Shown piece after piece: positions 1-64,000 of a DNA stretch of 64,000 bases. This stretch comes from Fundidesulfovibrio terrae. Lineage in GTDB: Bacteria > Desulfobacterota > Desulfovibrionia > Desulfovibrionales > Desulfovibrionaceae. Within the stretch, counting starts at the first letter, position 1. The number at the start of each line of letters is the position of its first letter. The notes under the pieces are model-generated. The model searched no databases, had not been told where the DNA came from, and worked only from the letters and a program-made list of their open reading frames with translations. Location: NCBI RefSeq assembly GCF_022808915.1, contig NZ_JAKZFS010000002.1, forward strand, positions 558,001-622,000, written 5' to 3'. The position numbers were made by a program, and so were the translations under genes.

Positions 1-180
1 CCGGTTTTCATGAACGGCACGCCCGTGGCCGGGGACCTGGACAGCTTGCTCGCCCCGCACATGCGCCGCGCCGAGATCGCCGTGGACATCGACCTGGGAG
101 CGGGCAACGGCGAATACGTGCTGCTGGCCGCGGACCTGACGTACGACTACGTGAAGATCAACGGGGACTACAGGTCATAG
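1..180 (+). CDS. argJ: Bifunctional glutamate N-acetyltransferase / ornithine acetyltransferase, C-terminal end (partial)
   Basis: Only the last 59 codons are in the window; the reading frame is open from base 1 and ends at TAG 178-180. The C-terminal stretch DLTYDYVKINGDYRS is the signature ending of ArgJ, the cytoplasmic enzyme that moves the acetyl group from N-acetylornithine to glutamate in arginine biosynthesis. The preceding EIAVDIDLGAGNGEY segment also fits the beta-subunit C-terminal fold. The active-site threonine lies upstream of the window and cannot be checked. The gene is followed by a run of strong hairpins. Identification rests on the short but highly characteristic C-terminus. 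Confidence 0.85.
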   Translation, partial: PVFMNGTPVAGDLDSLLAPHMRRAEIAVDIDLGAGNGEYVLLAADLTYDYVKINGDYRS

Positions 181-185
181 AAGAA

Positions 186-339
186 CCGGGGCGCTGCCCC
201 GGACCCGGCAGGGCGCTGCCCTGCACCCGCCAGGGGGGAGGCCCCCCTGGCCCCGCCAATTGCTAGACTCGGGCCATCCTGGCCCTCGCCCTTCGGGCGC
301 TGCTACGCAGCGTCCAATTCCGCTGTCCTGCGGAATTGG
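186..339. repeat. Array of consecutive perfect hairpins downstream of argJ
   Basis: Three perfect hairpins with three-base loops sit one after another: CCGGGGC/GCCCCGG at 186-202, GCAGGGC/GCCCTGC at 208-224 and CCAGGGGGG/CCCCCCTGG at 230-250. They are followed by GCCC/GGGC around 288-298 and a ten-base-pair stem CCAATTCCGC/GCGGAATTGG at 314-339. No coding frame is supported here. The array may be an intergenic repeat, an mRNA 3'-end protector or a processing site for the argJ transcript. Confidence 0.6.
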
Positions 340-381
340 CGCGGGATTCGGATGGAAATATCGCACGATGTGTGAGAATTG

Positions 382-415
382 AAAGGGAAGCGCGCAAGGC
401 CGCGCTTCCCTTTTT
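382..415 (+). terminator. Rho-independent terminator upstream of the UPF0145 gene
   Basis: A 13-base-pair perfect stem, AAAGGGAAGCGCG (382-394) with CGCGCTTCCCTTT (401-413), has a six-base loop and runs into a T-tract at 411-415. It lies about 200 bases after argJ and just before the ribosome-binding site of the next gene. It probably ends argJ transcription; being A-rich on the 5' side it could work in both directions. Confidence 0.7.
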
Positions 416-433
416 CATTTGGAGGATACGGGG

Positions 434-763
434 ATGAAGAGCGCGTTCGTGACCACGGCGTTCGGGTTGGAGGGCTACCGCGTGGTGGAAAACCTGGGCG
501 TGGTGCGCGGCATCATCGTGCGTTCAAGGAGCATCATCGGGAACGTCGTCGCCGGGCTCGAAGCCATCTTCGGAGGCAGGATCAACGTGTACACCGAGCT
601 GTGCGAACGCACCCGCCAGGAATCCTTTGACCTCATGAGGGAACACGCCATGGAACTGGGAGCCAACGCCGTCATCGGCATGCGCTACGACGCCAACGAA
701 GTGGCGGCGGGGATTACGGAAGTGTTGTGTTATGGGACGGCGGTGAAGATCGAAAAGATTTGA
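434..763 (+). CDS. UPF0145 (YbjQ-type) protein
   Basis: A 109-residue protein with the full YbjQ/UPF0145 pattern: a GYRVVENLGVVRG segment near the N-terminus, a Ser/Ile-rich middle, and the ANAVIGMRYD motif about 25 residues from the end. Members form small oligomers of unclear function, and some are annotated as heavy-metal-binding domains. ATG at 434 is chosen over the in-frame ATG at 419 because GGAGG at 421-425 sits eight bases before it. The gene stands alone, with a terminator upstream and a dispersed hairpin repeat downstream. The family is clear, but the function is not known. Confidence 0.85.
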   Translation: MKSAFVTTAFGLEGYRVVENLGVVRGIIVRSRSIIGNVVAGLEAIFGGRINVYTELCERTRQESFDLMREHAMELGANAVIGMRYDANEVAAGITEVLCYGTAVKIEKI

Positions 764-797
764 GTCCGGCCTGCCGCTTATACCCGCGAAGCCGTAT

Positions 798-837
798 GGG
801 ATTCCAAAGGGACTTGTCCCTTTGGCCGCCGGAGGCT
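798..837 (+). repeat. Dispersed hairpin repeat, copy A
   Basis: The copy reads GGGATTCC, then an AAAGGGA/TCCCTTT hairpin, then GGCCGCCGGAGGC. It lies between the convergent ends of the UPF0145 gene and the TIGR04282-like gene. It is one of nine related copies in the window. Confidence 0.65.
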
Positions 838-850
838 TCCCCCTTCGCTC

Positions 851-1513
851 TCACGAACCGAGGCCGAGCCCCCGCGCGATCGCAAGCGTCCTTTTCGCCA
901 CGCCTTCCGGGCAGCCCGCCGCCAGCCGCCTCAAATCCTCCACCGTGTCCATGTCCATAAGTTCCGGCAGCAGCGCCGGTTGCAGCGGCGCAAGCACGTC
1001 CATGGTCAACCCGAAGAGTTCCGACGTGCTCCAGGGCATGCCCTCGAATACTTGCGGCAGGTAGCTTGCGCTCTGAAATCCGATGGTCCAATAGCCGCCG
1101 TCCGGGCTCGGGCCTACGAGCGCGGGCTCCGAGCGCATCAGGCGCGTGAGCGACCGGGCTAGTTTCGGCGTGAGCCCTGGCACGTCCGACCCCAGGGCCG
1201 CCGCCGACACATACCCTTGTGCGAAGGCCCAGCCGAAGGCGTGCTCCATCTTGTGGCCAAGGTCGCCCTCAGGCTGCGGCAAATAGAAGCGATCGCCTCC
1301 CAGCCAGTGGCGCACCATGCCCACATCCCCGCCGGGCGACACCCAGAGCGCCACGTCCGCTCCGCAACCGGCGAGCGAGTCCAGCATGTCCTCCACGAAC
1401 GCCTTGTACAGGGCCAGGGCGGCCTCGTCGCCCAGGTCCCTGGCCAGGCGGGTCTTCACCCGGCCCAGGCGCGGCGCGCGCAGGAAATACAGTATGCAGG
1501 CGCTGCTGGTCAT
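851..1513 (-). CDS. TIGR04282/DUF2064 family glycosyltransferase-like protein
   Basis: A 220-residue cytoplasmic protein resembling the TIGR04282 (DUF2064) family, whose members often sit in arsenosugar biosynthesis loci. Visible family features are an N-terminal RAPRLGRVKTRLA segment (nucleotide-binding P-loop-like region of nucleotidyltransferase folds), GSDVPGL near residue 107 (the SDxP metal/nucleotide site) and GPSPDGGYW near residue 134. The gene follows the TIGR04283-type glycosyltransferase on the same strand with 126 bases between them, so the two are probably co-transcribed. The ATG at 1511-1513 has a GAGG sequence upstream. No arsenic methylation or radical SAM gene is in the window, so the actual product is uncertain. 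Confidence 0.8.
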   Translation of the reverse strand: MTSSACILYFLRAPRLGRVKTRLARDLGDEAALALYKAFVEDMLDSLAGCGADVALWVSPGGDVGMVRHWLGGDRFYLPQPEGDLGHKMEHAFGWAFAQGYVSAAALGSDVPGLTPKLARSLTRLMRSEPALVGPSPDGGYWTIGFQSASYLPQVFEGMPWSTSELFGLTMDVLAPLQPALLPELMDMDTVEDLRRLAAGCPEGVAKRTLAIARGLGLGS

Positions 1514-1639
1514 GCGGTCCTCATGGGAAATGCTTGTGACAGGATGTTCCGGCTGGGAAAAGGGTACGATCGGAATATCGGCGGAAGAATCTTCCCGCCG
1601 GAAGATCCCGTTCGCGGAGCGCGGTTGAGCATGGCCGAT

Positions 1640-2368
1640 TCACGGCTTGCACCGTCCCGCCCCTTCTCCGGTCGATCTCGCCGGGCGGTGCAGGCACGCG
1701 AGCCGCTCCGGATCGACCCCCAGCAGGTACAGCGCGATGATGGCCCAGTTGGCCAGCGTGCGCCGCCAGACGCCTTCCGACTCCCAGCGCCTGGGCGAGG
1801 TTACGGCCCGCCCTTTGGCGAAACCGATGCGCATCCCGGCGTGCTTCAGCCGCCGCATGAGGTCCACCTCCTCCAGGATGGGCATGTCCTGGTAGCCGCC
1901 CAGCGCCTGGAACGCCTCGCGGGTGAGGAAGATGGCCTGGTCGCCGTAGGGGATGCGGGTCATGCGCGACCGAAGCGACGCCACCCGCGCGATCAGGGCC
2001 AGCGACCACCGTTTGGAGCGGATGCCCAGGTCGAAGGCTCCTCCGGCCGTGTCACCGCCCGCCAGCGCGCGTTCCATGGCCTCGAAGGCTCCGGCGGGCA
2101 GGCTGCTGTCGGCGTGCAGGAAAACCAGCACGTCTCCAGTGGCGTGGCGGGCTCCGGCGTTCATCTGCCGGGCGCGTCCCCGCGGAGCGGGCACGGCCAG
2201 GATGCCCGGCCGGGCGAGCGCCGCCAGGGTTGTCCGCTCCGGATGGCCGTCGGCGATGATGATTTCCGGATTTCGGCCGTAGCCCACCGTCCGGATGTGA
2301 TCCACCAGCCGGTTGACCAGGTCCTCTTCGCCCAGGACCGGCACGATGACGGAGAAGGTGAGAGCCAT
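1640..2368 (-). CDS. TIGR04283-type glycosyltransferase (GT2 family)
   Basis: A 242-residue GT2-fold protein. FSVIVPVLGEE at the N-terminus is the usual GT2 opening, DGHPERT stands where the DGS motif normally sits, RGRARQMNAGA is the family motif for this branch, FLHADSSLP carries the DxD-like metal site, and ILEEVDLMRRLK is the conserved ED acceptor-site region. There is no long membrane anchor. ATG at 2366-2368 gives the standard N-terminus; longer frames upstream overlap the opposite-strand amidotransferase and are not supported. It probably works with the TIGR04282-like protein downstream on a sugar conjugate; the arsenosugar link is known for the family, not shown here. Confidence 0.82.
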   Translation of the reverse strand: MALTFSVIVPVLGEEDLVNRLVDHIRTVGYGRNPEIIIADGHPERTTLAALARPGILAVPAPRGRARQMNAGARHATGDVLVFLHADSSLPAGAFEAMERALAGGDTAGGAFDLGIRSKRWSLALIARVASLRSRMTRIPYGDQAIFLTREAFQALGGYQDMPILEEVDLMRRLKHAGMRIGFAKGRAVTSPRRWESEGVWRRTLANWAIIALYLLGVDPERLACLHRPARSTGEGAGRCKP

Positions 2369-2473
2369 GCCCGCCCCGTCTATCAGGACGTCCGGGCGGG
2401 CGCAAATGCGCGGTCGGGCTTTCCCCTTGACGAAAAAGGCAAAGCGGTCCAACACCCTGCCAGGAGTTGTCCT

Positions 2474-3169
2474 ATGCGAATCCATTCCATCGAACACGTT
2501 CCGTTTGAGGACCCGGCCGGAATTTCGGCCTGGGCCGCCCAGCGCGGCCATGAGTTGACCCGCGCCCGCATGTACCTGGGCGATCCCCTGCCTGCTCCGG
2601 CGGATTTCGATCTGCTTGTGGTGATGGGCGGCCCCATGAGCGTTCACGACGAACTGGAATTCCCCTGGCTTCGGGCCGAGAAGGAATGCGTGAAGCTGGC
2701 CGTTGCCCGTGGCCGCAGTGTGCTCGGCGTGTGCCTCGGGGCGCAGATGCTCTCGGAGGTGCTGGGCGGGCAGGTGACGCAGGGGGCCAATCGCGAGATC
2801 GGCTGGCATCCGGTGCGCCTGACCCCGTGGGCATCGGCCAGCCCTGCGTTCGCGGGCATCCCCGGGGAGTTCACGGCCTTCCACTGGCATGGCGAGACGT
2901 TCTCCATCCCACGCGGGGCCGCATTGGTGGCCGAGTCCGACGCCTGCGCCCATCAGGCTTTCGCCGTGGGCGCAAAGCTGGTGGGGCTGCAGTTCCATTT
3001 CGAGACCACGGCCGAGAGCATGGAGCGGCTGATCGCCAATGGCGCTGCGGACCTTGTGCCCGGCCCATACGTGCAGACCCCGGACGAGATGCGTGCCGGG
3101 GCGGCCCACCTGGACGGGCTCAAGGCCATGCTGCACCGGCTCATGGACAACATGGCCCGCGAAATTTAA
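2474..3169 (+). CDS. Class I glutamine amidotransferase
   Basis: A 231-residue protein of the GATase1 class. The nucleophile elbow GVCLGAQ (about residues 83-89) contains the catalytic cysteine, GGPMSV near residue 56 forms the oxyanion strand, and LQFHFETT near residue 174 supplies the catalytic histidine and acidic partner. The start ATG has CAGGAG seven bases upstream. It is divergent from the TIGR04283-like gene with about 105 bases between. Relatives are often annotated as GMP synthase-like amidotransferases, but no synthetase domain is attached, so the acceptor substrate is unknown. Confidence 0.85.
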   Translation: MRIHSIEHVPFEDPAGISAWAAQRGHELTRARMYLGDPLPAPADFDLLVVMGGPMSVHDELEFPWLRAEKECVKLAVARGRSVLGVCLGAQMLSEVLGGQVTQGANREIGWHPVRLTPWASASPAFAGIPGEFTAFHWHGETFSIPRGAALVAESDACAHQAFAVGAKLVGLQFHFETTAESMERLIANGAADLVPGPYVQTPDEMRAGAAHLDGLKAMLHRLMDNMAREI

Positions 3170-3211
3170 GGGCTCACGGACGTATCGCCGGTTTCGGACG
3201 CGAAGCAAGAG

Positions 3212-3250
3212 GGGTTTCCAAAGGGACTTCTCCCTTTGGCGGCCGGAGGC
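3212..3250 (+). repeat. Dispersed hairpin repeat, copy B
   Basis: GGGTTTCC, an AAAGGGA/TCCCTTT hairpin, then GGCGGCCGGAGGC. The arm bases differ slightly from other copies (GGCGGCC instead of GGCCGCC). It lies just upstream of the pyridoxamine-oxidase-like gene. Confidence 0.6.
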
Positions 3251-3287
3251 TTTTTCTCTTACTCTTCCACCTCAAGGAGAAGCATCA

Positions 3288-3818
3288 GTGCGCAAGGCCG
3301 AACGTGAAGTGAAGGATTTCAAGCTGGTCGAGGCCATGCTCATGCGGGCCGAGTACATCCACCTAGCCATGTGGGATGGGGCGTCCCCGTATGTGGTGCC
3401 GGTAAGCTTCGGCTACAAGGACCGCGCGTTGTACTTCCACAGCTCGCTCAAGGGCCGCAAGGCCGACTGCCTGCGCGCTTGCAACCGGGTGAGCTTCGAC
3501 GCGGTGATCGAATACAGCCTGTCGCGCCAGCTGAAGCCCTGCGACTACACGGCGCATTTCAAGTCCGTGGTGGGCGTGGGCCGGGCGAGCTTCGTCACGG
3601 ACCGGGCCGAGAAGAGGGCGGCCCTGGACCTGATCATGAGCCACTACGACGGCCCTGTGCGCGAGTACGAGGACAAGGTGCTGGACGTGACCTGCGTGGT
3701 GCGCATCGACCTGGATGAGCTGACCGGCAAGTCCAACCCGCCCTGGCAGGGCGACGAACAGTACGAGGTTGTGGACACCGTGGGCTCCACGGGCGAGAGG
3801 CTTTCCTCGGCCGACTAG
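3288..3818 (+). CDS. Pyridoxamine 5'-phosphate oxidase-like (NimA-type) flavin protein
   Basis: A 176-residue split-barrel protein of the pyridoxamine-phosphate-oxidase-like group that includes 5-nitroimidazole reductases. YVVPVSFGYKD and LYFHSSLKGRK match the FMN-binding strands of NimA-like proteins, and the VGVGRASFV segment follows in the usual place. The start is GTG at 3288, placed by AAGGAGA at 3274-3280; the longer frame upstream runs through the previous gene and a repeat. A strong terminator follows the stop. The fold is fairly secure, the physiological substrate is not. Confidence 0.8.
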   Translation: MRKAEREVKDFKLVEAMLMRAEYIHLAMWDGASPYVVPVSFGYKDRALYFHSSLKGRKADCLRACNRVSFDAVIEYSLSRQLKPCDYTAHFKSVVGVGRASFVTDRAEKRAALDLIMSHYDGPVREYEDKVLDVTCVVRIDLDELTGKSNPPWQGDEQYEVVDTVGSTGERLSSAD

Positions 3819-3843
3819 GCTCGCGGGCCTGGCGGGATCGTTT

Positions 3844-3877
3844 CGGCGGCCGGAGGGGATGTCCCTTCCGGCCGCCG
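3844..3877 (+). terminator. Rho-independent terminator after the NimA-like gene
   Basis: An 11-base-pair stem CGGCGGCCGGA (3844-3854) with TCCGGCCGCCG (3867-3877) has an inner GGGA/TCCC extension and is followed by CTTGTTTTGTCTT. It separates the convergent NimA-like and methyltransferase genes. Confidence 0.7.
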
Positions 3878-3888
3878 CTTGTTTTGTC

Positions 3889-5241
3889 TTAGCGCCGGAC
3901 GAGCTCCGCCACGCATTCGATGTGGGGCGTGTGCGGGAAGAGGTCCACGGGAGTGACCGAAGCCACGTCGTAGCCGCGAGCGAGCTTGCCCAGGTCGCGC
4001 GCCAGGGTGGAGGGGTTGCAGGAGACGTAGACCAGCCGCGCGGGGGCAAGGCGCAAGAGCGCCTCGGCGGTATCCGGATGCAGCCCGGCCCGGGGCGGGT
4101 CCAGCACCACCACGTCGGGGGTGGATTTCTTGCGGGCCACGGCGTCCTTCAGGTCGCCGGCCACGAAGGCGCAGTTGGAGACGGCGTTGGCCTGGGCGTT
4201 GGCCTGGGCGTCTTCCACGGCGGCGGGCGATATCTCGTAGCCCGTCACGTGTTTCGCCGCCCGGGCCAGGAAAAGGCTCAAGCCCCCCGCGCCGCAGTAC
4301 AGGTCCCACACGGTCTCGGAGCCGGTGAGCCTCGCGGCCTCCACGGCCTTGGCGTAGAGCAGGGCGGCCGCGCGGGTGTTGGTCTGGAAGAACGCCTCGG
4401 CACTCACCCGCAGGGTGAGGCCGTCCAGCTCCTCCTCGAGGTGCTCCTCGCCCACTGCCCAGATACGGGCCTCGGAGATGGCGAAATCCGAGCGGTCGCG
4501 CCTGAGGTCCAGCACCACCCCGGCCAACTGGTCGAACTCGTTCATCAAGGTTTCGCCAAGGGACCGCAGGCGCTTGAAGGGCGTCTTGGGGCCTACGATC
4601 AGTTGCGCCAGCCACTTGCCGGACGCTTCCGAGCGCCTGAGCACCAGATGCCGCCACGCGCCCGTGCCGGTACGGGCGAAGTAGGGCGGCAGCTGCAACC
4701 CTACGGTCAGGCGGCGCACGGCGTCCACGATGTCCATGGCCGGTTCAGGCATGAGGAAGCAGGTCCGAACTTCCAGCACGCGGCCCGGGTTGAACCGCTC
4801 GCGCAGGCCCAGGTTCAGTATCTTGCCCTGGCCCGGCCCGAAGGCGAACTCCATCTTGTTGCGGTAGAAGCGCTCCTCGGGCGAGGCCACGGTGGGCGCG
4901 ACCTCGGCCTCCAGGCCGCCCAGGCGCCTGAGCTGCTCGGAGACGATGTCGCGCTTCCAGTCGAGCTGGGCGGCGTAGGAGGCGTCCTGCCAGGTGCAGC
5001 CGCCGCAGACGCCGAAATGAGGGCAGAAGGGCTCAGCCGCATGGGGAGAGGGGGTGAGCACCTGTTCGGCAACGGCCCGCAGGACGCTCTTTTCTTCCCG
5101 GGTGATGCGGGCGGACACCACGGAACCGGGCAGTCCGCCCTCCACGAAGACGATACGGCCGTCGTGGCGGGCAAGGCCCGCTCCTCCGAAAACGGCGCGC
5201 TCGATGGTCAGTTCAAGTGATTGCGACATGGAGGTCAGCAT
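3889..5241 (-). CDS. TrmA/RlmD-family RNA (uracil-5-)-methyltransferase
   Basis: A 450-residue SAM-dependent RNA methyltransferase. The N-terminal region reads like a TRAM domain, followed by a four-cysteine Fe-S motif ending FGVCGGC as in RlmD. The C-terminal half has FQTN, the SAM site LYCGAGGLSL, the catalytic-site loop DPPRAGL and the nucleophile motif VSCNPSTLARD. It probably makes 5-methyluridine in 23S rRNA or tRNA; the exact position cannot be told from sequence. Two starts are possible: ATG at 5239-5241 (used; a GGAG lies about ten bases upstream) or ATG at 5227-5229, four codons shorter. It is divergent from the SPOR protein gene. Confidence 0.87.
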   Translation of the reverse strand: MLTSMSQSLELTIERAVFGGAGLARHDGRIVFVEGGLPGSVVSARITREEKSVLRAVAEQVLTPSPHAAEPFCPHFGVCGGCTWQDASYAAQLDWKRDIVSEQLRRLGGLEAEVAPTVASPEERFYRNKMEFAFGPGQGKILNLGLRERFNPGRVLEVRTCFLMPEPAMDIVDAVRRLTVGLQLPPYFARTGTGAWRHLVLRRSEASGKWLAQLIVGPKTPFKRLRSLGETLMNEFDQLAGVVLDLRRDRSDFAISEARIWAVGEEHLEEELDGLTLRVSAEAFFQTNTRAAALLYAKAVEAARLTGSETVWDLYCGAGGLSLFLARAAKHVTGYEISPAAVEDAQANAQANAVSNCAFVAGDLKDAVARKKSTPDVVVLDPPRAGLHPDTAEALLRLAPARLVYVSCNPSTLARDLGKLARGYDVASVTPVDLFPHTPHIECVAELVRR

Positions 5242-5347
5242 GCACGCTGGCCGCTCCCCTGGCAAGGCCCGCTGCTCGGCCGCGAGGCCGCGGCGCATCT
5301 TGTGGAGCGGCGCGGATAGGCGTAGGGGGGCGGCGGAGGGAATCGCC

Positions 5348-6442
5348 ATGAGACTGTTGTTCGCGTCGCTGCTGGTCGTGCTCGCCGCCACGCAGGCCAT
5401 CGCCCAGGACTGGCAGGTCCGGGCCATCTGCGATCTGCGCAAGGGGGGAGGGGCGTCCGGACGCGCCGCCGAATGCGCCCAACTGGCCGCAGAAGTGCTG
5501 ATGCTTCTGCCGGAGAAGGCCGGGCCAGGCAATTTCGCCGTGTTGGCCGAGTTCACGGACAACATCGAAAAAGCCGGGGTCAACTGGGACGCGCCCTGCC
5601 GCGACCAGGCCCACTGTCCCGATTCCGCCTACACCGTCCGCTACGCCTTCGTCTCCAAGAAAATCCTCACCATCCCCAAGGACAAGATCTTCACCGCCCT
5701 GGTCTGCCGCGAGGGCTTCTCGGACACGGCCCCCGACGACTCCGCCTGCCGCCTGAAGCTCATGAAGGTGTTGCGGGAAATGACCACCCGGGCCAGGCGG
5801 GAGGGCGCGCTGCTGGCCGTCATCAAGTGCGGCGCGGCCGAGGGCGACGCCGTCCGGCCGGACGGGCAGGGCGTGGCCGGGTACGAGCTGACCTACGCCT
5901 TCGTGCAGCTGCCGGACATGCTGCCCATGGCGGGAAACGATCCCAAGGCGGCCGCCAAATACGCCGTGGACCAGATCGCCGGGCCGCACGAAACCGCGAG
6001 CGCGGCGCCGGGCAAGCAGGCCTCCTCCCCGACCTCCGCCGCCCCCGCGCCCCCCAAGCCTGCGGCGCAGAGCGCCCCGCCTTCCCATGCGGGACAGGCG
6101 CTGGCGGCATCTGCCCCGGCGGTCTCGGCCCTGGCTTCACCGGTGTCTGCCGGACCGGGAGTCCAGGCCCCTGCGGGACAGGCCCAGACGGCCCCTCCGC
6201 CGTCCGCCCCCGCCTTGGCCCCGGGAGAGATACTGATGCAGGTGGCGGCCCTTCCGAGCCTCGTTCAGGCAGAAACCGTGGCCGACAGGCTCTCGGCCAA
6301 GGGGATCGAGTCCAGCTTCGAGCGCACCGATGTGAACGGCAAGGAAGTGTTCCGGGTACTGGCCAAGGGCAAGGGCAGCCCGGACGCGTTCAGGCAGAAG
6401 CTGGCTGAGATGGGATACCCGGGCGCGATTCAGAGAAGGTAA
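5348..6442 (+). CDS. Secreted SPOR-domain protein
   Basis: A 364-residue protein. Residues 1-19 are a clear signal peptide ending AQA-IAQ. A cysteine-containing domain I do not recognise covers about residues 20-200, with several paired cysteines that may form disulfides in the periplasm. A Pro/Ala/Ser-rich linker spans about 210-290. The C-terminal 70 residues (from about ILMQVAALPS) look like a SPOR domain, which binds denuded peptidoglycan glycan strands. ATG at 5348 has GGAGG seven bases upstream. The layout suggests a cell-envelope or division-related protein anchored to peptidoglycan. The N-terminal domain function is unknown. Confidence 0.75.
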   Translation: MRLLFASLLVVLAATQAIAQDWQVRAICDLRKGGGASGRAAECAQLAAEVLMLLPEKAGPGNFAVLAEFTDNIEKAGVNWDAPCRDQAHCPDSAYTVRYAFVSKKILTIPKDKIFTALVCREGFSDTAPDDSACRLKLMKVLREMTTRARREGALLAVIKCGAAEGDAVRPDGQGVAGYELTYAFVQLPDMLPMAGNDPKAAAKYAVDQIAGPHETASAAPGKQASSPTSAAPAPPKPAAQSAPPSHAGQALAASAPAVSALASPVSAGPGVQAPAGQAQTAPPPSAPALAPGEILMQVAALPSLVQAETVADRLSAKGIESSFERTDVNGKEVFRVLAKGKGSPDAFRQKLAEMGYPGAIQRR

Positions 6443-6469
6443 AGAGGGAAGAGGGGAAGAGTTTTAGAT

Positions 6470-6507
6470 GCCTCCGGCGGCCAAAGGAACAAGTTCCTTT
6501 GGAATCC
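6470..6507 (-). repeat. Dispersed hairpin repeat, copy C
   Basis: GCCTCCGGCGGCC, then an AAAGGAAC/GTTCCTTT hairpin, then GGAATCC. The stem differs from copy A but the pairing is kept (GGAAC with GTTCC), which points to selection on the hairpin. Confidence 0.65.
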
Positions 6508-6549
6508 TTTGTCGCTTCGCGTCGATCGATGTGAATATGGGCAAAAGAA

Positions 6550-6580
6550 GAGCGCCCCGTCCCGGGAGGACGAGGCGCTC
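6550..6580. terminator. Bidirectional terminator between SPOR gene and candidate RNA
   Basis: GAGCGCC/GGCGCTC outer stem with an inner CGTCC/GGACG stem (6550-6580). The plus-strand side runs into GTTTGTTT and the minus-strand side into TTCTTTT. It can end the SPOR gene on the plus strand and the candidate RNA on the minus strand. Confidence 0.65.
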
Positions 6581-6850
6581 GTTTGTTTCGACTGGTTGCT
6601 TCAACTCAAGGAACACTGTGTTCCGTATCTCTCGTTAAGGCTTTCAAAATTTACTGATGTCCGGTTTCCTGAGCCTCTGTCTCATCCGTAGCGCATTGGT
6701 GACGGTTACTCCGTCTGGTTTGCCTGGAGGGAGGGCTTATTGTGCTCCCTGTTTCCAAGGCCTCTTTGGGTGCGCTACCTCAGTAGTCTCGTCTGCTCGG
6801 TCTTCTGGCCCAATGGTCTTCCCTCCGTTGAGGTTCTCCAAGTCGCCTGG
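6581..6850 (-). ncRNA. Candidate structured noncoding RNA (unrecognised)
   Basis: No supported coding frame lies here, but the stretch folds well when read on the minus strand. A closing helix pairs CGACTTGG (6838-6845) with CCAGTCG (6589-6595). Inside are a CCTC-AACG-GAGG hairpin (6822-6833), a long-range eight-base-pair stem GTAGCGCA/TGCGCTAC (6688-6695 with 6771-6778), a CCTTG-GAAA-CAGGG hairpin with a GNRA loop (6747-6760), GACGG/CCGTC (6701-6715) and GGAACA/TGTTCC (6610-6624). The terminator at 6550-6580 follows with a T-tract on this strand. Base composition is visibly less GC-rich than the surroundings. It does not match RNase P, tmRNA, 6S or SRP RNA as I know them. Strand and ends are inferred. 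Confidence 0.4.
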
Positions 6851-6982
6851 GACACAACCATGAAATAAGCCGGATATGGGCGGTGTCCAGAAGCCGCAAA
6901 GGGCGAAAGCGAAAATATTCACGCGCCCGGGTCGGATGTTCTGGCGAGAAGAGCACTTGTTGGCTGGAAAAATTTGTTCCGG

Positions 6983-7567
6983 TCAGTTGTCCTGATTCTT
7001 GAAAGCGCGCTCGATGCGGCGGTCCGGAACGAGCCATAACAGCGCCACGAGAACATAAATCCCGTCAGCGATCCACTGCTCGAAGAAGGCTGCCGGTATG
7101 GCTGCGAGGTAGAGCAGCGGAGACAATTTCCCCTTGAGGTCCCTGCCCACCGCGGCTTTTAGGAGGGAGTCGCGGCCTTGCGCGGCTATGATCGTCCGCT
7201 GCAGGATCCAGTAGGCGAAGGCCGCCATGAGAAGAATCACCCCGTACAGGGCGGTGGGAGCGGCGGCGAAATGGTTCTCGCCCATCCAGGCCGTCACGAA
7301 AGGAATCAGCGACAACCAGAACAGCAGGTGCAGGTTCGCCCACAAGATGCCCCCACGCACATGCTGCACGGTGTGGAGCATATGGTGGTGGTTGTTCCAG
7401 TAGATGCCCAGGTACACGAAGCTCAGCACGTAATTCAGAAATATGGGAAGCAACGGGCGCAACGCGGCCAGAGTGTCGGCGTGAGGTACCTTCAGCTCCA
7501 GGACCATGATGGTGATGATGATGGCTATGACGCCATCGCTGAAAGCTTCGAGTCGGTTTTTTCCCAT
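6983..7567 (-). CDS. TMEM175 (DUF1211) family membrane protein
   Basis: A 194-residue membrane protein with about six hydrophobic segments. Near the N-terminus RLEAFSDGVIAI carries the FSDG signature of TMEM175 channels, which conduct potassium (and in some cases protons); bacterial forms act as tetramers in the inner membrane. NNHHHMLH and the following segments also fit the family. ATG at 7565-7567 gives the usual MGKNRLEAFSD start; a GTG three codons upstream is possible, and no clear ribosome-binding site distinguishes them. The gene has its own 290-base upstream region and lies upstream of the candidate RNA. Confidence 0.88.
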   Translation of the reverse strand: MGKNRLEAFSDGVIAIIITIMVLELKVPHADTLAALRPLLPIFLNYVLSFVYLGIYWNNHHHMLHTVQHVRGGILWANLHLLFWLSLIPFVTAWMGENHFAAAPTALYGVILLMAAFAYWILQRTIIAAQGRDSLLKAAVGRDLKGKLSPLLYLAAIPAAFFEQWIADGIYVLVALLWLVPDRRIERAFKNQDN

Positions 7568-7811
7568 AACATGCACGGTTGGGTGGAATCGTTTTCACAG
7601 GGATACCGGCCAACAGGCCGTTGCAGGCGACGAGACACCGGCGTGGAGCGTCCGGCGAGACGGCGCCCTGACAGGCCAAGTCCTTCCGGGAGAGACCAGC
7701 CCCCCTGTAGCAGGATGCACGGCGCCTGTACACGATCTCCCTCTCTTGCGCCGAAAGGGCTTACAGGCCGGCCGCACTGGAGGGACTCCCCAAGGACCAG
7801 GGGGCGCCAAT
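7568..7811. other. Gap upstream of the TMEM175 gene
   Basis: About 245 bases between the TMEM175 start and the secA terminator. I see no supported coding frame and no riboswitch I recognise. On the minus strand there are GC-rich paired segments that could form a long structured leader, but nothing conclusive. Confidence 0.4.
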
Positions 7812-7838
7812 AAAAAAGGGGGCTTAGCCCCCCTTTTT
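7812..7838. terminator. Bidirectional terminator after secA
   Basis: AAAAAAGGGGG (7812-7822) and CCCCCTTTTTT form a near-perfect stem around a short CTTAG loop, ending in T-tracts on both strands. It lies about 20 bases past the secA stop. Confidence 0.8.
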
Positions 7839-7858
7839 TCAATTGTTCTTGAGATACG

Positions 7859-10372
<2,514 letters not shown>

Positions 10373-10487
10373 TGTATCTCCTTCAAATCAGGGCATGTCC
10401 GCGATCGCGGACCGTAACCCTCGGGGGCGCAAAGTATGCTATGGCGCGTATTTTGTTCATGAAAACATGTTCATGTTCTCATGGACG

Positions 10488-11693
10488 TTATTCGCCAATG
10501 ATTTCGAGCCAATGGCCGACGCTGACCCCGGCTGGGGCATTGGCCCTCAGCTGGATGACGCAACCGGAGCAGCCGGTGAGTATCTGCTCGCCGGGCTTTG
10601 GTCCATAGAAATCCAGGCAGCGCTTCGCCACGGCGTCGGAGAGCTCCGGGGCGGAAAGCTTGAGCGCTCCGCCGAAGCCGCAGCACAGGTTCTTGTGCGT
10701 ACGGGCCTGGAACCGGTCTCCGGCGGCGGTGCGCAGGAGCTCGGCGTCGTGGCCTCCGCCCGCCCCGTGGCAGGGCGTGTGGTAGTGCACCCTCTCCGGA
10801 GCGCCTGGCAAAATCTCGTAACTCGCCCGCGCGGCCAGAATCGCGAAGGGGGCCAGGCCCTGAAGCCACAGGTCCTGTTCGCCGGGCTGCCAGCCCAGGT
10901 CGCGGGAGGCGTAGCCGCGCAGGCCGCAGCGGCAGGTGGCGCAGAAGCTCATGAGTTCGGGCCGCCCAGCGTCCCGCCAGGCCTGCAGGTTCTTACGCTG
11001 CATGGACAGCTGGGCGTCTTTCAAGCCCGCGTGGCCCAGGGTGCAGCCGCAACAAGCGAAATCCGGACGGGGGAGGACGGTGAACCCGAGGCCCGTGAGG
11101 ATTCGCTCGGCGGATGCGGTCCAGTGATCCTGCACGTGGGAGGCGACGCAGCCGGGGAACACTACGGCTTTGCGCCCGGTCCCGCAAGCGTCGTAGGCCA
11201 CAGGACGAAGCCAGGGCGTGAGGCGCGCGCCGGGAGCCATGGCCTTGAGGCCCGAGAGCAGCCCGGCGTAGCCTCCCGTGTTCAGGCGCGGCACCAGGCG
11301 GGACAGGGTGGCCATCATGGGCCAGAGCACGCCCGCCTTCTCCACCCAGGTCTGCCAGAGCTTGGCTTCCAGGCCCTGATGCGCGGCCTTGAGGCCCGAG
11401 ACCAGTTCCGGGGCGCACAGCCCGAAGGGGCAGGCCTTTTCGCACTTGCCGCAGCCCAGGCACTTGGCGGCCAGCTCCACGGCGACTTTCTCGGATATCT
11501 CCACCTCTTGCCCTTCGATAGTCCTGGCCAGGAAGAACTTGGCTCTGGGGGAGAGTTCCTCGCGCCCGGTGGCGGCGAACAGCGGGCAGACCTCCAGGCA
11601 TTTGCCGCAGAGCACGCAGGACTGGGCGCGGCAGGCCGCCTTGCCGCCCTTGTGGTCGCAGCGCGGGGATTGGGGTTTGTCGGCGATATTCAT
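10488..11693 (-). CDS. GlcF-like (Fe-S)-binding dehydrogenase subunit
   Basis: A 401-residue protein of the GlcF/LldE-type electron-transfer group. Two ferredoxin-type motifs occupy the N-terminus (SCVLCGKCLEVCP and KCLGCGKCEKACP), and two CCG-domain type motifs follow (PDFACCGCTLGH around residue 219 and NLCCGFGG around 335, each with partner cysteines). Such subunits take electrons from a flavin 2-hydroxyacid dehydrogenase and pass them to the quinone or c-type cytochrome pool. The GlcD-like partner lies immediately upstream on the same strand. A dispersed repeat sits between them. Substrate is probably lactate or glycolate; sequence does not decide which. Confidence 0.88.
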   Translation of the reverse strand: MNIADKPQSPRCDHKGGKAACRAQSCVLCGKCLEVCPLFAATGREELSPRAKFFLARTIEGQEVEISEKVAVELAAKCLGCGKCEKACPFGLCAPELVSGLKAAHQGLEAKLWQTWVEKAGVLWPMMATLSRLVPRLNTGGYAGLLSGLKAMAPGARLTPWLRPVAYDACGTGRKAVVFPGCVASHVQDHWTASAERILTGLGFTVLPRPDFACCGCTLGHAGLKDAQLSMQRKNLQAWRDAGRPELMSFCATCRCGLRGYASRDLGWQPGEQDLWLQGLAPFAILAARASYEILPGAPERVHYHTPCHGAGGGHDAELLRTAAGDRFQARTHKNLCCGFGGALKLSAPELSDAVAKRCLDFYGPKPGEQILTGCSGCVIQLRANAPAGVSVGHWLEIIGE

Positions 11694-11719
11694 AAGAAGT
11701 GTGGGGCGGCAGGAGGGGA

Positions 11720-11756
11720 GCCTCCGGCGCCTAAGGGCTACGCCCTTTGGAATCCC
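11720..11756 (-). repeat. Dispersed hairpin repeat, copy D
   Basis: GCCTCCGGCGCC, a TAAGGGC/GCCCTT hairpin, then TGGAATCCC. It sits in the intergenic space between the GlcD-like and GlcF-like genes. The loop and stem bases differ from copy A while pairing is kept. Confidence 0.6.
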
Positions 11757-11804
11757 GTATGGGGTTTGGTTTCTCCGGTGGTTCGGGCAAAAAGTTGTTT
11801 CACT

Positions 11805-13184
11805 TCAGTATCCCTTCCCGGGGTTCATGATGCCGTGCGGGTCCAGGGCGGCCTTGACGGCCCGCATGGCTTCGACCTGTCCGGCTCCGCGCATGCGTTC
11901 GAGCCAGGGCAGCTTGGTCAGGCCCACTCCGTGCTCGCCGGAGATGGTGCCGCCAAGCGAAATTGTCAACTCCAGCACGGCTTCCTTGGCCTTGAGGGCG
12001 CGCTCGGCCTCGCCGGGGAGAGCGGCGTCGTGCATGACGTTGACGTGCAGGTTGCCGTCGCCCAGGTGGCCGAAGGCCAGGATGGTAAGCCCCAATTCGC
12101 GTCCGATCTCCCGGATGCGGCGCACGGCCTGCCCTACCTGGCCGCGCGGCACGGCGATGTCGTCGGAGAGCTTGTCCGGTCCGAAGGTGAACGCGGCCTG
12201 GCTTATCTGGCGGCGCGGCTCCCAGAGGTTTTCCTCTTCCTTGGGGGTGCGGGCCTCGTCCAGATGTGCGGGCCGGGCGGGCGTAACGGCCCGGCGCAGG
12301 CGGGAGAGATCGGCGCTGACTGCCTCGGCCGAGCCGTCGATGCGGAAAAGGAGCGCCGCGCCGGACCCCTTGGGCCAGGGCACGGGGCCGAGACCGGCCA
12401 GGCCGGCCAGCACCTCGGCGGGCATGAACTCCAGAGCCGTGGGCAGGATTCCGGCGGCGAAGACCATGCGGGCAGCCGCCAGGGCGTCCTCTTCGGCGGC
12501 GAACACGGCCAAAAGCGACGCGCTGGCTTCGGGTTTGGGCAGGAGCTTGAGAGTTGCCTCGCAGATGAAGCCGAGCGTTCCTTCGGAGCCCACGAACAGG
12601 CGCGTGAGGTCAAGGCCCGCCACGTCCTTGTGGCAGCGCGAACCAGTCTTCAGGATGCGCCCGCCGGGCAGGGCCACGGTGAGCCCCAGCACCCAGTCGC
12701 GGGTGGTGCCGTACTTCACGGCGCGCATGCCCCCGGCGTTCTGGGACAGGTTGCCGCCGATGGTGGAGAACTTGGCGCTGGCCGGGTCCGGCGCGTAGAG
12801 CAGGCCCTTGCCCGCGCAAGCCTCCTGGAGCTCGGCCGTGACCACGCCGGGCTCGGCAACGGCCACGAAATCTTCGCCGGAGATATCCTGGATGCGGTTC
12901 AAGCGCGCGGTGGAGACCACCACGCCGCCCGAGAGCGGCACGCAGCCGCCCACCACGTTGGTGCCGCGCCCGCGCGGGTACACGGGCACGCGTTCCGCAT
13001 GGGCCAGGCGCAGAAGCTCGGCCACCTGCTCAGCGCTCTCGGGGCGCACCACGGCGCAGGGCAGGGCGTGCCTGCGGCTGGCGTCGGCGCCGAAAATGAG
13101 CGTTTCGGCCGGAGCCGTAAGCAGCGCGTCGCCCGGGAAAAGGGACGCAAGCGATCGCAGGAAGGATTTGGGAAGTTCGGGCAT
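11805..13184 (-). CDS. GlcD-like FAD-binding 2-hydroxyacid dehydrogenase
   Basis: A 459-residue FAD-linked oxidase of the GlcD / D-lactate dehydrogenase family. Residues about 35-210 form the PCMH-type FAD domain, with YPRGRGTNVVGG and the TIGGNLSQNAGG flavin loop, and FVGSEGTLGF at its end. The C-terminal domain has FGHLGDGNLHVN and the SGEHGVG motif with the metal/substrate histidines. It oxidises a 2-hydroxyacid, most likely D-lactate or glycolate, and passes electrons to the Fe-S subunit encoded next. ATG at 13182-13184 gives the standard N-terminus; the longer frame overlaps the upstream gene. It is 14 bases from that gene, so one operon is likely. Confidence 0.9.
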   Translation of the reverse strand: MPELPKSFLRSLASLFPGDALLTAPAETLIFGADASRRHALPCAVVRPESAEQVAELLRLAHAERVPVYPRGRGTNVVGGCVPLSGGVVVSTARLNRIQDISGEDFVAVAEPGVVTAELQEACAGKGLLYAPDPASAKFSTIGGNLSQNAGGMRAVKYGTTRDWVLGLTVALPGGRILKTGSRCHKDVAGLDLTRLFVGSEGTLGFICEATLKLLPKPEASASLLAVFAAEEDALAAARMVFAAGILPTALEFMPAEVLAGLAGLGPVPWPKGSGAALLFRIDGSAEAVSADLSRLRRAVTPARPAHLDEARTPKEEENLWEPRRQISQAAFTFGPDKLSDDIAVPRGQVGQAVRRIREIGRELGLTILAFGHLGDGNLHVNVMHDAALPGEAERALKAKEAVLELTISLGGTISGEHGVGLTKLPWLERMRGAGQVEAMRAVKAALDPHGIMNPGKGY

Positions 13185-13198
13185 GTGGGTACGGCCGT

Positions 13199-14542
13199 CT
13201 AGGCCAGCATGTAACGCAGCGTGTACCCGAAGGACGGGTAGGCCCACACCATGTCCATGATCTGGCTCACGGTCAATCCCTGGCGCATGCACAGGGCGGC
13301 CAGGTTGACCACCTCCTCGGCGTCCTCGCCCATGTAGAAGAGCCCGAGCAGTTTGCCGCCGCCGGGCTCCAGGATCACCTTGTAGCCGCTGTGGCGGATG
13401 CCCAGGCGGGTCAGCTCCGACCAGGAAAGGCCGGTCTTGGCCTTCACTTCGTAGGCCAGCCCGGCGGACTTGGCCTGCTCTTCGGTCAGCCCCACGCCGG
13501 CCAGGGTGGGATGCGTGAAGGTTGCGCTGGGGACGTATGCATAGTCGGGGCTGACGTGGTCGCCGTGCAGGATGTTGGCGGCCACGGCGCGGCCCTCCAT
13601 GACGGCTGTCGGGGTGAGCTGGTAGCGCCAGGCCGCGTCTCCGGCGGCGTAGACGGCAGGATTGGTGGTCTTGAGGAATGAGTCGAGCGTGAGCTTGCCG
13701 TCCTCCACAGCGATCCCGGCTGCCGCCGGGTCGAGCCCGTCCAGGTCCGGCACGCGTCCGGCCCCGTGGAAAACCATGTCCGCCTCCACAGCGTGCTCGC
13801 CAAGGGCTCCCACGCGCAGGACGAAGCCGGACTCGGTTTTTTCAAGGGAGTGCGGCGGCGAGTGGTAGAGCACTTCCACGCCGAGGCTCGCGGTTGCCGC
13901 GCACAGTTGTGACACCAGGTCCGGCTCGAAGCGTTTCAGGCAGCGGTCGCCGCGCACGGCCATGGTGACGGTTGCCCCGGCGATGGCCGCGATATGGGCG
14001 AACTCCATGGAAATATAGCCGCCGCCGATGAAGGCGATGCGGGGAGGCAGTTCCTTCAGGTTCAGAAAATCATCGCTGACGGCCAGGAGCTTCGCGCCGG
14101 GAAAGGACAGGGGTTGGGGCTTGGATCCAGTGGCCAGAACGATGCGCGCGGCCTCCACCGGGGTGTCGCCCACCAACATGGTATTGGAGCCGGTGAAGCG
14201 GGCCCGGCCGCGCAAGAGGGTGATGCCCAGGCTCTGGTAGTTGTCCTCGGACCAGGGTGGAACCCGGTCTACGTAAAACTGCTTGCGAGCGGCCAGGGTT
14301 GGCCAGTGGATGGACAGGTCGCCGCGCACGCCGTTTGCCTGGGCCATCTCACGCACGCGAGCCACGGCGTGGGCCGTTTCGGCCAGGACCTTCTTTGGTT
14401 CGCAGCCGCGCAGGGCGCAGGTGCCGCCGAAGGGGCCGCCCTCTGCTATGGCCACGTCCAAGCCCTCGGCCTTGAGGATGCGGGCGCACGCGCCCCCGGC
14501 AGCGCCGGAACCGATGACGAGCACGTCGAAACGCTGGCTCAT
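13199..14542 (-). CDS. Pyridine nucleotide-disulfide oxidoreductase (glutathione-reductase-like)
   Basis: A 447-residue class I flavin disulfide reductase. VIGSGAAGGACA is the FAD-binding Rossmann loop. The redox-active pair is the CALRGC motif (CX4C) near residue 42. IAFIGGGYISMEFA is the NAD(P)H-binding loop, and YAAGDAAW the second FAD motif. Unlike lipoamide dehydrogenases the C-terminus ends soon after MDMVWAYPSFGYTLRYML, so the usual HPTxxE motif is replaced and the catalytic acid is not obvious. The start has GGAGGAAGA upstream. It is the first gene of the dehydrogenase operon and may recycle a thiol cofactor; the exact substrate is unknown. Confidence 0.82.
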   Translation of the reverse strand: MSQRFDVLVIGSGAAGGACARILKAEGLDVAIAEGGPFGGTCALRGCEPKKVLAETAHAVARVREMAQANGVRGDLSIHWPTLAARKQFYVDRVPPWSEDNYQSLGITLLRGRARFTGSNTMLVGDTPVEAARIVLATGSKPQPLSFPGAKLLAVSDDFLNLKELPPRIAFIGGGYISMEFAHIAAIAGATVTMAVRGDRCLKRFEPDLVSQLCAATASLGVEVLYHSPPHSLEKTESGFVLRVGALGEHAVEADMVFHGAGRVPDLDGLDPAAAGIAVEDGKLTLDSFLKTTNPAVYAAGDAAWRYQLTPTAVMEGRAVAANILHGDHVSPDYAYVPSATFTHPTLAGVGLTEEQAKSAGLAYEVKAKTGLSWSELTRLGIRHSGYKVILEPGGGKLLGLFYMGEDAEEVVNLAALCMRQGLTVSQIMDMVWAYPSFGYTLRYMLA

Positions 14543-14888
14543 TCTTCCTCCAATGGCGGCCTGACTCCCGCCGGATGTCTTGCCGAAGCCGGTGCGGTCC
14601 CGCACCGGCCGGGCTTCACCCACCAGAACGAACAATTACGACAAAAATGAAGCCGCAACAAGGCGTTGGAGCCGCAGGAGCGCTGGAGTCGGGCTGATGG
14701 AAGGAAATACGCGTCAGGAGGTTGCCGGAAATCGTTGGGAGCTGCTATGGTGGCGCCCCCGTCCGTTTGCTGTCCGGACGCAGGAGGGAGGCGGTTTGCC
14801 GCCGGGCGGCGCGCGGTTGGTCGTTCTTCAGGGAGGCCGGGCATTCGGTTGCCCCCGAACGGGACAACCGGAACCCGCAGGATGAGCC
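14543..14888. other. Divergent intergenic region
   Basis: About 345 bases between two divergent genes. It holds a ten-base-pair perfect hairpin, GCCGGTGCGG/CCGCACCGGC (14588-14609), in the leader of the disulfide-reductase gene. The promoters of both genes should lie here, but I could not pick one convincingly. No supported coding frame. Confidence 0.4.
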
Positions 14889-15209
14889 ATGACAGAACCC
14901 GGCAGTGCGTTCCGGCTCTTCACGGGGAAGGTCAGGCGTTTCTTCGCCGTGCATTTCCGGAAGAAATACGTGGAAGGGCAGCTGAAGGCCCGGCAAGGGG
15001 ACTGCAGCCAGTGCGCGGTGTGCTGCAGCCTGGCGTTCTCCTGCCCGCTGTTGACGAAAGACAGGCTCTGCGCGGTCTATGGGACGTTTCGGCCCCTGGC
15101 GTGCCGGGCCTTCCCCATCGATGAGAAGGACATCGAGGAGGTGCGGGCCTGCGGGGGCGAGTGCGGGTACAGGTTCATTCCTGATCCGGATGCCCATGGA
15201 CGCTCCTAG
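14889..15209 (+). CDS. Small YkgJ-type cysteine-cluster protein
   Basis: A 106-residue protein. The cysteines fall in the pattern CSQCAVCCSLAFSC, then C at LCAVYG, C at LACRAFP and two near CGGECG, which is the CxxCxxCC-type cluster of the YkgJ/UPF0153 family thought to bind zinc or an Fe-S cluster. Most of the protein is this cluster, so it is at the short end of the family. The start is supported by AGGA about seven bases upstream. It stands between divergent and convergent neighbours and seems monocistronic. A second, larger family member lies at 44286-44867. Confidence 0.75.
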   Translation: MTEPGSAFRLFTGKVRRFFAVHFRKKYVEGQLKARQGDCSQCAVCCSLAFSCPLLTKDRLCAVYGTFRPLACRAFPIDEKDIEEVRACGGECGYRFIPDPDAHGRS

Positions 15210-15245
15210 CCGGAAGAGTTGGTGCGCCCATGCCGGGGCCGGAGT

Positions 15246-16883
15246 TCATGGGGCCGTCGGATACAGGTACAGCTCTATCCGCCGGTGCGGACCCGAGCCG
15301 TGCGCGTCCTCGGACGCCAGCCCGGCGTCGCGCAGGAAAGCGATGTCCACGCTCAGGGACCGTGACGGCGTCCTGAACCGATTCTCGAGGAAGGCGATGG
15401 TGTCGAAGCCGCGCCATCTGTCCTGTGTGCGTGCGAGCGCGGTGGAGGTTGAAGCGGCGCTGTCCCCGGTGCGCAATGTGATATCCACCCTGTCGCCCTG
15501 CGTCGATCCCGGATTGGCATGGGGAAAGAACACCAAGCTCGCCTGGCCGATATCCCTGGTGAAGCTAAGGTCGATGGTGGTGCGGGCGAATGCTTCACCG
15601 GCGGCATCCGTGGTCAGGTATTTTATTCCTCCTCCGCCCTCTCTTCTTGTCGCCGTGTTCTCTTGGGAGACCGAATACGATCCGATGATGGCGTTGTCCG
15701 GGATGACGATCTTGCCGTCATTGGTGAATTTCAATTCAAAGGAAACCGGGGCCGTGTACGACGGCGATTGCGTGTTGTCCGTGAATTCGAGCCTGGCGGA
15801 GCCGTCGCCGGACGCTTGCCTTATCCTCCCGACGATGTGCTGCGCGATGAGCGTGTTCCCCGTCGCGTTGCAATGGATGTCGAGAGGTTCGAGAAAGGGG
15901 TTGGTGTCGAGATCGGCGAGCAATGTGCGAAACGGGGCGGTCATGTCCTCGAACTTGATCCCGTTTTTCCGACAGAATCCGGACAGGGCTGCGCTGGGAG
16001 CATTGGCGTACTCATGTACCTGGTGCGGATCGGGAACGATGAGTAGCAGGAAGTCGGCGCCGTCGGCCACCACGGCGTCGTGCAACTCCTTGAGCTTGGC
16101 GCGGTATTTTTCCCACGGTACGCGCATGGTCTCGAGGTTCCTTTCGTCCAGGAGTTTGTCCCGGCTGCCGAGCACTTGGCGCAACGCTGGGTCGGCGTCG
16201 GCATCCGAGGCCGGGGCGGGCTTCGGGGGCTCAAGCGGTGGCGTGCTGTTGAGAAATCCGAACAGGGCCGCCACCGGGGCGCTCTTCGTCATGGACCGCA
16301 CGGCGTTGACGGTGATGTCGTTCTCCAGGGAGTCGTCTTTAACCGGGGAGTAGATGGGTGCTTTTCTCGCGGAGTCGCCCCGCTTCCCGCTTATGATCTC
16401 GATGTCGTAGATGTTGAACTGGACGATGACGAGGCGCGGCTTGAGCGCGCGTCCCTTTGTCCTGTAGAATTCGAGATGCTCCTCGATGCCCACGTCCATG
16501 GAGCCCGCGTTGACCACCGAGATGTTCCCCGCGCCGCCGAGCTGCCGTCCCAGGATGAAGGGGAAGGTCTCGTTGTCGTTCACGCCCAGGCCGAAGGTGT
16601 AGGAGTCGCCGATGCAGAGGACCGTGTCAGGACCGCCACTTCGCCCGTTGGTCCTGAAGCCGTTAGAGTCGGTCGAATACCTGTAAGGCAGGAGGGGGTT
16701 CCACCATGCGGTGGCCCGAATGCCGGGTTTGAGGTTGCCGGCGACGTTCCGGTAGAATTTGGGGTAGGGAAGCCGGTTGAATGGCAGGACGTCCGTCCTT
16801 ATGAGAATTTCTACAGCGAGATAGGACGATATGAAGAGTATGAAGAGGGCGCTCGATAAGACGTGAAGGAATTTCCAACGCAT
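15246..16883 (-). CDS. Membrane-anchored SGNH/GDSL-like hydrolase
   Basis: A 545-residue protein with a single N-terminal hydrophobic segment (about residues 7-27), so it is probably anchored to the inner membrane with the rest in the periplasm. CIGDSYTFGLGV near residue 90 is the nucleophile block of SGNH hydrolases. An IHCNATGN segment near residue 330 stands where the catalytic Asp-His block usually lies. This layout resembles AlgX/AlgJ-like or other polysaccharide O-acyl-modifying proteins. The last 190 residues form a beta-rich domain I do not recognise. ATG at 16881-16883 is used; the upstream extension is not supported. Its start lies about 50 bases from the smpB stop. Confidence 0.68.
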   Translation of the reverse strand: MRWKFLHVLSSALFILFISSYLAVEILIRTDVLPFNRLPYPKFYRNVAGNLKPGIRATAWWNPLLPYRYSTDSNGFRTNGRSGGPDTVLCIGDSYTFGLGVNDNETFPFILGRQLGGAGNISVVNAGSMDVGIEEHLEFYRTKGRALKPRLVIVQFNIYDIEIISGKRGDSARKAPIYSPVKDDSLENDITVNAVRSMTKSAPVAALFGFLNSTPPLEPPKPAPASDADADPALRQVLGSRDKLLDERNLETMRVPWEKYRAKLKELHDAVVADGADFLLLIVPDPHQVHEYANAPSAALSGFCRKNGIKFEDMTAPFRTLLADLDTNPFLEPLDIHCNATGNTLIAQHIVGRIRQASGDGSARLEFTDNTQSPSYTAPVSFELKFTNDGKIVIPDNAIIGSYSVSQENTATRREGGGGIKYLTTDAAGEAFARTTIDLSFTRDIGQASLVFFPHANPGSTQGDRVDITLRTGDSAASTSTALARTQDRWRGFDTIAFLENRFRTPSRSLSVDIAFLRDAGLASEDAHGSGPHRRIELYLYPTAP

Positions 16884-16936
16884 TGCATGCCTGCCGGGAG
16901 CTGTTCTTGATTGCTGCCGAACGCGCGTCCCGGCGT

Positions 16937-17403
16937 TCAATACCTATCCCTCTCCCTCTTCGCCTCTCTATCCAGATCCCGCTCCTTCAGCGCATCCTTC
17001 CTGTCGTGCACGTTCTTGCCGCGCGACAGCCCGATCTCCATCTTGATCTTGCCGCGTTTCAGATAGAGCTTCAGCGGAACAACCGTCAGCCCCTTCTGCT
17101 CCACCTTGGCTTTCCAGTCGCGGATCTGGTGCTCGTGCATCAGGAGCTTCCGGTCGCGCTCGGGTTCGTGCTGGGCGTAGCCCGCATTCTCGTACGGGCT
17201 TATGTGCAGCCCCGAGACGAACGCCTCGAAGCGCCCCGTGAACTTCACGTAGCTGTCCTTGAAGTTGACCTTTCCGGCCCGCAGGCTCTTCACCTCGGAG
17301 CCGGTAAGCGAGATGCCCGCCTCCATGGTGTCCAGCACCTCGTAGAAGTGGCGGGCTTTTCTGTTGACGGCGATGAGCTTGATGGCTTCGCCCGCGTGTG
17401 CGC

Positions 17404-17407
<4 letters not shown>
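16937..17407 (-). CDS. smpB: SsrA-binding protein SmpB
   Basis: A 156-residue protein that binds tmRNA and delivers it to stalled ribosomes. NRKARHFYE near the N-terminus, GSEVKSLRAGKVNF, the LLMHEHQI segment and the basic C-terminal tail ending KRERDRY are standard. The start is GTG at 17405-17407, with GGAGGG about nine bases upstream; it overlaps the ptsI stop by four bases (GTGA), so translation of the two is probably coupled. The tmRNA gene itself is not in the window. Confidence 0.96.
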
Positions 17408-19191
<1,784 letters not shown>

Positions 19192-19201
19192 GCGGGCCGC
19201 C

Positions 19202-19510
19202 TTACTGGAAACGTTTTTTGAACAGGTCCGCCAGGGTCTCCAGGGCCGTACCGGCGTCGCAGCCTTTGGCCCGCAGCTCCAGGTTGGCCCCGTGTCCGGC
19301 CGCCAAGGTCAGGATGTCCAGGATGGATTTGGCGTCCACGGACTGGCTGCCCATGGCGATGGTGATGGATGCGTCGAACTTCTGTGCGGTCTGGGCCAGG
19401 CGCGCGGCCGGGCGCGCGTGCAGTCCCTGTTCGTTGAGGACGCACACGATCCGGACGCTCTCGCCGCCGCACTCGGGTTCGTTTTCGCAGGAGGATATCG
19501 TTTCGGGCAT
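19202..19510 (-). CDS. HPr-type phosphocarrier protein
   Basis: A 102-residue HPr with the phosphohistidine motif NEQGLHARPA and a downstream AKSILDILTL segment whose serine matches the regulatory Ser-46 of Gram-positive HPr. It therefore could be a substrate of HPr kinase, which many deltaproteobacteria carry; none is in this window. There is a 17-residue N-terminal extension with two cysteines that ordinary HPr lacks; ATG at 19508-19510 is used although the extension is not proven. It lies between EIID and ptsI in one operon. Confidence 0.9.
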   Translation of the reverse strand: MPETISSCENEPECGGESVRIVCVLNEQGLHARPAARLAQTAQKFDASITIAMGSQSVDAKSILDILTLAAGHGANLELRAKGCDAGTALETLADLFKKRFQ

Positions 19511-19535
19511 CTTGTTCACCGTGCAAACCCAACCA

Positions 19536-20285
19536 TTATAATCGAATCCAGAGAAAAAACAAACCTGCCGCCAGGGCGAGTCCCACCAGGAGCTCTCTGT
19601 TGCAGCGCAGCCTGCCGGATGCGTAGGCCAATCCAAGCACCACCGCCACGCCCGCAGCCCAGGCCAGGGGGTCCATGTCGCGGGGCCACACCTGGGCCCA
19701 GAGCACCACGAGAAGCGCCGCGTTGAGCACCTTGAGCCTGCGCCCCCAGTTGACCAGGTCCCAGCTGCGGATGCTCGTGAGTGCGGCGAAGCCCTGGCGG
19801 TAGCCCAGCACGAAGGTGCCGATCTTGAACGCGTTCAGGGCGACGAACAGCGTGAGCCCCAGCCCGAAGGCCGCCCACGCCTGCCCGGCCGTGAGCAGGC
19901 AGGCGGTGCACAGGGCCCAGAACACGGTGAGGCTGCCGCCGAAAAAGGAGTCGCCAACGGCGGACAGGGTGAAGACAACCGTGCTCTTGACTTGGTCCAG
20001 CATGGAGTCGGGAAACTGCCTGCGGGCGATGCGCGATTCCAGGGCCAGGAATATCCCCACCAGGAAGGGGGTCCAGAAGGGGTGCGTGTTGTAGATCTTG
20101 AGATAACGCTTCCACGCCTGGCGGCGGTCGGCCGGATCGGGGTAGAGCGCCGCCAGGCCGGGCTCCATGGCCAGGGCCAGGCCGATGGTCTGCAGGCCGC
20201 GCGTGGTGAAGGCCGCTCCCACGAAATAACAGCGCAGGTAGGTCCGGATGAGAATTTTCGCGTTGAGTGCGCCTGGGGTGCTCAT
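19536..20285 (-). CDS. PTS mannose/fructose/sorbose-family IID component
   Basis: A 249-residue membrane protein matching the EIID subunit of mannose-type PTS permeases: an N-terminal RTYLRCYFVGAAF segment, MEPGLAALYPD, FWTPFLVGIFLALE and SAVGDSFFGG, with hydrophobic segments toward the C-terminus. EIID works with EIIC in the inner membrane to import sugar, using phosphate from EIIA/EIIB. Here it is the first gene of the unit (promoter side faces the TPR gene) and no EIIA, EIIB or EIIC gene is beside it. Only 26 bases separate it from the HPr gene. The start has a weak ribosome-binding site. Confidence 0.9.
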   Translation of the reverse strand: MSTPGALNAKILIRTYLRCYFVGAAFTTRGLQTIGLALAMEPGLAALYPDPADRRQAWKRYLKIYNTHPFWTPFLVGIFLALESRIARRQFPDSMLDQVKSTVVFTLSAVGDSFFGGSLTVFWALCTACLLTAGQAWAAFGLGLTLFVALNAFKIGTFVLGYRQGFAALTSIRSWDLVNWGRRLKVLNAALLVVLWAQVWPRDMDPLAWAAGVAVVLGLAYASGRLRCNRELLVGLALAAGLFFLWIRL

Positions 20286-20358
20286 GGGGTTTCCGGGGGA
20301 TTTTCCCTTGAGGCGGTTGTGGCAAATGCCGGGAGAAATGACAAGCTCGGCCAGGCGC

Positions 20359-20387
20359 TTGCCCTTGAAGGCGGGTCGAGTTATAAA
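20359..20387 (+). promoter_or_regulatory. Possible sigma-70 promoter of the TPR gene
   Basis: TTGCCC (20359-20364) and TATAAA (20382-20387) are 17 bases apart, 40 bases upstream of the TPR gene start. Read by eye only. Confidence 0.4.
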
Positions 20388-20427
20388 TAAAACTTAGGGT
20401 GTTGACTTAATCCGAGAGGAGTCGCCA

Positions 20428-21237
20428 ATGAGCGGGCCTTCCGCCAAAGCGGTCAAAGAGGACATCTCGCGGGCCATCGGCTACGCCCGGCGCTTCATGG
20501 CGGTCAGGGCGCTCCAGGCCGGGGCCAGCGCGTTCGAGTCGTACGCCACCAGCACCGCCATCATGGGGCGAGCCAAGTTCGAGCTTGAGGTCCTGCTCAT
20601 GGACATGTTGCGCGAACTGGAGCTGGTGCCGGACATCAAGATGCAGATACGCGGCCCGTTCAGGTTCCAGAAGGGTGCGGAGAGCAAGTTCGCCCTGGCC
20701 TTGTCCGCCCTGGCCCTGCACCTGGAAAAGATGGAGAAGCGCGCCCAGGACGCAGCCCTCCAGGACAGGCTCGGGCGTATCGCCCAGGCTTTCGAGAAGG
20801 CTCGCGAATCCCTGCGGGAAAAGAACCTGCCCTCGGCCAGGCGCGTGCTCAACACCGTGTGCGAGCAGAACCCCAAGGAGCCCGGCATCTTCACCAATGC
20901 CGCCAAGATGCTGGCCGAGGCCGGGCTCATGGCCGACGTGGTTCCTTTCGCGGAAAAGGCCATTGAACTCAATCCCAAGGACGCCCAAGCCTTCAGCCTG
21001 GCCGTGGAAGCCTGCAAGCAGATCGGCGAGCTGACCAAGGCCGAGACGATCCTGCGCGGGGCGCTCAAGAATTTCGGAGCCCATCCCAAGACCTACGTGT
21101 CGCTGGCCCGGGTGCTCTATCAGATGGGGCGCTGGGACCAAGCCTACGACGCTGCCCGCGCCGCCTACGACCGGGACAAGACCCTGGCCGAGGCCAAGGA
21201 GATTCTGGACCTGACGGAAAAGCGGGTGATGGGGTAG
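20428..21237 (+). CDS. TPR-repeat protein
   Basis: A 269-residue, apparently cytoplasmic helical protein. The C-terminal 130 residues look like three to four tetratricopeptide repeats (for example AAKMLAEAG, KAIELNPKDAQAF, AYDRDKTLAEAKEIL). The N-terminal half is helical and alanine-rich with no domain I can name. The start has GAGAGGA upstream and a likely promoter further up. It converges on the ABC permease with only a few bases between, leaving no room for a conventional terminator. Probably a scaffold or adaptor protein; the partner is unknown. Confidence 0.75.
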   Translation: MSGPSAKAVKEDISRAIGYARRFMAVRALQAGASAFESYATSTAIMGRAKFELEVLLMDMLRELELVPDIKMQIRGPFRFQKGAESKFALALSALALHLEKMEKRAQDAALQDRLGRIAQAFEKARESLREKNLPSARRVLNTVCEQNPKEPGIFTNAAKMLAEAGLMADVVPFAEKAIELNPKDAQAFSLAVEACKQIGELTKAETILRGALKNFGAHPKTYVSLARVLYQMGRWDQAYDAARAAYDRDKTLAEAKEILDLTEKRVMG

Positions 21238-21240
21238 TTT

Positions 21241-22026
21241 CTACTTGATCAGCCTCTTCCTCATGGCCCCGATGGCCAGCGGATAGAACACGAGCGCGAA
21301 TCCAGCCAGATACAGCACGTTCCAGATAATCCCGGAGCCGATCCTGCCCATGCTCACCGCCCGGCAGGCCTGGGTGAGGTGGTAGAGGGGCAGCCCCATG
21401 GCCAACCCCGAGGCCCAGGCCGGGAGGCCGTCCACCGGGAAGAACGCGCCCGAGAACAGAAACATCGGGGTGATGAACAGAAATATCGGCAGGTTGAACA
21501 TGTCGATGGTGGGCGTGATGCCGGTCATCCACATGGCCACGCTGCCGAAGGCCAGCCCGCCCAGGGCAGCCAGCGGCAAAAGCCACAGCGCCTCGGGCAG
21601 ACGGATCAGGCCGCAGGCCGCGATCACCGCCCCCATGAGCAGCGTGCCGCCCGCGGCCTTGGTGGCCCCCCACAGGATTTCCGCCGTGATGACGTCCTCC
21701 AGGGAGAGCGGCGTGGCCAGCATGGCGTCAAAAGTCTTTTGATAATACATTCTTACGAACGAGGCGTAGGTGTTCTCGTAGAAGCTCTGCCACATTACCG
21801 ACGCGGCCACCAAGCCCGGGGCGATGTAGGCCGTGTAGCTGACGGCCTGGCCGTCCACGGTGACGCTGCCCACCATGCCGCCCAGTCCCGCGCCGAAGGC
21901 CAGGATGTACAGGGCGGGTTCGGCCAGGGGCGGGATGAAGTTCACCTTCCAGGTGCGCATGTACACCATCAGGTTGCGCGCCCAGACCCGCCACAGGCGC
22001 CAGGAGAGGTTGTCCAGCATGCTCAT
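21241..22026 (-). CDS. ABC-2 type transporter permease (NodJ-like)
   Basis: A 261-residue permease with about six hydrophobic segments and the ABC2_membrane pattern of NodJ/DrrB-like exporters. MYYQKTFDAMLATPLSLEDVI is a good match to that family's cytoplasmic loop (shown here in pieces: KTFDAMLATP, LSLEDVI), and PMFLFSGAFFP is the conserved segment before the last helices. The start overlaps the stop of the ATPase gene by four bases (ATGA), so the two proteins are made together. It would pump a hydrophobic or amphipathic compound outward; the substrate is unknown. Confidence 0.88.
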   Translation of the reverse strand: MSMLDNLSWRLWRVWARNLMVYMRTWKVNFIPPLAEPALYILAFGAGLGGMVGSVTVDGQAVSYTAYIAPGLVAASVMWQSFYENTYASFVRMYYQKTFDAMLATPLSLEDVITAEILWGATKAAGGTLLMGAVIAACGLIRLPEALWLLPLAALGGLAFGSVAMWMTGITPTIDMFNLPIFLFITPMFLFSGAFFPVDGLPAWASGLAMGLPLYHLTQACRAVSMGRIGSGIIWNVLYLAGFALVFYPLAIGAMRKRLIK

Positions 22027-22931
22027 TCGCGCAGCTCCCTGCCGGTAAGGCGCAGGAACACGTCCTCAAGCGACGAAGGCCTGGCCACGTATTGCCCCGG
22101 CGGCAAGGTCTGCCGGAAGGCCTCCAGCTCGTCGAAGGAATCGGCGAACACCAGCATCCTGCGTCCGAAATCTTCGGTGTCGAGCCCGGAGGAGCAGGCC
22201 TTGTCGCGGGCTTCCTGGGCCGGGTCCACCAGTTCCAGCACGGCCCGCCCCGCATGGGAGCCGATGAGTTCGGCCGGGGTGCCGCGCACCAGTCCTCGCC
22301 CGTTGTCCATGATGAGCAGCTCGTCGCAGAGGGTGGCCGCCTCTTCCATGTAGTGGGTGGTGATGAGGATGGTCAGTCCGCGTTCGCGCAGGTCGCGCAG
22401 CCGGTCCCAGAGCTGGTGGCGGGACTGGGGATCGAGCCCGGTGGTGGGTTCGTCCAGGATGAGCAGCTCCGGATGGTTCACCAGCGAACGGGCCAGCATG
22501 AGCCTTCGGGCCATGCCCCCCGAGAGGTCGCGCACGTCGGCGGCGGTCTTGGATTCCAGGGCGAAGAAGCCGAGCAGTTCCTCGGCGCGGCGCCTGGCCT
22601 CCTGCCGGGGGATGGCGAAATAGCCCGCGAAGGCCCAGATATTCTGCTCCACGGTGAGGTCCGGGTCCAGGGCGTTGTCCTGCTGGCAGACACCGATGCG
22701 GGCGCGGATGTCGCGCCAACGGGTGGCCACGTCCAGCCCGAACACCCGAAGTTCCCCGCCGGTTTTGGGGGAGAACCCGTAGATCATGCGGATGGTGGAG
22801 GTCTTGCCCGCCCCGTTGGGGCCGAGCAGTCCGTAGACCTGGCCGCGCGCGACGCGCATGTCCAGGCCGTCCACGGCGGTGAAATCCCCGAAAGTCTTGC
22901 GAAGCCCTACGGCCTCGATCACTGCGTCCAT
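22023..22931 (-). CDS. ABC transporter ATP-binding protein (NodI-like)
   Basis: A 302-residue ATPase with Walker A GPNGAGKT, a Q-loop region at YGFSPKTGG, signature LSGGMARRL, Walker B LLILDEPTTG and the H-loop TTHYMEE. It matches the DrrA/NodI family, which pairs with ABC-2 permeases such as the gene downstream. The C-terminal 80 residues form the family's extra domain. ATG at 22929-22931 is used; a TTG one codon earlier is possible. A dispersed repeat lies upstream, and the two genes form a two-gene exporter unit. Confidence 0.92.
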   Translation of the reverse strand: MDAVIEAVGLRKTFGDFTAVDGLDMRVARGQVYGLLGPNGAGKTSTIRMIYGFSPKTGGELRVFGLDVATRWRDIRARIGVCQQDNALDPDLTVEQNIWAFAGYFAIPRQEARRRAEELLGFFALESKTAADVRDLSGGMARRLMLARSLVNHPELLILDEPTTGLDPQSRHQLWDRLRDLRERGLTILITTHYMEEAATLCDELLIMDNGRGLVRGTPAELIGSHAGRAVLELVDPAQEARDKACSSGLDTEDFGRRMLVFADSFDELEAFRQTLPPGQYVARPSSLEDVFLRLTGRELRE

Positions 22932-22998
22932 CAAGTCTTTCTAGCCCAAATCGAGCCGGGACGCCACCGCTCGGAAGCCAGGCCTTCCGCCCCTATAT

Positions 22999-23036
22999 GG
23001 GATTCCAAAGGGCGCAGCCCTTTGGCCGCCGGAGGC
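22999..23036 (+). repeat. Dispersed hairpin repeat, copy E
   Basis: GGGATTCC, an AAAGGGC/GCCCTTT hairpin, then GGCCGCCGGAGGC. It lies between the DUF4136-like gene and the NodI-like gene. Confidence 0.65.
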
Positions 23037-23054
23037 TTCCCCCTCCCAACACGT

Positions 23055-23582
23055 TCACTGCCCGAAAAACCCGAACGCCCCGGTGACGGGATTGCGGTGC
23101 ACGCGCACGTCCCTCTCCCCGTTCTGTCCGAAAAACGGGGCGCAGGCGGCCAGCAGCACCTTGAAAACCTTGTGGCGGTGGTCCAGATGGCCGTGGGCCG
23201 TGGCGGTCACCTTCCAGAGGCTTGCAGGGGCGCGTCCGGCCCGCAGGGAGAAGGCGTCCACCGCTTCAACCTCCAGCACGAAGAGGTGTTCCAGGCCAGC
23301 GCCCTGATGGGGGACCTCCTCGCCCACCAGGCCGAAGCGCAGGTATACGAAGATGTGGCTCGCTTCCACCGACTTGGCCTGGGCGAACCCACGACGGAGC
23401 AGTTCTTCCGCCAGGGCGGCCGAATACCGTCGGAAGTCGAGGCTGCCCGGATCGATGTCCTCCTGGCCGCGCACGATGGAGAATTCGGTGGGGTCGAGCG
23501 GGGCGGCGGCCGAAGCCTCGACGCGGGCGCGGTAGACGTCCGGGGCGCAGGAAGCGACCAGCAGGACGAGCAGGGACGCCAT
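23055..23582 (-). CDS. DUF4136-like lipoprotein
   Basis: A protein of about 175 residues. A short hydrophobic start leads to the lipobox LVASC near residue 14, so it is probably a lipoprotein. The body, with FRRYSAALAEELLRRGF and SHIFVYLRFGL, resembles DUF4136 lipoproteins, a family of unknown role. ATG at 23580-23582 places the lipobox correctly but has no clear ribosome-binding site; the frame is open upstream to 23738, and a longer basic N-terminus is possible. It ends just beside a dispersed repeat. Confidence 0.65.
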   Translation of the reverse strand: MASLLVLLVASCAPDVYRARVEASAAAPLDPTEFSIVRGQEDIDPGSLDFRRYSAALAEELLRRGFAQAKSVEASHIFVYLRFGLVGEEVPHQGAGLEHLFVLEVEAVDAFSLRAGRAPASLWKVTATAHGHLDHRHKVFKVLLAACAPFFGQNGERDVRVHRNPVTGAFGFFGQ

Positions 23583-23845
23583 CAGGGCTTCGGGGATTCC
23601 CGCAAAGCCTTTTTTGGTGAAAGCGGGATTTCGTTTGAACGAGACGGACTGTGTGGTATGGAACAAGTCCCCTCCCTTGACGGCTGGTTCATGCGGAAAG
23701 CAGCGCCTGAATAGGCCGCAATTCGAGGGAACCGTCAAGGCGGTTGTATCTCCATGGGTAAAGTGGTAATCTTGTATTTAGGATTCATACCTATTTTGTC
23801 CGCTTTACTCTCACCATCTGAGCCGTTGGCAGGGGCGGCATTCCC

Positions 23846-24382
23846 ATGAAGGACATCCTCAAGCTCAATCCGCAGATTCAGAGCGTGTATCTCAAGGTAT
23901 CTGAAGGCGGACTGTACGTTGCGCCCACCCTGGTGCAGACGGTTTTGGGGTCTTGTCTGGGGGCCTCCTTCCATGCTCCCGCCAGGGCCATGGGGGCCTT
24001 CTTCCACGCCTTCCTGCCCCGGCTGGCCGAGTATCCGCAGTTCGAGGGGGAGAGCGTCTTCAAGTTCGTGGATACGGCCTTCGACCATGTCTTCACGGCC
24101 TTCGCCCGCAAGGGGATTCACGCGGCCGACCTGACGGTCAGCCTGATGGGCGGCGCCAATGGGTTGGTGGGCGACTCGGCGGGCGTCGGGGCCAGGAATA
24201 TCGAGGCTGCCTACGAGGCCTTGGAAAAATACCACGTCAAGCCGGTTTTCGTGGACACCGGAGGGGCCAAGGGGCGCAAGGTGTTCTTCCTGTCCGGCAC
24301 GGGCGAACTCAAGATCACCAAGCTCTCGGGCACCACGGGGCTGCAGAATGTCCCGCCCGGTGCGATGCGCCGAAAGGTCTGA
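23846..24382 (+). CDS. cheD: Chemoreceptor glutamine deamidase CheD
   Basis: A 178-residue CheD. The catalytic cysteine is in TVLGSCLG (C37), the histidine in FFHAFLP (H54), with a threonine just before the cysteine as in characterised CheD. The protein deamidates specific glutamines on methyl-accepting chemotaxis proteins and in some species interacts with CheC or CheY. No other chemotaxis gene is near it. The ribosome-binding site is weak. A hairpin of nine base pairs (CGGGTTGCG/CGCAACCCG, 24395-24416) follows the stop. Confidence 0.92.
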   Translation: MKDILKLNPQIQSVYLKVSEGGLYVAPTLVQTVLGSCLGASFHAPARAMGAFFHAFLPRLAEYPQFEGESVFKFVDTAFDHVFTAFARKGIHAADLTVSLMGGANGLVGDSAGVGARNIEAAYEALEKYHVKPVFVDTGGAKGRKVFFLSGTGELKITKLSGTTGLQNVPPGAMRRKV

Positions 24383-24500
24383 ACGCACACCACCCGGGTT
24401 GCGTCCGCGCAACCCGTCTCGAAGGGGCCGGCCCGCAACACAAGAGCAATCTTGGTCTTGATTTTCGAAAAACAGGGATATGTTTATCGAGATCGCGGCG

Positions 24501-24893
24501 CTAGCGGTCCTGGTTGCGTGCGTCATCCACCACGGCGTGCGCGAAGGACTTCTTGTTGACGTAGGCCATGGCGTCGATGAAGCGGGCGGTCTCGTCCATG
24601 GTGGCCGTCGCGTGGACGTGCACCTGCTTGCCGGAGATGTGCTCGTTGTTGATGTATTCGAGTACGTAGTAAATGAGATAGCGGGTCTGGGTCCGGAAGA
24701 TGGCGATGGTGGCCAGGTGGGTCTGGTTCTGGGCGGCCGGTTCGAGGCAGTCGCCGGACGCGTGGTAGAAGCTCAAGAGCTTCCCCTTGAACAGCATGGA
24801 TCGATCGCCCCGGGCCAGCTTGTACTTGCGCGGCTTGCCCAGCTGCATGGAATTGATATCTTTTTCTCCGAGAGTGCGCAGAAAATCGAACAT
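24501..24893 (-). CDS. Hypothetical protein, 130 residues
   Basis: I do not recognise this protein. It has no signal peptide or membrane segment. Charged residues are well spread and the sequence looks like a folded cytoplasmic domain (for example TIAIFRTQTRYLIYYVLEY, then HISGKQVHVHATAT). ATG at 24891-24893 has a GGAG about five bases upstream. The coding frame is convergent with cheD. It may be lineage-specific. Confidence 0.65.
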   Translation of the reverse strand: MFDFLRTLGEKDINSMQLGKPRKYKLARGDRSMLFKGKLLSFYHASGDCLEPAAQNQTHLATIAIFRTQTRYLIYYVLEYINNEHISGKQVHVHATATMDETARFIDAMAYVNKKSFAHAVVDDARNQDR

Positions 24894-25027
24894 GGAGGCT
24901 CCAGCCCGCCCGGTGGGACGGTCGGCGGCTTCTTTAGCGCGGAGTATGCGCTTAGGCAAGCGATGGAACGGGGCTTGCCAAGTGCTGGCTGATGGGGGAC
25001 AATAGCCGCAAACTCCGGGAGAAGGCC

Positions 25028-25240
25028 ATGGCGGTGCAACCGCTCGATCCGAGGACAGCAGGGGCTGCGGCCCCTCAAGCAGCGAGCGCCCCCGCGCCCG
25101 TGCCCCGCGGGGCGGCCAACGCGGCGCGCAGCGTGGCGCATGCGCCCGTGGAACAATCCTACAGCGCCCTGCATCAGTCCCAGGCCGGATTGCCCGTGGA
25201 GATGGGCGACAAGGGCCGTATCGTCCGGATCATGGTTTGA
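25028..25240 (+). CDS. Small hypothetical protein, Ala/Pro-rich
   Basis: A 70-residue protein, rich in alanine and proline, with no recognisable domain. ATG at 25028 is placed by GGGAGAAGG just upstream; a longer version from 24992 is possible. Its stop overlaps the TTG start of the adaptor gene, which suggests the two are translated together. Confidence 0.55.
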   Translation: MAVQPLDPRTAGAAAPQAASAPAPVPRGAANAARSVAHAPVEQSYSALHQSQAGLPVEMGDKGRIVRIMV

Positions 25241-26541
25241 GGCCGCATTCTTCCGGGAGTCCCCCCATTTTCAGCCATCCCCGCCGATACGAGCCCGTCC
25301 GTCCGGGCCAGCCTGACCTCGCCGCCGCCCTGGCGCGCGCCGTCATCGCCTTTTTGTGTCTTGCCTGTGCGTCCTGCGGCGACCGGGAAGAGCAGGCCGT
25401 TTCGGCCGGACCGCGCGTGCTGGAGTGGGCCGAAGCCGGGCCCGGAGACGTGCTCCGGGTGGTGGAGGCGCAGGGGGTGGTCCGGGCCAGGGACAACGCC
25501 TTCATCCGTGTGGGCAGCCGCATAGCGGGGCAGATCCTCAAGATGCACGTGCGCACCGGCGACGTGGTGCGAGCCGGACAATTGCTGGTCGAGCTCGACG
25601 ACCGCGAGCTCCAGACGCAGCGCCGCCAGGCCGTGGCCAAGCTTGAATCCGCCCGGAACGAGCTGGCCAGGGCCGAGGCCGAGGTGGTCCCGCGCCTGGA
25701 GGCGGCCCGGGCTGCGCTGTCCGCCGACCAGGGACGCAGCGAATACGCCGGGCGGCTGAATCAGAAACGCCAAGCATTGCGCGAGAAGGGCTACGTTGCC
25801 CAGAACGACGTGGACGCCTCGCGTCGGGACGCCTCGACCGCCGAGCAGTCCGTCACCCAGGACAAGGCCGCGTTGTCCCGCGTCGCCAATGAGACCCTGC
25901 ACGACCGGGAAAGCGCCCGGAAGGCCGTGGACCAGGCCTCGGCCGCCCTGGCCCAGGTGGACGCCTACATTTCCATGACCCGCATCCAGAGCCCCATCGA
26001 CGGTATCGTGGGACAGGTGCTGACCCAGGAAGGCGAGCAGGTGGTGGCCGAACTGGAGGCGGTGAAGATTCTGACGGTCATCGATCCCCGCTTCCTCGAA
26101 TTGTGGATATACGTGAATGAGGCGGACGCGGCGGGGATCAGGCCGGGCATGCAGGTCCGCTTCTTCCAGCCGTCGAGCCCCGGGCGGATGCTCTCGGGCC
26201 AGGTCGAGCGCGTCTCCCCCTCGCCGGAGACCGTCTACCGGGTGCTCTACTATCCGGCCATCGCCACGGTGGAACCGGATGCCTGGCTGTACCTGCGCCC
26301 GGAGATGAACATGCAGTGCTTCGTGCTCACGGACAGCCTCCCAGGCGTGCTGTCGGTGCCCAACGAGGCGGTGGTGTCCAAGGGCGGCAGGCGCGTGGTC
26401 TACGTGGACGACGGGCGCGGCGGGGCCAGGGAGGTCCGGCCCGAGTTCGGTCCGCGTGGAGGAAGCCGCACCCAGGTGCTCTCGGGGCTTTCGGCCGGAC
26501 AAAAGGTGGCCGTGAAATTCGCGGCCAAGGAGGGGCGATGA
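25237..26541 (+). CDS. HlyD/MFP-type periplasmic adaptor protein
   Basis: A 434-residue protein of the membrane-fusion family. It has a hydrophobic N-terminal segment ending near FLCLACASC, then a barrel-sandwich (lipoyl-like) region with VGSRIAGQILKMHVRTGDVV, a long helical hairpin (about residues 125-240), the second lipoyl half SPIDGIVGQVLTQEGEQV, and a beta-barrel region. Such adaptors link an inner-membrane pump to an outer-membrane channel; no pump or TolC gene is nearby. The start is uncertain: TTG at 25237 overlaps the upstream stop and no ATG or GTG fits better. It is probably a lipoprotein, although the lipobox is not standard. Confidence 0.78.
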   Translation: MRPHSSGSPPIFSHPRRYEPVRPGQPDLAAALARAVIAFLCLACASCGDREEQAVSAGPRVLEWAEAGPGDVLRVVEAQGVVRARDNAFIRVGSRIAGQILKMHVRTGDVVRAGQLLVELDDRELQTQRRQAVAKLESARNELARAEAEVVPRLEAARAALSADQGRSEYAGRLNQKRQALREKGYVAQNDVDASRRDASTAEQSVTQDKAALSRVANETLHDRESARKAVDQASAALAQVDAYISMTRIQSPIDGIVGQVLTQEGEQVVAELEAVKILTVIDPRFLELWIYVNEADAAGIRPGMQVRFFQPSSPGRMLSGQVERVSPSPETVYRVLYYPAIATVEPDAWLYLRPEMNMQCFVLTDSLPGVLSVPNEAVVSKGGRRVVYVDDGRGGAREVRPEFGPRGGSRTQVLSGLSAGQKVAVKFAAKEGR

Positions 26542-27035
26542 GACTGCGCAAACCGATCCTTCTTCTGCTGGCGGCGGTGCTCTCGATCGCGGCCTTGTAC
26601 GCGCTTTTCCGGGAACGCCCGGTCCCCCCCCCTGCCTCGCCGGAATTCACCCTCAAGGAGCTGAAGGGCTACGGCGTGGAAAACCGCCACACCGGTCCCC
26701 TCTACGTCATCGAGGGGACCGTGGCCAACGACATGGCCGCTCCCCGGTGCCGGATTCAAATCAAGGTCTCCCTGCTGGACGCAAACGGCCAGGAACTGGC
26801 ACAAGCGCTCACCGAGGCCGGACCGTCCGTCTCGATCTCGGAACTGAAATTTTTGGGCTGGGACGAGCTGACGGCGAAACTGGCTCCCGATGTTTCCGAC
26901 CCCTGCCGGGCTACCCTGGTGGCTCCCGGCGGCGAGACCGCGTTCATGGCCGTATTCCGCAAACCGCCCGCCGGGGCGGCCACCTACTCCGCGGTGGCCA
27001 CCGGCTCACAGGCTCCGGCCCCAAGCGCAAAGTAA
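26538..27035 (+). CDS. DUF3426-like membrane-anchored protein
   Basis: A 165-residue protein with an N-terminal membrane segment (residues about 7-24) and a domain resembling the DUF3426 family, for example FTLKELKGYGVEN, LYVIEGTVANDM and the later RIQIKVSLLDANG. The start ATG overlaps the adaptor stop by four bases (ATGA) and has AAGGAGGGG upstream. The domain should face the periplasm. DUF3426 has no firm function; here it is translationally coupled to the adaptor, so they probably work together. Confidence 0.75.
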   Translation: MRLRKPILLLLAAVLSIAALYALFRERPVPPPASPEFTLKELKGYGVENRHTGPLYVIEGTVANDMAAPRCRIQIKVSLLDANGQELAQALTEAGPSVSISELKFLGWDELTAKLAPDVSDPCRATLVAPGGETAFMAVFRKPPAGAATYSAVATGSQAPAPSAK

Positions 27036-27045
27036 CGAGGTGATC

Positions 27046-27933
27046 ATGTTCGAATCCATGGAACGCGAGGACAAGCTGGCCGCGCGCAAGTTCGCGGACC
27101 TGCGCAAGAAGCCCCACATCCCGGCCCAGCTCGTCGATCTGGTGGAGCAGGTGAGGAGCATCCAGAGCCAGGCCAGGGGGCAGGCGGTGGTGCCGACCGT
27201 GTTCGCGGGGCCCGGGTCCGGGCTTGCCTCCGTGGACCAGGTGATCCAGGGTGCGCCGCTTCTGGCGCGCGAGCGCTTCAGTTACGACGCGGCCCAGGCC
27301 GGGCAGCTTTTCGGTCGCTTCCAGGAACTCCTTTCGGGCATGGGCGGCCCCATGGCCCAGTCGGCCGGAATCGTTCGCGAGGAGGGCGAAACCCTCATGC
27401 GTGCGGCCTTCGACGCTTTCATGGCCAACGACTCCTCCGTGTTCGTGGAGTTCGCCAAGCGTACCCCGAACGCTCCCAGGGCGCTGTCCTTCCTGGCTCA
27501 GTCCAGCCTGACCCCGTCCATCACGGCCCTGGCCGAGAGCCTTTCCGCATCCCTGCCCAAGGACCGGACCTGGGACCAGGGGACCTGCCCCATCTGCGGC
27601 AGCCTGGCCTTTCATTCGGTGCTCTCAGGCAAGGAGGGCGTGCGGGTGAACTGCTGCTCGTTCTGCCGGGCGGCCTACCGCACCGTGCGGCTGCAGTGCC
27701 CCTACTGTGAGGAGCGCGACGCTGCCAAGCTGCCGTACTTCACCGCCGACGAAGAGCCGGGCTACCGGGTGGACGCCTGCCTGAGCTGCCAGGGCTACAT
27801 CAAGACCACCGACTTCCGGGAGTTCGACCGTCCGAGCCTGCCGGCCCTGGACGACCTGGAATCCATGTCCCTGGACATCCTGGCCATGAAGCGGGGCTTC
27901 ACCCGGCCCACGGCCTCCGCCTGGGGGTTCTAG
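27046..27933 (+). CDS. fdhE: Formate dehydrogenase accessory protein FdhE
   Basis: A 295-residue protein needed for making active formate dehydrogenase in the family studied in E. coli. Four CxxC-type zinc or iron motifs lie in the C-terminal half: CPICG (about 184), CCSFC (about 204), CPYC (about 221) and CLSC (about 246). The ATG is ten bases after the DUF3426-like stop, with a GAGG upstream, so it probably shares the transcript with that gene. The matching formate dehydrogenase genes are at 35990-39756. Length and motifs are normal. Confidence 0.92.
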   Translation: MFESMEREDKLAARKFADLRKKPHIPAQLVDLVEQVRSIQSQARGQAVVPTVFAGPGSGLASVDQVIQGAPLLARERFSYDAAQAGQLFGRFQELLSGMGGPMAQSAGIVREEGETLMRAAFDAFMANDSSVFVEFAKRTPNAPRALSFLAQSSLTPSITALAESLSASLPKDRTWDQGTCPICGSLAFHSVLSGKEGVRVNCCSFCRAAYRTVRLQCPYCEERDAAKLPYFTADEEPGYRVDACLSCQGYIKTTDFREFDRPSLPALDDLESMSLDILAMKRGFTRPTASAWGF

Positions 27934-27976
27934 GGGGTCTTGCGCCGGCCCGGGGAATAGCGCACTCTGGCGGCCT

Positions 27977-28801
27977 ATGGACGCCCCGATCACCGATGCC
28001 GAAGAATCGCAGGCCAGAGAGCAGATCGCCTCCCTGTGCCGGGACATAGGGGGCGACGGGTGTCCGCGCTGCCGGGGCGAGAAGGTCTACCGCCTGGGAT
28101 CGGGGCGCATGCGCTGCAAGGCGTGCGGCTACACCTTCCATGAGTTGACCGGGCGCTTCATGGGCGTGGGCGGGCTTGGCTGCGCCCAGTGGCTCAGGCT
28201 CATCCGGCTGTTCGCGGACGAGATCGCGGTCAAGGAGTGCGCCCAGGCCATGGGCGTGGCCTACAACACCGTCTACAAGGCCTACGACGCCCTGCGCCAG
28301 GCCATCGTGTGCCGGGCCATCGACGCCGGGCAGATCAGGCAGGCCCTCAAGGACCAGGCCGCCGGAGCCAGGCCGCCGGTGTTCGGCATCATGGCGCGCG
28401 GGGACTGGGTATTCGTGGACCTTGTGCCCGACGTGGACGCCGCGGACCTGACGATCTTCAAAATGCACTTCCGCCTGAAGACCTCGCGGGTGGGTTCGGT
28501 GGTGTATACCGGCCCCATCCGGGGGTATCTGGGGCTTGTGAGCTGCGGCGGCCCGCAGTGGCTGACGCCCGCGCTCAAGGCCCGGGATTCGGCGCTTCCC
28601 CTGGACGAGGACGGCGGGTTCTGGCCCTACTTGAAATCCCGCCTGGAGCGGCTCCAGGGCGTGTCGGCCGAGAAGTTCCCCTTGTACCTGAAAGAGCTGG
28701 AATACCGCTGGAACCATCGCGGGCAGGACCTTGCCGGCCTTCTCGCCCGGGTGGGCCTGGGGTTCATGCCGCAAAACGGCGAGGCCTGCTGCCGGTCCTA
28801 G
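27977..28801 (+). CDS. IS1595/ISXO2 transposase-derived protein without DDE residues
   Basis: A 274-residue protein. Residues 29-50 form an IS1595-type zinc ribbon (CPRC...CKAC) and residues about 73-110 a helix-turn-helix. The segments PVFGIMARGDW, VGSVVYTGPIRGY and LKELEYRWNHR match conserved parts of the ISXO2-like DDE domain. But the first Asp region is deleted, VYTDGW has become VYTGPI and the final NTIEGFW has become DEDGGFW, so none of the three acidic catalytic residues is present. No inverted repeats were seen. The gene follows fdhE by 43 bases on the same strand. I infer a domesticated DNA-binding protein, possibly a regulator. It is intact and of plausible length. Confidence 0.78.
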   Translation: MDAPITDAEESQAREQIASLCRDIGGDGCPRCRGEKVYRLGSGRMRCKACGYTFHELTGRFMGVGGLGCAQWLRLIRLFADEIAVKECAQAMGVAYNTVYKAYDALRQAIVCRAIDAGQIRQALKDQAAGARPPVFGIMARGDWVFVDLVPDVDAADLTIFKMHFRLKTSRVGSVVYTGPIRGYLGLVSCGGPQWLTPALKARDSALPLDEDGGFWPYLKSRLERLQGVSAEKFPLYLKELEYRWNHRGQDLAGLLARVGLGFMPQNGEACCRS

Positions 28802-28836
28802 CGCGTCCGGACGCGGTGGCTCGCAACGAAAAAAAA

Positions 28837-28867
28837 CGGCCCGCCTTCCCGGGAGGGAAGGGGGCCG
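28837..28867 (-). terminator. Rho-independent terminator after the RRM gene
   Basis: CGGCCC and CCTTCCC (28837-28850) pair with GGGAAGG and GGGCCG to form a long stem ending at 28867; on the minus strand it runs into a T-tract of eight. It ends the RRM gene and may also stop the opposite transcript. Confidence 0.75.
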
Positions 28868-28894
28868 TCGCCTGAAACGTTGGAACGCCGGGAA

Positions 28895-29167
28895 CTACCA
28901 GCGGGCGGGGCGGCGTTCGCGGGGGCGGGCTTCGTTCACCTTCATGGTACGGCCGCCGCAGTCCGCGCCGTTCAAGGCCTGAATGGCCTCCTTGGCGCCT
29001 GCCTCTTCCATCTCCACGAAGCCAAAGCCGCGGGGACGGCCGGTTTCACGGTCATTGATGAGCTTCACGGAGTTGACCTGGCCGTAGGCCTCGAACATCT
29101 GGCGCACCTGTTCATCGGTGGCGCTGAAAGGTAGATTCCCGACGTAAATGTTCGTCAACATACTCAC
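28895..29167 (-). CDS. RRM-type RNA-binding protein
   Basis: A 90-residue single-RRM protein. NIYVGNLPF is RNP-2 and RGFGFVEM is RNP-1. The rest of the domain fits the short glycine-poor RNA-binding proteins found in deltaproteobacteria and cyanobacteria, often linked to cold or mRNA handling. The start GTG at 29165-29167 has AGGAG five bases before it; ATG two codons downstream is also possible. It is preceded by a 240-base region and ended by a strong terminator, so it forms its own unit. Confidence 0.9.
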   Translation of the reverse strand: MSMLTNIYVGNLPFSATDEQVRQMFEAYGQVNSVKLINDRETGRPRGFGFVEMEEAGAKEAIQALNGADCGGRTMKVNEARPRERRPARW

Positions 29168-29372
29168 AAATGCTCCTGCAAGAGGTTACCGTAATCGACC
29201 GGGCACCCTGCCCAGCCGTTTCATCCAGCTCAGGCCCGCGTCCGTGGTTCACGGGACGCGCGCCTTGTGAATAAAACCGGTTTCCTGGCCTGTCCCCCCC
29301 GCATAGCATACGGCCTGGAAACATGAACTGATTACAGGCGGCGGTAGCTGGATTTGGAAGGAGCGTCAACAA

Positions 29373-29405
29373 AAAAAATTTGGCGAAACAAGCGCTTTCA
29401 CGATT
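29373..29405 (-). terminator. Possible terminator of the redox/sensor operon
   Basis: Just past the REC-STAS stop, CGAAA...TTTCG pairs around a self-complementary AAGCGCTT and is followed on the minus strand by an eight-T run. The stem is short, so this is a modest call. Confidence 0.45.
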
Positions 29406-29408
29406 TCG

Positions 29409-30128
29409 TCAAGCCTTTTTGGCCAGCAGGAACTTGAGTCCGTCCTCTTCGCTCTCGTGCAGGGAGGCCAGGGCGGTGAGCCCGGCCGCCTCGAAAACCC
29501 TGCGGAAGTTCTCCGGCTTGCAGGCGATGGCCGAGGCCCCGCCCCTGGCCGTCTGCTCCTTGATGATCCGAGAAAGGCCCTCGATGCCCGCTCCGTTGAT
29601 GGAGGCGCATTCCGACACGGTGATCAGAAGCCCGGCCTGCGGGCGCGCGGCGTCGATGTCCTCGGCCAACTGGTCCAGGTCGGTCGAGAGGTTGCCAGCG
29701 ATGTCCAGCACCGTGACGCCGTCGGCGTCGCGCAGCACGGTGACGGGCTTGGAGTCCGCCCGGCGGCTGATGCGTCCTTCGGCTCGGCGCAGGGCGCTGG
29801 CCAAGGCCTCCTGGGAGATCGGCTTGTCGATGAAGTCGGCGGCCTTGAGGTTGAGCGCGGCCAGGGCCAGCTCCACGTCGCCGTGTCCGGTGATGACGAT
29901 CACTTCGGTCTCGGGGCGGCTGGCCTTGATGCGCGAGAGCACCTCCATGCCGCCCAGGCCGCGCATCTTGATGTCCGTGAGCACGATGGGGAAATCACCC
30001 TGCTCGAAGAGTTCCAGGCCGCGCTCGCCGGAATCGGCGGCCTTGGGCTTGTAGCCCATGGCCTGCAGCAACAGTTCGAACATGGCCAGGGTGGGCCGCT
30101 CGTCATCGATGACCAGGACATCCGTCAT
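29409..30128 (-). CDS. Response regulator with STAS output domain
   Basis: A 239-residue protein. Residues 1-120 are a receiver domain: acidic pair D8/D9, phospho-acceptor D52 in LTDIKMRG, and the Thr/Lys pair at VITGHGD and DKPIS. Residues about 128-239 resemble a STAS domain, as in anti-sigma-factor antagonists (VTVLRDADGVTVLDIAGNL, with ITVSECASINGAGIEGL in the position of the conserved Asp-Ser loop). Most response regulators carry DNA-binding or enzymatic outputs, so this arrangement is uncommon. The kinase gene ends six bases upstream. The STAS part may control a partner switch or bind a small molecule; no anti-sigma partner is nearby. Confidence 0.85.
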   Translation of the reverse strand: MTDVLVIDDERPTLAMFELLLQAMGYKPKAADSGERGLELFEQGDFPIVLTDIKMRGLGGMEVLSRIKASRPETEVIVITGHGDVELALAALNLKAADFIDKPISQEALASALRRAEGRISRRADSKPVTVLRDADGVTVLDIAGNLSTDLDQLAEDIDAARPQAGLLITVSECASINGAGIEGLSRIIKEQTARGGASAIACKPENFRRVFEAAGLTALASLHESEEDGLKFLLAKKA

Positions 30129-30134
30129 AATGCC

Positions 30135-32096
30135 TCACGAGTGCGCGGGCGGAAACAAAAGCTTGAAGGTGGTGCCCTCGCCGGGCTCGCTGCCCACCTG
30201 GATGTCTCCCCCGTAATCCTTGACGATGCCGTAGGAGATGGCCAGGCCCAAGCCCATTCCCTCGCCCGCCCGCTTGGTGGTGAAAAAAGGCTCGAATATC
30301 TTGCGCAGGTCCTCGGGTGCGATGCCGCCGCCGGTGTCGGAAACGCTCACGGCCACCGTCCCGTCTTCCGCCCACGACCGGATGGTGATCTCGCCGCCCC
30401 CGCGCGGTCCGGATTGTATGGCATCACGGGCATTGACCACAAGGTTGAAAAAGACCTGCTCCAGGCGGTTGGAGTGGGCCAGCACCGGGGACAGCCCCTC
30501 GCCCAGCTCCAGTTCCACCTCGATGTTCTGCAGGGCCAGCTGCTTGCCTATGATGGCGAACACCCCCCGGATGGGCACGTTGATGTCCACCTCGTCGGGA
30601 ATGAGGTCCGACTTGCGGCCGAACTCGCGCAGGTGGGTGATGATGCCCGCCGCGCGTTCCACCTGGGCGCAGATCTCGTCGGCCACCTGCCGGAAGCGGT
30701 CCCTGGGGATGTCGATGCCGTTGTCGGCGGCCAGCTTCAGGAAGTCGCTGCCGAGCATGATGGCGTTGAGGGGCTGGTTGAGTTCGTGGGCCATGCCGGC
30801 GCTCATTTCGCCCAGGGTCTTCATCTTGCTGGCCTGGATGAGCTGGGCGTCCTTCTCCACCAGCCCGGTGACGTCGGCGGCGGAGAAGATGACCACCTCC
30901 TTGCCGCGGTAGTGGGTCTTGGTGGCGTGGATGTTGACGAAGATGGAGCGACCGCCGCGCACGGTGTGCTTGACGTTGGTGTAGAGCACGTGGGCCTCGG
31001 AGTTCACGTCGCTCAGGAAGCGCTGCACGCCGGCCTGGCTGTCGGCGGGCTCGATGTCGGAGATGGTCATGACCGAGAACTCCTCCTTGGAGTAGCCGTA
31101 GAGCTCCTGGGCGCGGGGGTTGGCGTCCAGGAAGCGCATGGAGGAGGCGTTCAGCACCAGGAAGGGGTCGGGGTTGGCGTCGAAGAGCGGGCGGTAGCGC
31201 TCCTCGGATTCGCGCAGGCGGTGACGGTAGAGCCTGATGGACCAGACCATGTTGGCGAAGGCGTCGGCCAGCTGCACCACCTCGTCGCCGGGGCGCTCGC
31301 GATAGAACTTGCAGGGATCGCAGTTGCCGGGGCGGCGCTTTTCGCCGCGCGCCAGTTCGTCCAGGTGCCAGCAGGGCAGGTCGTTGTCGTTGTAGGCCGG
31401 GCATTCTCCCGGATTCCATGGCGGGCCGCCCAGGTCCAGGGGCTGGTCGAGCCTGCCCCGGCTGATGGACTCGGCCGCGCGGGTGAGCCGGGTGAGCGGC
31501 GTGGCCACGTAGCCCGACAGGATGAGCACGATCAAAAAGATGATGACCACCACCAGCGAGATGAATCCCAGGAATGTCAGGCGCAGCTTGCCGACAAGGT
31601 TGTCGATGTGGCTCTGGCGCAGGCCCACGTGCACCCGGCCCAGGGTATATATGCCCTCCTGGACGGGTACGGAAATGTCCACGGCGTCGCTGCCCTCGAA
31701 ACTGACCGGACGGTAGAGGATCTCCTGGCTGTCCGCCGGTGTGTTCCAGTCGAGCAGCTCCTGGGGGAACGGGCGGATGAAGGTGTGGGCCAGGAGCTTG
31801 TTTTCGTTGTCGGTGAGGAAGATGTAGGCCACGAGCGCTTTTCGCTCGCCCAACTGGGCCGTATCGAAAAGAAGCGACACGAGGCCGGCCCGGTCCTTGT
31901 CCAGGATGAAGCCGCCGCCGCGCTCGGCGATGGACTGGGCGATGGCCATGCCGCGCATCTCCAGTTCGCGCGACAGGCTGCTCACCAGGATGCCCCGGGC
32001 CAGGAGCGCGATGGCCCCGCTTATGAGCAACACCACGCCCACCGTGGACAGGAACATCTTGTTGCGCAGGCTCAGCTTGCGGAAACGGTCCAGCAT
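30135..32096 (-). CDS. Sensor histidine kinase with Cys-rich HAMP insert and PAS domain
   Basis: A 653-residue membrane kinase. TM1 is about residues 14-34, a periplasmic domain follows, and TM2 is about 172-196. The HAMP region begins at ATPLTRLTRAAE and resumes at GDEVVQLADAF; between these lies an insert with Cys232, Cys242, Cys259 and Cys262 (CPAY...CW and CDPC). A PAS domain covers about 300-410. The phosphohistidine is H437 in MAHELNQPLN, and N, G1 and G2 boxes (NLVVNARDA, DTGGGI, GMGLGLAI) complete the kinase. The cysteine block resembles metal- or redox-binding clusters seen in deltaproteobacterial signalling proteins. It lies between the binding-protein gene and the REC-STAS gene. 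Confidence 0.9.
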   Translation of the reverse strand: MLDRFRKLSLRNKMFLSTVGVVLLISGAIALLARGILVSSLSRELEMRGMAIAQSIAERGGGFILDKDRAGLVSLLFDTAQLGERKALVAYIFLTDNENKLLAHTFIRPFPQELLDWNTPADSQEILYRPVSFEGSDAVDISVPVQEGIYTLGRVHVGLRQSHIDNLVGKLRLTFLGFISLVVVIIFLIVLILSGYVATPLTRLTRAAESISRGRLDQPLDLGGPPWNPGECPAYNDNDLPCWHLDELARGEKRRPGNCDPCKFYRERPGDEVVQLADAFANMVWSIRLYRHRLRESEERYRPLFDANPDPFLVLNASSMRFLDANPRAQELYGYSKEEFSVMTISDIEPADSQAGVQRFLSDVNSEAHVLYTNVKHTVRGGRSIFVNIHATKTHYRGKEVVIFSAADVTGLVEKDAQLIQASKMKTLGEMSAGMAHELNQPLNAIMLGSDFLKLAADNGIDIPRDRFRQVADEICAQVERAAGIITHLREFGRKSDLIPDEVDINVPIRGVFAIIGKQLALQNIEVELELGEGLSPVLAHSNRLEQVFFNLVVNARDAIQSGPRGGGEITIRSWAEDGTVAVSVSDTGGGIAPEDLRKIFEPFFTTKRAGEGMGLGLAISYGIVKDYGGDIQVGSEPGEGTTFKLLFPPAHS

Positions 32097-32144
32097 GGCG
32101 GCTTCAGTCCGGCCTTCGCGGCGGGGTGGCCCGGTTGGGGGAGG

Positions 32145-33374
32145 TCATTGGCAGTCGCGTGGGGCGAAGGGCCTCGACCAGTCCGTGACCAGCACGAAGC
32201 GTCCCTTCTCCAGGCGGGTGAAATAGACCCGTTCCAGGCCTTGGTGGTCGCCGGGGGCGTAGGCCAGGGTGTTGCCCAGGCCCAGGGAGTAATCCCTGAT
32301 GGTTTCCACGGCGTCGATGAAGCGCTCCCGGTCAAGGTCCGGCCCGGCGCGCCTGAGTCCCTCCACCAACACCTTGGCGTTGACGAAACCCTCCAGGCCC
32401 ACCGCCGTGACCGGGTGGCCTGGGAAGTACTTGCGCGAGAGCTCCTCGTATTCGCTCACGCCCCACAGGAGAGCCCGGGATTCGGGCATGTCCGGGGGCG
32501 GCATCACCTGGGAGATGATCACCCGGGCCTTCTCGTCCGGGCCGAGGGCCTTGGCGATCTCTTCCGCGCCCACGAAGGACACGGCGTAAAAGATCAGGTC
32601 GGGCTTCTTCTCCATGGCCATGCGGATGAACTTGGCAGAGGGCGCGGACGTGCCGATGATGACCACGGCCTGGGCGTCGCTGTCCAGGAGCTTGGCCAGG
32701 CCTTCCTCCACTTCCAGGGTGCCGCGCGCGTAGGACCCACGGGCCACCGGGGCGAGGTTGTAGCCGCGCAGGGCCAGTTCCGTGCCCTTGAGGCCGTCGA
32801 AGCCGTAGGCGTCGAACTGGTAGAACACCCCGATGCTTCCGATTCCCAGGTCCTCCACCAGGTGCTTCACCGCCGCCGAGGTCTCCTGGTAGTAGGAGGG
32901 GCGCACGTTTATCACGTAGCGCTGGAAGGGCTCACGCAGGTCGTAGGCCCCGGTGAAGGCCCCCACCAGGGGAATCCTGGCATCCACCAGCATGGGCAGA
33001 ATCTTGGTGGTGGTGGGCGTGCCCACGTAGCAGGACAGGGCGAACACCTCATCCTCCACGATGAGGCGCTGGGTGTTGTCCACGCAGCGGGGCGGGTCGT
33101 AACCGTCGTCCCGGGCAACAAGCTCCACCTTGCGTCCGTGGACGCCGCCCTGGGCGTTGACGTGGCTCAGGTAGGCCAGGGCTCCGCGCAGGGTCTCCTG
33201 GCCCAGGTAGGCGGCGTGCCCCGTGAGCGGCAGGCTGGCCCCGATGCGCACCTCGGTCTGCGACACGCCCATACGCCCGGTCTGCTGGGGTGGCGGGGCG
33301 GGGGAGCCGCATGCCGCAAGGGCGGCCAGCAGGACGGAGCAGACAATCCTGGCGGCCCAGGCGGTCTGGATCAT
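32145..33374 (-). CDS. Periplasmic solute-binding lipoprotein (branched-chain amino acid type)
   Basis: A 409-residue type I periplasmic binding protein of the LivJ-like family. A lipobox, LAACG, follows the N-terminal hydrophobic segment, so it is a lipoprotein. The first lobe has [16 protein letters not shown] and the hinge region [12 protein letters not shown] in the usual places. It is not part of a permease operon but lies between the peroxiredoxin-like gene and the histidine kinase gene. ATG overlaps the peroxiredoxin stop by four bases. I infer that it senses a ligand for the kinase instead of feeding a transporter. Confidence 0.85.
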
Positions 33375-33958
33375 TTCAGTGCGTCCAGGGCCTTGGCCAG
33401 CTGGCCAAGGTCGGGGCGCGTGTTGATGTCGTGGACGTCGATGTAGCGGATGATCCCCTTCTTATCGATCACGAAGAGCGCCCGTTCGGAGACGCCATCG
33501 GGCCGCAGGATGCCGAGCTTGGAAGCCAGGCCGCCGTGGGGCCAGAAGTCCGAGGCCACCGGGAACCACACCCCGCCCATCTCCACGACCCAGGCGTTCA
33601 GGGAGGGCAGGTTGTCGCAGGAGACGCCGATGAGTTGCGCGTCCCGGCCATCGAAGACGTCGCGGGCCAGATTGTAGCCCGGCCACTGTCCGGAGCACAC
33701 CGGGGTCCAGGCCGCCGGGACGAAGGAGAGCACCACATTCTTTTTGCCCAGGTAGTCCGACAGGCGCACGCGCTTGCCGTCGATGCCCGGCAGGTCGAAG
33801 TCCGGAGCCTTGTCGCCCACGGCCACCTTGAGCGTGCTGTCCGTGGGCTTGAGGGCTCCGGGCTGCCAGATGAGCTGCTGGGGGATGGACCCCTGGGCCA
33901 GAGCGAAGACCGGCAGCAAAAGGGCCAGCGCAAGAGCGGAGAGCAGTTTCGCGGCCAT
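33371..33958 (-). CDS. Exported peroxiredoxin-like (AhpC/TSA) protein
   Basis: A 195-residue thioredoxin-fold protein with a signal peptide (residues 1-21). [10 protein letters not shown] places the peroxidatic cysteine at C88, and a further cysteine occurs in LIGVSCDN. It should act in the periplasm, reducing peroxides or reading thiol state. The next gene starts in the overlapping ATGA. The stop of the thioredoxin-like gene is one base upstream, so the two redox proteins are made together. The AAGGGG sequence before the start is a good ribosome-binding site. Confidence 0.88.
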
Positions 33959-33959
33959 G

Positions 33960-34556
33960 TCATTTCCCCTTGGGCAGACCGGTTTTTTCCACCACTCCGT
34001 CCAGGAACGCCTCGGCCGAGGTCATGCAGCCGAGCTGGCCGTCCGCGATGACGAAGCCGTTCCCTTGGCGCTTCAGGACGTAAAAGTAGGGCGTGCCCAC
34101 CTGCCCCAGCGCCTTGTAGGCGTTGAAATCCTGGTCCGACAGCAGGGTGAAGGGCGTGGAGAACTTCTCTCGGAACACGTTCACCTCGAAGGGCGAGTTG
34201 CCCGCCCCCATGCCCACCAGTTTGAGATTGTCCGAAAGCCCCCGGGACTTGATGAGGGCGTGGAGCTTGTTCAGCTCCGGTGCTTCGCGCTGGCAGAAGG
34301 GGCAATACATGGAATAGACCACGAAAATGACCGCCTGCGCCTTGACGTCGGCCAGGCGCACCGGCTTGCCACCCGATCCGGCCCCGAGGTCCTGGGCTTC
34401 CTTGTCCGAAATCGGGCTCGGGAAAGTCAGGTCCGGGAAGGCCTGGCCCGCGGGAAGAGGCTTCATGAAGGGTGATTCGGACGCCTGGGCGGCCAGGGCC
34501 TGGGAATGCGCGAGAACGGACAGCGCGAGGACCAGCGAAAGGGCGAGGGCTTTCAT
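33960..34556 (-). CDS. Exported thioredoxin-like (TlpA-type) protein
   Basis: A 198-residue periplasmic thioredoxin-fold protein with a signal peptide (cleavage near ALAA-QAS). The active site is MYCPFCQR (C85, C88). [10 protein letters not shown] and VGTPYFYVL include the cis-proline region (GTPYF). The start ATG has AAGGCAGG upstream. It is the first gene of a five-gene unit that also encodes a peroxiredoxin-like protein, a binding lipoprotein, a kinase and a REC-STAS protein. Confidence 0.88.
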
Positions 34557-34709
34557 CGTGGAACCTGCCTTGGAGTGATCGTTTCTCGTACCGTGAAGTC
34601 CGTCGGGATTCCAGTTCTTTCGAGCTTCCTAAAGCTTCGGCACGGCGCCGGGAAAACCTCCCGGACTGTCCGGCGTGCGGGACAAAGCGGCGAGCACGTG
34701 AAGTTTTGC

Positions 34710-34738
34710 TTGACGAAGGAGGCTTGCCTTGTCATATG
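34710..34738 (+). promoter_or_regulatory. Possible promoter of the 34802 membrane-protein gene
   Basis: TTGACG (34710-34715) and CATATG (34733-34738) are 17 bases apart in the AT-rich part of the divergent region; the -10 match is only fair. Confidence 0.35.
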
Positions 34739-34801
34739 TACAAGTAGATATGATATTTGGTAATGAGATATTATTGCATGTTGTAACGCGGGGTGTGGAA
34801 T

Positions 34802-35749
34802 ATGAATGACGAATTTTGCACGGGTAATGTGCGGGTAGAGCCTCTGGCCGTGGTTGCAGAGGCTATTTCGATGGCGCGCATTGAGTGGAAAACATATCTT
34901 GCGTGGGCCGCAGTCCCCATCGCCATCTGGATAGGCTCGCTGTTCGTTCCACTGGACGCGCGGGCATGGGGTAAGACGCACTGGACTGAGCCCGCTGGGG
35001 CTTGGGCCATCCTGATCCTCCAGGCGTTGCTGCTGACGGTGTTCAACATCCGGGTCTACCGGCACGTCATCCTGGGGGCGAGCCCGGATGCCAGCATAGT
35101 CCGGCAGATCTTCACGGGACGGACCTGGAACTACATCGGCAACGGATTCGTCATGGGCATGAAATGGGGCTTCATCTCGCTTTTGATGGTGATCATTCCA
35201 GCTCTGATTGGCTTCCTGCTTGAATCGAAGCTCGCCGGGGTGCTGGACTTGAAAGGGAAAGAGAATCTGCTGTTCAGCCTTGTCGGTCTGCTCTGTTCAT
35301 ACGCGGCGTTCATGACGTTCGCGGAACAGTGGGTCCTTATATTCCCCGAGGTGTCCGTCGACGGTCCGGCGTCGTTTTCGAGGTTGAGCAGGTATGCCGG
35401 TTACGCCCGCTGGAACGTCATCAAGACATTGGCCCTGGTGTGGTGCGTTCCCTACGTGTGCGGGACGGCCATTCAGCTGGCGGTTGTCCTGGGGTGGAAC
35501 GTCTCCTGGACGCGCCATCCCGCCGCCGTGGTGCTTGCCCAGTCGCTCGACATCGCTGCCGGCGTGCTTTCCACCTTCGTGGGCGCGGTGCTCTACAAGA
35601 AGCTGAGCGCCGACTGGCCCGAGCGTGATAGTGCCGAAGCGCTGAAACAGGTGAGGACGCCACAATTTCGCTCGGCAACCGGGCCCGAGCGGACCGCCGA
35701 AGAGATTAAGCAGACGCCTCCGTTTAGCCCGGAGGACGGGAACGCGTAA
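34802..35749 (+). CDS. Integral membrane protein of unknown function
   Basis: A 315-residue protein with about six hydrophobic segments (for example LAWAAVPIAIWIGSLFV, WGFISLLMVIIPALIGFLL, VLAQSLDIAAGVLSTFVGAVLY). The N-terminal 30 residues and C-terminal 60 residues look cytoplasmic. I do not recognise the family. ATG at 34802 is used; a GTG three codons upstream is also possible. Its upstream region is visibly AT-richer than the surroundings, and it diverges from the redox operon, so co-regulation with that operon is possible. Confidence 0.65.
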   Translation: MNDEFCTGNVRVEPLAVVAEAISMARIEWKTYLAWAAVPIAIWIGSLFVPLDARAWGKTHWTEPAGAWAILILQALLLTVFNIRVYRHVILGASPDASIVRQIFTGRTWNYIGNGFVMGMKWGFISLLMVIIPALIGFLLESKLAGVLDLKGKENLLFSLVGLLCSYAAFMTFAEQWVLIFPEVSVDGPASFSRLSRYAGYARWNVIKTLALVWCVPYVCGTAIQLAVVLGWNVSWTRHPAAVVLAQSLDIAAGVLSTFVGAVLYKKLSADWPERDSAEALKQVRTPQFRSATGPERTAEEIKQTPPFSPEDGNA

Positions 35750-35826
35750 AGCCCATCGGGAACGCTTCCGGTAGTGCCGGTCCGGCATGCCCGGGGGACA
35801 TGCCTTCGGAGACGAAAAAAAGTAAG

Positions 35827-35845
35827 CGGCGGACCGGTTCCGCCG
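35827..35845 (+). terminator. Hairpin terminator after the membrane-protein gene
   Basis: CGGCGGA/TCCGCCG stem with a CCGGT loop, followed by TTTCC, about 80 bases past the stop. A second strong hairpin overlaps 35846-35880. It separates the convergent membrane-protein and fdhB genes. Confidence 0.45.
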
Positions 35846-35944
35846 TTTCCGGCGCGGGAGGTCCAGTCCCGCCGGGAAACGGCCGGATGACCGGCCCGCC
35901 GCTTGATCAAAGGGAACCGACCAGCCTTCGATGGGGGGTCGAAA

Positions 35945-35971
35945 CCCCGGCCGCCTCCGAGGCGGCCGGGG
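35945..35971 (-). terminator. Terminator of the fdh operon
   Basis: An 11-base-pair stem, CCCCGGCCGCC/GGCGGCCGGGG, with a five-base TCCGA loop, about 20 bases past the fdhB stop. On the minus strand a short TTT run follows. Confidence 0.6.
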
Positions 35972-35989
35972 CATGTTGCCGGTTTCCCG

Positions 35990-36715
35990 CTAACTCCGCG
36001 CTTGGCGCAACGGAGCGAGCAGCTTGTCCAGGGCGGCGAAGCGGGTGAGCGTGTCCGTTCCGCCCGCGTCCGACATGAGGGTCTTGTGGTAGAGGCTGGG
36101 GGCCTGTTCCGTCAGGAAGACGACCCGCACCTGCTCATAGTCCACGAGAACCGCCTTGGGATTGGTTTTCTTGAGTTCCTCGAAGCGCTTTTTGGCCATG
36201 GCCAGCATCTCGTCGCGCTCCCCGAAGTTCATGGCTCCGGTGGGGCAGGTCTTGACGCAGGCGGGCAGAAGTCCGGCATGCACGCGGTCGTTGCACATGT
36301 CGCACTTGCTCATGACCTTGGTCTTGGGATCCTGCCTGGGGATGTCGTAGGGGCAAGCGCCCTTGATGACGTCGAAGGGCAGCCCCTTGGTCTTCTCGGT
36401 GAAGACCACCGCGCCGGTCTCCTTGTCCTGGGTGATGGCGTCCTTGATGACCCCGTCGCCCGCGTCCTTGCACGGCGGGTCCACGCAGTGGCGGCACTGG
36501 TCGGGCAGGAAGAGCAGCTTGAGGTCGCCGCCTTCCCCCACTTCCTTCATGCGCACCACCTTGAGGGTCACGAAGGACATGTCCGGCGGGTTCTGGTGGG
36601 AACCCGTGTTCTTGGTCTGCTCCGCGGGGAGCTGTTTCCACTGCTTGCACGCGATCTGGCAGCCGCGGCAGGCGGTGCACCTGGCGAGGTCCACGAAGAA
36701 GGTCTTGCCTGGCAT
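35990..36715 (-). CDS. fdhB: Formate dehydrogenase Fe-S (beta) subunit
   Basis: A 241-residue ferredoxin-like subunit with four 4Fe-4S-type clusters: CTACRGCQIACK near residue 12, CRHCVDPPC near 74, CPYD / CDMCNDR near 120-140, and ACVKTCPTG near 153. It takes electrons from the molybdenum/tungsten subunit and passes them to periplasmic c-type cytochromes. There is no signal peptide; the protein is exported with the Tat signal of FdhA. It follows fdhA by 14 bases, with GGAGGTAAAC as ribosome-binding site. Confidence 0.95.
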   Translation of the reverse strand: MPGKTFFVDLARCTACRGCQIACKQWKQLPAEQTKNTGSHQNPPDMSFVTLKVVRMKEVGEGGDLKLLFLPDQCRHCVDPPCKDAGDGVIKDAITQDKETGAVVFTEKTKGLPFDVIKGACPYDIPRQDPKTKVMSKCDMCNDRVHAGLLPACVKTCPTGAMNFGERDEMLAMAKKRFEELKKTNPKAVLVDYEQVRVVFLTEQAPSLYHKTLMSDAGGTDTLTRFAALDKLLAPLRQARS

Positions 36716-36729
36716 GTTCGTTTACCTCC

Positions 36730-39700
36730 CTAGGCCTTTTTCACGTTGACCATGAAGGCCTTGGTTTCAGGGATGCCCGTGTTGGGGTCGCCCACGGACG
36801 GGGTGAGCAGGTTGGCGGAGTCGCCGCCGTCCTTGGGGAACACCCATCCGTAGTGCCAGGGGATGCCCACCATGTGCACGGTCTGACCCATGACCTGCAT
36901 GGGCTTCAGGCGCTCGGTGACGATGGCGATGGCCCACAGGGAGCCGCGCGCGCTCTCCACGGTGCACTTGTCGCCGCCGTTTATGCCGCGCAGCTTGGCC
37001 AGTTCGGGGCTCATCTCCACGAACATCTGAGGCTCGCATTCGAGCAGCCAGGGGGTCCAGCGGGTCATGACGCCGGTCTGCCAGTGTTCGGTGACCCGGT
37101 AGGTGGAGCACACGAACGGGAAGCGCGGGTCGCACACGGCGCGGGTTTCGGTCGGTCCCTGGAACACCAGGGCCGTGGGGTTGTGCAGCACCTTGGAGAA
37201 CGGATGCTCGGGGATCGGGCACTCCAGGGGCTCGTAGTACTCGGGCAGGGGGCCGTCGTTTCGGCCGGGGCCGAAGATCTGGCCGAAGCCCTCGGTGGTC
37301 ATGATGAAGGGGTTCTTGCCCTTGTCGTCGGCCATCGGCGGCCACGGGCCGTCGGGCACGTCGCCCACCCACTTGCCGTCGGTCCACTCGATGACCGGCT
37401 TGGTGGGCTGGTAGGGCTTGCCCTGCGGGTCCACGGAGGCGCGGTTGTAGATGATGCGGCGGTTGACCGGCCAGCACCAGGTCCAGCCGGGGAAGAGTCC
37501 GATCTTCTCCTGCATGGGGGTCTGGGTCTTGTCGCGGCGGGCGGCCATGTTCTTGTCGGTGTAGGAACCGCAGTAGATCCACGTTCCCGAGCAGGTGGAG
37601 CCGTCGTCCTGCAGCAGGCCGAAGGCGGGCACCGGGTCGCCGGCCTTGTAGGTCTTGTCGCCGATGGTCTTTTCCTTGAGGAAGTACCCGTTGATGAGCT
37701 TGGCCACCTTGTGCGGGTCGAAGGCGTGGTTGGTGGCGAAGTCCCACTTCAGCTTCTTGATGGGCTCGGGGAAGACGCCCTTCTTGTCCTTCTCGTAGAG
37801 CCCCTTGATCTTCTCGAAGAGCTCATAGATCAGGTCGCCGTCGGGCTTGGTGCCGCCAAGCGGCGCGGGGCCGGGGTAGCGCCACTGCATCCAGCGGCCC
37901 GAGTTGGAGATGGAGCCTTCCTTCTCGATGGACACGCAGCAGGGCAGGAAGAAGACCTCGGTCTTGATCTTCTTGGGGTCCATGCCCGGGCCCTTCCAGA
38001 AGGAGGCGGTCTCGGTGTCGAAGATGTTCACCGTGACCATCCAGTCCAGCTTGGCCATGGCCTGGCGGACCTTGTTGCAGTTGGCCGTGGAGGCCGCCGG
38101 GTTCTGGCCCCAGGCGAAGAAGCCCTTGAAGGCGCCCTTGTACATGTCGTCGAACAGAGTCAGCCAGGAGTAGTCCCTGCCGTCGTCGAGCTTGGGCAGC
38201 CACTTGTAGGCGGTCTCCAGGTCGACGTCGGGGTACATGGACTTGAGGAAGCTGGCCATGTACTTGGGCCGGTTGCCCCACCAGTTGGCGCTCTTGGGGT
38301 CCTTGGTGACCGGGGTGTTCTTCTCGTTGAAGATCTTGAGGTCGGTCATGGACGCCGTGGGAGCGGGGATGTAGCCGGGCAGGATGTGGAACAGGAGGCC
38401 CTGGTCCGTGGAGCCCTGCACGTTGGCCTCGCCGCGAAGGGCGTTGATGCCGCCGCCGGCCACGCCGATGTTGCCCAGCAGCAGCTGCACGATGGACATG
38501 GCGCGGATGTTCTGCACGCCCACGGTGTGCTGGGTCTGGCCCATGGCGTAGAGCACTGTGCCGGTCTTGTCAGGCGCGCCGGTGGCGCCGTACATCTTGT
38601 AGACTTCCTCGAGCTTGGCCACGGGGCAGCCCGTGATCTTGGAAACCGCGTCCAGGGTGTAGCGCTCGTAGTGCTTCTTCATGAGCTGGTACACGCAGCG
38701 CGGGTCCTGGAGGGTGGGGTCTTTCTTCACCAGGCCGTTCTCGTCCTTGGCGAAGGACCAGGCGGACTTGTCGTAGGCTTTCTTCTCGGCGCTGAAGCCG
38801 GAGAACATGCCGTCCTTGAAGTCGTACTTCTCGCCCACGATGAAGGCGGCGTTGGTGTAGTTGGCCACGTAGTCCTTGAAGGTCATGTCGTTGGCCAGGA
38901 TGTAGTTGATGAAGCCGCCGAAGAAGCCGATGTCCGAGCCCGAACGGATGGGGGCGTAGAGGTCTGCCTTGTTGGCGGTCTTGGTGAAGCGGGGGTCGAC
39001 GCAGATGAGCTTGCCGCCCGCGTCCTTGGCCCGCATGATCCACTTGAAGGAAATGGGGTGGTTTTCGGCAGGGTTGGAGCCGATTACTAAAACTGCATCA
39101 CTGTTCTTGATGTCGATCCAGTGATTGGTCATCGCGCCGCGTCCGAACGACTCTGCCAGAGCCGCTACAGTTGCGCTGTGTCAGATACGGGCCTGATGTT
39201 CGATGTATGTGAGGCCCAAGGCTCGGAGCATGGACTGGTAGATCCAGCACTCCTCGTTGTCCATGGCGGCCGATCCCACGGAGGCGATGGCTTCCAGGCG
39301 GTTGACTTCCTGGCCTTTGGCGTTCTTGGTCTGGAAGGCGGCGTCGCGCACCTTCTTGACCCGCTGGGCGATCTGCTCAAGAGCCCATTCGTAGGTCTTG
39401 ACCTGCCACTTGTCGGAGTTGGGGGCGCGGTAGAGCACCTTGGTGATGCGCTTGTCGTTCTCGCCCAGCTGCCAGATGGACGCGCCCTTGGGGCACAAGG
39501 AGCCCTCGTTGATGGGATGGTCCGGATCGCCTTCCACGTTCACGGCGCGGCCCTTGCCTTCCTGCGCAGTGGAGACGATGAGGCCGCAGCCCACGGAGCA
39601 ATAGCAGCACACCGAGGTGGTCTGCTTGCAGCCCTTGAGCTTGGCCAGTTCGGCGGCTGCGTGGACCGTGGTCAGGTCCAGGCCCAGGCCCCCGAAGGCC

Positions 39701-39756
39701 GTGACCACCGCCGTGGCAGCGGTCAGTTTGAGAAAGTCTCGCCTTTCCAATGACAT
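36730..39756 (-). CDS. fdhA: Selenocysteine-containing formate dehydrogenase catalytic (alpha) subunit
   Basis: A 1008-residue enzyme once the in-frame TGA at 39181-39183 is read as selenocysteine (residue 192, in ARI-Sec-HSATV). This is the metal-binding position of periplasmic formate dehydrogenases, which oxidise formate to CO2 with a Mo- or W-bis-pterin guanine dinucleotide cofactor. Residues 1-34 are a Tat signal (ERRDFLKL). A 4Fe-4S site, CCYCSVGC, follows near residue 51. MGQTQHTVGV and later segments fit the pterin domains. The frame is open on both sides of the TGA. The start ATG has AGGAGG upstream. A SECIS-like hairpin lies just after the TGA. Confidence 0.95.
39146..39183 (-). promoter_or_regulatory. 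SECIS-like hairpin for selenocysteine insertion
   Basis: On the mRNA the TGA (39181-39183) is followed 14 bases later by a stem AGCGGCTCT/AGAGTCGTT (nine pairs, with G-U pairs) around a three-base GGC loop (39146-39166). Bacterial SECIS hairpins that bind SelB sit at this distance. The fold was done by eye. Confidence 0.65.
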
Positions 39757-39782
39757 ACGTGTCCTCCTGAGAAGAGGTTGCC

Positions 39783-40013
39783 TCAGCCGGCCCGTGTCTG
39801 GCGGCCAAGTGTTACCAGGAGCTCGATCCCCCAGGGTCTTTGGGGAGCGGGAACAGGCCGAAGCCGCGCGTCCGGAGCATGCCTCGTCAGGCTTCTCTCC
39901 AGTCGCACGGCCCGGAACAGGGCGGCGTCCACGCACAGCCCCAGCCCGCAGAAGGCCGGGAGCCGTCTTGCATCCATGGTCGTGCCGCGACGGTCCATTC
40001 CACTTTCGTTCAT
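39783..40013 (-). CDS. Possible small protein upstream of fdhA
   Basis: A 76-codon frame with AGAGG six bases before its ATG (40011-40013) and a GC-rich third-position pattern in the middle that resembles the neighbouring genes. It ends 27 bases before the fdhA start. I recognise no domain, and the cysteines are few. It could be an unannotated small protein or just the fdhA leader. Confidence 0.3.
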   Translation of the reverse strand: MNESGMDRRGTTMDARRLPAFCGLGLCVDAALFRAVRLERSLTRHAPDARLRPVPAPQRPWGIELLVTLGRQTRAG

Positions 40014-40177
40014 GGTGCGCCTCTAGCGTGGCGCTTCGCCAGCGTCAAAGGATGGGGCCTTGCTTTCGATCTGACACTGGGGGCGACGAGGATGTGCTCG
40101 AAAACAGTTTGCGGTCCGGGAGGAATGACCGGGGCCGCGGGTCGGGCCCACTTCGGCGCGCGGCGCTGAAAAGCGAA
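40014..40177. other. Upstream region of the fdh operon
   Basis: About 165 bases between the possible small gene and the ald terminator. The fdh promoter is expected here or a little downstream. A sigma-54-like sequence near 39970 was considered and rejected for wrong spacing. No other feature seen. Confidence 0.3.
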
Positions 40178-40210
40178 AAGCCCCCTCGCGGCAGTGTCGC
40201 GAGGGGGCTT
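40178..40210 (-). terminator. Rho-independent terminator of ald
   Basis: AAGCCCCCTCGCG (40178-40190) pairs with CGCGAGGGGGCTT (40198-40210), 13 base pairs with a seven-base loop; on the minus strand a TTTTCGCTTTT tail follows. It lies 25 bases past the ald stop. Confidence 0.8.
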
Positions 40211-40235
40211 GGTCATTATTGGATCTCCCGGCGGC

Positions 40236-41339
40236 CTAGAAGGCGTCGGCGGCGTCCACGCAGGCGATGTTGAAGGCGTCGCCCACGGCCTTGCAGGTGA
40301 GCAGGCCGTTGTGGGTGTTCAGGCCGAGCATCAGGCTCTTGTCGTCCTTGAGAGCGTCCAGGCCCTTGGCGGCCAGCTTCATGGCGTATGGCAGGGTCTG
40401 GTTGGTCAGGGCGAAGGTGGAGGTGCGGGGCACGGCGCCTGGCATGTTGGCCACGCCGTAGTGCACCACTCCGTCGATGATGTAGGTGGGGTCCTTGTGG
40501 GTGGTGGGCTTGATGGTCTCCACGCAGCCGCCCTGGTCCACGGAGACGTCCACGATCACGGAGCCTTCCTTCATCACCTTGAGCATCTCGCGGGTCACCA
40601 GCTTGGGGGCCTTGGCGCCCACGATGAGCACGCCGCCCACGACCAGGTCGGCCTTGGCCACGGCTTCCCAGATGTTGGGCTCGGTGGAGGTGATGGTGGT
40701 CAGGCGGCCGCCGAACACATCGTCCAGGTACTGCAGGCGCTTGTGGGAGACGTCCAGCAGGGTCACGTTGGCGCCCAGGCCCAGGGCCATCTTGGCTGCG
40801 TTGGTGCCCACCACGCCGCCGCCCAGGACCACCACGTTGCCGGGGGCCACGCCGGGCACGCCGCCCAGCAGCACGCCGCGACCGCCCTGGTACTTCTCCA
40901 GGTAGTGCGCGCCCACCTGGGTGGCCATGCGGCCGGCCACCTCGGACATGGGGGTCAGAAGGGGCAGGCTGCCGTCGGGCAGTTGCACGGTCTCGTAGGC
41001 GATGCCGGTGCACTTGGAGGCCAGCAGGGCCCGGGTGAGCTCCTCGGCGGCGGCCAGGTGCAGGTAGGTGAAGAGCAGCAGGTCGGGGCGCAGGTACTGG
41101 TACTCGGAGGGGATGGGCTCCTTGACCTTGATGACCATCTTGGCGCCCCAGGCCTTGTCCGCGGAGACGAGCTGGGCTCCGGCCTTGGCGTATTCGTCGT
41201 TGGTCAGGCCCGAGCCCACGCCCGCGCCGTCTTCCACCAGAACAGTGTGTCCGGCGCGCACGAGGGAGGCGACTCCGCCGGGGGTCATGGCCACCCGGTT
41301 CTCCTGGGGTTTTATCTCTTTGGGAATGCCGATGATCAT
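40236..41339 (-). CDS. ald: Alanine dehydrogenase
   Basis: A 367-residue NAD-linked enzyme that interconverts alanine and pyruvate plus ammonia. The N-terminus [26 protein letters not shown] with the catalytic lysine region, HLAAAEEL with the active-site histidine, the Rossmann loop [12 protein letters not shown], and DVSVDQGG, all match Ald. Length is normal (about 370). ATG at 41337-41339 has AGGAAAG upstream. It is a single-gene unit with a strong terminator. In sulfate reducers it lets alanine serve as carbon and electron source. Confidence 0.96.
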
Positions 41340-41406
41340 GATGGTCTTTCCTTGTTGAGGGTGGAACCGGGAGGGCCTATTGTTCCTATGAGCGGAACGA
41401 CGAACT

Positions 41407-41433
41407 TGCATAGCGAAAACCATGCGCCGTCAA
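41407..41433 (-). promoter_or_regulatory. Weak candidate promoter for ald
   Basis: On the minus strand TTGACG (41428-41433) and TATGCA (41407-41412) are 15 bases apart, about 70 bases before the ald start. Spacing is short, so this is tentative. Confidence 0.3.
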
Positions 41434-41762
41434 CAGGAAAAGCAAATCGCTCAATGTGACGAAGATGTCAATATCTGTGAAACAAAACCCGGATGGTCGA
41501 GGCGACGAAAGACGACAGGAATGGCCGATCCGCAATGGTTTGGGAAAAGCCTACAGAGTTTCGGGAAAAATGAAAGAGGCGGCTCCCGAAATTGCCTGGT
41601 CACGGAAGACGCGTGTGCGGTGACGATGCGGGAGGCGGCCGTGCGACGGCGGCACCTGCATCTGGGAGAGGCGCCGGGAAATCAGCGCGAGGATCGGGAT
41701 ATGGGGGGCGCCGGAGCGGAAGACAAGAAGGCGCGGGCGGGAAACTCCGGACTGCGAGGCCG
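41434..41762. other. Gap between ald and the S11 peptidase gene
   Basis: About 330 bases. A plus-strand frame crosses it into the peptidase gene but lacks a ribosome-binding site and continues antisense through that gene; I treat it as spurious. Nothing else was identified. Confidence 0.35.
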
Positions 41763-42806
41763 TCAGGACGAGCTTCTGGCTTTCTTGGAACGCTTGCCCG
41801 AGGGATGCGGCTCCTTGGGCGCGGGGGCGGGCTCGTTGGCTGCCTGGGCGAAGCCGAAGTCCAGCAGGCGCGAGGCTTCCACCTCGCGGATGATGGGGTT
41901 GCGCGCGCCCATGAGCACGGCGATGAGCCGGGTGTTGCCGCGCTTGGCCGTGGCGGTGATGTTGTACCCCGAGGCGCAGACGAAGCCTGTCTTGAGGCCG
42001 TCCGCGCCTTCGTAGCGGCCGAGCAGCGAGTTGGCGTTGTGGTGGGCCACGCCGTGGTAGGTGTGCGAGGTCATGGAGTGGATGGCCAACGATTCCGGGT
42101 AGCGTTTCAGGTAGCTGGCGGAAAGCTTGGCGATGTCCCGGGCCGTGGACACCTGCCCGGTGGCGGGCAGTCCGTTGGGGTTTCGGAAGACGCTGCGGCT
42201 CATGCCCAGGTTCTTGGCCTTGGCGTTCATCATGCCCACGAAGCGCCGCGAGTCGCCCTTGCCCAGGTATTCGGCCACGGCCACGCAGGCATTGTTGGCC
42301 GATACCACGCTTATGCCCTTGATGATTTCCGACAAGGGCACCTTCTCTCCCTTGTACAGGCTCATGGTGGAGCCGCCGGTGCGGATGGCCAGGGCGCTCA
42401 CCGGGATGGGCGTCGTTTCCTTGATCTTGCCCTGGGCCAGTGCGTCGCGCACCAGGAAGAGGGTCAGAATCTTGGTGATGGAGGCGGGGGGGATTCGCTC
42501 GTCGGGGTCCTGGGAGAAGTACACTTTGCCGGTGCTGGCGTTTATCAGGAAGGCGGATTTGACGTTGAGGTGCAGTCCGCTGGCGTCATCCGGAACGGCC
42601 GCCTTACGGCGCGAGGAGCGTCCATGGCGTTTCTTTTTCTCGCCATGCTTTGATTTCGAGGTGTTGGATGAAACATGCGCCTTTTTATGGCCCTGTTCCG
42701 AGGCCGCGTGCACGGTCCCGGACTGCCACGACATCAAAAGCAACATGCACAGCGCGAAGCATAAGAGTCGCGCGCCAGCCAAACGCCAAACAAAGACAGC
42801 CCTCAT
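41763..42806 (-). CDS. D-alanyl-D-alanine carboxypeptidase (S11 family)
   Basis: A 347-residue penicillin-binding-type carboxypeptidase that trims peptidoglycan stem peptides. Residues 1-35 are a signal peptide. Between about 40 and 70 is a Lys/Ser-rich linker. The active-site motifs are SITK (S109-K112), SAN (S169-N171) and KTG (272-274). The C-terminus is short, so the usual amphipathic anchor helix and extra beta domain of DacA are missing; the last 20 residues are Pro/Lys/Ser-rich. It sits downstream of a DUF401 permease gene on the same strand (43 bases). Confidence 0.92.
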   Translation of the reverse strand: MRAVFVWRLAGARLLCFALCMLLLMSWQSGTVHAASEQGHKKAHVSSNTSKSKHGEKKKRHGRSSRRKAAVPDDASGLHLNVKSAFLINASTGKVYFSQDPDERIPPASITKILTLFLVRDALAQGKIKETTPIPVSALAIRTGGSTMSLYKGEKVPLSEIIKGISVVSANNACVAVAEYLGKGDSRRFVGMMNAKAKNLGMSRSVFRNPNGLPATGQVSTARDIAKLSASYLKRYPESLAIHSMTSHTYHGVAHHNANSLLGRYEGADGLKTGFVCASGYNITATAKRGNTRLIAVLMGARNPIIREVEASRLLDFGFAQAANEPAPAPKEPHPSGKRSKKARSSS

Positions 42807-42849
42807 GCGGCGTTCTCTTACGGGGAACAGGACTCAAGGTCAACGAGGA

Positions 42850-44166
42850 TCAGAATCCCCGGAGCACGAAAAACCATCCGAAGCCGAACATCAGCATGAG
42901 CGCGCACGGCGGCAGCACCACCCGCCAGAAGCGTGTCATCTCCACGCTGAAGTACTGGCAGCACATCACGAAGCAGATGTGCAGGGGCGAGGCCATGACC
43001 CCTGCGAACCCGGACACCAGCGCAAGCACGGCCCAGGCCGTGGCCTGGTGTTGCAGCCCCAGCTGGTCCAGAAGCCCAAGCATCAGCGGAAACGACGCGC
43101 CCACGAAGGCCATGGTGACACCGGCCACCATGCCCACCAGCGCGGGCACGAACACCGCCGCGCACACCAGGGCCGCCTCGCCGCCGAGCTTGACCATCTC
43201 CCGCACCACGCCCGCCTGCTCCATCACCGCGTTGAAGGCGAAGATGGCCCCCACCAGGAAGAGCGTCTGGCGCAGCTCCTTCTGCATGAGGCTTTGCCAC
43301 AGGAAGGAGCGGTCCGCCCTGTTCTGGACGAACACGCAGATGATGGCCGCCGTCAGCGCCCCCATGATGCCCAGCTCGAAGGATACGCCCGGAAAGGAGG
43401 ATTCGATGGCCGTCTCCAGCCCGAAGGACCCGGCGATGGCGATGATCAGAGGCAACCCCAGGCGAAGCGCCAGCCGGATGTCGCGGGGAGGCTGCACCGG
43501 TGCGGAGCCGGCGCCCGCAGAGGGGCCTGCGGCGGGGAGTTCCTCCAGGGCCTTGAGCCTGGGGCCCAGCGGGCGCAGGATGAACATCCACCCCAGAAAT
43601 GCGAAGAACACCGCTGCCAGCCCGGTGTGGGCCACCACCGTGGACAGCGGCAGCCCCAGGAGCCCGGCGGTCATGATGATGCCGGGATAGAGGGGCCATG
43701 CCAGCTCCCACACGTGGCGGAACCAGTAGTTCACCAGGGCCAGTTCGGGGTCGGTGAGCCCCAGGGGCTCGCCGGTCTGGCGCACCATGGGCGCGGAAAA
43801 GGCCGCTCCGCCTGGCATGGGCAGAAGCCCGATGAGCACGGGAAAGAAGATGAGCCGGAGCCTTCGGCTGGGCAGGAATCCCGCCAGGGCTTCCATGAGG
43901 CGGATCGACTGCCCCGTGCGCTCCAGCACGTGGGAGAGCATGAGGATGAGCACCACGATCATGGCCAGGGACAGGCAGTCCCATGTGATGGCCGAGGAGG
44001 CCGCCGCCTTGAGCCACGCCGAAGGCCCCATGCCGAACAGAAGCGCCAGGATGAACCCGCCCGCCAGGATGGACGGGCCGATGCCGAACTTCAGGCGCAT
44101 GCCCGTGAGCATGCAGCCGAACACGGCCAGAACCTTGCACAGCGCCCAAACGCCTTCCCAGATCAT
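42850..44166 (-). CDS. DUF401 family integral membrane protein
   Basis: A 438-residue membrane protein with about ten or more hydrophobic segments. LLPMPGGAAFSAPM and VNYWFRHVWELAWPLYPG are signature segments of the DUF401 permease-like family, related to citrate/gluconate-type transporters; the substrate is unknown. GVTMAFVGASFPLM near residue 360 is the second half-repeat. ATG at 44164-44166 is used; a GGAGG lies about 12 bases upstream. It may share a transcript with the carboxypeptidase gene downstream. A dispersed repeat lies upstream. Confidence 0.85.
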   Translation of the reverse strand: MIWEGVWALCKVLAVFGCMLTGMRLKFGIGPSILAGGFILALLFGMGPSAWLKAAASSAITWDCLSLAMIVVLILMLSHVLERTGQSIRLMEALAGFLPSRRLRLIFFPVLIGLLPMPGGAAFSAPMVRQTGEPLGLTDPELALVNYWFRHVWELAWPLYPGIIMTAGLLGLPLSTVVAHTGLAAVFFAFLGWMFILRPLGPRLKALEELPAAGPSAGAGSAPVQPPRDIRLALRLGLPLIIAIAGSFGLETAIESSFPGVSFELGIMGALTAAIICVFVQNRADRSFLWQSLMQKELRQTLFLVGAIFAFNAVMEQAGVVREMVKLGGEAALVCAAVFVPALVGMVAGVTMAFVGASFPLMLGLLDQLGLQHQATAWAVLALVSGFAGVMASPLHICFVMCCQYFSVEMTRFWRVVLPPCALMLMFGFGWFFVLRGF

Positions 44167-44220
44167 ACTCGTCGTCCGCCTCCCTCAGCTTCGCGTCCGC
44201 CCTCGGACGCGAAGCGATGG

Positions 44221-44259
44221 GGGATTCCAAAGGGACTCGTCCCTTTGGCCGCCGGAGGC
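44221..44259 (+). repeat. Dispersed hairpin repeat, copy F
   Basis: GGGATTCC, an AAAGGGA/TCCCTTT hairpin, then GGCCGCCGGAGGC. Near-identical to copy A. It lies between the DUF401 gene and the Cys-cluster gene. Confidence 0.65.
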
Positions 44260-44285
44260 TCTCTTCCCCCGTCGATCCCCTCGCG

Positions 44286-44867
44286 CTACGGCTTGGGCGG
44301 TCCGGCCACGATCATTTCGGAGAGGGTCAGGTCCACGCGCGGCACCTGGTTGCGCCTGCTGCCGAGAAAGTCCATCTCCAGTTCGACGAGCTCGCGGTAG
44401 AGCGGGGTGCGATCCACCCGGTCGTGCTCGCGGCCCTCCACCTTCTCCATGCACACGGGGCACCCGGGAAACTGCCTGAGCCCCGACCGGCCGAGCAGGA
44501 CGTTGGGCACGCCGTACATGCGGCAGATCATCATGCGGTGCTCGTAGAGGCCGCACTTGCCGTCCTCGTTCACCGGGCACATCACCTTGGGCACCTCGCC
44601 GCGCGCCAACGCCTCGCGGGTGCGGTCCACGTTCTCCCGCGCCCGCGCCAGGTACTCGGCCTGCTTGGCTTCGGGCAGGGCCTTGAGTCCTTCCCACAGG
44701 TAATACCACTCGATGTGGGTGTGGTGCTGGAAGTAGCTCACGCAGCAGTTCTGCTGACAGCCCTCGCAGGTGAAGCCCTCGGGCGCGGCCTTGTCGAACG
44801 CCTTGCCCATCTTGGCGTAGAGGGCGGCCAGGCGGCGGCTCAGGGTGCGCTTGCTCACGAATTTCAT
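44286..44867 (-). CDS. YkgJ-type cysteine-cluster protein
   Basis: A 193-residue protein. The cysteines C34, C37, C41 and C42 (CEGCQQNCC), then the later CPVNEDGKC, MICRMYG and CPVC, form the YkgJ/UPF0153 cluster, thought to bind zinc or an Fe-S cluster. The rest is helical with a charged linker. The start ATG at 44865-44867 is eight bases after a GGAGG that belongs to the arm of dispersed repeat G. It is a larger relative of the protein at 14889-15209. Confidence 0.82.
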   Translation of the reverse strand: MKFVSKRTLSRRLAALYAKMGKAFDKAAPEGFTCEGCQQNCCVSYFQHHTHIEWYYLWEGLKALPEAKQAEYLARARENVDRTREALARGEVPKVMCPVNEDGKCGLYEHRMMICRMYGVPNVLLGRSGLRQFPGCPVCMEKVEGREHDRVDRTPLYRELVELEMDFLGSRRNQVPRVDLTLSEMIVAGPPKP

Positions 44868-44874
44868 GGAAGAT

Positions 44875-44930
44875 GCCTCCGGCGGCCAGAGAGAACTTTT
44901 TGAAAAAAGTTCTCTCTGGACTCTCTCAAA
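44875..44930 (-). repeat. Dispersed hairpin repeat, copy G
   Basis: GCCTCCGGCGGCC, then a long AGAGAGAACTTT/AAAGTTCTCTCT hairpin, then GGACTC. The stem is unlike other copies but perfectly paired. The GGAGG on the minus strand seems to act as the ribosome-binding site of the Cys-cluster gene. Confidence 0.6.
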
Positions 44931-45031
44931 AACTTTTACGCCGCTTCGCTTTCGAGCCCGCCAAGCTTGACGGGGGATGCGAGATGGCGCGAGAGGCTCC
45001 CACTACTGCAAGTCGTGAGCGAACTCAAACG

Positions 45032-45415
45032 CTAAGGCATCGAGGAATCCCGGGCGGCCTCGCGCAGGGCGTCCGTGCCGAAGACCTCCTCCATCACCTC
45101 CAGGGCGAACCGGGCCGACACCGTGGCCGGGCCGCCTCCCATTTCGATGCCCACTTCCACCGCTTCGAGCACCTGGCGCAGGCCCGCGCCCGCGGCCTTG
45201 GCCTGCTCGATGTGCCACTGCATGCAGGAGCGGCAGTCGATCACCACCGATATGCCCACGGCGATGAGCTCCTTGGACATCTTCGGCAGGTGTCCGTCGG
45301 CGTAGGCGGCCCGCTCCATGTCCAGGAACGCGTCGTACACGGGCGATTTCAGGTCCGTGAGCGTTTTGTGGGCTTTCTTGCGTTGCATGGTGAGCTGGCG
45401 AAGGGTGTCGTTCAT
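45032..45415 (-). CDS. Carboxymuconolactone decarboxylase (AhpD-like) family protein
   Basis: A 127-residue protein of the CMD/AhpD family. The active-site motif CRSCMQWH (CxxCxxxH) is near residue 63, as in peroxidase-recycling AhpD-type proteins. The start ATG has GGAGACGG six bases upstream. It diverges from a LysR gene, and the space between contains inverted repeats suited to a regulator. It probably acts in redox defence or thiol turnover; the substrate is unknown. Confidence 0.87.
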   Translation of the reverse strand: MNDTLRQLTMQRKKAHKTLTDLKSPVYDAFLDMERAAYADGHLPKMSKELIAVGISVVIDCRSCMQWHIEQAKAAGAGLRQVLEAVEVGIEMGGGPATVSARFALEVMEEVFGTDALREAARDSSMP

Positions 45416-45454
45416 GGCCGTCTCCGGTCGTTCGGAAAATTCGAATGAAAGACG

Positions 45455-45508
45455 CAAGCATCCGGTGCTTGATGGGAGAGATATCCTCTGGCATGCTTGC
45501 GAACAAGC
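45455..45508. promoter_or_regulatory. Two inverted repeats in the CMD/LysR intergenic region
   Basis: CAAGCA-TCCGG-TGCTTG (45455-45471) and GCTTG-CGAA-CAAGC (45495-45508) share the same core words in inverted order. Their position between divergent genes suits LysR-type operator sites. Confidence 0.5.
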
Positions 45509-45545
45509 GATTAAACGTGAACCGTTCGTTCAGGAAAACAAAACC

Positions 45546-46469
45546 ATGCTCGAAGTGCGCCTGCTCAAGACCTTCCTGGCCGTGGCCGCCGGATGCTCCT
45601 TCCGCAAGGCCGCCGAGTCCCTGCACCTGGCCCCCTCCACCGTGACGGTCCAGATCAAGGCGCTGGAGGACGAACTGGGCGCGCCGGTTTTCGACCGGGT
45701 GGGGCGTTCGGTGCTTCTGACCGAACTGGGGCAGCGCCTGCTGCACCACGCCCGGCGCATGGTGGACCTGGAGGCCGAGACGCGCGGACTCCTCTCCCGC
45801 TCGGGAGCGGGCGTGGGCGAACTCTCCGTGCGTATCTCCGAGAGCCTGGGCATCCACTGCCTGCCAAGCCTGCTGCCGCGGTTCCGCGAACGCTTCCCCG
45901 AGGTCCGCCTCTCCCTGAGCACGGTCTCGCGCCGGGACCTGGCCCACGACCTGCGCCACGGCGCAACAGACCTGGCCCTGCTGGTGGGGGAGCCCTTCGT
46001 GTCCGCGAGCTTGCGCGTGGAGGTCCTCGGCCGGGAGAAACTGGCGGTGATCGCCCCGCCCGGGTCGCGCTTCGCCGGCCGCGCCAGCGTGTCTCCGTCG
46101 GACCTGGCCGGTTCGGCCCTGTTCCTGACCCGCTACGTCTGGAGCGCCCGCAGGCTCATCGAGGAGGCCCTGCTCGAGGCCCGCGTGGGGCTCGGCGGGC
46201 TGGTGGAATGCTCCAGCGTCGAGATCGTCAAGCGTTGCGTCATGGCCGGGCTCGGGGTGTCGGTGGTCCCGGCCTTCAGCGTGCGTGACGAAGTGGAGCG
46301 GGGCGGGTTGGTGCTCCTGGATTGGGCCGGGGAGCCGCTCACGGCCAAGGTGGTGCTCACGCGCCACGAGGACCGCTGGCTCTCCCCGGCAGCAGGGGCC
46401 TTCATGGAGGCCGCGCGGGAGTTCTTCGCGCCCCTGGCGGTCAGGAACCTGCCCGACGCCTGGGATTGA
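45546..46469 (+). CDS. LysR-family transcriptional regulator
   Basis: A 307-residue LysR regulator. The N-terminal winged helix-turn-helix (LKTFLAVAAGCSFRKAAESL, then LAPSTVTVQIKALEDEL) is followed by the linker helix and a two-lobed effector-binding domain from about residue 90. ATG at 45546 gives the normal family start; the longer upstream frame overlaps the divergent gene and is rejected. It diverges from the CMD-family gene, so that gene is the likely target, in line with the inverted repeats between them. Confidence 0.92.
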   Translation: MLEVRLLKTFLAVAAGCSFRKAAESLHLAPSTVTVQIKALEDELGAPVFDRVGRSVLLTELGQRLLHHARRMVDLEAETRGLLSRSGAGVGELSVRISESLGIHCLPSLLPRFRERFPEVRLSLSTVSRRDLAHDLRHGATDLALLVGEPFVSASLRVEVLGREKLAVIAPPGSRFAGRASVSPSDLAGSALFLTRYVWSARRLIEEALLEARVGLGGLVECSSVEIVKRCVMAGLGVSVVPAFSVRDEVERGGLVLLDWAGEPLTAKVVLTRHEDRWLSPAAGAFMEAAREFFAPLAVRNLPDAWD

Positions 46470-46492
46470 GGCCCCCTTCCGCGAAGCAGCAG

Positions 46493-48238
46493 CTACCGCA
46501 CAGGCCTGAAATCGTAGCCGGAGTGGTAAAGACCGCCCCCTTCGGCGCGCACCACGGCGCCGGTCCCCGTGCCCATGCCGCCGATCACGGCCTCGTCGTC
46601 CGACACGGGGACCAGGGGGAAGACGGCCTTGGCCGTGGGGGCTCCCTCGACTCCCGTGGATACGGTGATGGCCGCCGTCAGCAGGCCGTCCTTCAGGGCC
46701 AGTTCGATGCCCTTGTAGCAGATGCCCTCGCCGGGGGCGTCCGTGGAGTACGCGCCGAGCCTGCGAAGCCATGCCTCCGGCACCGTCCGGTGGGGAATCT
46801 TCTCGAAGGGGAGAGGCATGGGATGGCCGAAGAGGACCAGGGCCTCGCGCCCGTCCACCGTCCGGTATTCGAAGGACAGTTCCGGCATGGCCCGCGTGGC
46901 CAGCCCGAACAGGGCCTCCTGGCGGGGAAGGAACTTCCCGTTGCCCAAAGGCAGAAGGTCCACGGTGCGGTCCCACAGCCACATCTTGAGGTCGCCGCCG
47001 TCCAGCCATACGGAGCCCAGCTGCCCCGCCAGCGTGGCGTAGTTTCCGGCGTATCCGGCCAGTTCCTCCCGGGGTACGTCCGCCGCCTTGGGCGCCTTGG
47101 GCCTGGGCTTGAACGGCGCGCCCTGTCCGGTCTTCGCCTCCATGGCCATGTCCAGGGCCTTGACGGCCAGGGTGGACGCGAAGCGGGAGGCTTCCTCGGA
47201 GTTTGCCAAGATGGCCACCCCGAGCTTCAGGTCGGGCTCAACGGCCAGGAAAGCCTGGAAAGGGATGGCCGTGCCGCCGTGCCAGGCCACGGGGCGTCCG
47301 TCGGCAAGGGTGAGGCCCGAGAGCATCCAACCCAGGCCCTGGCGGTGGCCGAAGTCCAGCGGCAGGCCCTCGAACGGGGCGTGCAGGGCTTCGCGCAGGC
47401 CATCCGGGGGGATCACCCCCGCGCCGTCCGCGAGCACGGCGGATATGAATCGGGAAAGGTCCTCCACGGTGCAGTAGAGCGAGCCCGTGGGCTGGTCGCG
47501 CAGGGTGGGGCTCGGGGCGGGCTTGCCCCCCCGGTAGCCCGTGGAGAAGCGCCGGGCCAGGGGCGCGGTCAGCACGTAGCTGGAGTCGCGCATGCCAAGC
47601 GGCTCGAGGAGTCCCAGGCGCATGGCCTCGGCGAAATCGCGGCCTTCGATGTTCTCGATCATGCGCCCGAGCAGGCTGAAGGCCACGTTGGAGTAGCGCC
47701 ACTCGGTAGCCGGGGGGCTGGCCATGGACTCTCGCGCAAGCGTCGGGATGTACGCGGCGAGGGTCATGGGGTGCTCGGCCCACATGCCGGCCACCACGTC
47801 CGTGGGCAGCCCGGAATGGTGGCTCATGATCATGCGCGGCGTGATGGGGGGCGTGTCCGCGAACCTGTTGCGGATGGAGAATTCAGGCACGTGCGCGCGC
47901 ACGTCGTCGTCCAGCCCCAGGCGCCCGGCCTGGACCAGTTGCAGGACATGCATCGACGTGACCACCTTGGAGATGGACCCGGCGCGGTAGACCGTGTCCG
48001 GACCGGCCGGGACCTTCGCGGCCTCGTCGGCGTAGCCGAATCCCTGCGACCAGACCACCCGCTGGCCGTCCACCACGGCGATGGACAGGCCCTTGACCGA
48101 GTTGAGCGACATTTCCTTGCGGATGTATGTGGGAAGCTGGGTCTTCATGGCGGAGTATGCGTCGGGAGAGGGCGTGGCCGCCGGGCAGAGGGACGCCGTC
48201 AGGAAAACGACGGCCAGGGCGAGGATGACGGTTCGCAT
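46493..48238 (-). CDS. Beta-lactamase-family serine hydrolase (class C-like)
   Basis: A 581-residue secreted serine hydrolase. The signal peptide ends near ALCPA/ATPS. The class C beta-lactamase motifs are SISK (S88 to K91), YSN (Y182-N184) and HGG in AWHGGTA. Residues about 400-580 form an extra C-terminal domain with repeated GYAGNYATL-like strands. It may be a D-alanyl-peptidase or an esterase. It is a single gene. The ATG at 48236-48238 is preceded by GGAGG from dispersed repeat H (about nine bases). Confidence 0.88.
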   Translation of the reverse strand: MRTVILALAVVFLTASLCPAATPSPDAYSAMKTQLPTYIRKEMSLNSVKGLSIAVVDGQRVVWSQGFGYADEAAKVPAGPDTVYRAGSISKVVTSMHVLQLVQAGRLGLDDDVRAHVPEFSIRNRFADTPPITPRMIMSHHSGLPTDVVAGMWAEHPMTLAAYIPTLARESMASPPATEWRYSNVAFSLLGRMIENIEGRDFAEAMRLGLLEPLGMRDSSYVLTAPLARRFSTGYRGGKPAPSPTLRDQPTGSLYCTVEDLSRFISAVLADGAGVIPPDGLREALHAPFEGLPLDFGHRQGLGWMLSGLTLADGRPVAWHGGTAIPFQAFLAVEPDLKLGVAILANSEEASRFASTLAVKALDMAMEAKTGQGAPFKPRPKAPKAADVPREELAGYAGNYATLAGQLGSVWLDGGDLKMWLWDRTVDLLPLGNGKFLPRQEALFGLATRAMPELSFEYRTVDGREALVLFGHPMPLPFEKIPHRTVPEAWLRRLGAYSTDAPGEGICYKGIELALKDGLLTAAITVSTGVEGAPTAKAVFPLVPVSDDEAVIGGMGTGTGAVVRAEGGGLYHSGYDFRPVR

Positions 48239-48246
48239 GGGAAGAA

Positions 48247-48265
48247 GCCTCCGGCGGCCAAAGGG
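48247..48265 (-). repeat. Dispersed hairpin repeat, copy H (half copy)
   Basis: Only the arm GCCTCCGGCGGCC and the first bases of the stem (AAAGGG) are present; the far half is missing. The GGAGG of the arm lies at the ribosome-binding-site distance from the serine hydrolase start. Confidence 0.5.
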
Positions 48266-48410
48266 TTATCTCGGGTCGTCCTGGCCCTCGCCCAGCGCGC
48301 TCTGCACGCCCTCCCTTCGCGCCTGTGGGGCAGCCCGGAGAGGCGCCACGCACTGCGAGAACGGCCCGGGTGCGCGCATCATACACCAATCGGGGGGCGC
48401 GGAAAACAAA

Positions 48411-48438
48411 AACGCCCGGCCGTTGCGCAGCCGGGCGT
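48411..48438 (-). terminator. Terminator after the PDZ lipoprotein gene
   Basis: AACGCCCGGC/GCCGGGCGTT, ten base pairs with an eight-base loop; on the minus strand TTTTTG follows. It lies about 24 bases past the stop. Confidence 0.75.
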
Positions 48439-48461
48439 TTCGTGTCCTGGAGGAGGGGAGG

Positions 48462-49301
48462 CTATTGCCCAGCCGGTGCCGGCGTCAGGGACTTCTTCAG
48501 CTCCTTGTCCAACCTGCGCACGGTGAAACTGAGCGTCTGGTCCATGTTGTTCTTGAGGTAACTGGCCAGGTCGTCGTCGGAAACGAAGGGGCCGTCATTA
48601 TAGCCGACGATGATGTCCCCGGCGATGAATCCGGCGGTTTCGGCGGCTGACCCGTCACGCACGGCCCGGACCAGGACACCTTTTTCGATGTTGAGCTTGA
48701 GCTTGGTCTCGTCAGGGATCTTGCTCGGAAGTATTCCGATCCGGGAGGGCCTCATCCTGGCCCAGAACGAGGCTATGAAATCATGCATCCGTTGTTGGTA
48801 CGGCATCAAGGTCGTCGTCGTATAGTCGGGGGTTTGGACCGTTGTCGTGCTGTTGTACCCGTAGGTAGAATTTCTGCTTCCAATCTGGGTATTGTTTTTG
48901 TTGTAATACGTAGAATTTCCCGTGGCAGATCCAGTCGTATTCAGGGTAAACTGTTGTCCCTGATGGTAGTCCGTAATAGGGATGTAGCCGTTTTCGGTGT
49001 GGGTGTACTGTTTCTGCACCAGCGCCAAGCACGCTTTGACTTGCTTGGCTTGGTTTTCAAGGTAGAACATAGGAGCCTGGTCGATGTTGAAGGCTGAATA
49101 ACCGATCAGCATATAGCCTTTCTTGAACATTTCCGCCTGGAGATCCTGCGTTTTGCCAATTTGTTCAATCTTGGCGGTGTCGCAAAGGTCATAATCCACC
49201 CCGGCCGTACCGTTTTCGACTGGTTTGTAGTGGTACTGGTAGGGGTTGCAGGCGGTAAAAAGAAGGCAGGGCAGCAAAAACAGCCAGGAGAGTTTATTCA
49301 T
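48462..49301 (-). CDS. PDZ-domain lipoprotein
   Basis: A 279-residue lipoprotein. The lipobox is LLFTAC (C18). Residues about 118-165 are rich in Ser, Thr, Asn and Tyr. A PDZ domain with GVLVRAVRDGSAAETAGFIAGDIIV covers about 195-265 (given in parts: VRAVRDGSA, GFIAGDIIVGYN). PDZ domains bind the C-terminal ends of other proteins, so it may scaffold or guide an envelope protease. The gene's upstream half is visibly AT-richer than the rest of the window, a possible sign of recent transfer. The start ATG has AGAAGG upstream. Confidence 0.82.
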   Translation of the reverse strand: MNKLSWLFLLPCLLFTACNPYQYHYKPVENGTAGVDYDLCDTAKIEQIGKTQDLQAEMFKKGYMLIGYSAFNIDQAPMFYLENQAKQVKACLALVQKQYTHTENGYIPITDYHQGQQFTLNTTGSATGNSTYYNKNNTQIGSRNSTYGYNSTTTVQTPDYTTTTLMPYQQRMHDFIASFWARMRPSRIGILPSKIPDETKLKLNIEKGVLVRAVRDGSAAETAGFIAGDIIVGYNDGPFVSDDDLASYLKNNMDQTLSFTVRRLDKELKKSLTPAPAGQ

Positions 49302-49460
49302 TGTCGGGCCTTCTGCGATTTTACAGTTAAAGTTCCGAAATGATTACGCTCTTCTGGTTGTCTTTGTCAATATTTCTTCCGATGCTGGTGGGGGAGGTGG
49401 GCGCGAAGCCGTAGATTCCGGAAAGGGTATATCCAGGCAGGAGGAGGCGGGCAGGCTAAC

Positions 49461-50039
49461 CTAGTCCGGGCGCAGCATCTCCGCAAGCTTTCCGGCGCAC
49501 GTCTCCACGCACTCGTCAAGGCCTGCCGCGTCGGTGGAGACGTGGAAATCGCAGGCTTCCAGGTACAGCGGCTCTCGCTCGGCGTACACGTCGGCCAGGC
49601 TGCGCCCGTCCGGGCGCACGAAGGCCCGTCCCGTGGCGCCCTGCACGCGGTCCAGGAAGGTGTCCAGCTCGATGCGCAAGTGGATGACCGGCCCAAGCGA
49701 CTTGAGCCGCTCCACGCACGCCCTGCTGTACACCACGCTGCCGCCCGTGGAGACAACCGTGCGCTTGACCCCAAGCGTGGACACCACGGCTTCCTCCACG
49801 GCCAGGAAGCCCTTGAGGCCCCGTTCGTCCATGATGGACTGCAAAGGCTGGCCCCAGGTGGCCTCGATGAGCCGGTCGGTGTCCAGGTGCGCCCAGCCCA
49901 GGCGCTCCGCCAGGGCCTTGCCCAGGGTGGACTTGCCCGCCCCGGCGATGCCGATGAGGCTGACGCACTGTTCGTCCGTGATGCGCCCCATGGGGGCGAA
50001 GGACGCGGTGGCTGCGCTGCGTGGTTCCTGGTTCTTCAT
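49461..50039 (-). CDS. Shikimate-kinase-like P-loop kinase with altered substrate site
   Basis: A 192-residue protein of the shikimate kinase fold. The P-loop GIAGAGKST, the DTD motif and the RPDGRSLADVYAEREPLYLE lid region are clear. In place of the shikimate-binding GFR motif the sequence is GFLAVEE, and the GGG motif is STGGS. The shikimate-binding arginine is therefore absent, so the substrate may not be shikimate. ATG at 50037-50039 gives a short extra N-terminus; ATG at 49989-49991 is another option. Without a clear neighbour, the role is open. Confidence 0.75.
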   Translation of the reverse strand: MKNQEPRSAATASFAPMGRITDEQCVSLIGIAGAGKSTLGKALAERLGWAHLDTDRLIEATWGQPLQSIMDERGLKGFLAVEEAVVSTLGVKRTVVSTGGSVVYSRACVERLKSLGPVIHLRIELDTFLDRVQGATGRAFVRPDGRSLADVYAEREPLYLEACDFHVSTDAAGLDECVETCAGKLAEMLRPD

Positions 50040-50228
50040 GTTTCGCCGGATGGGCCGCGCCCGGTGCGGTTGTCGGGTGAGGCCCGCGCGGACATGCCTG
50101 CCCGCACGGGTCCTGAAGTCATGACGCCATAATGGCGGATGTCCCGGCCGAGCGCAACAGGAGGATGCCCCGGCCAGTGCTCGCGCCGACACCCAGGCCG
50201 GTGCTCCGGGCAAACAGCGCCCCGGGCG

Positions 50229-50950
<722 letters not shown>

Positions 50951-50951
<1 letters not shown>

Positions 50952-51718
50952 CAGATGGCCTCGTCTCCCAGGTACGCCTTGATGACGGTGGGGTTGTTGC
51001 GGATGTCCTCGGGGTTGCCTTCGGCGATGGTGGCGCCGAAATCGATGACCTTGATCCACTGGCACAGGCTCATGACCACGGTCATCTGGTGTTCGATCAT
51101 CCAGATGGCCAGGTCGAACTCCTTGTGGATCCAGGCGATGAGCTTGATGAGCTCCACCACGTCGGTGGAGGGCAGGCCCGCCGCGGGCTCGTCCAGCAGC
51201 AGCAGCTTGGGCTTGGTGGACAGGGCGCGCGCGATCTCCACCTTGCGCTGGATGCCGTAGGAGAGGTTGGGCGGGAACTCGTTGGCCAAGTCCTTCATGC
51301 CCATGAACTCCAGGAGTTCCATGGCCGTGTGCTCGATGTCCCGCTCGCGGTCGGCGTAACGGCGCGTGCGCAGGAGCGAGTCCATCAGGGAGTAGCCCAG
51401 GCGGTAGTGCTGGCTGACCCGGATGTTGTCGAGCACGGTCATGTCGTTCCAGAGCCGGATGTTCTGGAAGGTGCGGGCCACGCCCAGGGCGGTCACCTGG
51501 TGGGGCTTCATGCCCTTGGTGTTCACGCCGTTTATGGTGATGGAGCCGGAGCTGGGCTGGTAGAAGCCGCTGACCAGGTTGAACACCGTGGTCTTGCCCG
51601 CTCCGTTGGGGCCGATGAGGGCGTTGAGCTCGCGGCCTTCGAGGCTGACCTCGAAGTCGTTGACCGCGATGAGCCCGCCGAAACGCTGGGTGAGATCTTT
51701 GATTTCGAGCAGGGCCAT
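50951..51718 (-). CDS. livG: Branched-chain amino acid ABC transporter ATP-binding protein LivG
   Basis: A 255-residue ATPase with Walker A GPNGAGKT, signature LSYGIQRKVE (the LivG-type variant of LSGGQ) and Walker B LLLLDEPAAGL. It works with LivF in the transporter motor. It begins two bases past the livM stop. The C-terminus (GNPEDIRNNPTVIKAYLG) matches LivG. Confidence 0.95.
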
Positions 51719-51720
51719 GG

Positions 51721-52737
51721 CTATTTGAACCTGTAGAAGCGCTTGAGTTTGGGGAACACGTCCGAGAGCTCGCGGTTGCCCATGATGCCCTCGGGCCTGA
51801 ACTGCATGAGCAGGATGAGCAGCAGCGGAATGGCCACCCATTTGAGCTGTTCAAGGGGCTTCAGGAACTCCAGCATGATGGCGAACACGATGGCCGAGAG
51901 CACCGAGCCGGTCAGCGACCCCATGCCGCCAAGGTACACCATTACCAGGCATTCCGTGGAGCGCAGGATGGTGAACGAGGCCGGGTTCACGAAGCTGATC
52001 TGGTAGGCGTACAGCCCGCCCGCCAGGCCCGCTAGGCCCGAGGAGAGCATGAAGGCGATGAGCTTCATCTTGTTGGTGTTCACGCTCATGATCTCGGCGG
52101 CGACTTCGTCCTGGTGGATGGCCATGACGCCCTTGCCGTAAGTGGAGTACACGAAGCGCCGCAACAACCAGACGGCGAACACGACGCCCAGGAATATCCA
52201 GAAGAGCATCCAGGGGATGCCCGCCACGGCGTCCATGCCCTGCACGATCTTGCCCATGCCCGAGAACCCGCGCGGGCCGCCCACGGCCTCCACGTTCTCG
52301 ATGGCGCTCTTGATGATGTAGGCGGCCGCCAGGGTGATGACCGCCAGGTAGTCGCCGCGAGTCTTGAACGAGGGGATGGCCACCACCAGGCCGGCAATGG
52401 CCGCCGCCGCGAAACCCACGGCCAGGATGAGCGGGAAGGCCCAGGGGGCCAGGCTCACGGGCAGCCAGGGCTGGCCGAACACCTTGTCGGGCACGAAGAG
52501 GAACACGCCCGCGATGGACGAGGCGTAGGCTCCCACGGCCATGAATCCCGCGTGGCCGCAGGAGAACTCGCCCATGTAGCCGTTGACCAGGTTCAGGCTG
52601 GCGGACAGGATGATGAAGATGCCCATGGTGCACAGGAAGGAAACCCCGTACTGGCCGAGCAGTCCGACCTGGGTCATGCCAACCATGAGAAGGAGCAGGG
52701 CGCAAAGCGCCGTAGGTACGGTAATGCGGTTTCCCAT
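51721..52737 (-). CDS. livM: Branched-chain amino acid ABC transporter permease LivM
   Basis: A 338-residue inner-membrane permease with about nine hydrophobic segments. SLNLVNGYMGEFSCGHAGFM is the family's N-terminal signature (pieces: NLVNGYMGEF, GHAGFM), and VYLGGMGSLTGSV is the conserved EAA-like coupling loop region. It pairs with LivH. It starts two bases after the livH stop, so translation is coupled. Confidence 0.94.
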   Translation of the reverse strand: MGNRITVPTALCALLLLMVGMTQVGLLGQYGVSFLCTMGIFIILSASLNLVNGYMGEFSCGHAGFMAVGAYASSIAGVFLFVPDKVFGQPWLPVSLAPWAFPLILAVGFAAAAIAGLVVAIPSFKTRGDYLAVITLAAAYIIKSAIENVEAVGGPRGFSGMGKIVQGMDAVAGIPWMLFWIFLGVVFAVWLLRRFVYSTYGKGVMAIHQDEVAAEIMSVNTNKMKLIAFMLSSGLAGLAGGLYAYQISFVNPASFTILRSTECLVMVYLGGMGSLTGSVLSAIVFAIMLEFLKPLEQLKWVAIPLLLILLMQFRPEGIMGNRELSDVFPKLKRFYRFK

Positions 52738-52739
52738 GG

Positions 52740-53864
52740 CTATATCTTCGTGGTTTTGGGTTTGCCGAAGAGCCCGGTGGGCTTCCAGGTGAGGATGCCC
52801 AGCAGGATCGTGAAGCTGATCAGGTCGCGCAGTTCGGAGCTGAACACCGCCGCCACGATGACCTCCAGGAAGGCCAGCAGGAAGCCGCCGACGAAGGCCC
52901 CCCGGATGTCGCCGATGCCGCCCACCACCGCGGCCACGAAGGCTTTCCAGCCCACCAGCGCGCCCATGAAGGGGTCCAGCACCGGGAAGTTCATGGCGTA
53001 GAGGAGGCCCGCCAGCCCGGCCATGGAGGAGCCCAGGAAGAAGGTGAACACGATGACCGCGTCCAGCGGGATGCCCATGAGCGGCACCGCGAACTTGTCG
53101 TAGGACACGGCCCGCATGGCCATGCCCAGCTTGGTGCGGGTGACGATCCACTGCAGCAGGGAAAACACCAGGAAGCTCGCTAGGATGGCCGAGAGCTTGG
53201 TGATGGAAATCTTGGCTTCGCCCACGTCAAAGATGACGCGCGGCAGAAGCGTAGGGAAGGACAGCCTGTTGGCGCCCAGGAGCGAGAGGTTGCCGTACTC
53301 AAGGATGATGCCCATCATGAGCGCGGTGATGACCACGTAGAGGCGGTTGGCACCCTTGAGGCGCAGCGGCTTGTAGGCCACGCGCTCGATGAACACGCCC
53401 ACCACCGAGGTCAGCACCATGGTCAGGGGCAGGGTGGCCGCGAACACCATGAGCTTGTCGGCTCCGGTATCGAGCTTGATGTCCTGTCCCCAGACGTAGA
53501 CGATGGCGGTGAAGGCGATGAAGATGCCCGCCAGGGTGGCCGGGTAGCTGTAACTCTTCTGGCCCGCCGCCTGCGGCTTCTTCTTGATGGCGAAGGAGAG
53601 CGCGGCGGTCAGGATCAGCGCGAAGAACCCCGCGAAGACCAGCTTCACCGAGATGGGCGAGGCCGGGGGGATCAGCGCATGCTGGCCCATGAAGAATGTG
53701 GCGGCGAAGAAGGCGATGTAGGCCCCCACCATGAAGATGTCGCCGTGGGCGAAGTTGATGAGCAGCAGCACGCCGTAGACCAGGCAGTAGCCCAGGGCGA
53801 TGAGGGAATAGTAGCTTCCCAGCTGCAAGGCGTTGAGCGCCTGTTGGATGACGGTGTCGAGCAT
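52740..53864 (-). CDS. livH: Branched-chain amino acid ABC transporter permease LivH
   Basis: A 374-residue permease with the typical start (GSYYSLIALGYCLVYG, then NFAHGDIFMVGAY), GSSMAGLAGLL and VGGIGDIRGAFVGG. Compared with E. coli LivH (about 308) it is longer by roughly 60 residues, mostly a hydrophilic-hydrophobic insert around residues 65-120 (FAIKKKPQAAGQKSY, then VWGQDIKLDTGADKL). Insert function is unknown. It follows livK after a 99-base gap with a hairpin. Confidence 0.93.
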   Translation of the reverse strand: MLDTVIQQALNALQLGSYYSLIALGYCLVYGVLLLINFAHGDIFMVGAYIAFFAATFFMGQHALIPPASPISVKLVFAGFFALILTAALSFAIKKKPQAAGQKSYSYPATLAGIFIAFTAIVYVWGQDIKLDTGADKLMVFAATLPLTMVLTSVVGVFIERVAYKPLRLKGANRLYVVITALMMGIILEYGNLSLLGANRLSFPTLLPRVIFDVGEAKISITKLSAILASFLVFSLLQWIVTRTKLGMAMRAVSYDKFAVPLMGIPLDAVIVFTFFLGSSMAGLAGLLYAMNFPVLDPFMGALVGWKAFVAAVVGGIGDIRGAFVGGFLLAFLEVIVAAVFSSELRDLISFTILLGILTWKPTGLFGKPKTTKI

Positions 53865-53919
53865 GACCTGTCCCGAGGCTTGTTAATTGAAGACCACAAG
53901 AAGTCCGGAACGAAGAGAC

Positions 53920-53948
53920 GGGCGCGGAAGGTGTGCCCTTCCGCGCCC
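53920..53948 (-). promoter_or_regulatory. Intercistronic hairpin between livK and livH
   Basis: GGGCGCGGAAGG (53920-53931) pairs with CCTTCCGCGCCC (53937-53948), twelve base pairs with a five-base loop (TGTGC), and no T-tract follows on the minus strand. Such hairpins often let the binding-protein mRNA outlast the permease part. This use is inferred. Confidence 0.6.
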
Positions 53949-53963
53949 TTGGAACCTTGTCGC

Positions 53964-55127
53964 CTACGGGCAGACGGATTCGTGGAAAGCGAACTCGCCC
54001 TTGTCGGTGATCTTGACGATCACGGCGCACTTGACGGGGTCGCCGGTCTTGCCGTCGTAGCTCATCTTGCCGGTGATGCCGTCGAAGTCGCGCATGGTGG
54101 CCATGGCGTCGCGCAGGGCGGTGCGGTCCTTGGCCAGGTCGCCGGAGATGGCGCCCATCTTCTTGATGGCGGCCAGAACCATGCCGGTGGCGTCCCAGGT
54201 AAGCGCCCCAACGTCGTCGGGGATCTGCTTGAACTTGGCGTTGAAGGCGTCGATGAACTCCTTGGTGGCACCCTTGGCGCCGGCGGCGGCGTAGTGGGTC
54301 ACGAAGTACTGGCCTTTGCAGTCGTCGCCGCACAGGGCCATGAGCTCGGCGGAGCCCCAGGAGTCGGAGCCCAGGATGGGGCCCTTGTAACCCAGCTCAC
54401 GAGCCTGCTTCACGATCAGCGGGACCTCGTTGTAGTACTGGGGGGTGAACAGGACGTCGGGCTTGGCCTTGAGGATCTTGGTCAGCTGAGCGGAGAAGTC
54501 CACGTCCTTGGTGGTGAAGGTCTCGAAGGCCACCACGGAGCCGGCGCCGTGCAGCTTCTCGAAGTCCTTCTTGAAGAACTCGGCCAGGCCCTTGGGGTAG
54601 TCGGAGGCCACGTCGTACAGCACAGCGGCGGTCTTGGCCTTGAGCTGCTCGGTGGCGAACTTGGCGGCCACGGGTCCCTGGAAGTCGTCCAGGAAGCAGG
54701 CGCGGAACACGTAGGGGCGGTCCTGAGTGGTCTTGGGGTTGGTGGACCAGGCGGACATCATGACGGTCTTGTTGTTGTTGGCGATCTCGCCGGCGGGGAT
54801 GGCGCGGCCGGAGCCCTGGGGGCCGACCATGGCCAGCACCTTCTCGCCCTCGATGAGCTTGAGCGCCGCGTTGACCGCGGATTCAGGCTTGGCCTCGTTG
54901 TCGACGTACACGAAGTCCAGCATGTACTTTTTGCCGCCCACTTCCAGGCCGCCAGCGCCGTTGATCTTTTCCTTCAGCATCTCGGCGGCGTCCTTGCTCA
55001 TCTCGCCGACCTTGGGGATGTCGCCGGTCAGCGGGATGTTGAAGCCGATTTTGATGGTGTCGGCGCTAAAGGCGGCCGCCGGAAAGGCGAAGGCCGCGAC
55101 AAGCAAGGCAACGAGGAGTTTTTTCAT
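53964..55127 (-). CDS. livK: Branched-chain amino acid ABC transporter substrate-binding protein
   Basis: A 387-residue type I periplasmic binding protein. Residues 1-21 are a signal peptide (AAAFSA cleavage region). IKIGFNIPLTGDIPKVGEMS opens the first lobe (pieces: IKIGFNIPLTGD, KVGEMS), and WSTNPKTTQDRPYVFR plus WDATGMVLAAIKKM belong to the ligand cleft. It catches leucine, isoleucine, valine or related amino acids for the LivHMGF permease downstream. The start ATG has GGAG upstream. Three palindromes lie further upstream. Confidence 0.94.
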   Translation of the reverse strand: MKKLLVALLVAAFAFPAAAFSADTIKIGFNIPLTGDIPKVGEMSKDAAEMLKEKINGAGGLEVGGKKYMLDFVYVDNEAKPESAVNAALKLIEGEKVLAMVGPQGSGRAIPAGEIANNNKTVMMSAWSTNPKTTQDRPYVFRACFLDDFQGPVAAKFATEQLKAKTAAVLYDVASDYPKGLAEFFKKDFEKLHGAGSVVAFETFTTKDVDFSAQLTKILKAKPDVLFTPQYYNEVPLIVKQARELGYKGPILGSDSWGSAELMALCGDDCKGQYFVTHYAAAGAKGATKEFIDAFNAKFKQIPDDVGALTWDATGMVLAAIKKMGAISGDLAKDRTALRDAMATMRDFDGITGKMSYDGKTGDPVKCAVIVKITDKGEFAFHESVCP

Positions 55128-55266
55128 TGACCGCTCCAGTGGTTAGGGTTGGCGTGACGGCCCATGCCGGGCATCTCCCCAAAACACAAAGCCACGCGTC
55201 GCGTAGCGGCTTTGAAATAGCGCAATCGGCAACGAAAAAAAAGTACAAAATTGCAAAAAAGACTGC
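55128..55266. other. livK leader region
   Basis: The part of the divergent region before the palindromes. It contains an AT-rich block around 55228-55262 that probably holds the livK promoter, and an AAAGCC/GGCTTT paired segment in the presumed leader. No coding frame is supported here or between the palindromes and the gmhA start. Confidence 0.35.
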
Positions 55267-55345
55267 GTTCCGCTGAGCGGACCTTCAAAAGTGCCGCATT
55301 CCGCTGAGCGGAACTCTCACGTTGCGTCGTTCCGCTTTGCGGAAC
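55267..55345. promoter_or_regulatory. Three phased palindromes in the livK/gmhA divergent region
   Basis: GTTCCGCTGAGCGGAC (near 55267-55282), TTCCGCTGAGCGGAA (55299-55313) and GTTCCGCTTTGCGGAAC (55329-55345) are near-identical palindromes. Their centres are about 31 bases apart, three helical turns, so they lie on one face of the DNA. That arrangement fits co-operative binding of one regulator. Which gene it controls is unknown; livK and gmhA both start from this region. Confidence 0.6.
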
Positions 55346-55545
55346 AACACTCTTGCAGCCCAACGCCTGCTGGCATCTATAAACTTGGCGTCCCGCGACG
55401 TACGGGTCTGGAAAAAAACAATGGAGGTAAGTACCCTGGATTGCTTCGCAACGCAACATCCGCCAGAACATTTGCCCGGCGTTGTGTTCCCCGGTCGTTT
55501 CCGTTACTTTGCCCCGCCGGATCGATGACCCCAGGAGATTCCACC

Positions 55546-56163
55546 ATGTCCAGCGATGCCTTGGAGCTCGTGCTCGACTACGCCGGCGAAGGGACCAGGC
55601 TGCGGGAGTTGTTCTTCAACGAGAACGCCCAGACCGTGGTGGCCGCCGGACGCACCCTGGCGCTGTGCCTGGCCAAGGGCGGCAAGATACTCTTCTGCGG
55701 CAACGGGGGCTCAGCCGCCGACGCCCAGCACCTGGCGGCCGAGTTCGTCAACCGCTTCCAACTGGAGCGTCCGCCGCTTCCGGCCATCGCCTTGACCACC
55801 GACACGTCCATACTTACCGCTATTGGCAACGACTACGGCTTCGACCAGGTCTTCGCCAAGCAGGTGCAGGCCCTGGGACGGCCCGGGGACGTGCTGGTGG
55901 GCATCACCACCTCCGGCAACAGCCCAAACGTGGTGGCCGCCATGCGCCTGGCGCGCGAAAAGGGCCTGACCACCGTGGGCCTGACCGGCAAGAACGGCGA
56001 GATCGTCCAGTTCAGCGACCTGGCCATCCTGGTGCCGCACACCGTGACCGCCCTCATCCAGGAGATTCACATCGCCTGCGGCCACCTCATGTGCAAGCTG
56101 ACCGACCATTATCTGTTCGAGGCCGTCGTGGAGCTCAAACCCTACCTCGACGCGACGGTCTGA
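55546..56163 (+). CDS. gmhA: Sedoheptulose-7-phosphate isomerase (phosphoheptose isomerase)
   Basis: A 205-residue SIS-domain enzyme that makes D-glycero-D-manno-heptose 7-phosphate for lipopolysaccharide core. FCGNGGSAADAQHLAAEF is the catalytic/substrate segment (pieces: GNGGSAADAQH, AAEF), followed by ITTSGNSPNV and the C-terminal EIHIACGHLMC. ATG at 55546 has CAGGAG eight bases upstream. The gene heads a short run with fmdB and hemC downstream. Confidence 0.94.
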   Translation: MSSDALELVLDYAGEGTRLRELFFNENAQTVVAAGRTLALCLAKGGKILFCGNGGSAADAQHLAAEFVNRFQLERPPLPAIALTTDTSILTAIGNDYGFDQVFAKQVQALGRPGDVLVGITTSGNSPNVVAAMRLAREKGLTTVGLTGKNGEIVQFSDLAILVPHTVTALIQEIHIACGHLMCKLTDHYLFEAVVELKPYLDATV

Positions 56164-56188
56164 TACCGCGCTTGAAGGAGTTTTCGAC

Positions 56189-56428
56189 ATGCCGATCTAC
56201 GAATACCGCTGCGAACAATGCGGTTGCGAATTCGAGGAGCTGGTCTTTGGCGACCAGGCGCCCGCCTGCCCCAAGTGCTCCTCGGACAACACCCACAAGC
56301 TCATGAGCGCCTGCCGCCACACCGCCGGACACAACCCCGGCGGCTACCAGGGCGGTACCGTGCCCGCGCCCTCCGGTGGCGGCGGATGCGCCGGATGCTC
56401 GGGCGGGAGTTGCGCCACGTGCAAATGA
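56189..56428 (+). CDS. FmdB-family zinc-ribbon protein
   Basis: A 79-residue protein beginning [12 protein letters not shown] with the FmdB-type zinc ribbon CxxC...CPKC (C8, C11, C27, C30 region). The last 30 residues are Gly/Cys-rich ([16 protein letters not shown]). FmdB-like proteins are suspected regulators or metal-handling factors; the role is unproven. AAGGAG precedes the ATG. The stop overlaps the hemC start (ATGA), so the two are translated together. Confidence 0.9.
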
Positions 56429-57357
56429 CCATCACCATCGCCACCCGGGGCAGCAAGCTGGCCCTGTGGCAGGCCAATCACATCAAGTCGCTGCTGGAAT
56501 CCCGCCACGCCGGTCTCGCCGTGGAGCTGCTCGTCCTCAAGACCCAGGGCGACAAGATCCTGGACGTCCCCCTGGCCAAGGTGGGCGGAAAGGGCCTGTT
56601 CGTGAAGGAGATCGAGGAAGCCCTGGCCGACGGCCGGGCCGACCTGGCCGTGCACTCCATGAAGGACGTGCCCGTGGAGCGCCGCGAGGGACTGGCCCTG
56701 GGGCCCATTCCCGAGCGCGAGGATTTCGCGGACATGCTCCTAAGCACCTCCTATTCGAGCCTTGAGGAGCTCCCCCGGGGAGCCACCGTGGGCACCTCCA
56801 GTCTGCGCCGCCAGGCCCAGCTCCTGGCCGTGCGTCCGGACCTGGACATCCGCATGCTGCGAGGCAACCTGGACACCCGGGTAGGGAAGCTCATGGACGG
56901 CCAGTACGACGCCATCGTGGTGGCCGCAGCGGGGCTGAACCGCCTGGGCATCACCACCCCGCGCATGGCCCGCCTGGCCCCGCCGCAGTTCATCCCCGCC
57001 GTGGCCCAGGGCGCGCTCAGCCTGGAGTACCGCGCCGACGACAAGCGCACCCAGGACCTCGCGGCCTTCCTGGACCACATGGAGACCCGAGACGCCGTCA
57101 CCGCCGAACGGGCCTTCCTGGCCCGCCTGGAGGGCGGTTGCCAGGTGCCCATCGCGGCCTACGGGCGCGTGGAGGGAGGCATGGTCACGCTGACCGGACT
57201 GGTGGCCGATCCCGACGGGAAGAAGATCATCCGGGCCGAGCGTTCGGGACCGCGCGTGGAAGCCGGCACTTTGGGCGTCGAAGTGGCCGAGGATGTGCTG
57301 GCCCAGGGCGGCGCGGAGATTTTGGCTGCTGTTTATGGGGCCGGAGTGAAGGCATAG
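56425..57357 (+). CDS. hemC: Hydroxymethylbilane synthase (porphobilinogen deaminase)
   Basis: A 310-residue enzyme of tetrapyrrole synthesis that joins four porphobilinogens. [18 protein letters not shown], the cofactor region [11 protein letters not shown] and LRGNLDTR are standard, and [13 protein letters not shown] contains the cysteine that carries the dipyrromethane cofactor. It supplies uroporphyrinogen to heme, siroheme and cobalamin, in line with cobT nearby. ATG overlaps the fmdB stop. Confidence 0.97.
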
Positions 57358-57368
57358 TGGGAGAGGGG

Positions 57369-58727
57369 ATGGTCGTGGGGGGAGCCTCCGGCGGCCAAGG
57401 GGCTTCGCCCTCTGGACTCCCTTTCCGCTTCGCGCCCTGGGGCGATGTCCTCTGGTTCCTGGTGACTGCCACCACTCTGGCCGTGGTCGCGGCCATGGCC
57501 CTGGTGAGCGCCTACAGGGCGCACCCCGACGAAAAGGACCACGTGGGCGCGGGGCAGTACTACATGGAGTACTGGGACCCCCCGAAAATAGGAGACGAAC
57601 GCGCGGCCGGGGCCTACAGCAACTACGGCGTGTCCTACCTGAACCAACTGGACGCGGTCTATTTCTTCGCGGGCAAGTTCGCCCGCGCGGTCAAGCCTCT
57701 GGCCGGGTCGGACTACCTGTCCCTGCGCCTGTTCAATGTGTCCCTGTTCGCCCTGCTGGCGGTCTTGAGCTGGTGTCTGCCGGGACGAGCCCGCGTGGGG
57801 TTCCTGCCGCTCTTCATCTCGCCGCAGGTCTGGTACGTGTTCAGCTATTTCAACGGCGACGCTCTGCCCCTTGCGCTTACATTCATCGCGGCCTGGTTCC
57901 TGGCGCGCCTGCTGGAGGACGGGCCGGGGCTCGGGCCGAAGCGGTCCCAGGCCGGGCGTCTGGCGGGCCTGGGGCTGACGCTTGGGCTCCTGGCCATATC
58001 CAAGCAGAACTACTACGTTTTTCTGGCTTTTTTCCTGTGCCTGTGGGTGGTGATTGCCTGGCCGGGGAGGGTGGCGTCCCCCGTGACCCTGCGTCAGGCA
58101 GGGCTGGCCCTGGCCCTGGCGGCGGCGGTGTTCGGCCTGCGCTACGGGGCGAACGTCTGGATCGAACGCCAGCAGCCCCCGGACGCGGCGGCCAAGGTGG
58201 CCGAGCAGGTGGCCCCGCAGGAGTTCAAGCCCTCGACGCTGGAGAAGGGGGGGGGGTTCTGGGGCTCGCGCATGCGCAGCAAGGGCGTCACGTTCACGGA
58301 AATGTTCACCGGCGAGTGGAAGTGGCACATTTTCACCTTCCGCAGCGCCTTCGGCAAGTACGGGGCCATGGACATAGAAGCCCCGCTCATCTTCTACCGC
58401 TACATGGCCTGGGCCCTGGACGTGTTCGCTCTCGTCCTGTTCGCCGCGCTCTTGCGGGCGGGGCCGCAGGGGCGGGTCCTGGCCGGGCTGCTGGCGCTGT
58501 TTGCGGCCCTGACCATCTTCCAGTCGGTGTGGCACTCCTGGAACAACGACTTCCAGGCCCAGGGGCGCTATCTCTTTCCGATCCTGGGCATGGCCGCCTG
58601 CGTGATGGTGCGCTGCCGCGACGGCTTCGGGCGGCTCACCCCGGCGCTCTGGGCGGCGGGACTTGTCATGTGGGGCATGTCCATGTGGTCGTTCACGGCC
58701 GTGGGGCTGGCCGCGATCCCAAGATAG
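57369..58727 (+). CDS. DUF2142-like/GT-C-type integral membrane protein
   Basis: A 452-residue membrane protein with roughly ten hydrophobic segments. The block SWNNDFQAQGRYLFPILG near residue 405 (pieces: WNNDFQAQGRYLFP) and the long loop after the first helix resemble DUF2142 and related GT-C glycosyltransferases that use lipid-linked sugars. NGDALPLALTF is another family-like segment. The start is uncertain: ATG 57369 or GTG 57375, both overlapping repeat I. The N-terminal Gly/Ser stretch is therefore repeat-encoded. The sugar and acceptor are unknown. Confidence 0.7.
   Translation: MVVGGASGGQGASPSGLPFRFAPWGDVLWFLVTATTLAVVAAMALVSAYRAHPDEKDHVGAGQYYMEYWDPPKIGDERAAGAYSNYGVSYLNQLDAVYFFAGKFARAVKPLAGSDYLSLRLFNVSLFALLAVLSWCLPGRARVGFLPLFISPQVWYVFSYFNGDALPLALTFIAAWFLARLLEDGPGLGPKRSQAGRLAGLGLTLGLLAISKQNYYVFLAFFLCLWVVIAWPGRVASPVTLRQAGLALALAAAVFGLRYGANVWIERQQPPDAAAKVAEQVAPQEFKPSTLEKGGGFWGSRMRSKGVTFTEMFTGEWKWHIFTFRSAFGKYGAMDIEAPLIFYRYMAWALDVFALVLFAALLRAGPQGRVLAGLLALFAALTIFQSVWHSWNNDFQAQGRYLFPILGMAACVMVRCRDGFGRLTPALWAAGLVMWGMSMWSFTAVGLAAIPR
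57384..57420 (-). repeat. Dispersed hairpin repeat, copy I (within a gene start)
   Basis: GCCTCCGGCGGCC, an AGGGGC/GCCCTC hairpin (imperfect), then TGGACTCCC. It overlaps the first codons of the next membrane-protein gene, where it encodes about a dozen Gly/Ala/Ser residues. Confidence 0.55.
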
Positions 58728-58769
58728 GGCGTCGCGCCCTTGTCCGAACGGTCCCGTCCGGGGCCGTAT

Positions 58770-58964
58770 TCAAACCAGTTCGTTGATGACGTGGCCGACC
58801 ATGCCTTCCTGGATGACGTGGATCACCTGGTCGGCTGGCGGGGTGGGGATGATGACGTGTCCGGGGGGCTGGGCGAACGGATCTCCCGCCGGATGCGCCG
58901 TGAGAGCGTCCGGGGAATGCACCAGCCCGTCGTAGGTGGCGATGTGAACCAGGTTGTCGTTCAT
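58770..58964 (-). CDS. Small hypothetical protein, 64 residues
   Basis: A 64-residue protein rich in His, Pro and Ile, without signal peptide. The ATG at 58962-58964 has TGGAG about nine bases upstream. The protein family is not recognised. It lies downstream of cobT on the same strand, separated by a hairpin. Confidence 0.6.
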   Translation of the reverse strand: MNDNLVHIATYDGLVHSPDALTAHPAGDPFAQPPGHVIIPTPPADQVIHVIQEGMVGHVINELV

Positions 58965-58988
58965 GACCGGGCTCCAGGGGATCGCCTT

Positions 58989-59014
58989 GGGCGGCCGGAT
59001 AGCCCGGCCGCCCT
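58989..59014 (-). terminator. Hairpin after cobT
   Basis: GGGCGGCCGG/CCGGCCGCCC, ten base pairs with a six-base loop. The minus-strand tail is AAGGCG, not a T-tract, so its strength as a terminator for cobT is uncertain. Confidence 0.4.
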
Positions 59015-59056
59015 TTAGAGCATATATGCCCGCCCGGAGCCTTTGTCGAGTGCCGT

Positions 59057-60127
59057 CTAGGCGTCCGCCGTGCTCACTCCGGCCTGGGAGAAAGTGGCCA
59101 TCTCGTTGTAGATGGCGGCCGAGGCCCGCAGGATCATGAGGGCCAGGGCAGCGCCCGTGCCTTCGCCCAGGCGCAGGTCCAGGTCCAGCACCGGCCTGGC
59201 GTCGAGGGCGCGCATGACCGCCTGGTGTCCCGGTTCGGACGAGGCGTGGCTGAAGAAGCAGTAGTCCGCCACGGCCGGGACGAAGGAAGCCGCCGCCACG
59301 AAGGCCGCCGTGGAGATGAACCCGTCCACCAGCACGGCCATTTTGTTGGCCGCGCCGCCCAGGATCAGGCCCGCGATGCAGGCGATCTCGAAGCCGCCCA
59401 GGGCCGCCAGTATCTTGAGCGGGTCCTTGGACTCCACCGCCGTGCGGTTGACCTCGAGGCATTTGGCGATGACGGCCGCCTTGCGGGACACGCCGCCTGC
59501 GTCCAAGCCGGTGCCGGGGCCGGTGATGCCCTGGGGCTCGAGGCCCAGGAAGGCGCTGTACAGGGCCGTGGAAGGGGTGGTGTTGGCGATGCCCATGTCG
59601 CCTGTGCCCAGCGCCTTGCAGCCCTTTTGGGCCGCCTCGTCCGCCAGCCGGACGCCGAGCAACAGGGCCTTGAGGCACTGCTCCTCGGTCATGGCCGGTC
59701 CCTTGGCCATGTTGGCCGTGCCCGGGGCTACCTTGGCCTGCACCAGGCGCGGGTGTTCGGGATAGGTTCCGCCGGCGCTTCCGGCGTCCACCACCGTCAC
59801 TTCTGCCCCGGCCTGGCGGGCCAGCACGTTGATGCCCGCGCCTCCGTTCACGAGATTGAGCACCATCTGACGGGTGACTTCCTGGGGGAAGAGGCTCACG
59901 CCCTCGGTGGCCACGCCGTGGTCCCCTGCGCAGGTGAAGATCACGGCCGGATCCACCTTCGGGGGCTGGCCGTTTCCGATGAGGAAGAGTTTCTTGGCGA
60001 TCTCTTCCAGGCGGCCGAGGCTGCCCTGGGGCTTGGTGAGGTCGTCCAGATGGGCCTGGGCCTTGGGCGCCAGGGAGGCGTCCACGGGGGAGATGCGAGC
60101 GAGGAGGGCGTCGAAGGCGTCGCGCAT
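59057..60127 (-). CDS. cobT: Nicotinate-nucleotide-dimethylbenzimidazole phosphoribosyltransferase CobT
   Basis: A 356-residue enzyme that activates the lower-ligand base of cobalamin. The opening KPQGSLGRLEEIA, FTCAGDHGVA, GTGDMGIANTTPS and the C-terminal RLGEGTGAALA are all typical. The catalytic glutamate stands in RLGEGTG. It follows a cobalamin riboswitch and terminator in its leader, so transcription falls when cobalamin is plentiful. The ATG at 60125-60127 has AAAGGA upstream. Confidence 0.96.
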   Translation of the reverse strand: MRDAFDALLARISPVDASLAPKAQAHLDDLTKPQGSLGRLEEIAKKLFLIGNGQPPKVDPAVIFTCAGDHGVATEGVSLFPQEVTRQMVLNLVNGGAGINVLARQAGAEVTVVDAGSAGGTYPEHPRLVQAKVAPGTANMAKGPAMTEEQCLKALLLGVRLADEAAQKGCKALGTGDMGIANTTPSTALYSAFLGLEPQGITGPGTGLDAGGVSRKAAVIAKCLEVNRTAVESKDPLKILAALGGFEIACIAGLILGGAANKMAVLVDGFISTAAFVAAASFVPAVADYCFFSHASSEPGHQAVMRALDARPVLDLDLRLGEGTGAALALMILRASAAIYNEMATFSQAGVSTADA

Positions 60128-60165
60128 GATATGTCCTTTGAATCGGTTGAGTTGCGCAAATAAAA

Positions 60166-60200
60166 AATCCCTTGGCCTTCGAAAGGAAGGTCAAGGGATT
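60166..60200 (-). terminator. Riboswitch-linked terminator in the cobT leader
   Basis: AATCCCTTGGCCTTC pairs with GAAGGTCAAGGGATT (15 pairs, one of them G-U), and on the minus strand the stem runs into TTTTTTATT. It lies between the riboswitch and cobT, so it can act as the regulated stop. Confidence 0.8.
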
Positions 60201-60235
60201 GCCTTTACCATGGGTCCAATCCGCGAAACGGTTCC

Positions 60236-60385
60236 GGCCGTCCGTCTTCAGGCTCGCGGGTCATCCTCGGCCCGGCCTTCCCATCCCCAAGGGACAGTGG
60301 CGTTTCGGGCTTCGTCATCGCTTACTGCGGCGGGACCGCCACGGATTTGCACCGTAGTTCCGTAACGGCCGGATATGGTGCGCCC
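60236..60385 (-). promoter_or_regulatory. Cobalamin riboswitch
   Basis: On the minus strand the leader contains GGTGCAAATCCGTGG, TCCCGCCGCAGTAA and the B12 box AACGCCACTG in the order seen in adenosylcobalamin riboswitches, then GATGACCCGCGAGCC and closing pairing of GGCCG with CGGCC (60366-60370 with 60236-60240). It precedes a terminator and cobT. The 5' edge is approximate. Confidence 0.85.
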
Positions 60386-60498
60386 CTGCTACTCTGGAGC
60401 GCGCCTTGGGTCAAGGGCGGTCCCCGGAGGGCCCGGGCTTAAGCGTTTGGCCCCCGGAGCCATCTCCGCCCCCGCTTGGCGCCGCTCGACAGCGAGCC

Positions 60499-61827
60499 TC
60501 AGCAGGACTTGGGCTGGCTCTGGCCGGTGGAGTCCATCACCTGCTGCCAGAAGCTCGACTGAAGGTCCATTTGCCGGCGCCCCGCCGTCACCAGGGGCAG
60601 GGGGATGTGCGCCGGCACCTCGTGCAGGGGGCTGACCATGAGCCCGGTCTTGCCCGCCATGCCCGCGTGCACCGCCATGGCCCCCAGCATGTTGCAGTGG
60701 GCCCGGTCGGCGGCCCCGGCCGGGACAGAGCGGATGATGTAGCTGGGGTCGATGTATTTCACGGTGACGGGCAGCACGTCCTTGAAGTGGCTCTTGATGC
60801 GTGAAAGCAGCAGGCCGCAAATGTCTCCCAGCACCGTGTTGCCCGAGGCGTCCGTGAGCCCGGACTGGGGCAGCAGGTGCTGCCCGGCCCCCTCGGCCAC
60901 CGCCACCACGGCGTGGCCGCGCCTTCTCAGCCGCGATTCGAGCTCCGGCAGGAAGCCGCCCGGTCCGTCCAGGACGAAGGCCTGCTCGGGCACCAGCACG
61001 AAATTGACCTCCTTGATGGAGAGCGCCGCTGCCGCCGCGATGAACCCGGATTCACGGCCCATGAGCTTCACCACGCCGATACCGTAGGGCACGCCCAGGG
61101 CCTCGATGTGGGCGCAGCGGATGGCCTCGATGGCTTTTTCCACGGCCGTGTCGAAGCCGAAGGTGCGGGAGACGTAGTGGATGTCGTTGTCGACGGTCTT
61201 GGGGATGCACACGATGGCGATGCGCAGGCTGCGTCTCGCGATGACCTCGTGGATGGCCCGGGCCGCGCGCATGGTGCCCACCCCGCCCAGCATGAAGAGC
61301 ACGCCCACGTTGAGGCGTTCCAGGGCGTCCACCACGTCCTGGGGGTCCTGCGGGCCGCGCGAGGTGCCAAGCACAGTGCCGCCGAATTCGTGGATGTCCG
61401 CGACGTAGGACGGGGTGAGATCCACCACGTCCGGATCGTTCTTGGGGATGAATCCGGCCAGCCCGTAGCGGACGCCCAGCACCGAGGACACCTTGTAGCC
61501 GTGGTGGGCCTCCATCACGATGGAGCGGATAACGTCGTTGATGCCGGGGCAGAGCCCGCCGCAGGTGACCACGGCGCATTTCGTCTTGGGCGGGTCGAAA
61601 TAGATGTGGCTGCGCGGCCCGGCCTGCTCCATGACGGCGGTGCGGGGGGCCTTGCCGTGGACGGTCCGCAGGATGTTCACCGAAACCCCTTGCTCATCAT
61701 CCACGAACAGGGAATTCTTGCGCGGGTTGGGAATCTTGGCCGGGCCAAGGGTGGGGATGCGGGTGTCCAGATCCGCCGGGTCGGCCGGGTCGGGCGAGGT
61801 CTGGCCTGGGTGCTCGCTTTCGTGCAT
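60499..61827 (-). CDS. 6-phosphofructokinase family protein with altered GGDGT motif
   Basis: A 442-residue protein of the phosphofructokinase fold, close to the longer PPi/ATP-type enzymes. CAVVTCGGLCPGIN is the nucleotide-binding start, IPKTVDNDI has the lysine (PKT) of PPi-type enzymes and the catalytic aspartates, and MGRESGFIA follows. The usual GGDGT/S motif reads GGVGT here: the aspartate is Val. That residue helps bind magnesium-nucleotide, so either the donor is unusual or activity is reduced. The N-terminal 40 residues are charged and disordered-looking. ATG at 61825-61827. It faces a glycosyltransferase gene. Confidence 0.82.
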   Translation of the reverse strand: MHESEHPGQTSPDPADPADLDTRIPTLGPAKIPNPRKNSLFVDDEQGVSVNILRTVHGKAPRTAVMEQAGPRSHIYFDPPKTKCAVVTCGGLCPGINDVIRSIVMEAHHGYKVSSVLGVRYGLAGFIPKNDPDVVDLTPSYVADIHEFGGTVLGTSRGPQDPQDVVDALERLNVGVLFMLGGVGTMRAARAIHEVIARRSLRIAIVCIPKTVDNDIHYVSRTFGFDTAVEKAIEAIRCAHIEALGVPYGIGVVKLMGRESGFIAAAAALSIKEVNFVLVPEQAFVLDGPGGFLPELESRLRRRGHAVVAVAEGAGQHLLPQSGLTDASGNTVLGDICGLLLSRIKSHFKDVLPVTVKYIDPSYIIRSVPAGAADRAHCNMLGAMAVHAGMAGKTGLMVSPLHEVPAHIPLPLVTAGRRQMDLQSSFWQQVMDSTGQSQPKSC

Positions 61828-61897
61828 GATGGGGCCCCTTTGGCGGCATGTTCGGTATTTATCCGTTCTCTAGCCCGTATCAAGGCGGTGTGACAAG

Positions 61898-62914
61898 ATG
61901 CAAGCAGGACCAGCGAGAACCCTCTTTTTCATCCCCCCCGTGCGCAAGGCCGCCGGAGGTGTGGCCGTGCTGTGCCGCATGGCCGCTGTGCTGCGCGAGG
62001 CCGGGCGCGACGTGTCCCTGGTGCTGCGCGAGCGCTCCGGCTGGCGTCCCGACAGCGAGGGCGTGCCGGAGCTCGACTTCGACCGGGCAGGGCTCACGCG
62101 CGGCGACGTCTGGGTTGTGCCGGAAGGGTGGGTGAACGCGCTCGCCCCCGGGCTTCGGGCCGGGGCGCGCTGCCTGGTGTATGTGCAGAACTGGGCCTAC
62201 CTGTTCACCGGCCTGCCCCCGGGCGTGGAGTGGCGCTCGCTTGACGTCTCCTTCCTGGCGGTGTCCCGACCCGTGGCCTGGTTCATTGGGCAGAGCCTTG
62301 GCGCTACCGCGCCCATCCTGCGCCCGGGCATCGACCTGGACGTGTTCTCGGCCCCGTCCGCCAAGCCGGACACCCTGGCCGTGGCCTACATGCCCCGCAA
62401 AAACAAGGCGCTGGCCGACCAGGTGCGGGCCGTGATCCGCGCCCGAGGGCGCTTCTCCCCCGAGTGGGTCGAGATAAGCGGCCTGGACCGCCAGGGAGTG
62501 GCCCAGGCGTTGGCCCGATCCCACGCCTTCCTGGCCACGGGCTTTCCCGAGGGCTGCCCCCTGCCGCCCCTGGAGGCCATGGCCAGCGGGGCCATCCCGG
62601 CCGGATTCGCGGGACTTGGCGGCTGGGACTACATGCGCCAGGCCGCGCCGCCAGGCGGCGCTTCCGGGGGCGAACCGGGCGGCTACGTCCCGCCGTGCCC
62701 CATGGACCCGGTCCCCTGGGAGGGCAACGGCTTCTTCGTGCCCGACAACGACGTCATGGGTGCGGCCCTGGCCCTGGAGAACGCCCTGGAACTGTGGCAG
62801 CGGGGCGGGGAGGAGCTTGCGCGGGTGCGCCGGGCCCTGGCCGCCACGGCGACCGCCTACGGGCTCGAGCCTCAGCGCCAGGCCGTGCTCGATTTCTGGG
62901 AGCGACTGGGCTAG
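61898..62914 (+). CDS. Glycosyltransferase (GT4-like)
   Basis: A 338-residue cytoplasmic glycosyltransferase. AGGVAVLCRMAAVLREAG is the usual N-terminal acceptor-domain opening, and GFPEGCPLPPLEAMASGAIP is the GT4 nucleotide-sugar-binding motif with the EGxxLPxxEAMA pattern (pieces: FPEGCPLPP, LEAMASG). It probably adds sugar to a surface glycan, in keeping with the ligase-like gene just downstream and gmhA nearby. The start ATG has AAGGCGG upstream. Confidence 0.82.
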   Translation: MQAGPARTLFFIPPVRKAAGGVAVLCRMAAVLREAGRDVSLVLRERSGWRPDSEGVPELDFDRAGLTRGDVWVVPEGWVNALAPGLRAGARCLVYVQNWAYLFTGLPPGVEWRSLDVSFLAVSRPVAWFIGQSLGATAPILRPGIDLDVFSAPSAKPDTLAVAYMPRKNKALADQVRAVIRARGRFSPEWVEISGLDRQGVAQALARSHAFLATGFPEGCPLPPLEAMASGAIPAGFAGLGGWDYMRQAAPPGGASGGEPGGYVPPCPMDPVPWEGNGFFVPDNDVMGAALALENALELWQRGGEELARVRRALAATATAYGLEPQRQAVLDFWERLG

Positions 62915-62925
62915 AAGGCCCCTGC

Positions 62926-64000
62926 ATGAAATTTCAGCGCGCCATTTTTTCGTCCAAGATCGTCTTCCTGGCGGCCAACGCCACCATGTCCGGCATGCTC
63001 CTCTGGGACATGGGCGGGCGCGCCAAGCTGTTCGCCCTGGCCGTGCCCCTGGCCTGCGCCGTCTGCCTGTGGCGCAGGTCCCTGCCCCTGGTGCTTGCCG
63101 CCCTGGGCGCGTCGCTGCCCTTTTTCGGATTCCAGTCCTACTCGGCCCATGCCCAGGTGATGCACTTCCTGGTGAGCGTGGCCGCCCTGGCCCTGCTGCT
63201 GGATACCGGCGAGAGGCGCCCGGCCGAGGGCTTCGGGCCGCTTCGGCTGTGGCTCATGGGCTTCGTGGGGGTGATGCTGGCCGGGCTGCCGCTCCTTCCT
63301 TTCGGCGAGATGGCCTCCGCCCTGCGCGAGACAGGCCCTCTGGGGCTGGCCCGGATGCTGGCCTACTCGGTGGCCGCCAGCTCCTTCTACGCCGTGGCCG
63401 CCCTGGACCGGCTGGCGCTCTACGCCCTGTTCGCCTGGGAGCTCTCGCGCACGCGCGAAGACGAACCCCTGATGGCCATGGCCCGGGGCGTAGCCGCCTC
63501 CATCCCGGCCGCCCTGGCCTTCGGGCTGGCGGAATACTTCCTGGCTCGCGGAACGGCCTACGCCATGAGCGACCGGCTCACCTCGCTGTTTCTGAACCCC
63601 GGCTGGTTCGCGGAATACGTCTGCGTGGGATTCCCGCTGCTCTTTCTTCTGGGGCGCGGGCGTGGCCGCTGGTTTCTCTTCGCCCTGCTGGCGGTGGCCC
63701 TGGCGGCCATGGTGCTCACCATGGCCCGGGCGGCCTGGCTGGTCTCGGGCGTGCTGGCCATGGGCTGCGTGGTGGCCGCCACGGGAGGCTTCGACCTGTT
63801 CTCGCTGGACTACCGGCGCATGGCCAAGGGCGCGCTTCTGGGGCTCGCGGCCGTGGCCGTGGTGGGGGTGGGGGTGTACGGGGCCTTGTCCGCCACGCGG
63901 GTGTCGCTCCTCAACTTCCCCCTGGCCACCATGATCGCCCAGCGCCTGGAGAAATTCTCCGAGACCCCGCGCCCGCTGGTGTTCAAGAGCGGCGTGCTGA
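62926..64000 (+). CDS. O-antigen ligase-like membrane protein, 5' part (runs off the window)
   Basis: The open frame starts at ATG 62926, 11 bases after the glycosyltransferase stop, and has no stop to the end of the window (358 codons). Many hydrophobic segments are present. LFLNPGWFAEYVCVGFPL near residue 225 fits the Wzy/WaaL O-antigen ligase family. The remainder, including the large periplasmic loop, is outside the window. It probably joins or polymerises glycan chains at the inner membrane. The frame is missed by stop-to-stop listings because it runs off the edge. Confidence 0.68.
   Translation, partial: MKFQRAIFSSKIVFLAANATMSGMLLWDMGGRAKLFALAVPLACAVCLWRRSLPLVLAALGASLPFFGFQSYSAHAQVMHFLVSVAALALLLDTGERRPAEGFGPLRLWLMGFVGVMLAGLPLLPFGEMASALRETGPLGLARMLAYSVAASSFYAVAALDRLALYALFAWELSRTREDEPLMAMARGVAASIPAALAFGLAEYFLARGTAYAMSDRLTSLFLNPGWFAEYVCVGFPLLFLLGRGRGRWFLFALLAVALAAMVLTMARAAWLVSGVLAMGCVVAATGGFDLFSLDYRRMAKGALLGLAAVAVVGVGVYGALSATRVSLLNFPLATMIAQRLEKFSETPRPLVFKSGVL

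Follow-up and report, generated by a model that had tools for sequence, protein, structure and literature searches.

A conserved lipoprotein-kinase-receiver-STAS trio and an exported thiol protein pair that co-occur with a redox-switch formate dehydrogenase in Fundidesulfovibrio terrae and related genomes

Introduction

In the genome of the sulfate reducer Fundidesulfovibrio terrae, a binding lipoprotein (SBP), a histidine kinase (HK) and a receiver joined to a STAS domain (REC-STAS) are encoded side by side and form one conserved unit. This trio and an exported pair of thioredoxin-fold proteins (TRX and PRX) co-occur with the formate dehydrogenase FdhAB, which is often the trio's neighbor. 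We read the array, from sequence and gene context, as a probable operon for sensing and thiol maintenance that is attached to a redox-switch FdhAB of the periplasm, and assign this reading a probability of about 0.6. Neighborhood and co-occurrence with FdhAB fall short of proving regulation. The original prediction for this DNA described the five genes as a single signaling system and missed the selenocysteine-containing FdhAB close to them. A search of open-licence papers, covering titles and the beginnings of abstracts, returned no description of the system. A term search of the available text of a D. vulgaris response-regulator mapping paper found neither "STAS" nor "formate dehydrogenase" (PMC3333781).

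The five-gene array and its conserved core

The window, meaning the whole stretch of 64,000 nt that was analyzed, spans positions 558,001-622,000 of the forward strand of contig NZ_JAKZFS010000002.1 (assembly GCF_022808915.1). Its relevant features, numbered within the window, are these:

33960..34556, minus strand: TRX, exported thioredoxin-like protein, 198 aa (AhpC-TSA/Redoxin domain; CPFC)
33371..33958, minus strand: PRX, exported peroxiredoxin, 195 aa (AhpC-TSA; PxxxTxxC)
32145..33374, minus strand: SBP, LivJ-type binding lipoprotein, 409 aa (Peripla_BP_6)
30135..32096, minus strand: HK, sCache_3_2-HAMP-PAS histidine kinase, 653 aa (Pfam; His437)
31290..31430 (limits approximate), minus strand: four-cysteine insert within the HAMP connector of HK (C232, C242, C259, C262)
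29409..30128, minus strand: REC-STAS, receiver joined to STAS, 239 aa (Pfam; AlphaFold2)
36730..39756, minus strand: FdhA, formate dehydrogenase alpha subunit (selenocysteine TGA at 39181-39183; redox-switch Cys pair), outside the five-gene array and linked to it by co-occurrence
35990..36715, minus strand: FdhB, iron-sulfur subunit (Fer4_11), a member of cluster c7, which adjoins FdhA in relatives
26890..27933, plus strand: FdhE-like maturation protein for formate dehydrogenase, probably starting further in (FdhE_C above the cut-off, FdhE_central just below it)

The open reading frames bear out the layout first described, with TRX, PRX, SBP, HK and REC-STAS following one another on the minus strand at spacings of 1, -4, 48 and 6 bases. 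A promoter scan gave, on that strand, one weak promoter-like site upstream of TRX (34799-34770, 9/12 matches). The terminator-like sites numbered three, below the 4.8 obtained with shuffled sequences, and all were within the kinase gene.

The proposal that the five genes form one operon stands in part. The array is operon-like, its lipoprotein is paired with a kinase and not with a permease, and redox genes are attached to it, but the fixed unit consists of three genes. Among 58 relatives' loci, a hand-picked and non-random sample of the REC-STAS matches listed (68 genomes whose match spans most of the query, and two with partial matches), 53 have SBP, HK and REC-STAS in order and on one strand, and the array is therefore more than a chance arrangement. 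The lipoprotein and the kinase are also found together in 74 of 80 further loci listed (L097-L176), a set which partly shares contigs with the 58 (L039-L096; for example, G080:C9 and L122) and is not independent of them. The full five-gene order was seen only once more, at locus L130, which speaks against descent of the five genes as one ancestral unit. Separation of the genes in most relatives had been named in advance as evidence against the prediction; this is what we find for TRX and PRX, but not for the trio. TRX lies downstream of the trio in at least 26 of the 53 trio loci (a lower bound that misses at least L043), and 21 of the 53, an overcount through the same locus, have neither TRX just downstream nor PRX beside the trio.

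The exported redox pair

The two redox genes encode an exported thioredoxin-fold pair with CPFC and TPVC sites, as had been claimed from the letters; both carry AhpC-TSA/Redoxin domains by Pfam, and their signal peptides were read by eye. TRX resembles the exported thioredoxins of the TlpA/ResA type, with its CxxC inside the domain and kept in 47/47 aligned members, and no paralogue of note was found in the genome. It falls in a clade that holds the PRX-linked members and is split from the other type with a FastTree support of 0.999, while its placement inside the PRX-linked clade has a support of only 0.73.

The motif PxxxTxxC is characteristic of peroxiredoxins. PRX has it inside its AhpC-TSA domain as PAAWTPVC, with C88 kept in 8/8 aligned sequences, and can be classed as a peroxiredoxin. 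It lacks the conserved resolving cysteine of the 2-Cys type: the sole other cysteine, C114, is Val in 6/8 aligned. PRX was found in 60 of 120 genomes. At L130, an in-frame TGA takes the place of the codon for the first CPFC cysteine in the TRX gene. Folding of this locus gave no SECIS signal better than that of shuffled sequences (z -0.02), so it is the position of the TGA that suggests a selenocysteine there.

The kinase and its cysteine insert

HK has sCache_3_2, HAMP (first half only), PAS, HisKA and HATPase_c domains, and His437 is kept in 54/54 aligned kinases. Together with the Asp, Thr and Lys of the receiver (D52, T80 and K102, kept in 61/61 aligned), the HisKA histidine and HATPase_c mark HK and REC-STAS as two-component proteins. 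The four cysteines noticed earlier in the HAMP region are present, and each of C232, C242, C259 and C262 is kept in 53 of the 54 aligned kinases, that of the window included; the sole exception, at L042, is missing the whole insert. By profile comparison these cysteines appear to form a two-CW-like insert in HAMP. Of 18 insert sequences, 12 have a match to the NCBIfam two-CW domain NF045718 at E up to 1, the best at 5.2e-6, which argues that the insert is not unique. The window's own insert, in contrast, has no NCBIfam match at E 1, and the cysteines here are placed within the HAMP connector. A search of the open-licence literature returned nothing on the two-CW domain.

Co-occurrence with a redox-switch formate dehydrogenase

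FdhA and FdhB lie close to the five genes, separated from them by a plus-strand ORF (34793-35749), and the two groups are therefore not one operon here. In D. vulgaris, FdhAB has an allosteric redox switch, the disulfide C845-C872, which protects the enzyme from oxygen (PMC13397495, PMC11134731, PMC11323313). Both cysteines, the Met and the selenocysteine codon of this type are present in the window's FdhA: C638, C667 and M197 align with D. vulgaris C845, C872 and M405. What differs is the context, since in the available parts of these papers no cellular thiol partner or signaling system is named for the D. vulgaris enzyme, and the word thioredoxin is absent from the part seen of one of them (PMC13397495).

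The link between the two gene groups is seen first in their distances. FdhA lies on the same contig within 10 kb of SBP in at least 48 of the 72 genomes with SBP, and within 5 kb in at least 37, counts that are lower bounds taken from the best FdhA matches; by our own arithmetic (2-3 copies per 3-4.5 Mb), chance would give about 1-2%. The remaining 24 have no FdhA within 10 kb among the matches listed, and in 6 of these the two genes are on the same contig at 160-570 kb.

A second line comes from presence and absence. FdhA matches occur in 105 genomes; 13 without a listed match were dropped and 92 counted, namely 72 with the switch Cys pair in their best FdhA and 20 without it there. SBP is present in 66/72 against 6/20, PRX in 58/72 against 1/20, cluster c4 in 38/72 against 1/20, and either PRX or c4 in 66/72 against 1/20. 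Most of the genomes without the switch have no copy of this FdhA orthologue at all, so what the correlation follows is the class of enzyme and not, in the strict sense, the two cysteines. Permutation within the five genera that have both states, a stratification that is less than a full phylogenetic correction, gave p values of 0.012 for SBP, 0.00015 for PRX, 0.0007 for c4 and 0.0001 for PRX or c4. Catalase served as a control (44/72 against 10/20; within-genus p 0.86). A first control gene, at 46496-48238, was absent from all other genomes of the 120 and thus uninformative. At the level of fetched loci, TRX, PRX or c4 accompany a switch FdhA in 32 of 42 and an FdhA without the switch in 1 of 7 (Fisher 0.003), a count from which the FdhA of the window and a sequence gapped at the site were left out. 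The association has its exceptions: SBP is missing in six switch-FdhA genomes, and PRX lies within 10 kb of SBP in only 11/72 genomes.

What the array might do

According to the reading that we favor, the lipoprotein would bind a small periplasmic solute and hand it to the sCache domain of HK, a kinase that is perhaps also set by its cytoplasmic four-cysteine insert through a metal or a thiol. HK would phosphorylate D52 of the receiver, and the receiver would in turn expose or hide the STAS domain. This domain may act on a regulator whose gene lies elsewhere, by protein binding and with no Ser-phosphate cycle. A candidate for that regulator in some Desulfobacterales is the next gene, a BTAD-type activator, found directly after REC-STAS in 8 of the 80 loci listed, 6 of these 8 with a convergent fdhE-fdhB-fdhA. 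The outcome of the signaling would be a set level of FdhAB and its helpers, while exported TRX and PRX would keep thiols and peroxides under control in the periplasm around the enzyme.

A narrower proposal gives the pair a direct role on the allosteric disulfide C845-C872. TRX would reduce it and activate the enzyme, PRX would relay peroxide to close it, and the trio would adjust the supply. TRX and PRX would then be the physiological eraser and writer of the FdhAB disulfide and the trio, with its Cys-HAMP kinase, a dedicated sensor matching FdhAB supply to substrate and redox state, a two-layer redox control in sulfate reducers that is dedicated to one enzyme, with a STAS domain that is not Ser-phosphorylatable at the usual site. 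The alignment of the Cys pair and the Met, the tracking of switch FdhA by PRX across and within genera, and the TGA at the first active Cys of the L130 TRX are consistent with it. So are G066 and G012, where true FdhA orthologues have lost one or both cysteines and PRX is absent as well. However, the pair could act on any thiol of the periplasm, PRX is near FdhA (10 kb) in only 8/60 genomes, and 14 of the 72 switch genomes are without PRX (8 of the 14 have c4), G007 and G054 among those that keep the Cys pair without it. We therefore regard direct action, and the two-layer control built on it, as possible but doubtful.

It could be argued instead that the array is a general operon against periplasmic oxidative or thiol stress, the trio sensing the stress, TRX and PRX detoxifying, and FdhAB a neighbor by chance or shared lifestyle. 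The peroxiredoxin and thioredoxin folds and the cysteines of the kinase would suit such a role. It is weakened by the control: catalase, another oxidative-stress gene, is unlinked to the switch, and the closeness of FdhA to SBP in two thirds of the SBP genomes or more speaks against a chance neighbor. This explanation seems unlikely.

The output protein and partner switching

The claim of a receiver joined to STAS was correct. Pfam finds Response_reg and STAS, the latter borderline in the window's protein (22.1-23 bits against a cut-off of 22.6); at E 0.001, STAS is matched in 31 of the 34 relatives. The AlphaFold2 model is confident (pLDDT 93.5), and the strands and helices after the receiver follow what we take to be a STAS-like order, in keeping with a STAS fold. 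PDB fold searches returned all or mostly receivers and hardly probed the STAS half.

Whether the output is a partner switch, as originally proposed, is less clear. In the classical scheme REC-STAS would bind an RsbW-like anti-sigma kinase and free a sigma factor, with phosphorylation of the STAS Ser. The STAS domain is there, and the genome has RsbW-like genes (27 HATPase_c_2 matches). However, the phospho-Ser position is Gly in 61/61 aligned REC-STAS proteins, while the Ser is kept in the three usable ones (L001, L002, L007) of five control STAS sequences of the same genome; none of the 27 matches is in the cluster, and the three best are found beside other STAS matches, at a distance of 28-72 bases. 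These observations weaken classical partner switching and leave it improbable; a Ser-independent interaction of REC-STAS with RsbW may occur.

The binding lipoprotein

SBP matches Peripla_BP_6, with a lipobox (LAAC22) read by eye, and Cys97 is kept in 54/54 aligned sequences. Its nearest solved structure, by sequence and by fold, is 4kv7 (TM 0.82/0.91), and AmiC (1pea/1qnl) is among its matches by both. As the earlier description held, no permease gene is found among the ORFs of the cluster, and there is no ATPase gene among them either, which sets SBP apart from the LivJ-type ABC importers. A separate LivJ-type binding protein with a permease is encoded elsewhere in the window (52740-55127). 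That SBP is an orphan subunit lending its substrate to this Liv permease, with the kinase adjacent by chance, would fit its LivJ-type fold and the permease in the window, and is made very improbable by the frequent pairing of lipoprotein and kinase in both sets of loci.

Comparison with known systems

TorT-TorS and LuxP-LuxQ are sensor kinases assisted by binding proteins. Like these, and like AmiC, a LivJ-fold regulator, the array has a binding protein without its own transporter that would inform a regulator; it differs from them in the sCache_3_2 domain, the lipoprotein, the REC-STAS output, the thiol proteins in the operon and the link to FdhAB. As far as the available text goes, RsfS-RsfR of Mycobacterium smegmatis is also a two-component pair without a DNA-binding output, feeding a STAS/sigma circuit that responds to respiration, with RsfR being a REC-PP2C protein that acts on a separate STAS protein (PMC10950880). 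In the array, by contrast, STAS is fused to REC and has no phospho-Ser. TciR of Vogesella indigofera, from the part of the paper available, likewise joins a receiver to a partner-switch domain, which is RsbW-like in TciR and STAS here (PMC12826045).

Implications

FdhAB of the D. vulgaris type is a widely used CO2-reducing biocatalyst whose protection from oxygen depends on a disulfide at its surface. Found together with switch FdhA across genera, the gene set provides named candidates for the disulfide partner and for the regulation of FdhAB, and both candidate roles can thereby be tested in laboratory strains. With its invariant Gly, the REC-STAS protein would be an unusual output, in which phospho-Asp controls a STAS interaction with no Ser-phosphate cycle. 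If the favored reading is true, it points to a way in which cells might sense on behalf of FdhAB and take care of the enzyme.

Gene organization and conservation of the signalling trio

The original prediction described five genes as a signalling operon of new order. The array of five ORFs on one strand was found with the spacings described, and the domain assignments were borne out by Pfam, the sole refinement being that the STAS domain of the window REC-STAS protein (a receiver joined to STAS) scores 22.1 bits against a Pfam threshold of 22.6. STAS was matched in 31 of 34 relatives, and the AlphaFold2 model of the window protein is confident (pLDDT 93.5). The gene anatomy stands; the novelty of the five-gene order is weakened. 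A second instance of this order is present in L130, a Desulfobacterales contig. The array and its surroundings are as follows.

27977-28801, plus strand, IS1595-like protein (family c10), downstream of the array
29409-30128, minus strand, REC-STAS
30135-32096, minus strand, sCache_3_2-HAMP-PAS histidine kinase (HK)
32145-33374, minus strand, LivJ-type binding lipoprotein
33371-33958, minus strand, exported peroxiredoxin (PRX)
33960-34556, minus strand, exported thioredoxin-like protein (TRX)
34793-35749, plus strand, ORF between FdhB and TRX with no Pfam or NCBIfam match
35990-36715, minus strand, FdhB, upstream of the array
36730-39756, minus strand, FdhA, upstream of the array, in-frame TGA at 39181-39183
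Plus strand, downstream of the array, FdhE-like protein

Across 120 Desulfovibrionales genomes, evenly sampled over the order, the REC-STAS query found some match in every genome, mostly to the receiver part alone, and matches of 36-51% identity covering the greater part of the query in 68, the window genome counted. The lipoprotein was matched at E 1e-60 in 72 of the 120. From the REC-STAS matches 58 regions were hand-picked and fetched, and 53 of these carry lipoprotein, kinase and REC-STAS on the same strand in this order. A scan with a lipoprotein alignment, taking one genome per species, gave at least 80 loci, those listed belonging by record title to Desulfovibrionales, Desulfobacterales, Syntrophobacteraceae, Desulfarculales and unplaced Deltaproteobacteria; among the 80 listed, many on short contigs, lipoprotein and kinase occur together in 74 and all three genes in 58. 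The conserved order and the spread of the scan loci over several lineages therefore mark the trio as a unit widespread in these sulfate reducers. Near the trio of five loci (L080, L084, L085, L086 and L087) lies a second, divergent set, consisting of a binding protein of 32-35% identity, an sCache-HAMP-PAS protein truncated by the region end, and a receiver protein.

Association with the redox-switch formate dehydrogenase

The link to FdhAB, absent from the original prediction, was added by the present analysis. The TGA of the window FdhA aligns with Sec192 of D. vulgaris FdhA (numbered as in an excerpt of PMC11134731). According to excerpts of three papers (PMC13397495, PMC11134731, PMC11323313), a C845-C872 disulfide gives D. 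vulgaris FdhAB an O2-stable resting state and its reduction gives full activity, Met405 being conserved in the redox-switch subclass. C638, C667 and M197 of the window FdhA align with these three residues and are kept in 44, 43 and 49, respectively, of 51 FdhA sequences from the loci, the window counted.

Among the 72 lipoprotein genomes, FdhA as a best match lies on the same contig within 10 kb of the lipoprotein in at least 48 and within 5 kb in at least 37; a further six have the two genes on one contig at a distance of 160-570 kb. With the window FdhA subtype taken as the best 96 matches (about 1140 bits or more), the lipoprotein is present in 68 of 74 genomes with that subtype, and four lipoprotein genomes lack it. 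The switch region was retrieved from the best FdhA of 92 of the 105 genomes with an FdhA match. Where both switch cysteines are present (72 genomes), the lipoprotein occurs in 66, PRX in 58, the rhodanese-domain family c4 in 38, and PRX or c4 in 66; in the 20 genomes without the pair, mostly those missing a window-type FdhA orthologue, the figures are 6, 1, 1 and 1. Permutation within five mixed-state genera gave p values of 0.012 (lipoprotein), 0.00015 (PRX), 0.0007 (c4) and 0.0001 (PRX or c4), the genus strata being a partial phylogenetic correction and the presence cut-offs our own choice. Catalase, the control gene, showed no association in the same permutation (p 0.86). Physical linkage of PRX is weak: the gene is no more than 10 kb from FdhA in 8 of 60 genomes, and no more than 10 kb from the lipoprotein in 11 of 72.

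We conclude that the trio is a real and conserved two-component variant linked to redox-switch FdhAB, of which a search of open-licence papers turned up no description.

Two neighbours downstream of REC-STAS deserve mention. Family c10, an IS1595-type zinc-ribbon/DDE-like protein that looks like a domesticated transposase, stands beside formate dehydrogenase genes across genera and is present in 22 of 59 loci, the window counted. An RRM RNA-binding protein (28895-29167, minus strand) exceeds the NCBIfam Rbp_regulator cut-off.

Thioredoxin, peroxiredoxin and their companions

The position of TRX and PRX relative to the trio is variable. Of the 53 trio loci, at least 26 carry a co-directional thioredoxin-like gene after REC-STAS, usually accompanied by c4, a membrane protein resembling MauE and a small predicted lipoprotein. 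PRX is convergent just downstream of the trio in 6 of 53, with TRX adjoining it. FastTree splits two thioredoxin types (support 0.999); the window TRX groups with the type containing PRX-linked members, its placement within that clade being weak (0.73). The window genome has no c4. This protein, seen at L061:1641-3377 and in 31 further members of similar length, sits between the thioredoxin and the MauE-like protein; in its rhodanese domain the catalytic cysteine seems to be replaced by glycine (VYGRTISRRYD).

In L130 the TRX gene (L130:8551-9183) carries an in-frame TGA in place of the codon for the first cysteine of CPFC, the sole such case among loci L039-L176. From its position this is best read as selenocysteine, and the product as a likely selenoprotein; RNA folding showed no special hairpin.

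Sensor and output

Between its two HAMP helices the kinase has an insert (CPAY...PCWH.D...C..C.FY) whose four cysteines are kept in 53 of 54 kinases; L042 lacks the whole insert and has a plain connector. The NCBIfam two-CW domain matches 12 of 18 insert sequences (best E 5.2e-6) and does not match that of the window. The insert may plausibly bind metal or sense thiols. In the lipoprotein, Cys97 (DPPRC) is invariant in all 54 aligned sequences and could be a thiol sensor or ligand contact.

The receiver catalytic residues are kept in 61 of 61 REC-STAS proteins, and in all 61 the STAS phospho-serine position is glycine, mostly in an N-G-A-G loop; comparison STAS loops of the window genome read D-S-S-G (L001) and N-S-S-G and D-S-T-G (L002 and L007). 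A Ser-kinase cycle is thus impossible at that site. The three best RsbW-like matches of the window genome adjoin other STAS genes, and the partner-switch output first proposed loses ground on both counts.

By position only, a family of about 1100 residues is a candidate partner of REC-STAS. It is the next gene 3' in 8 of the 80 listed loci, in 6 of which it is convergent with fdhE-fdhB-fdhA, and it lies 5' of fdhA in L125 and L131; the member tested (L173:13763-17056) has a BTAD activator domain. Members occur in L173 and nine further loci, all Desulfobacterales, after REC-STAS or before fdhA.

Beyond the observed gene order, domain make-up, residue conservation and co-occurrence with FdhAB, a mechanism can be proposed. 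The lipoprotein would likely be the ligand receptor of the kinase, because the two adjoin in 53 of 58 loci and no permease is present; our guess is that a small carboxylate ligand would suit an sCache kinase beside FdhAB. The cysteine insert of the kinase may report cytoplasmic redox or metal, and TRX and PRX may act on the FdhAB disulfide.
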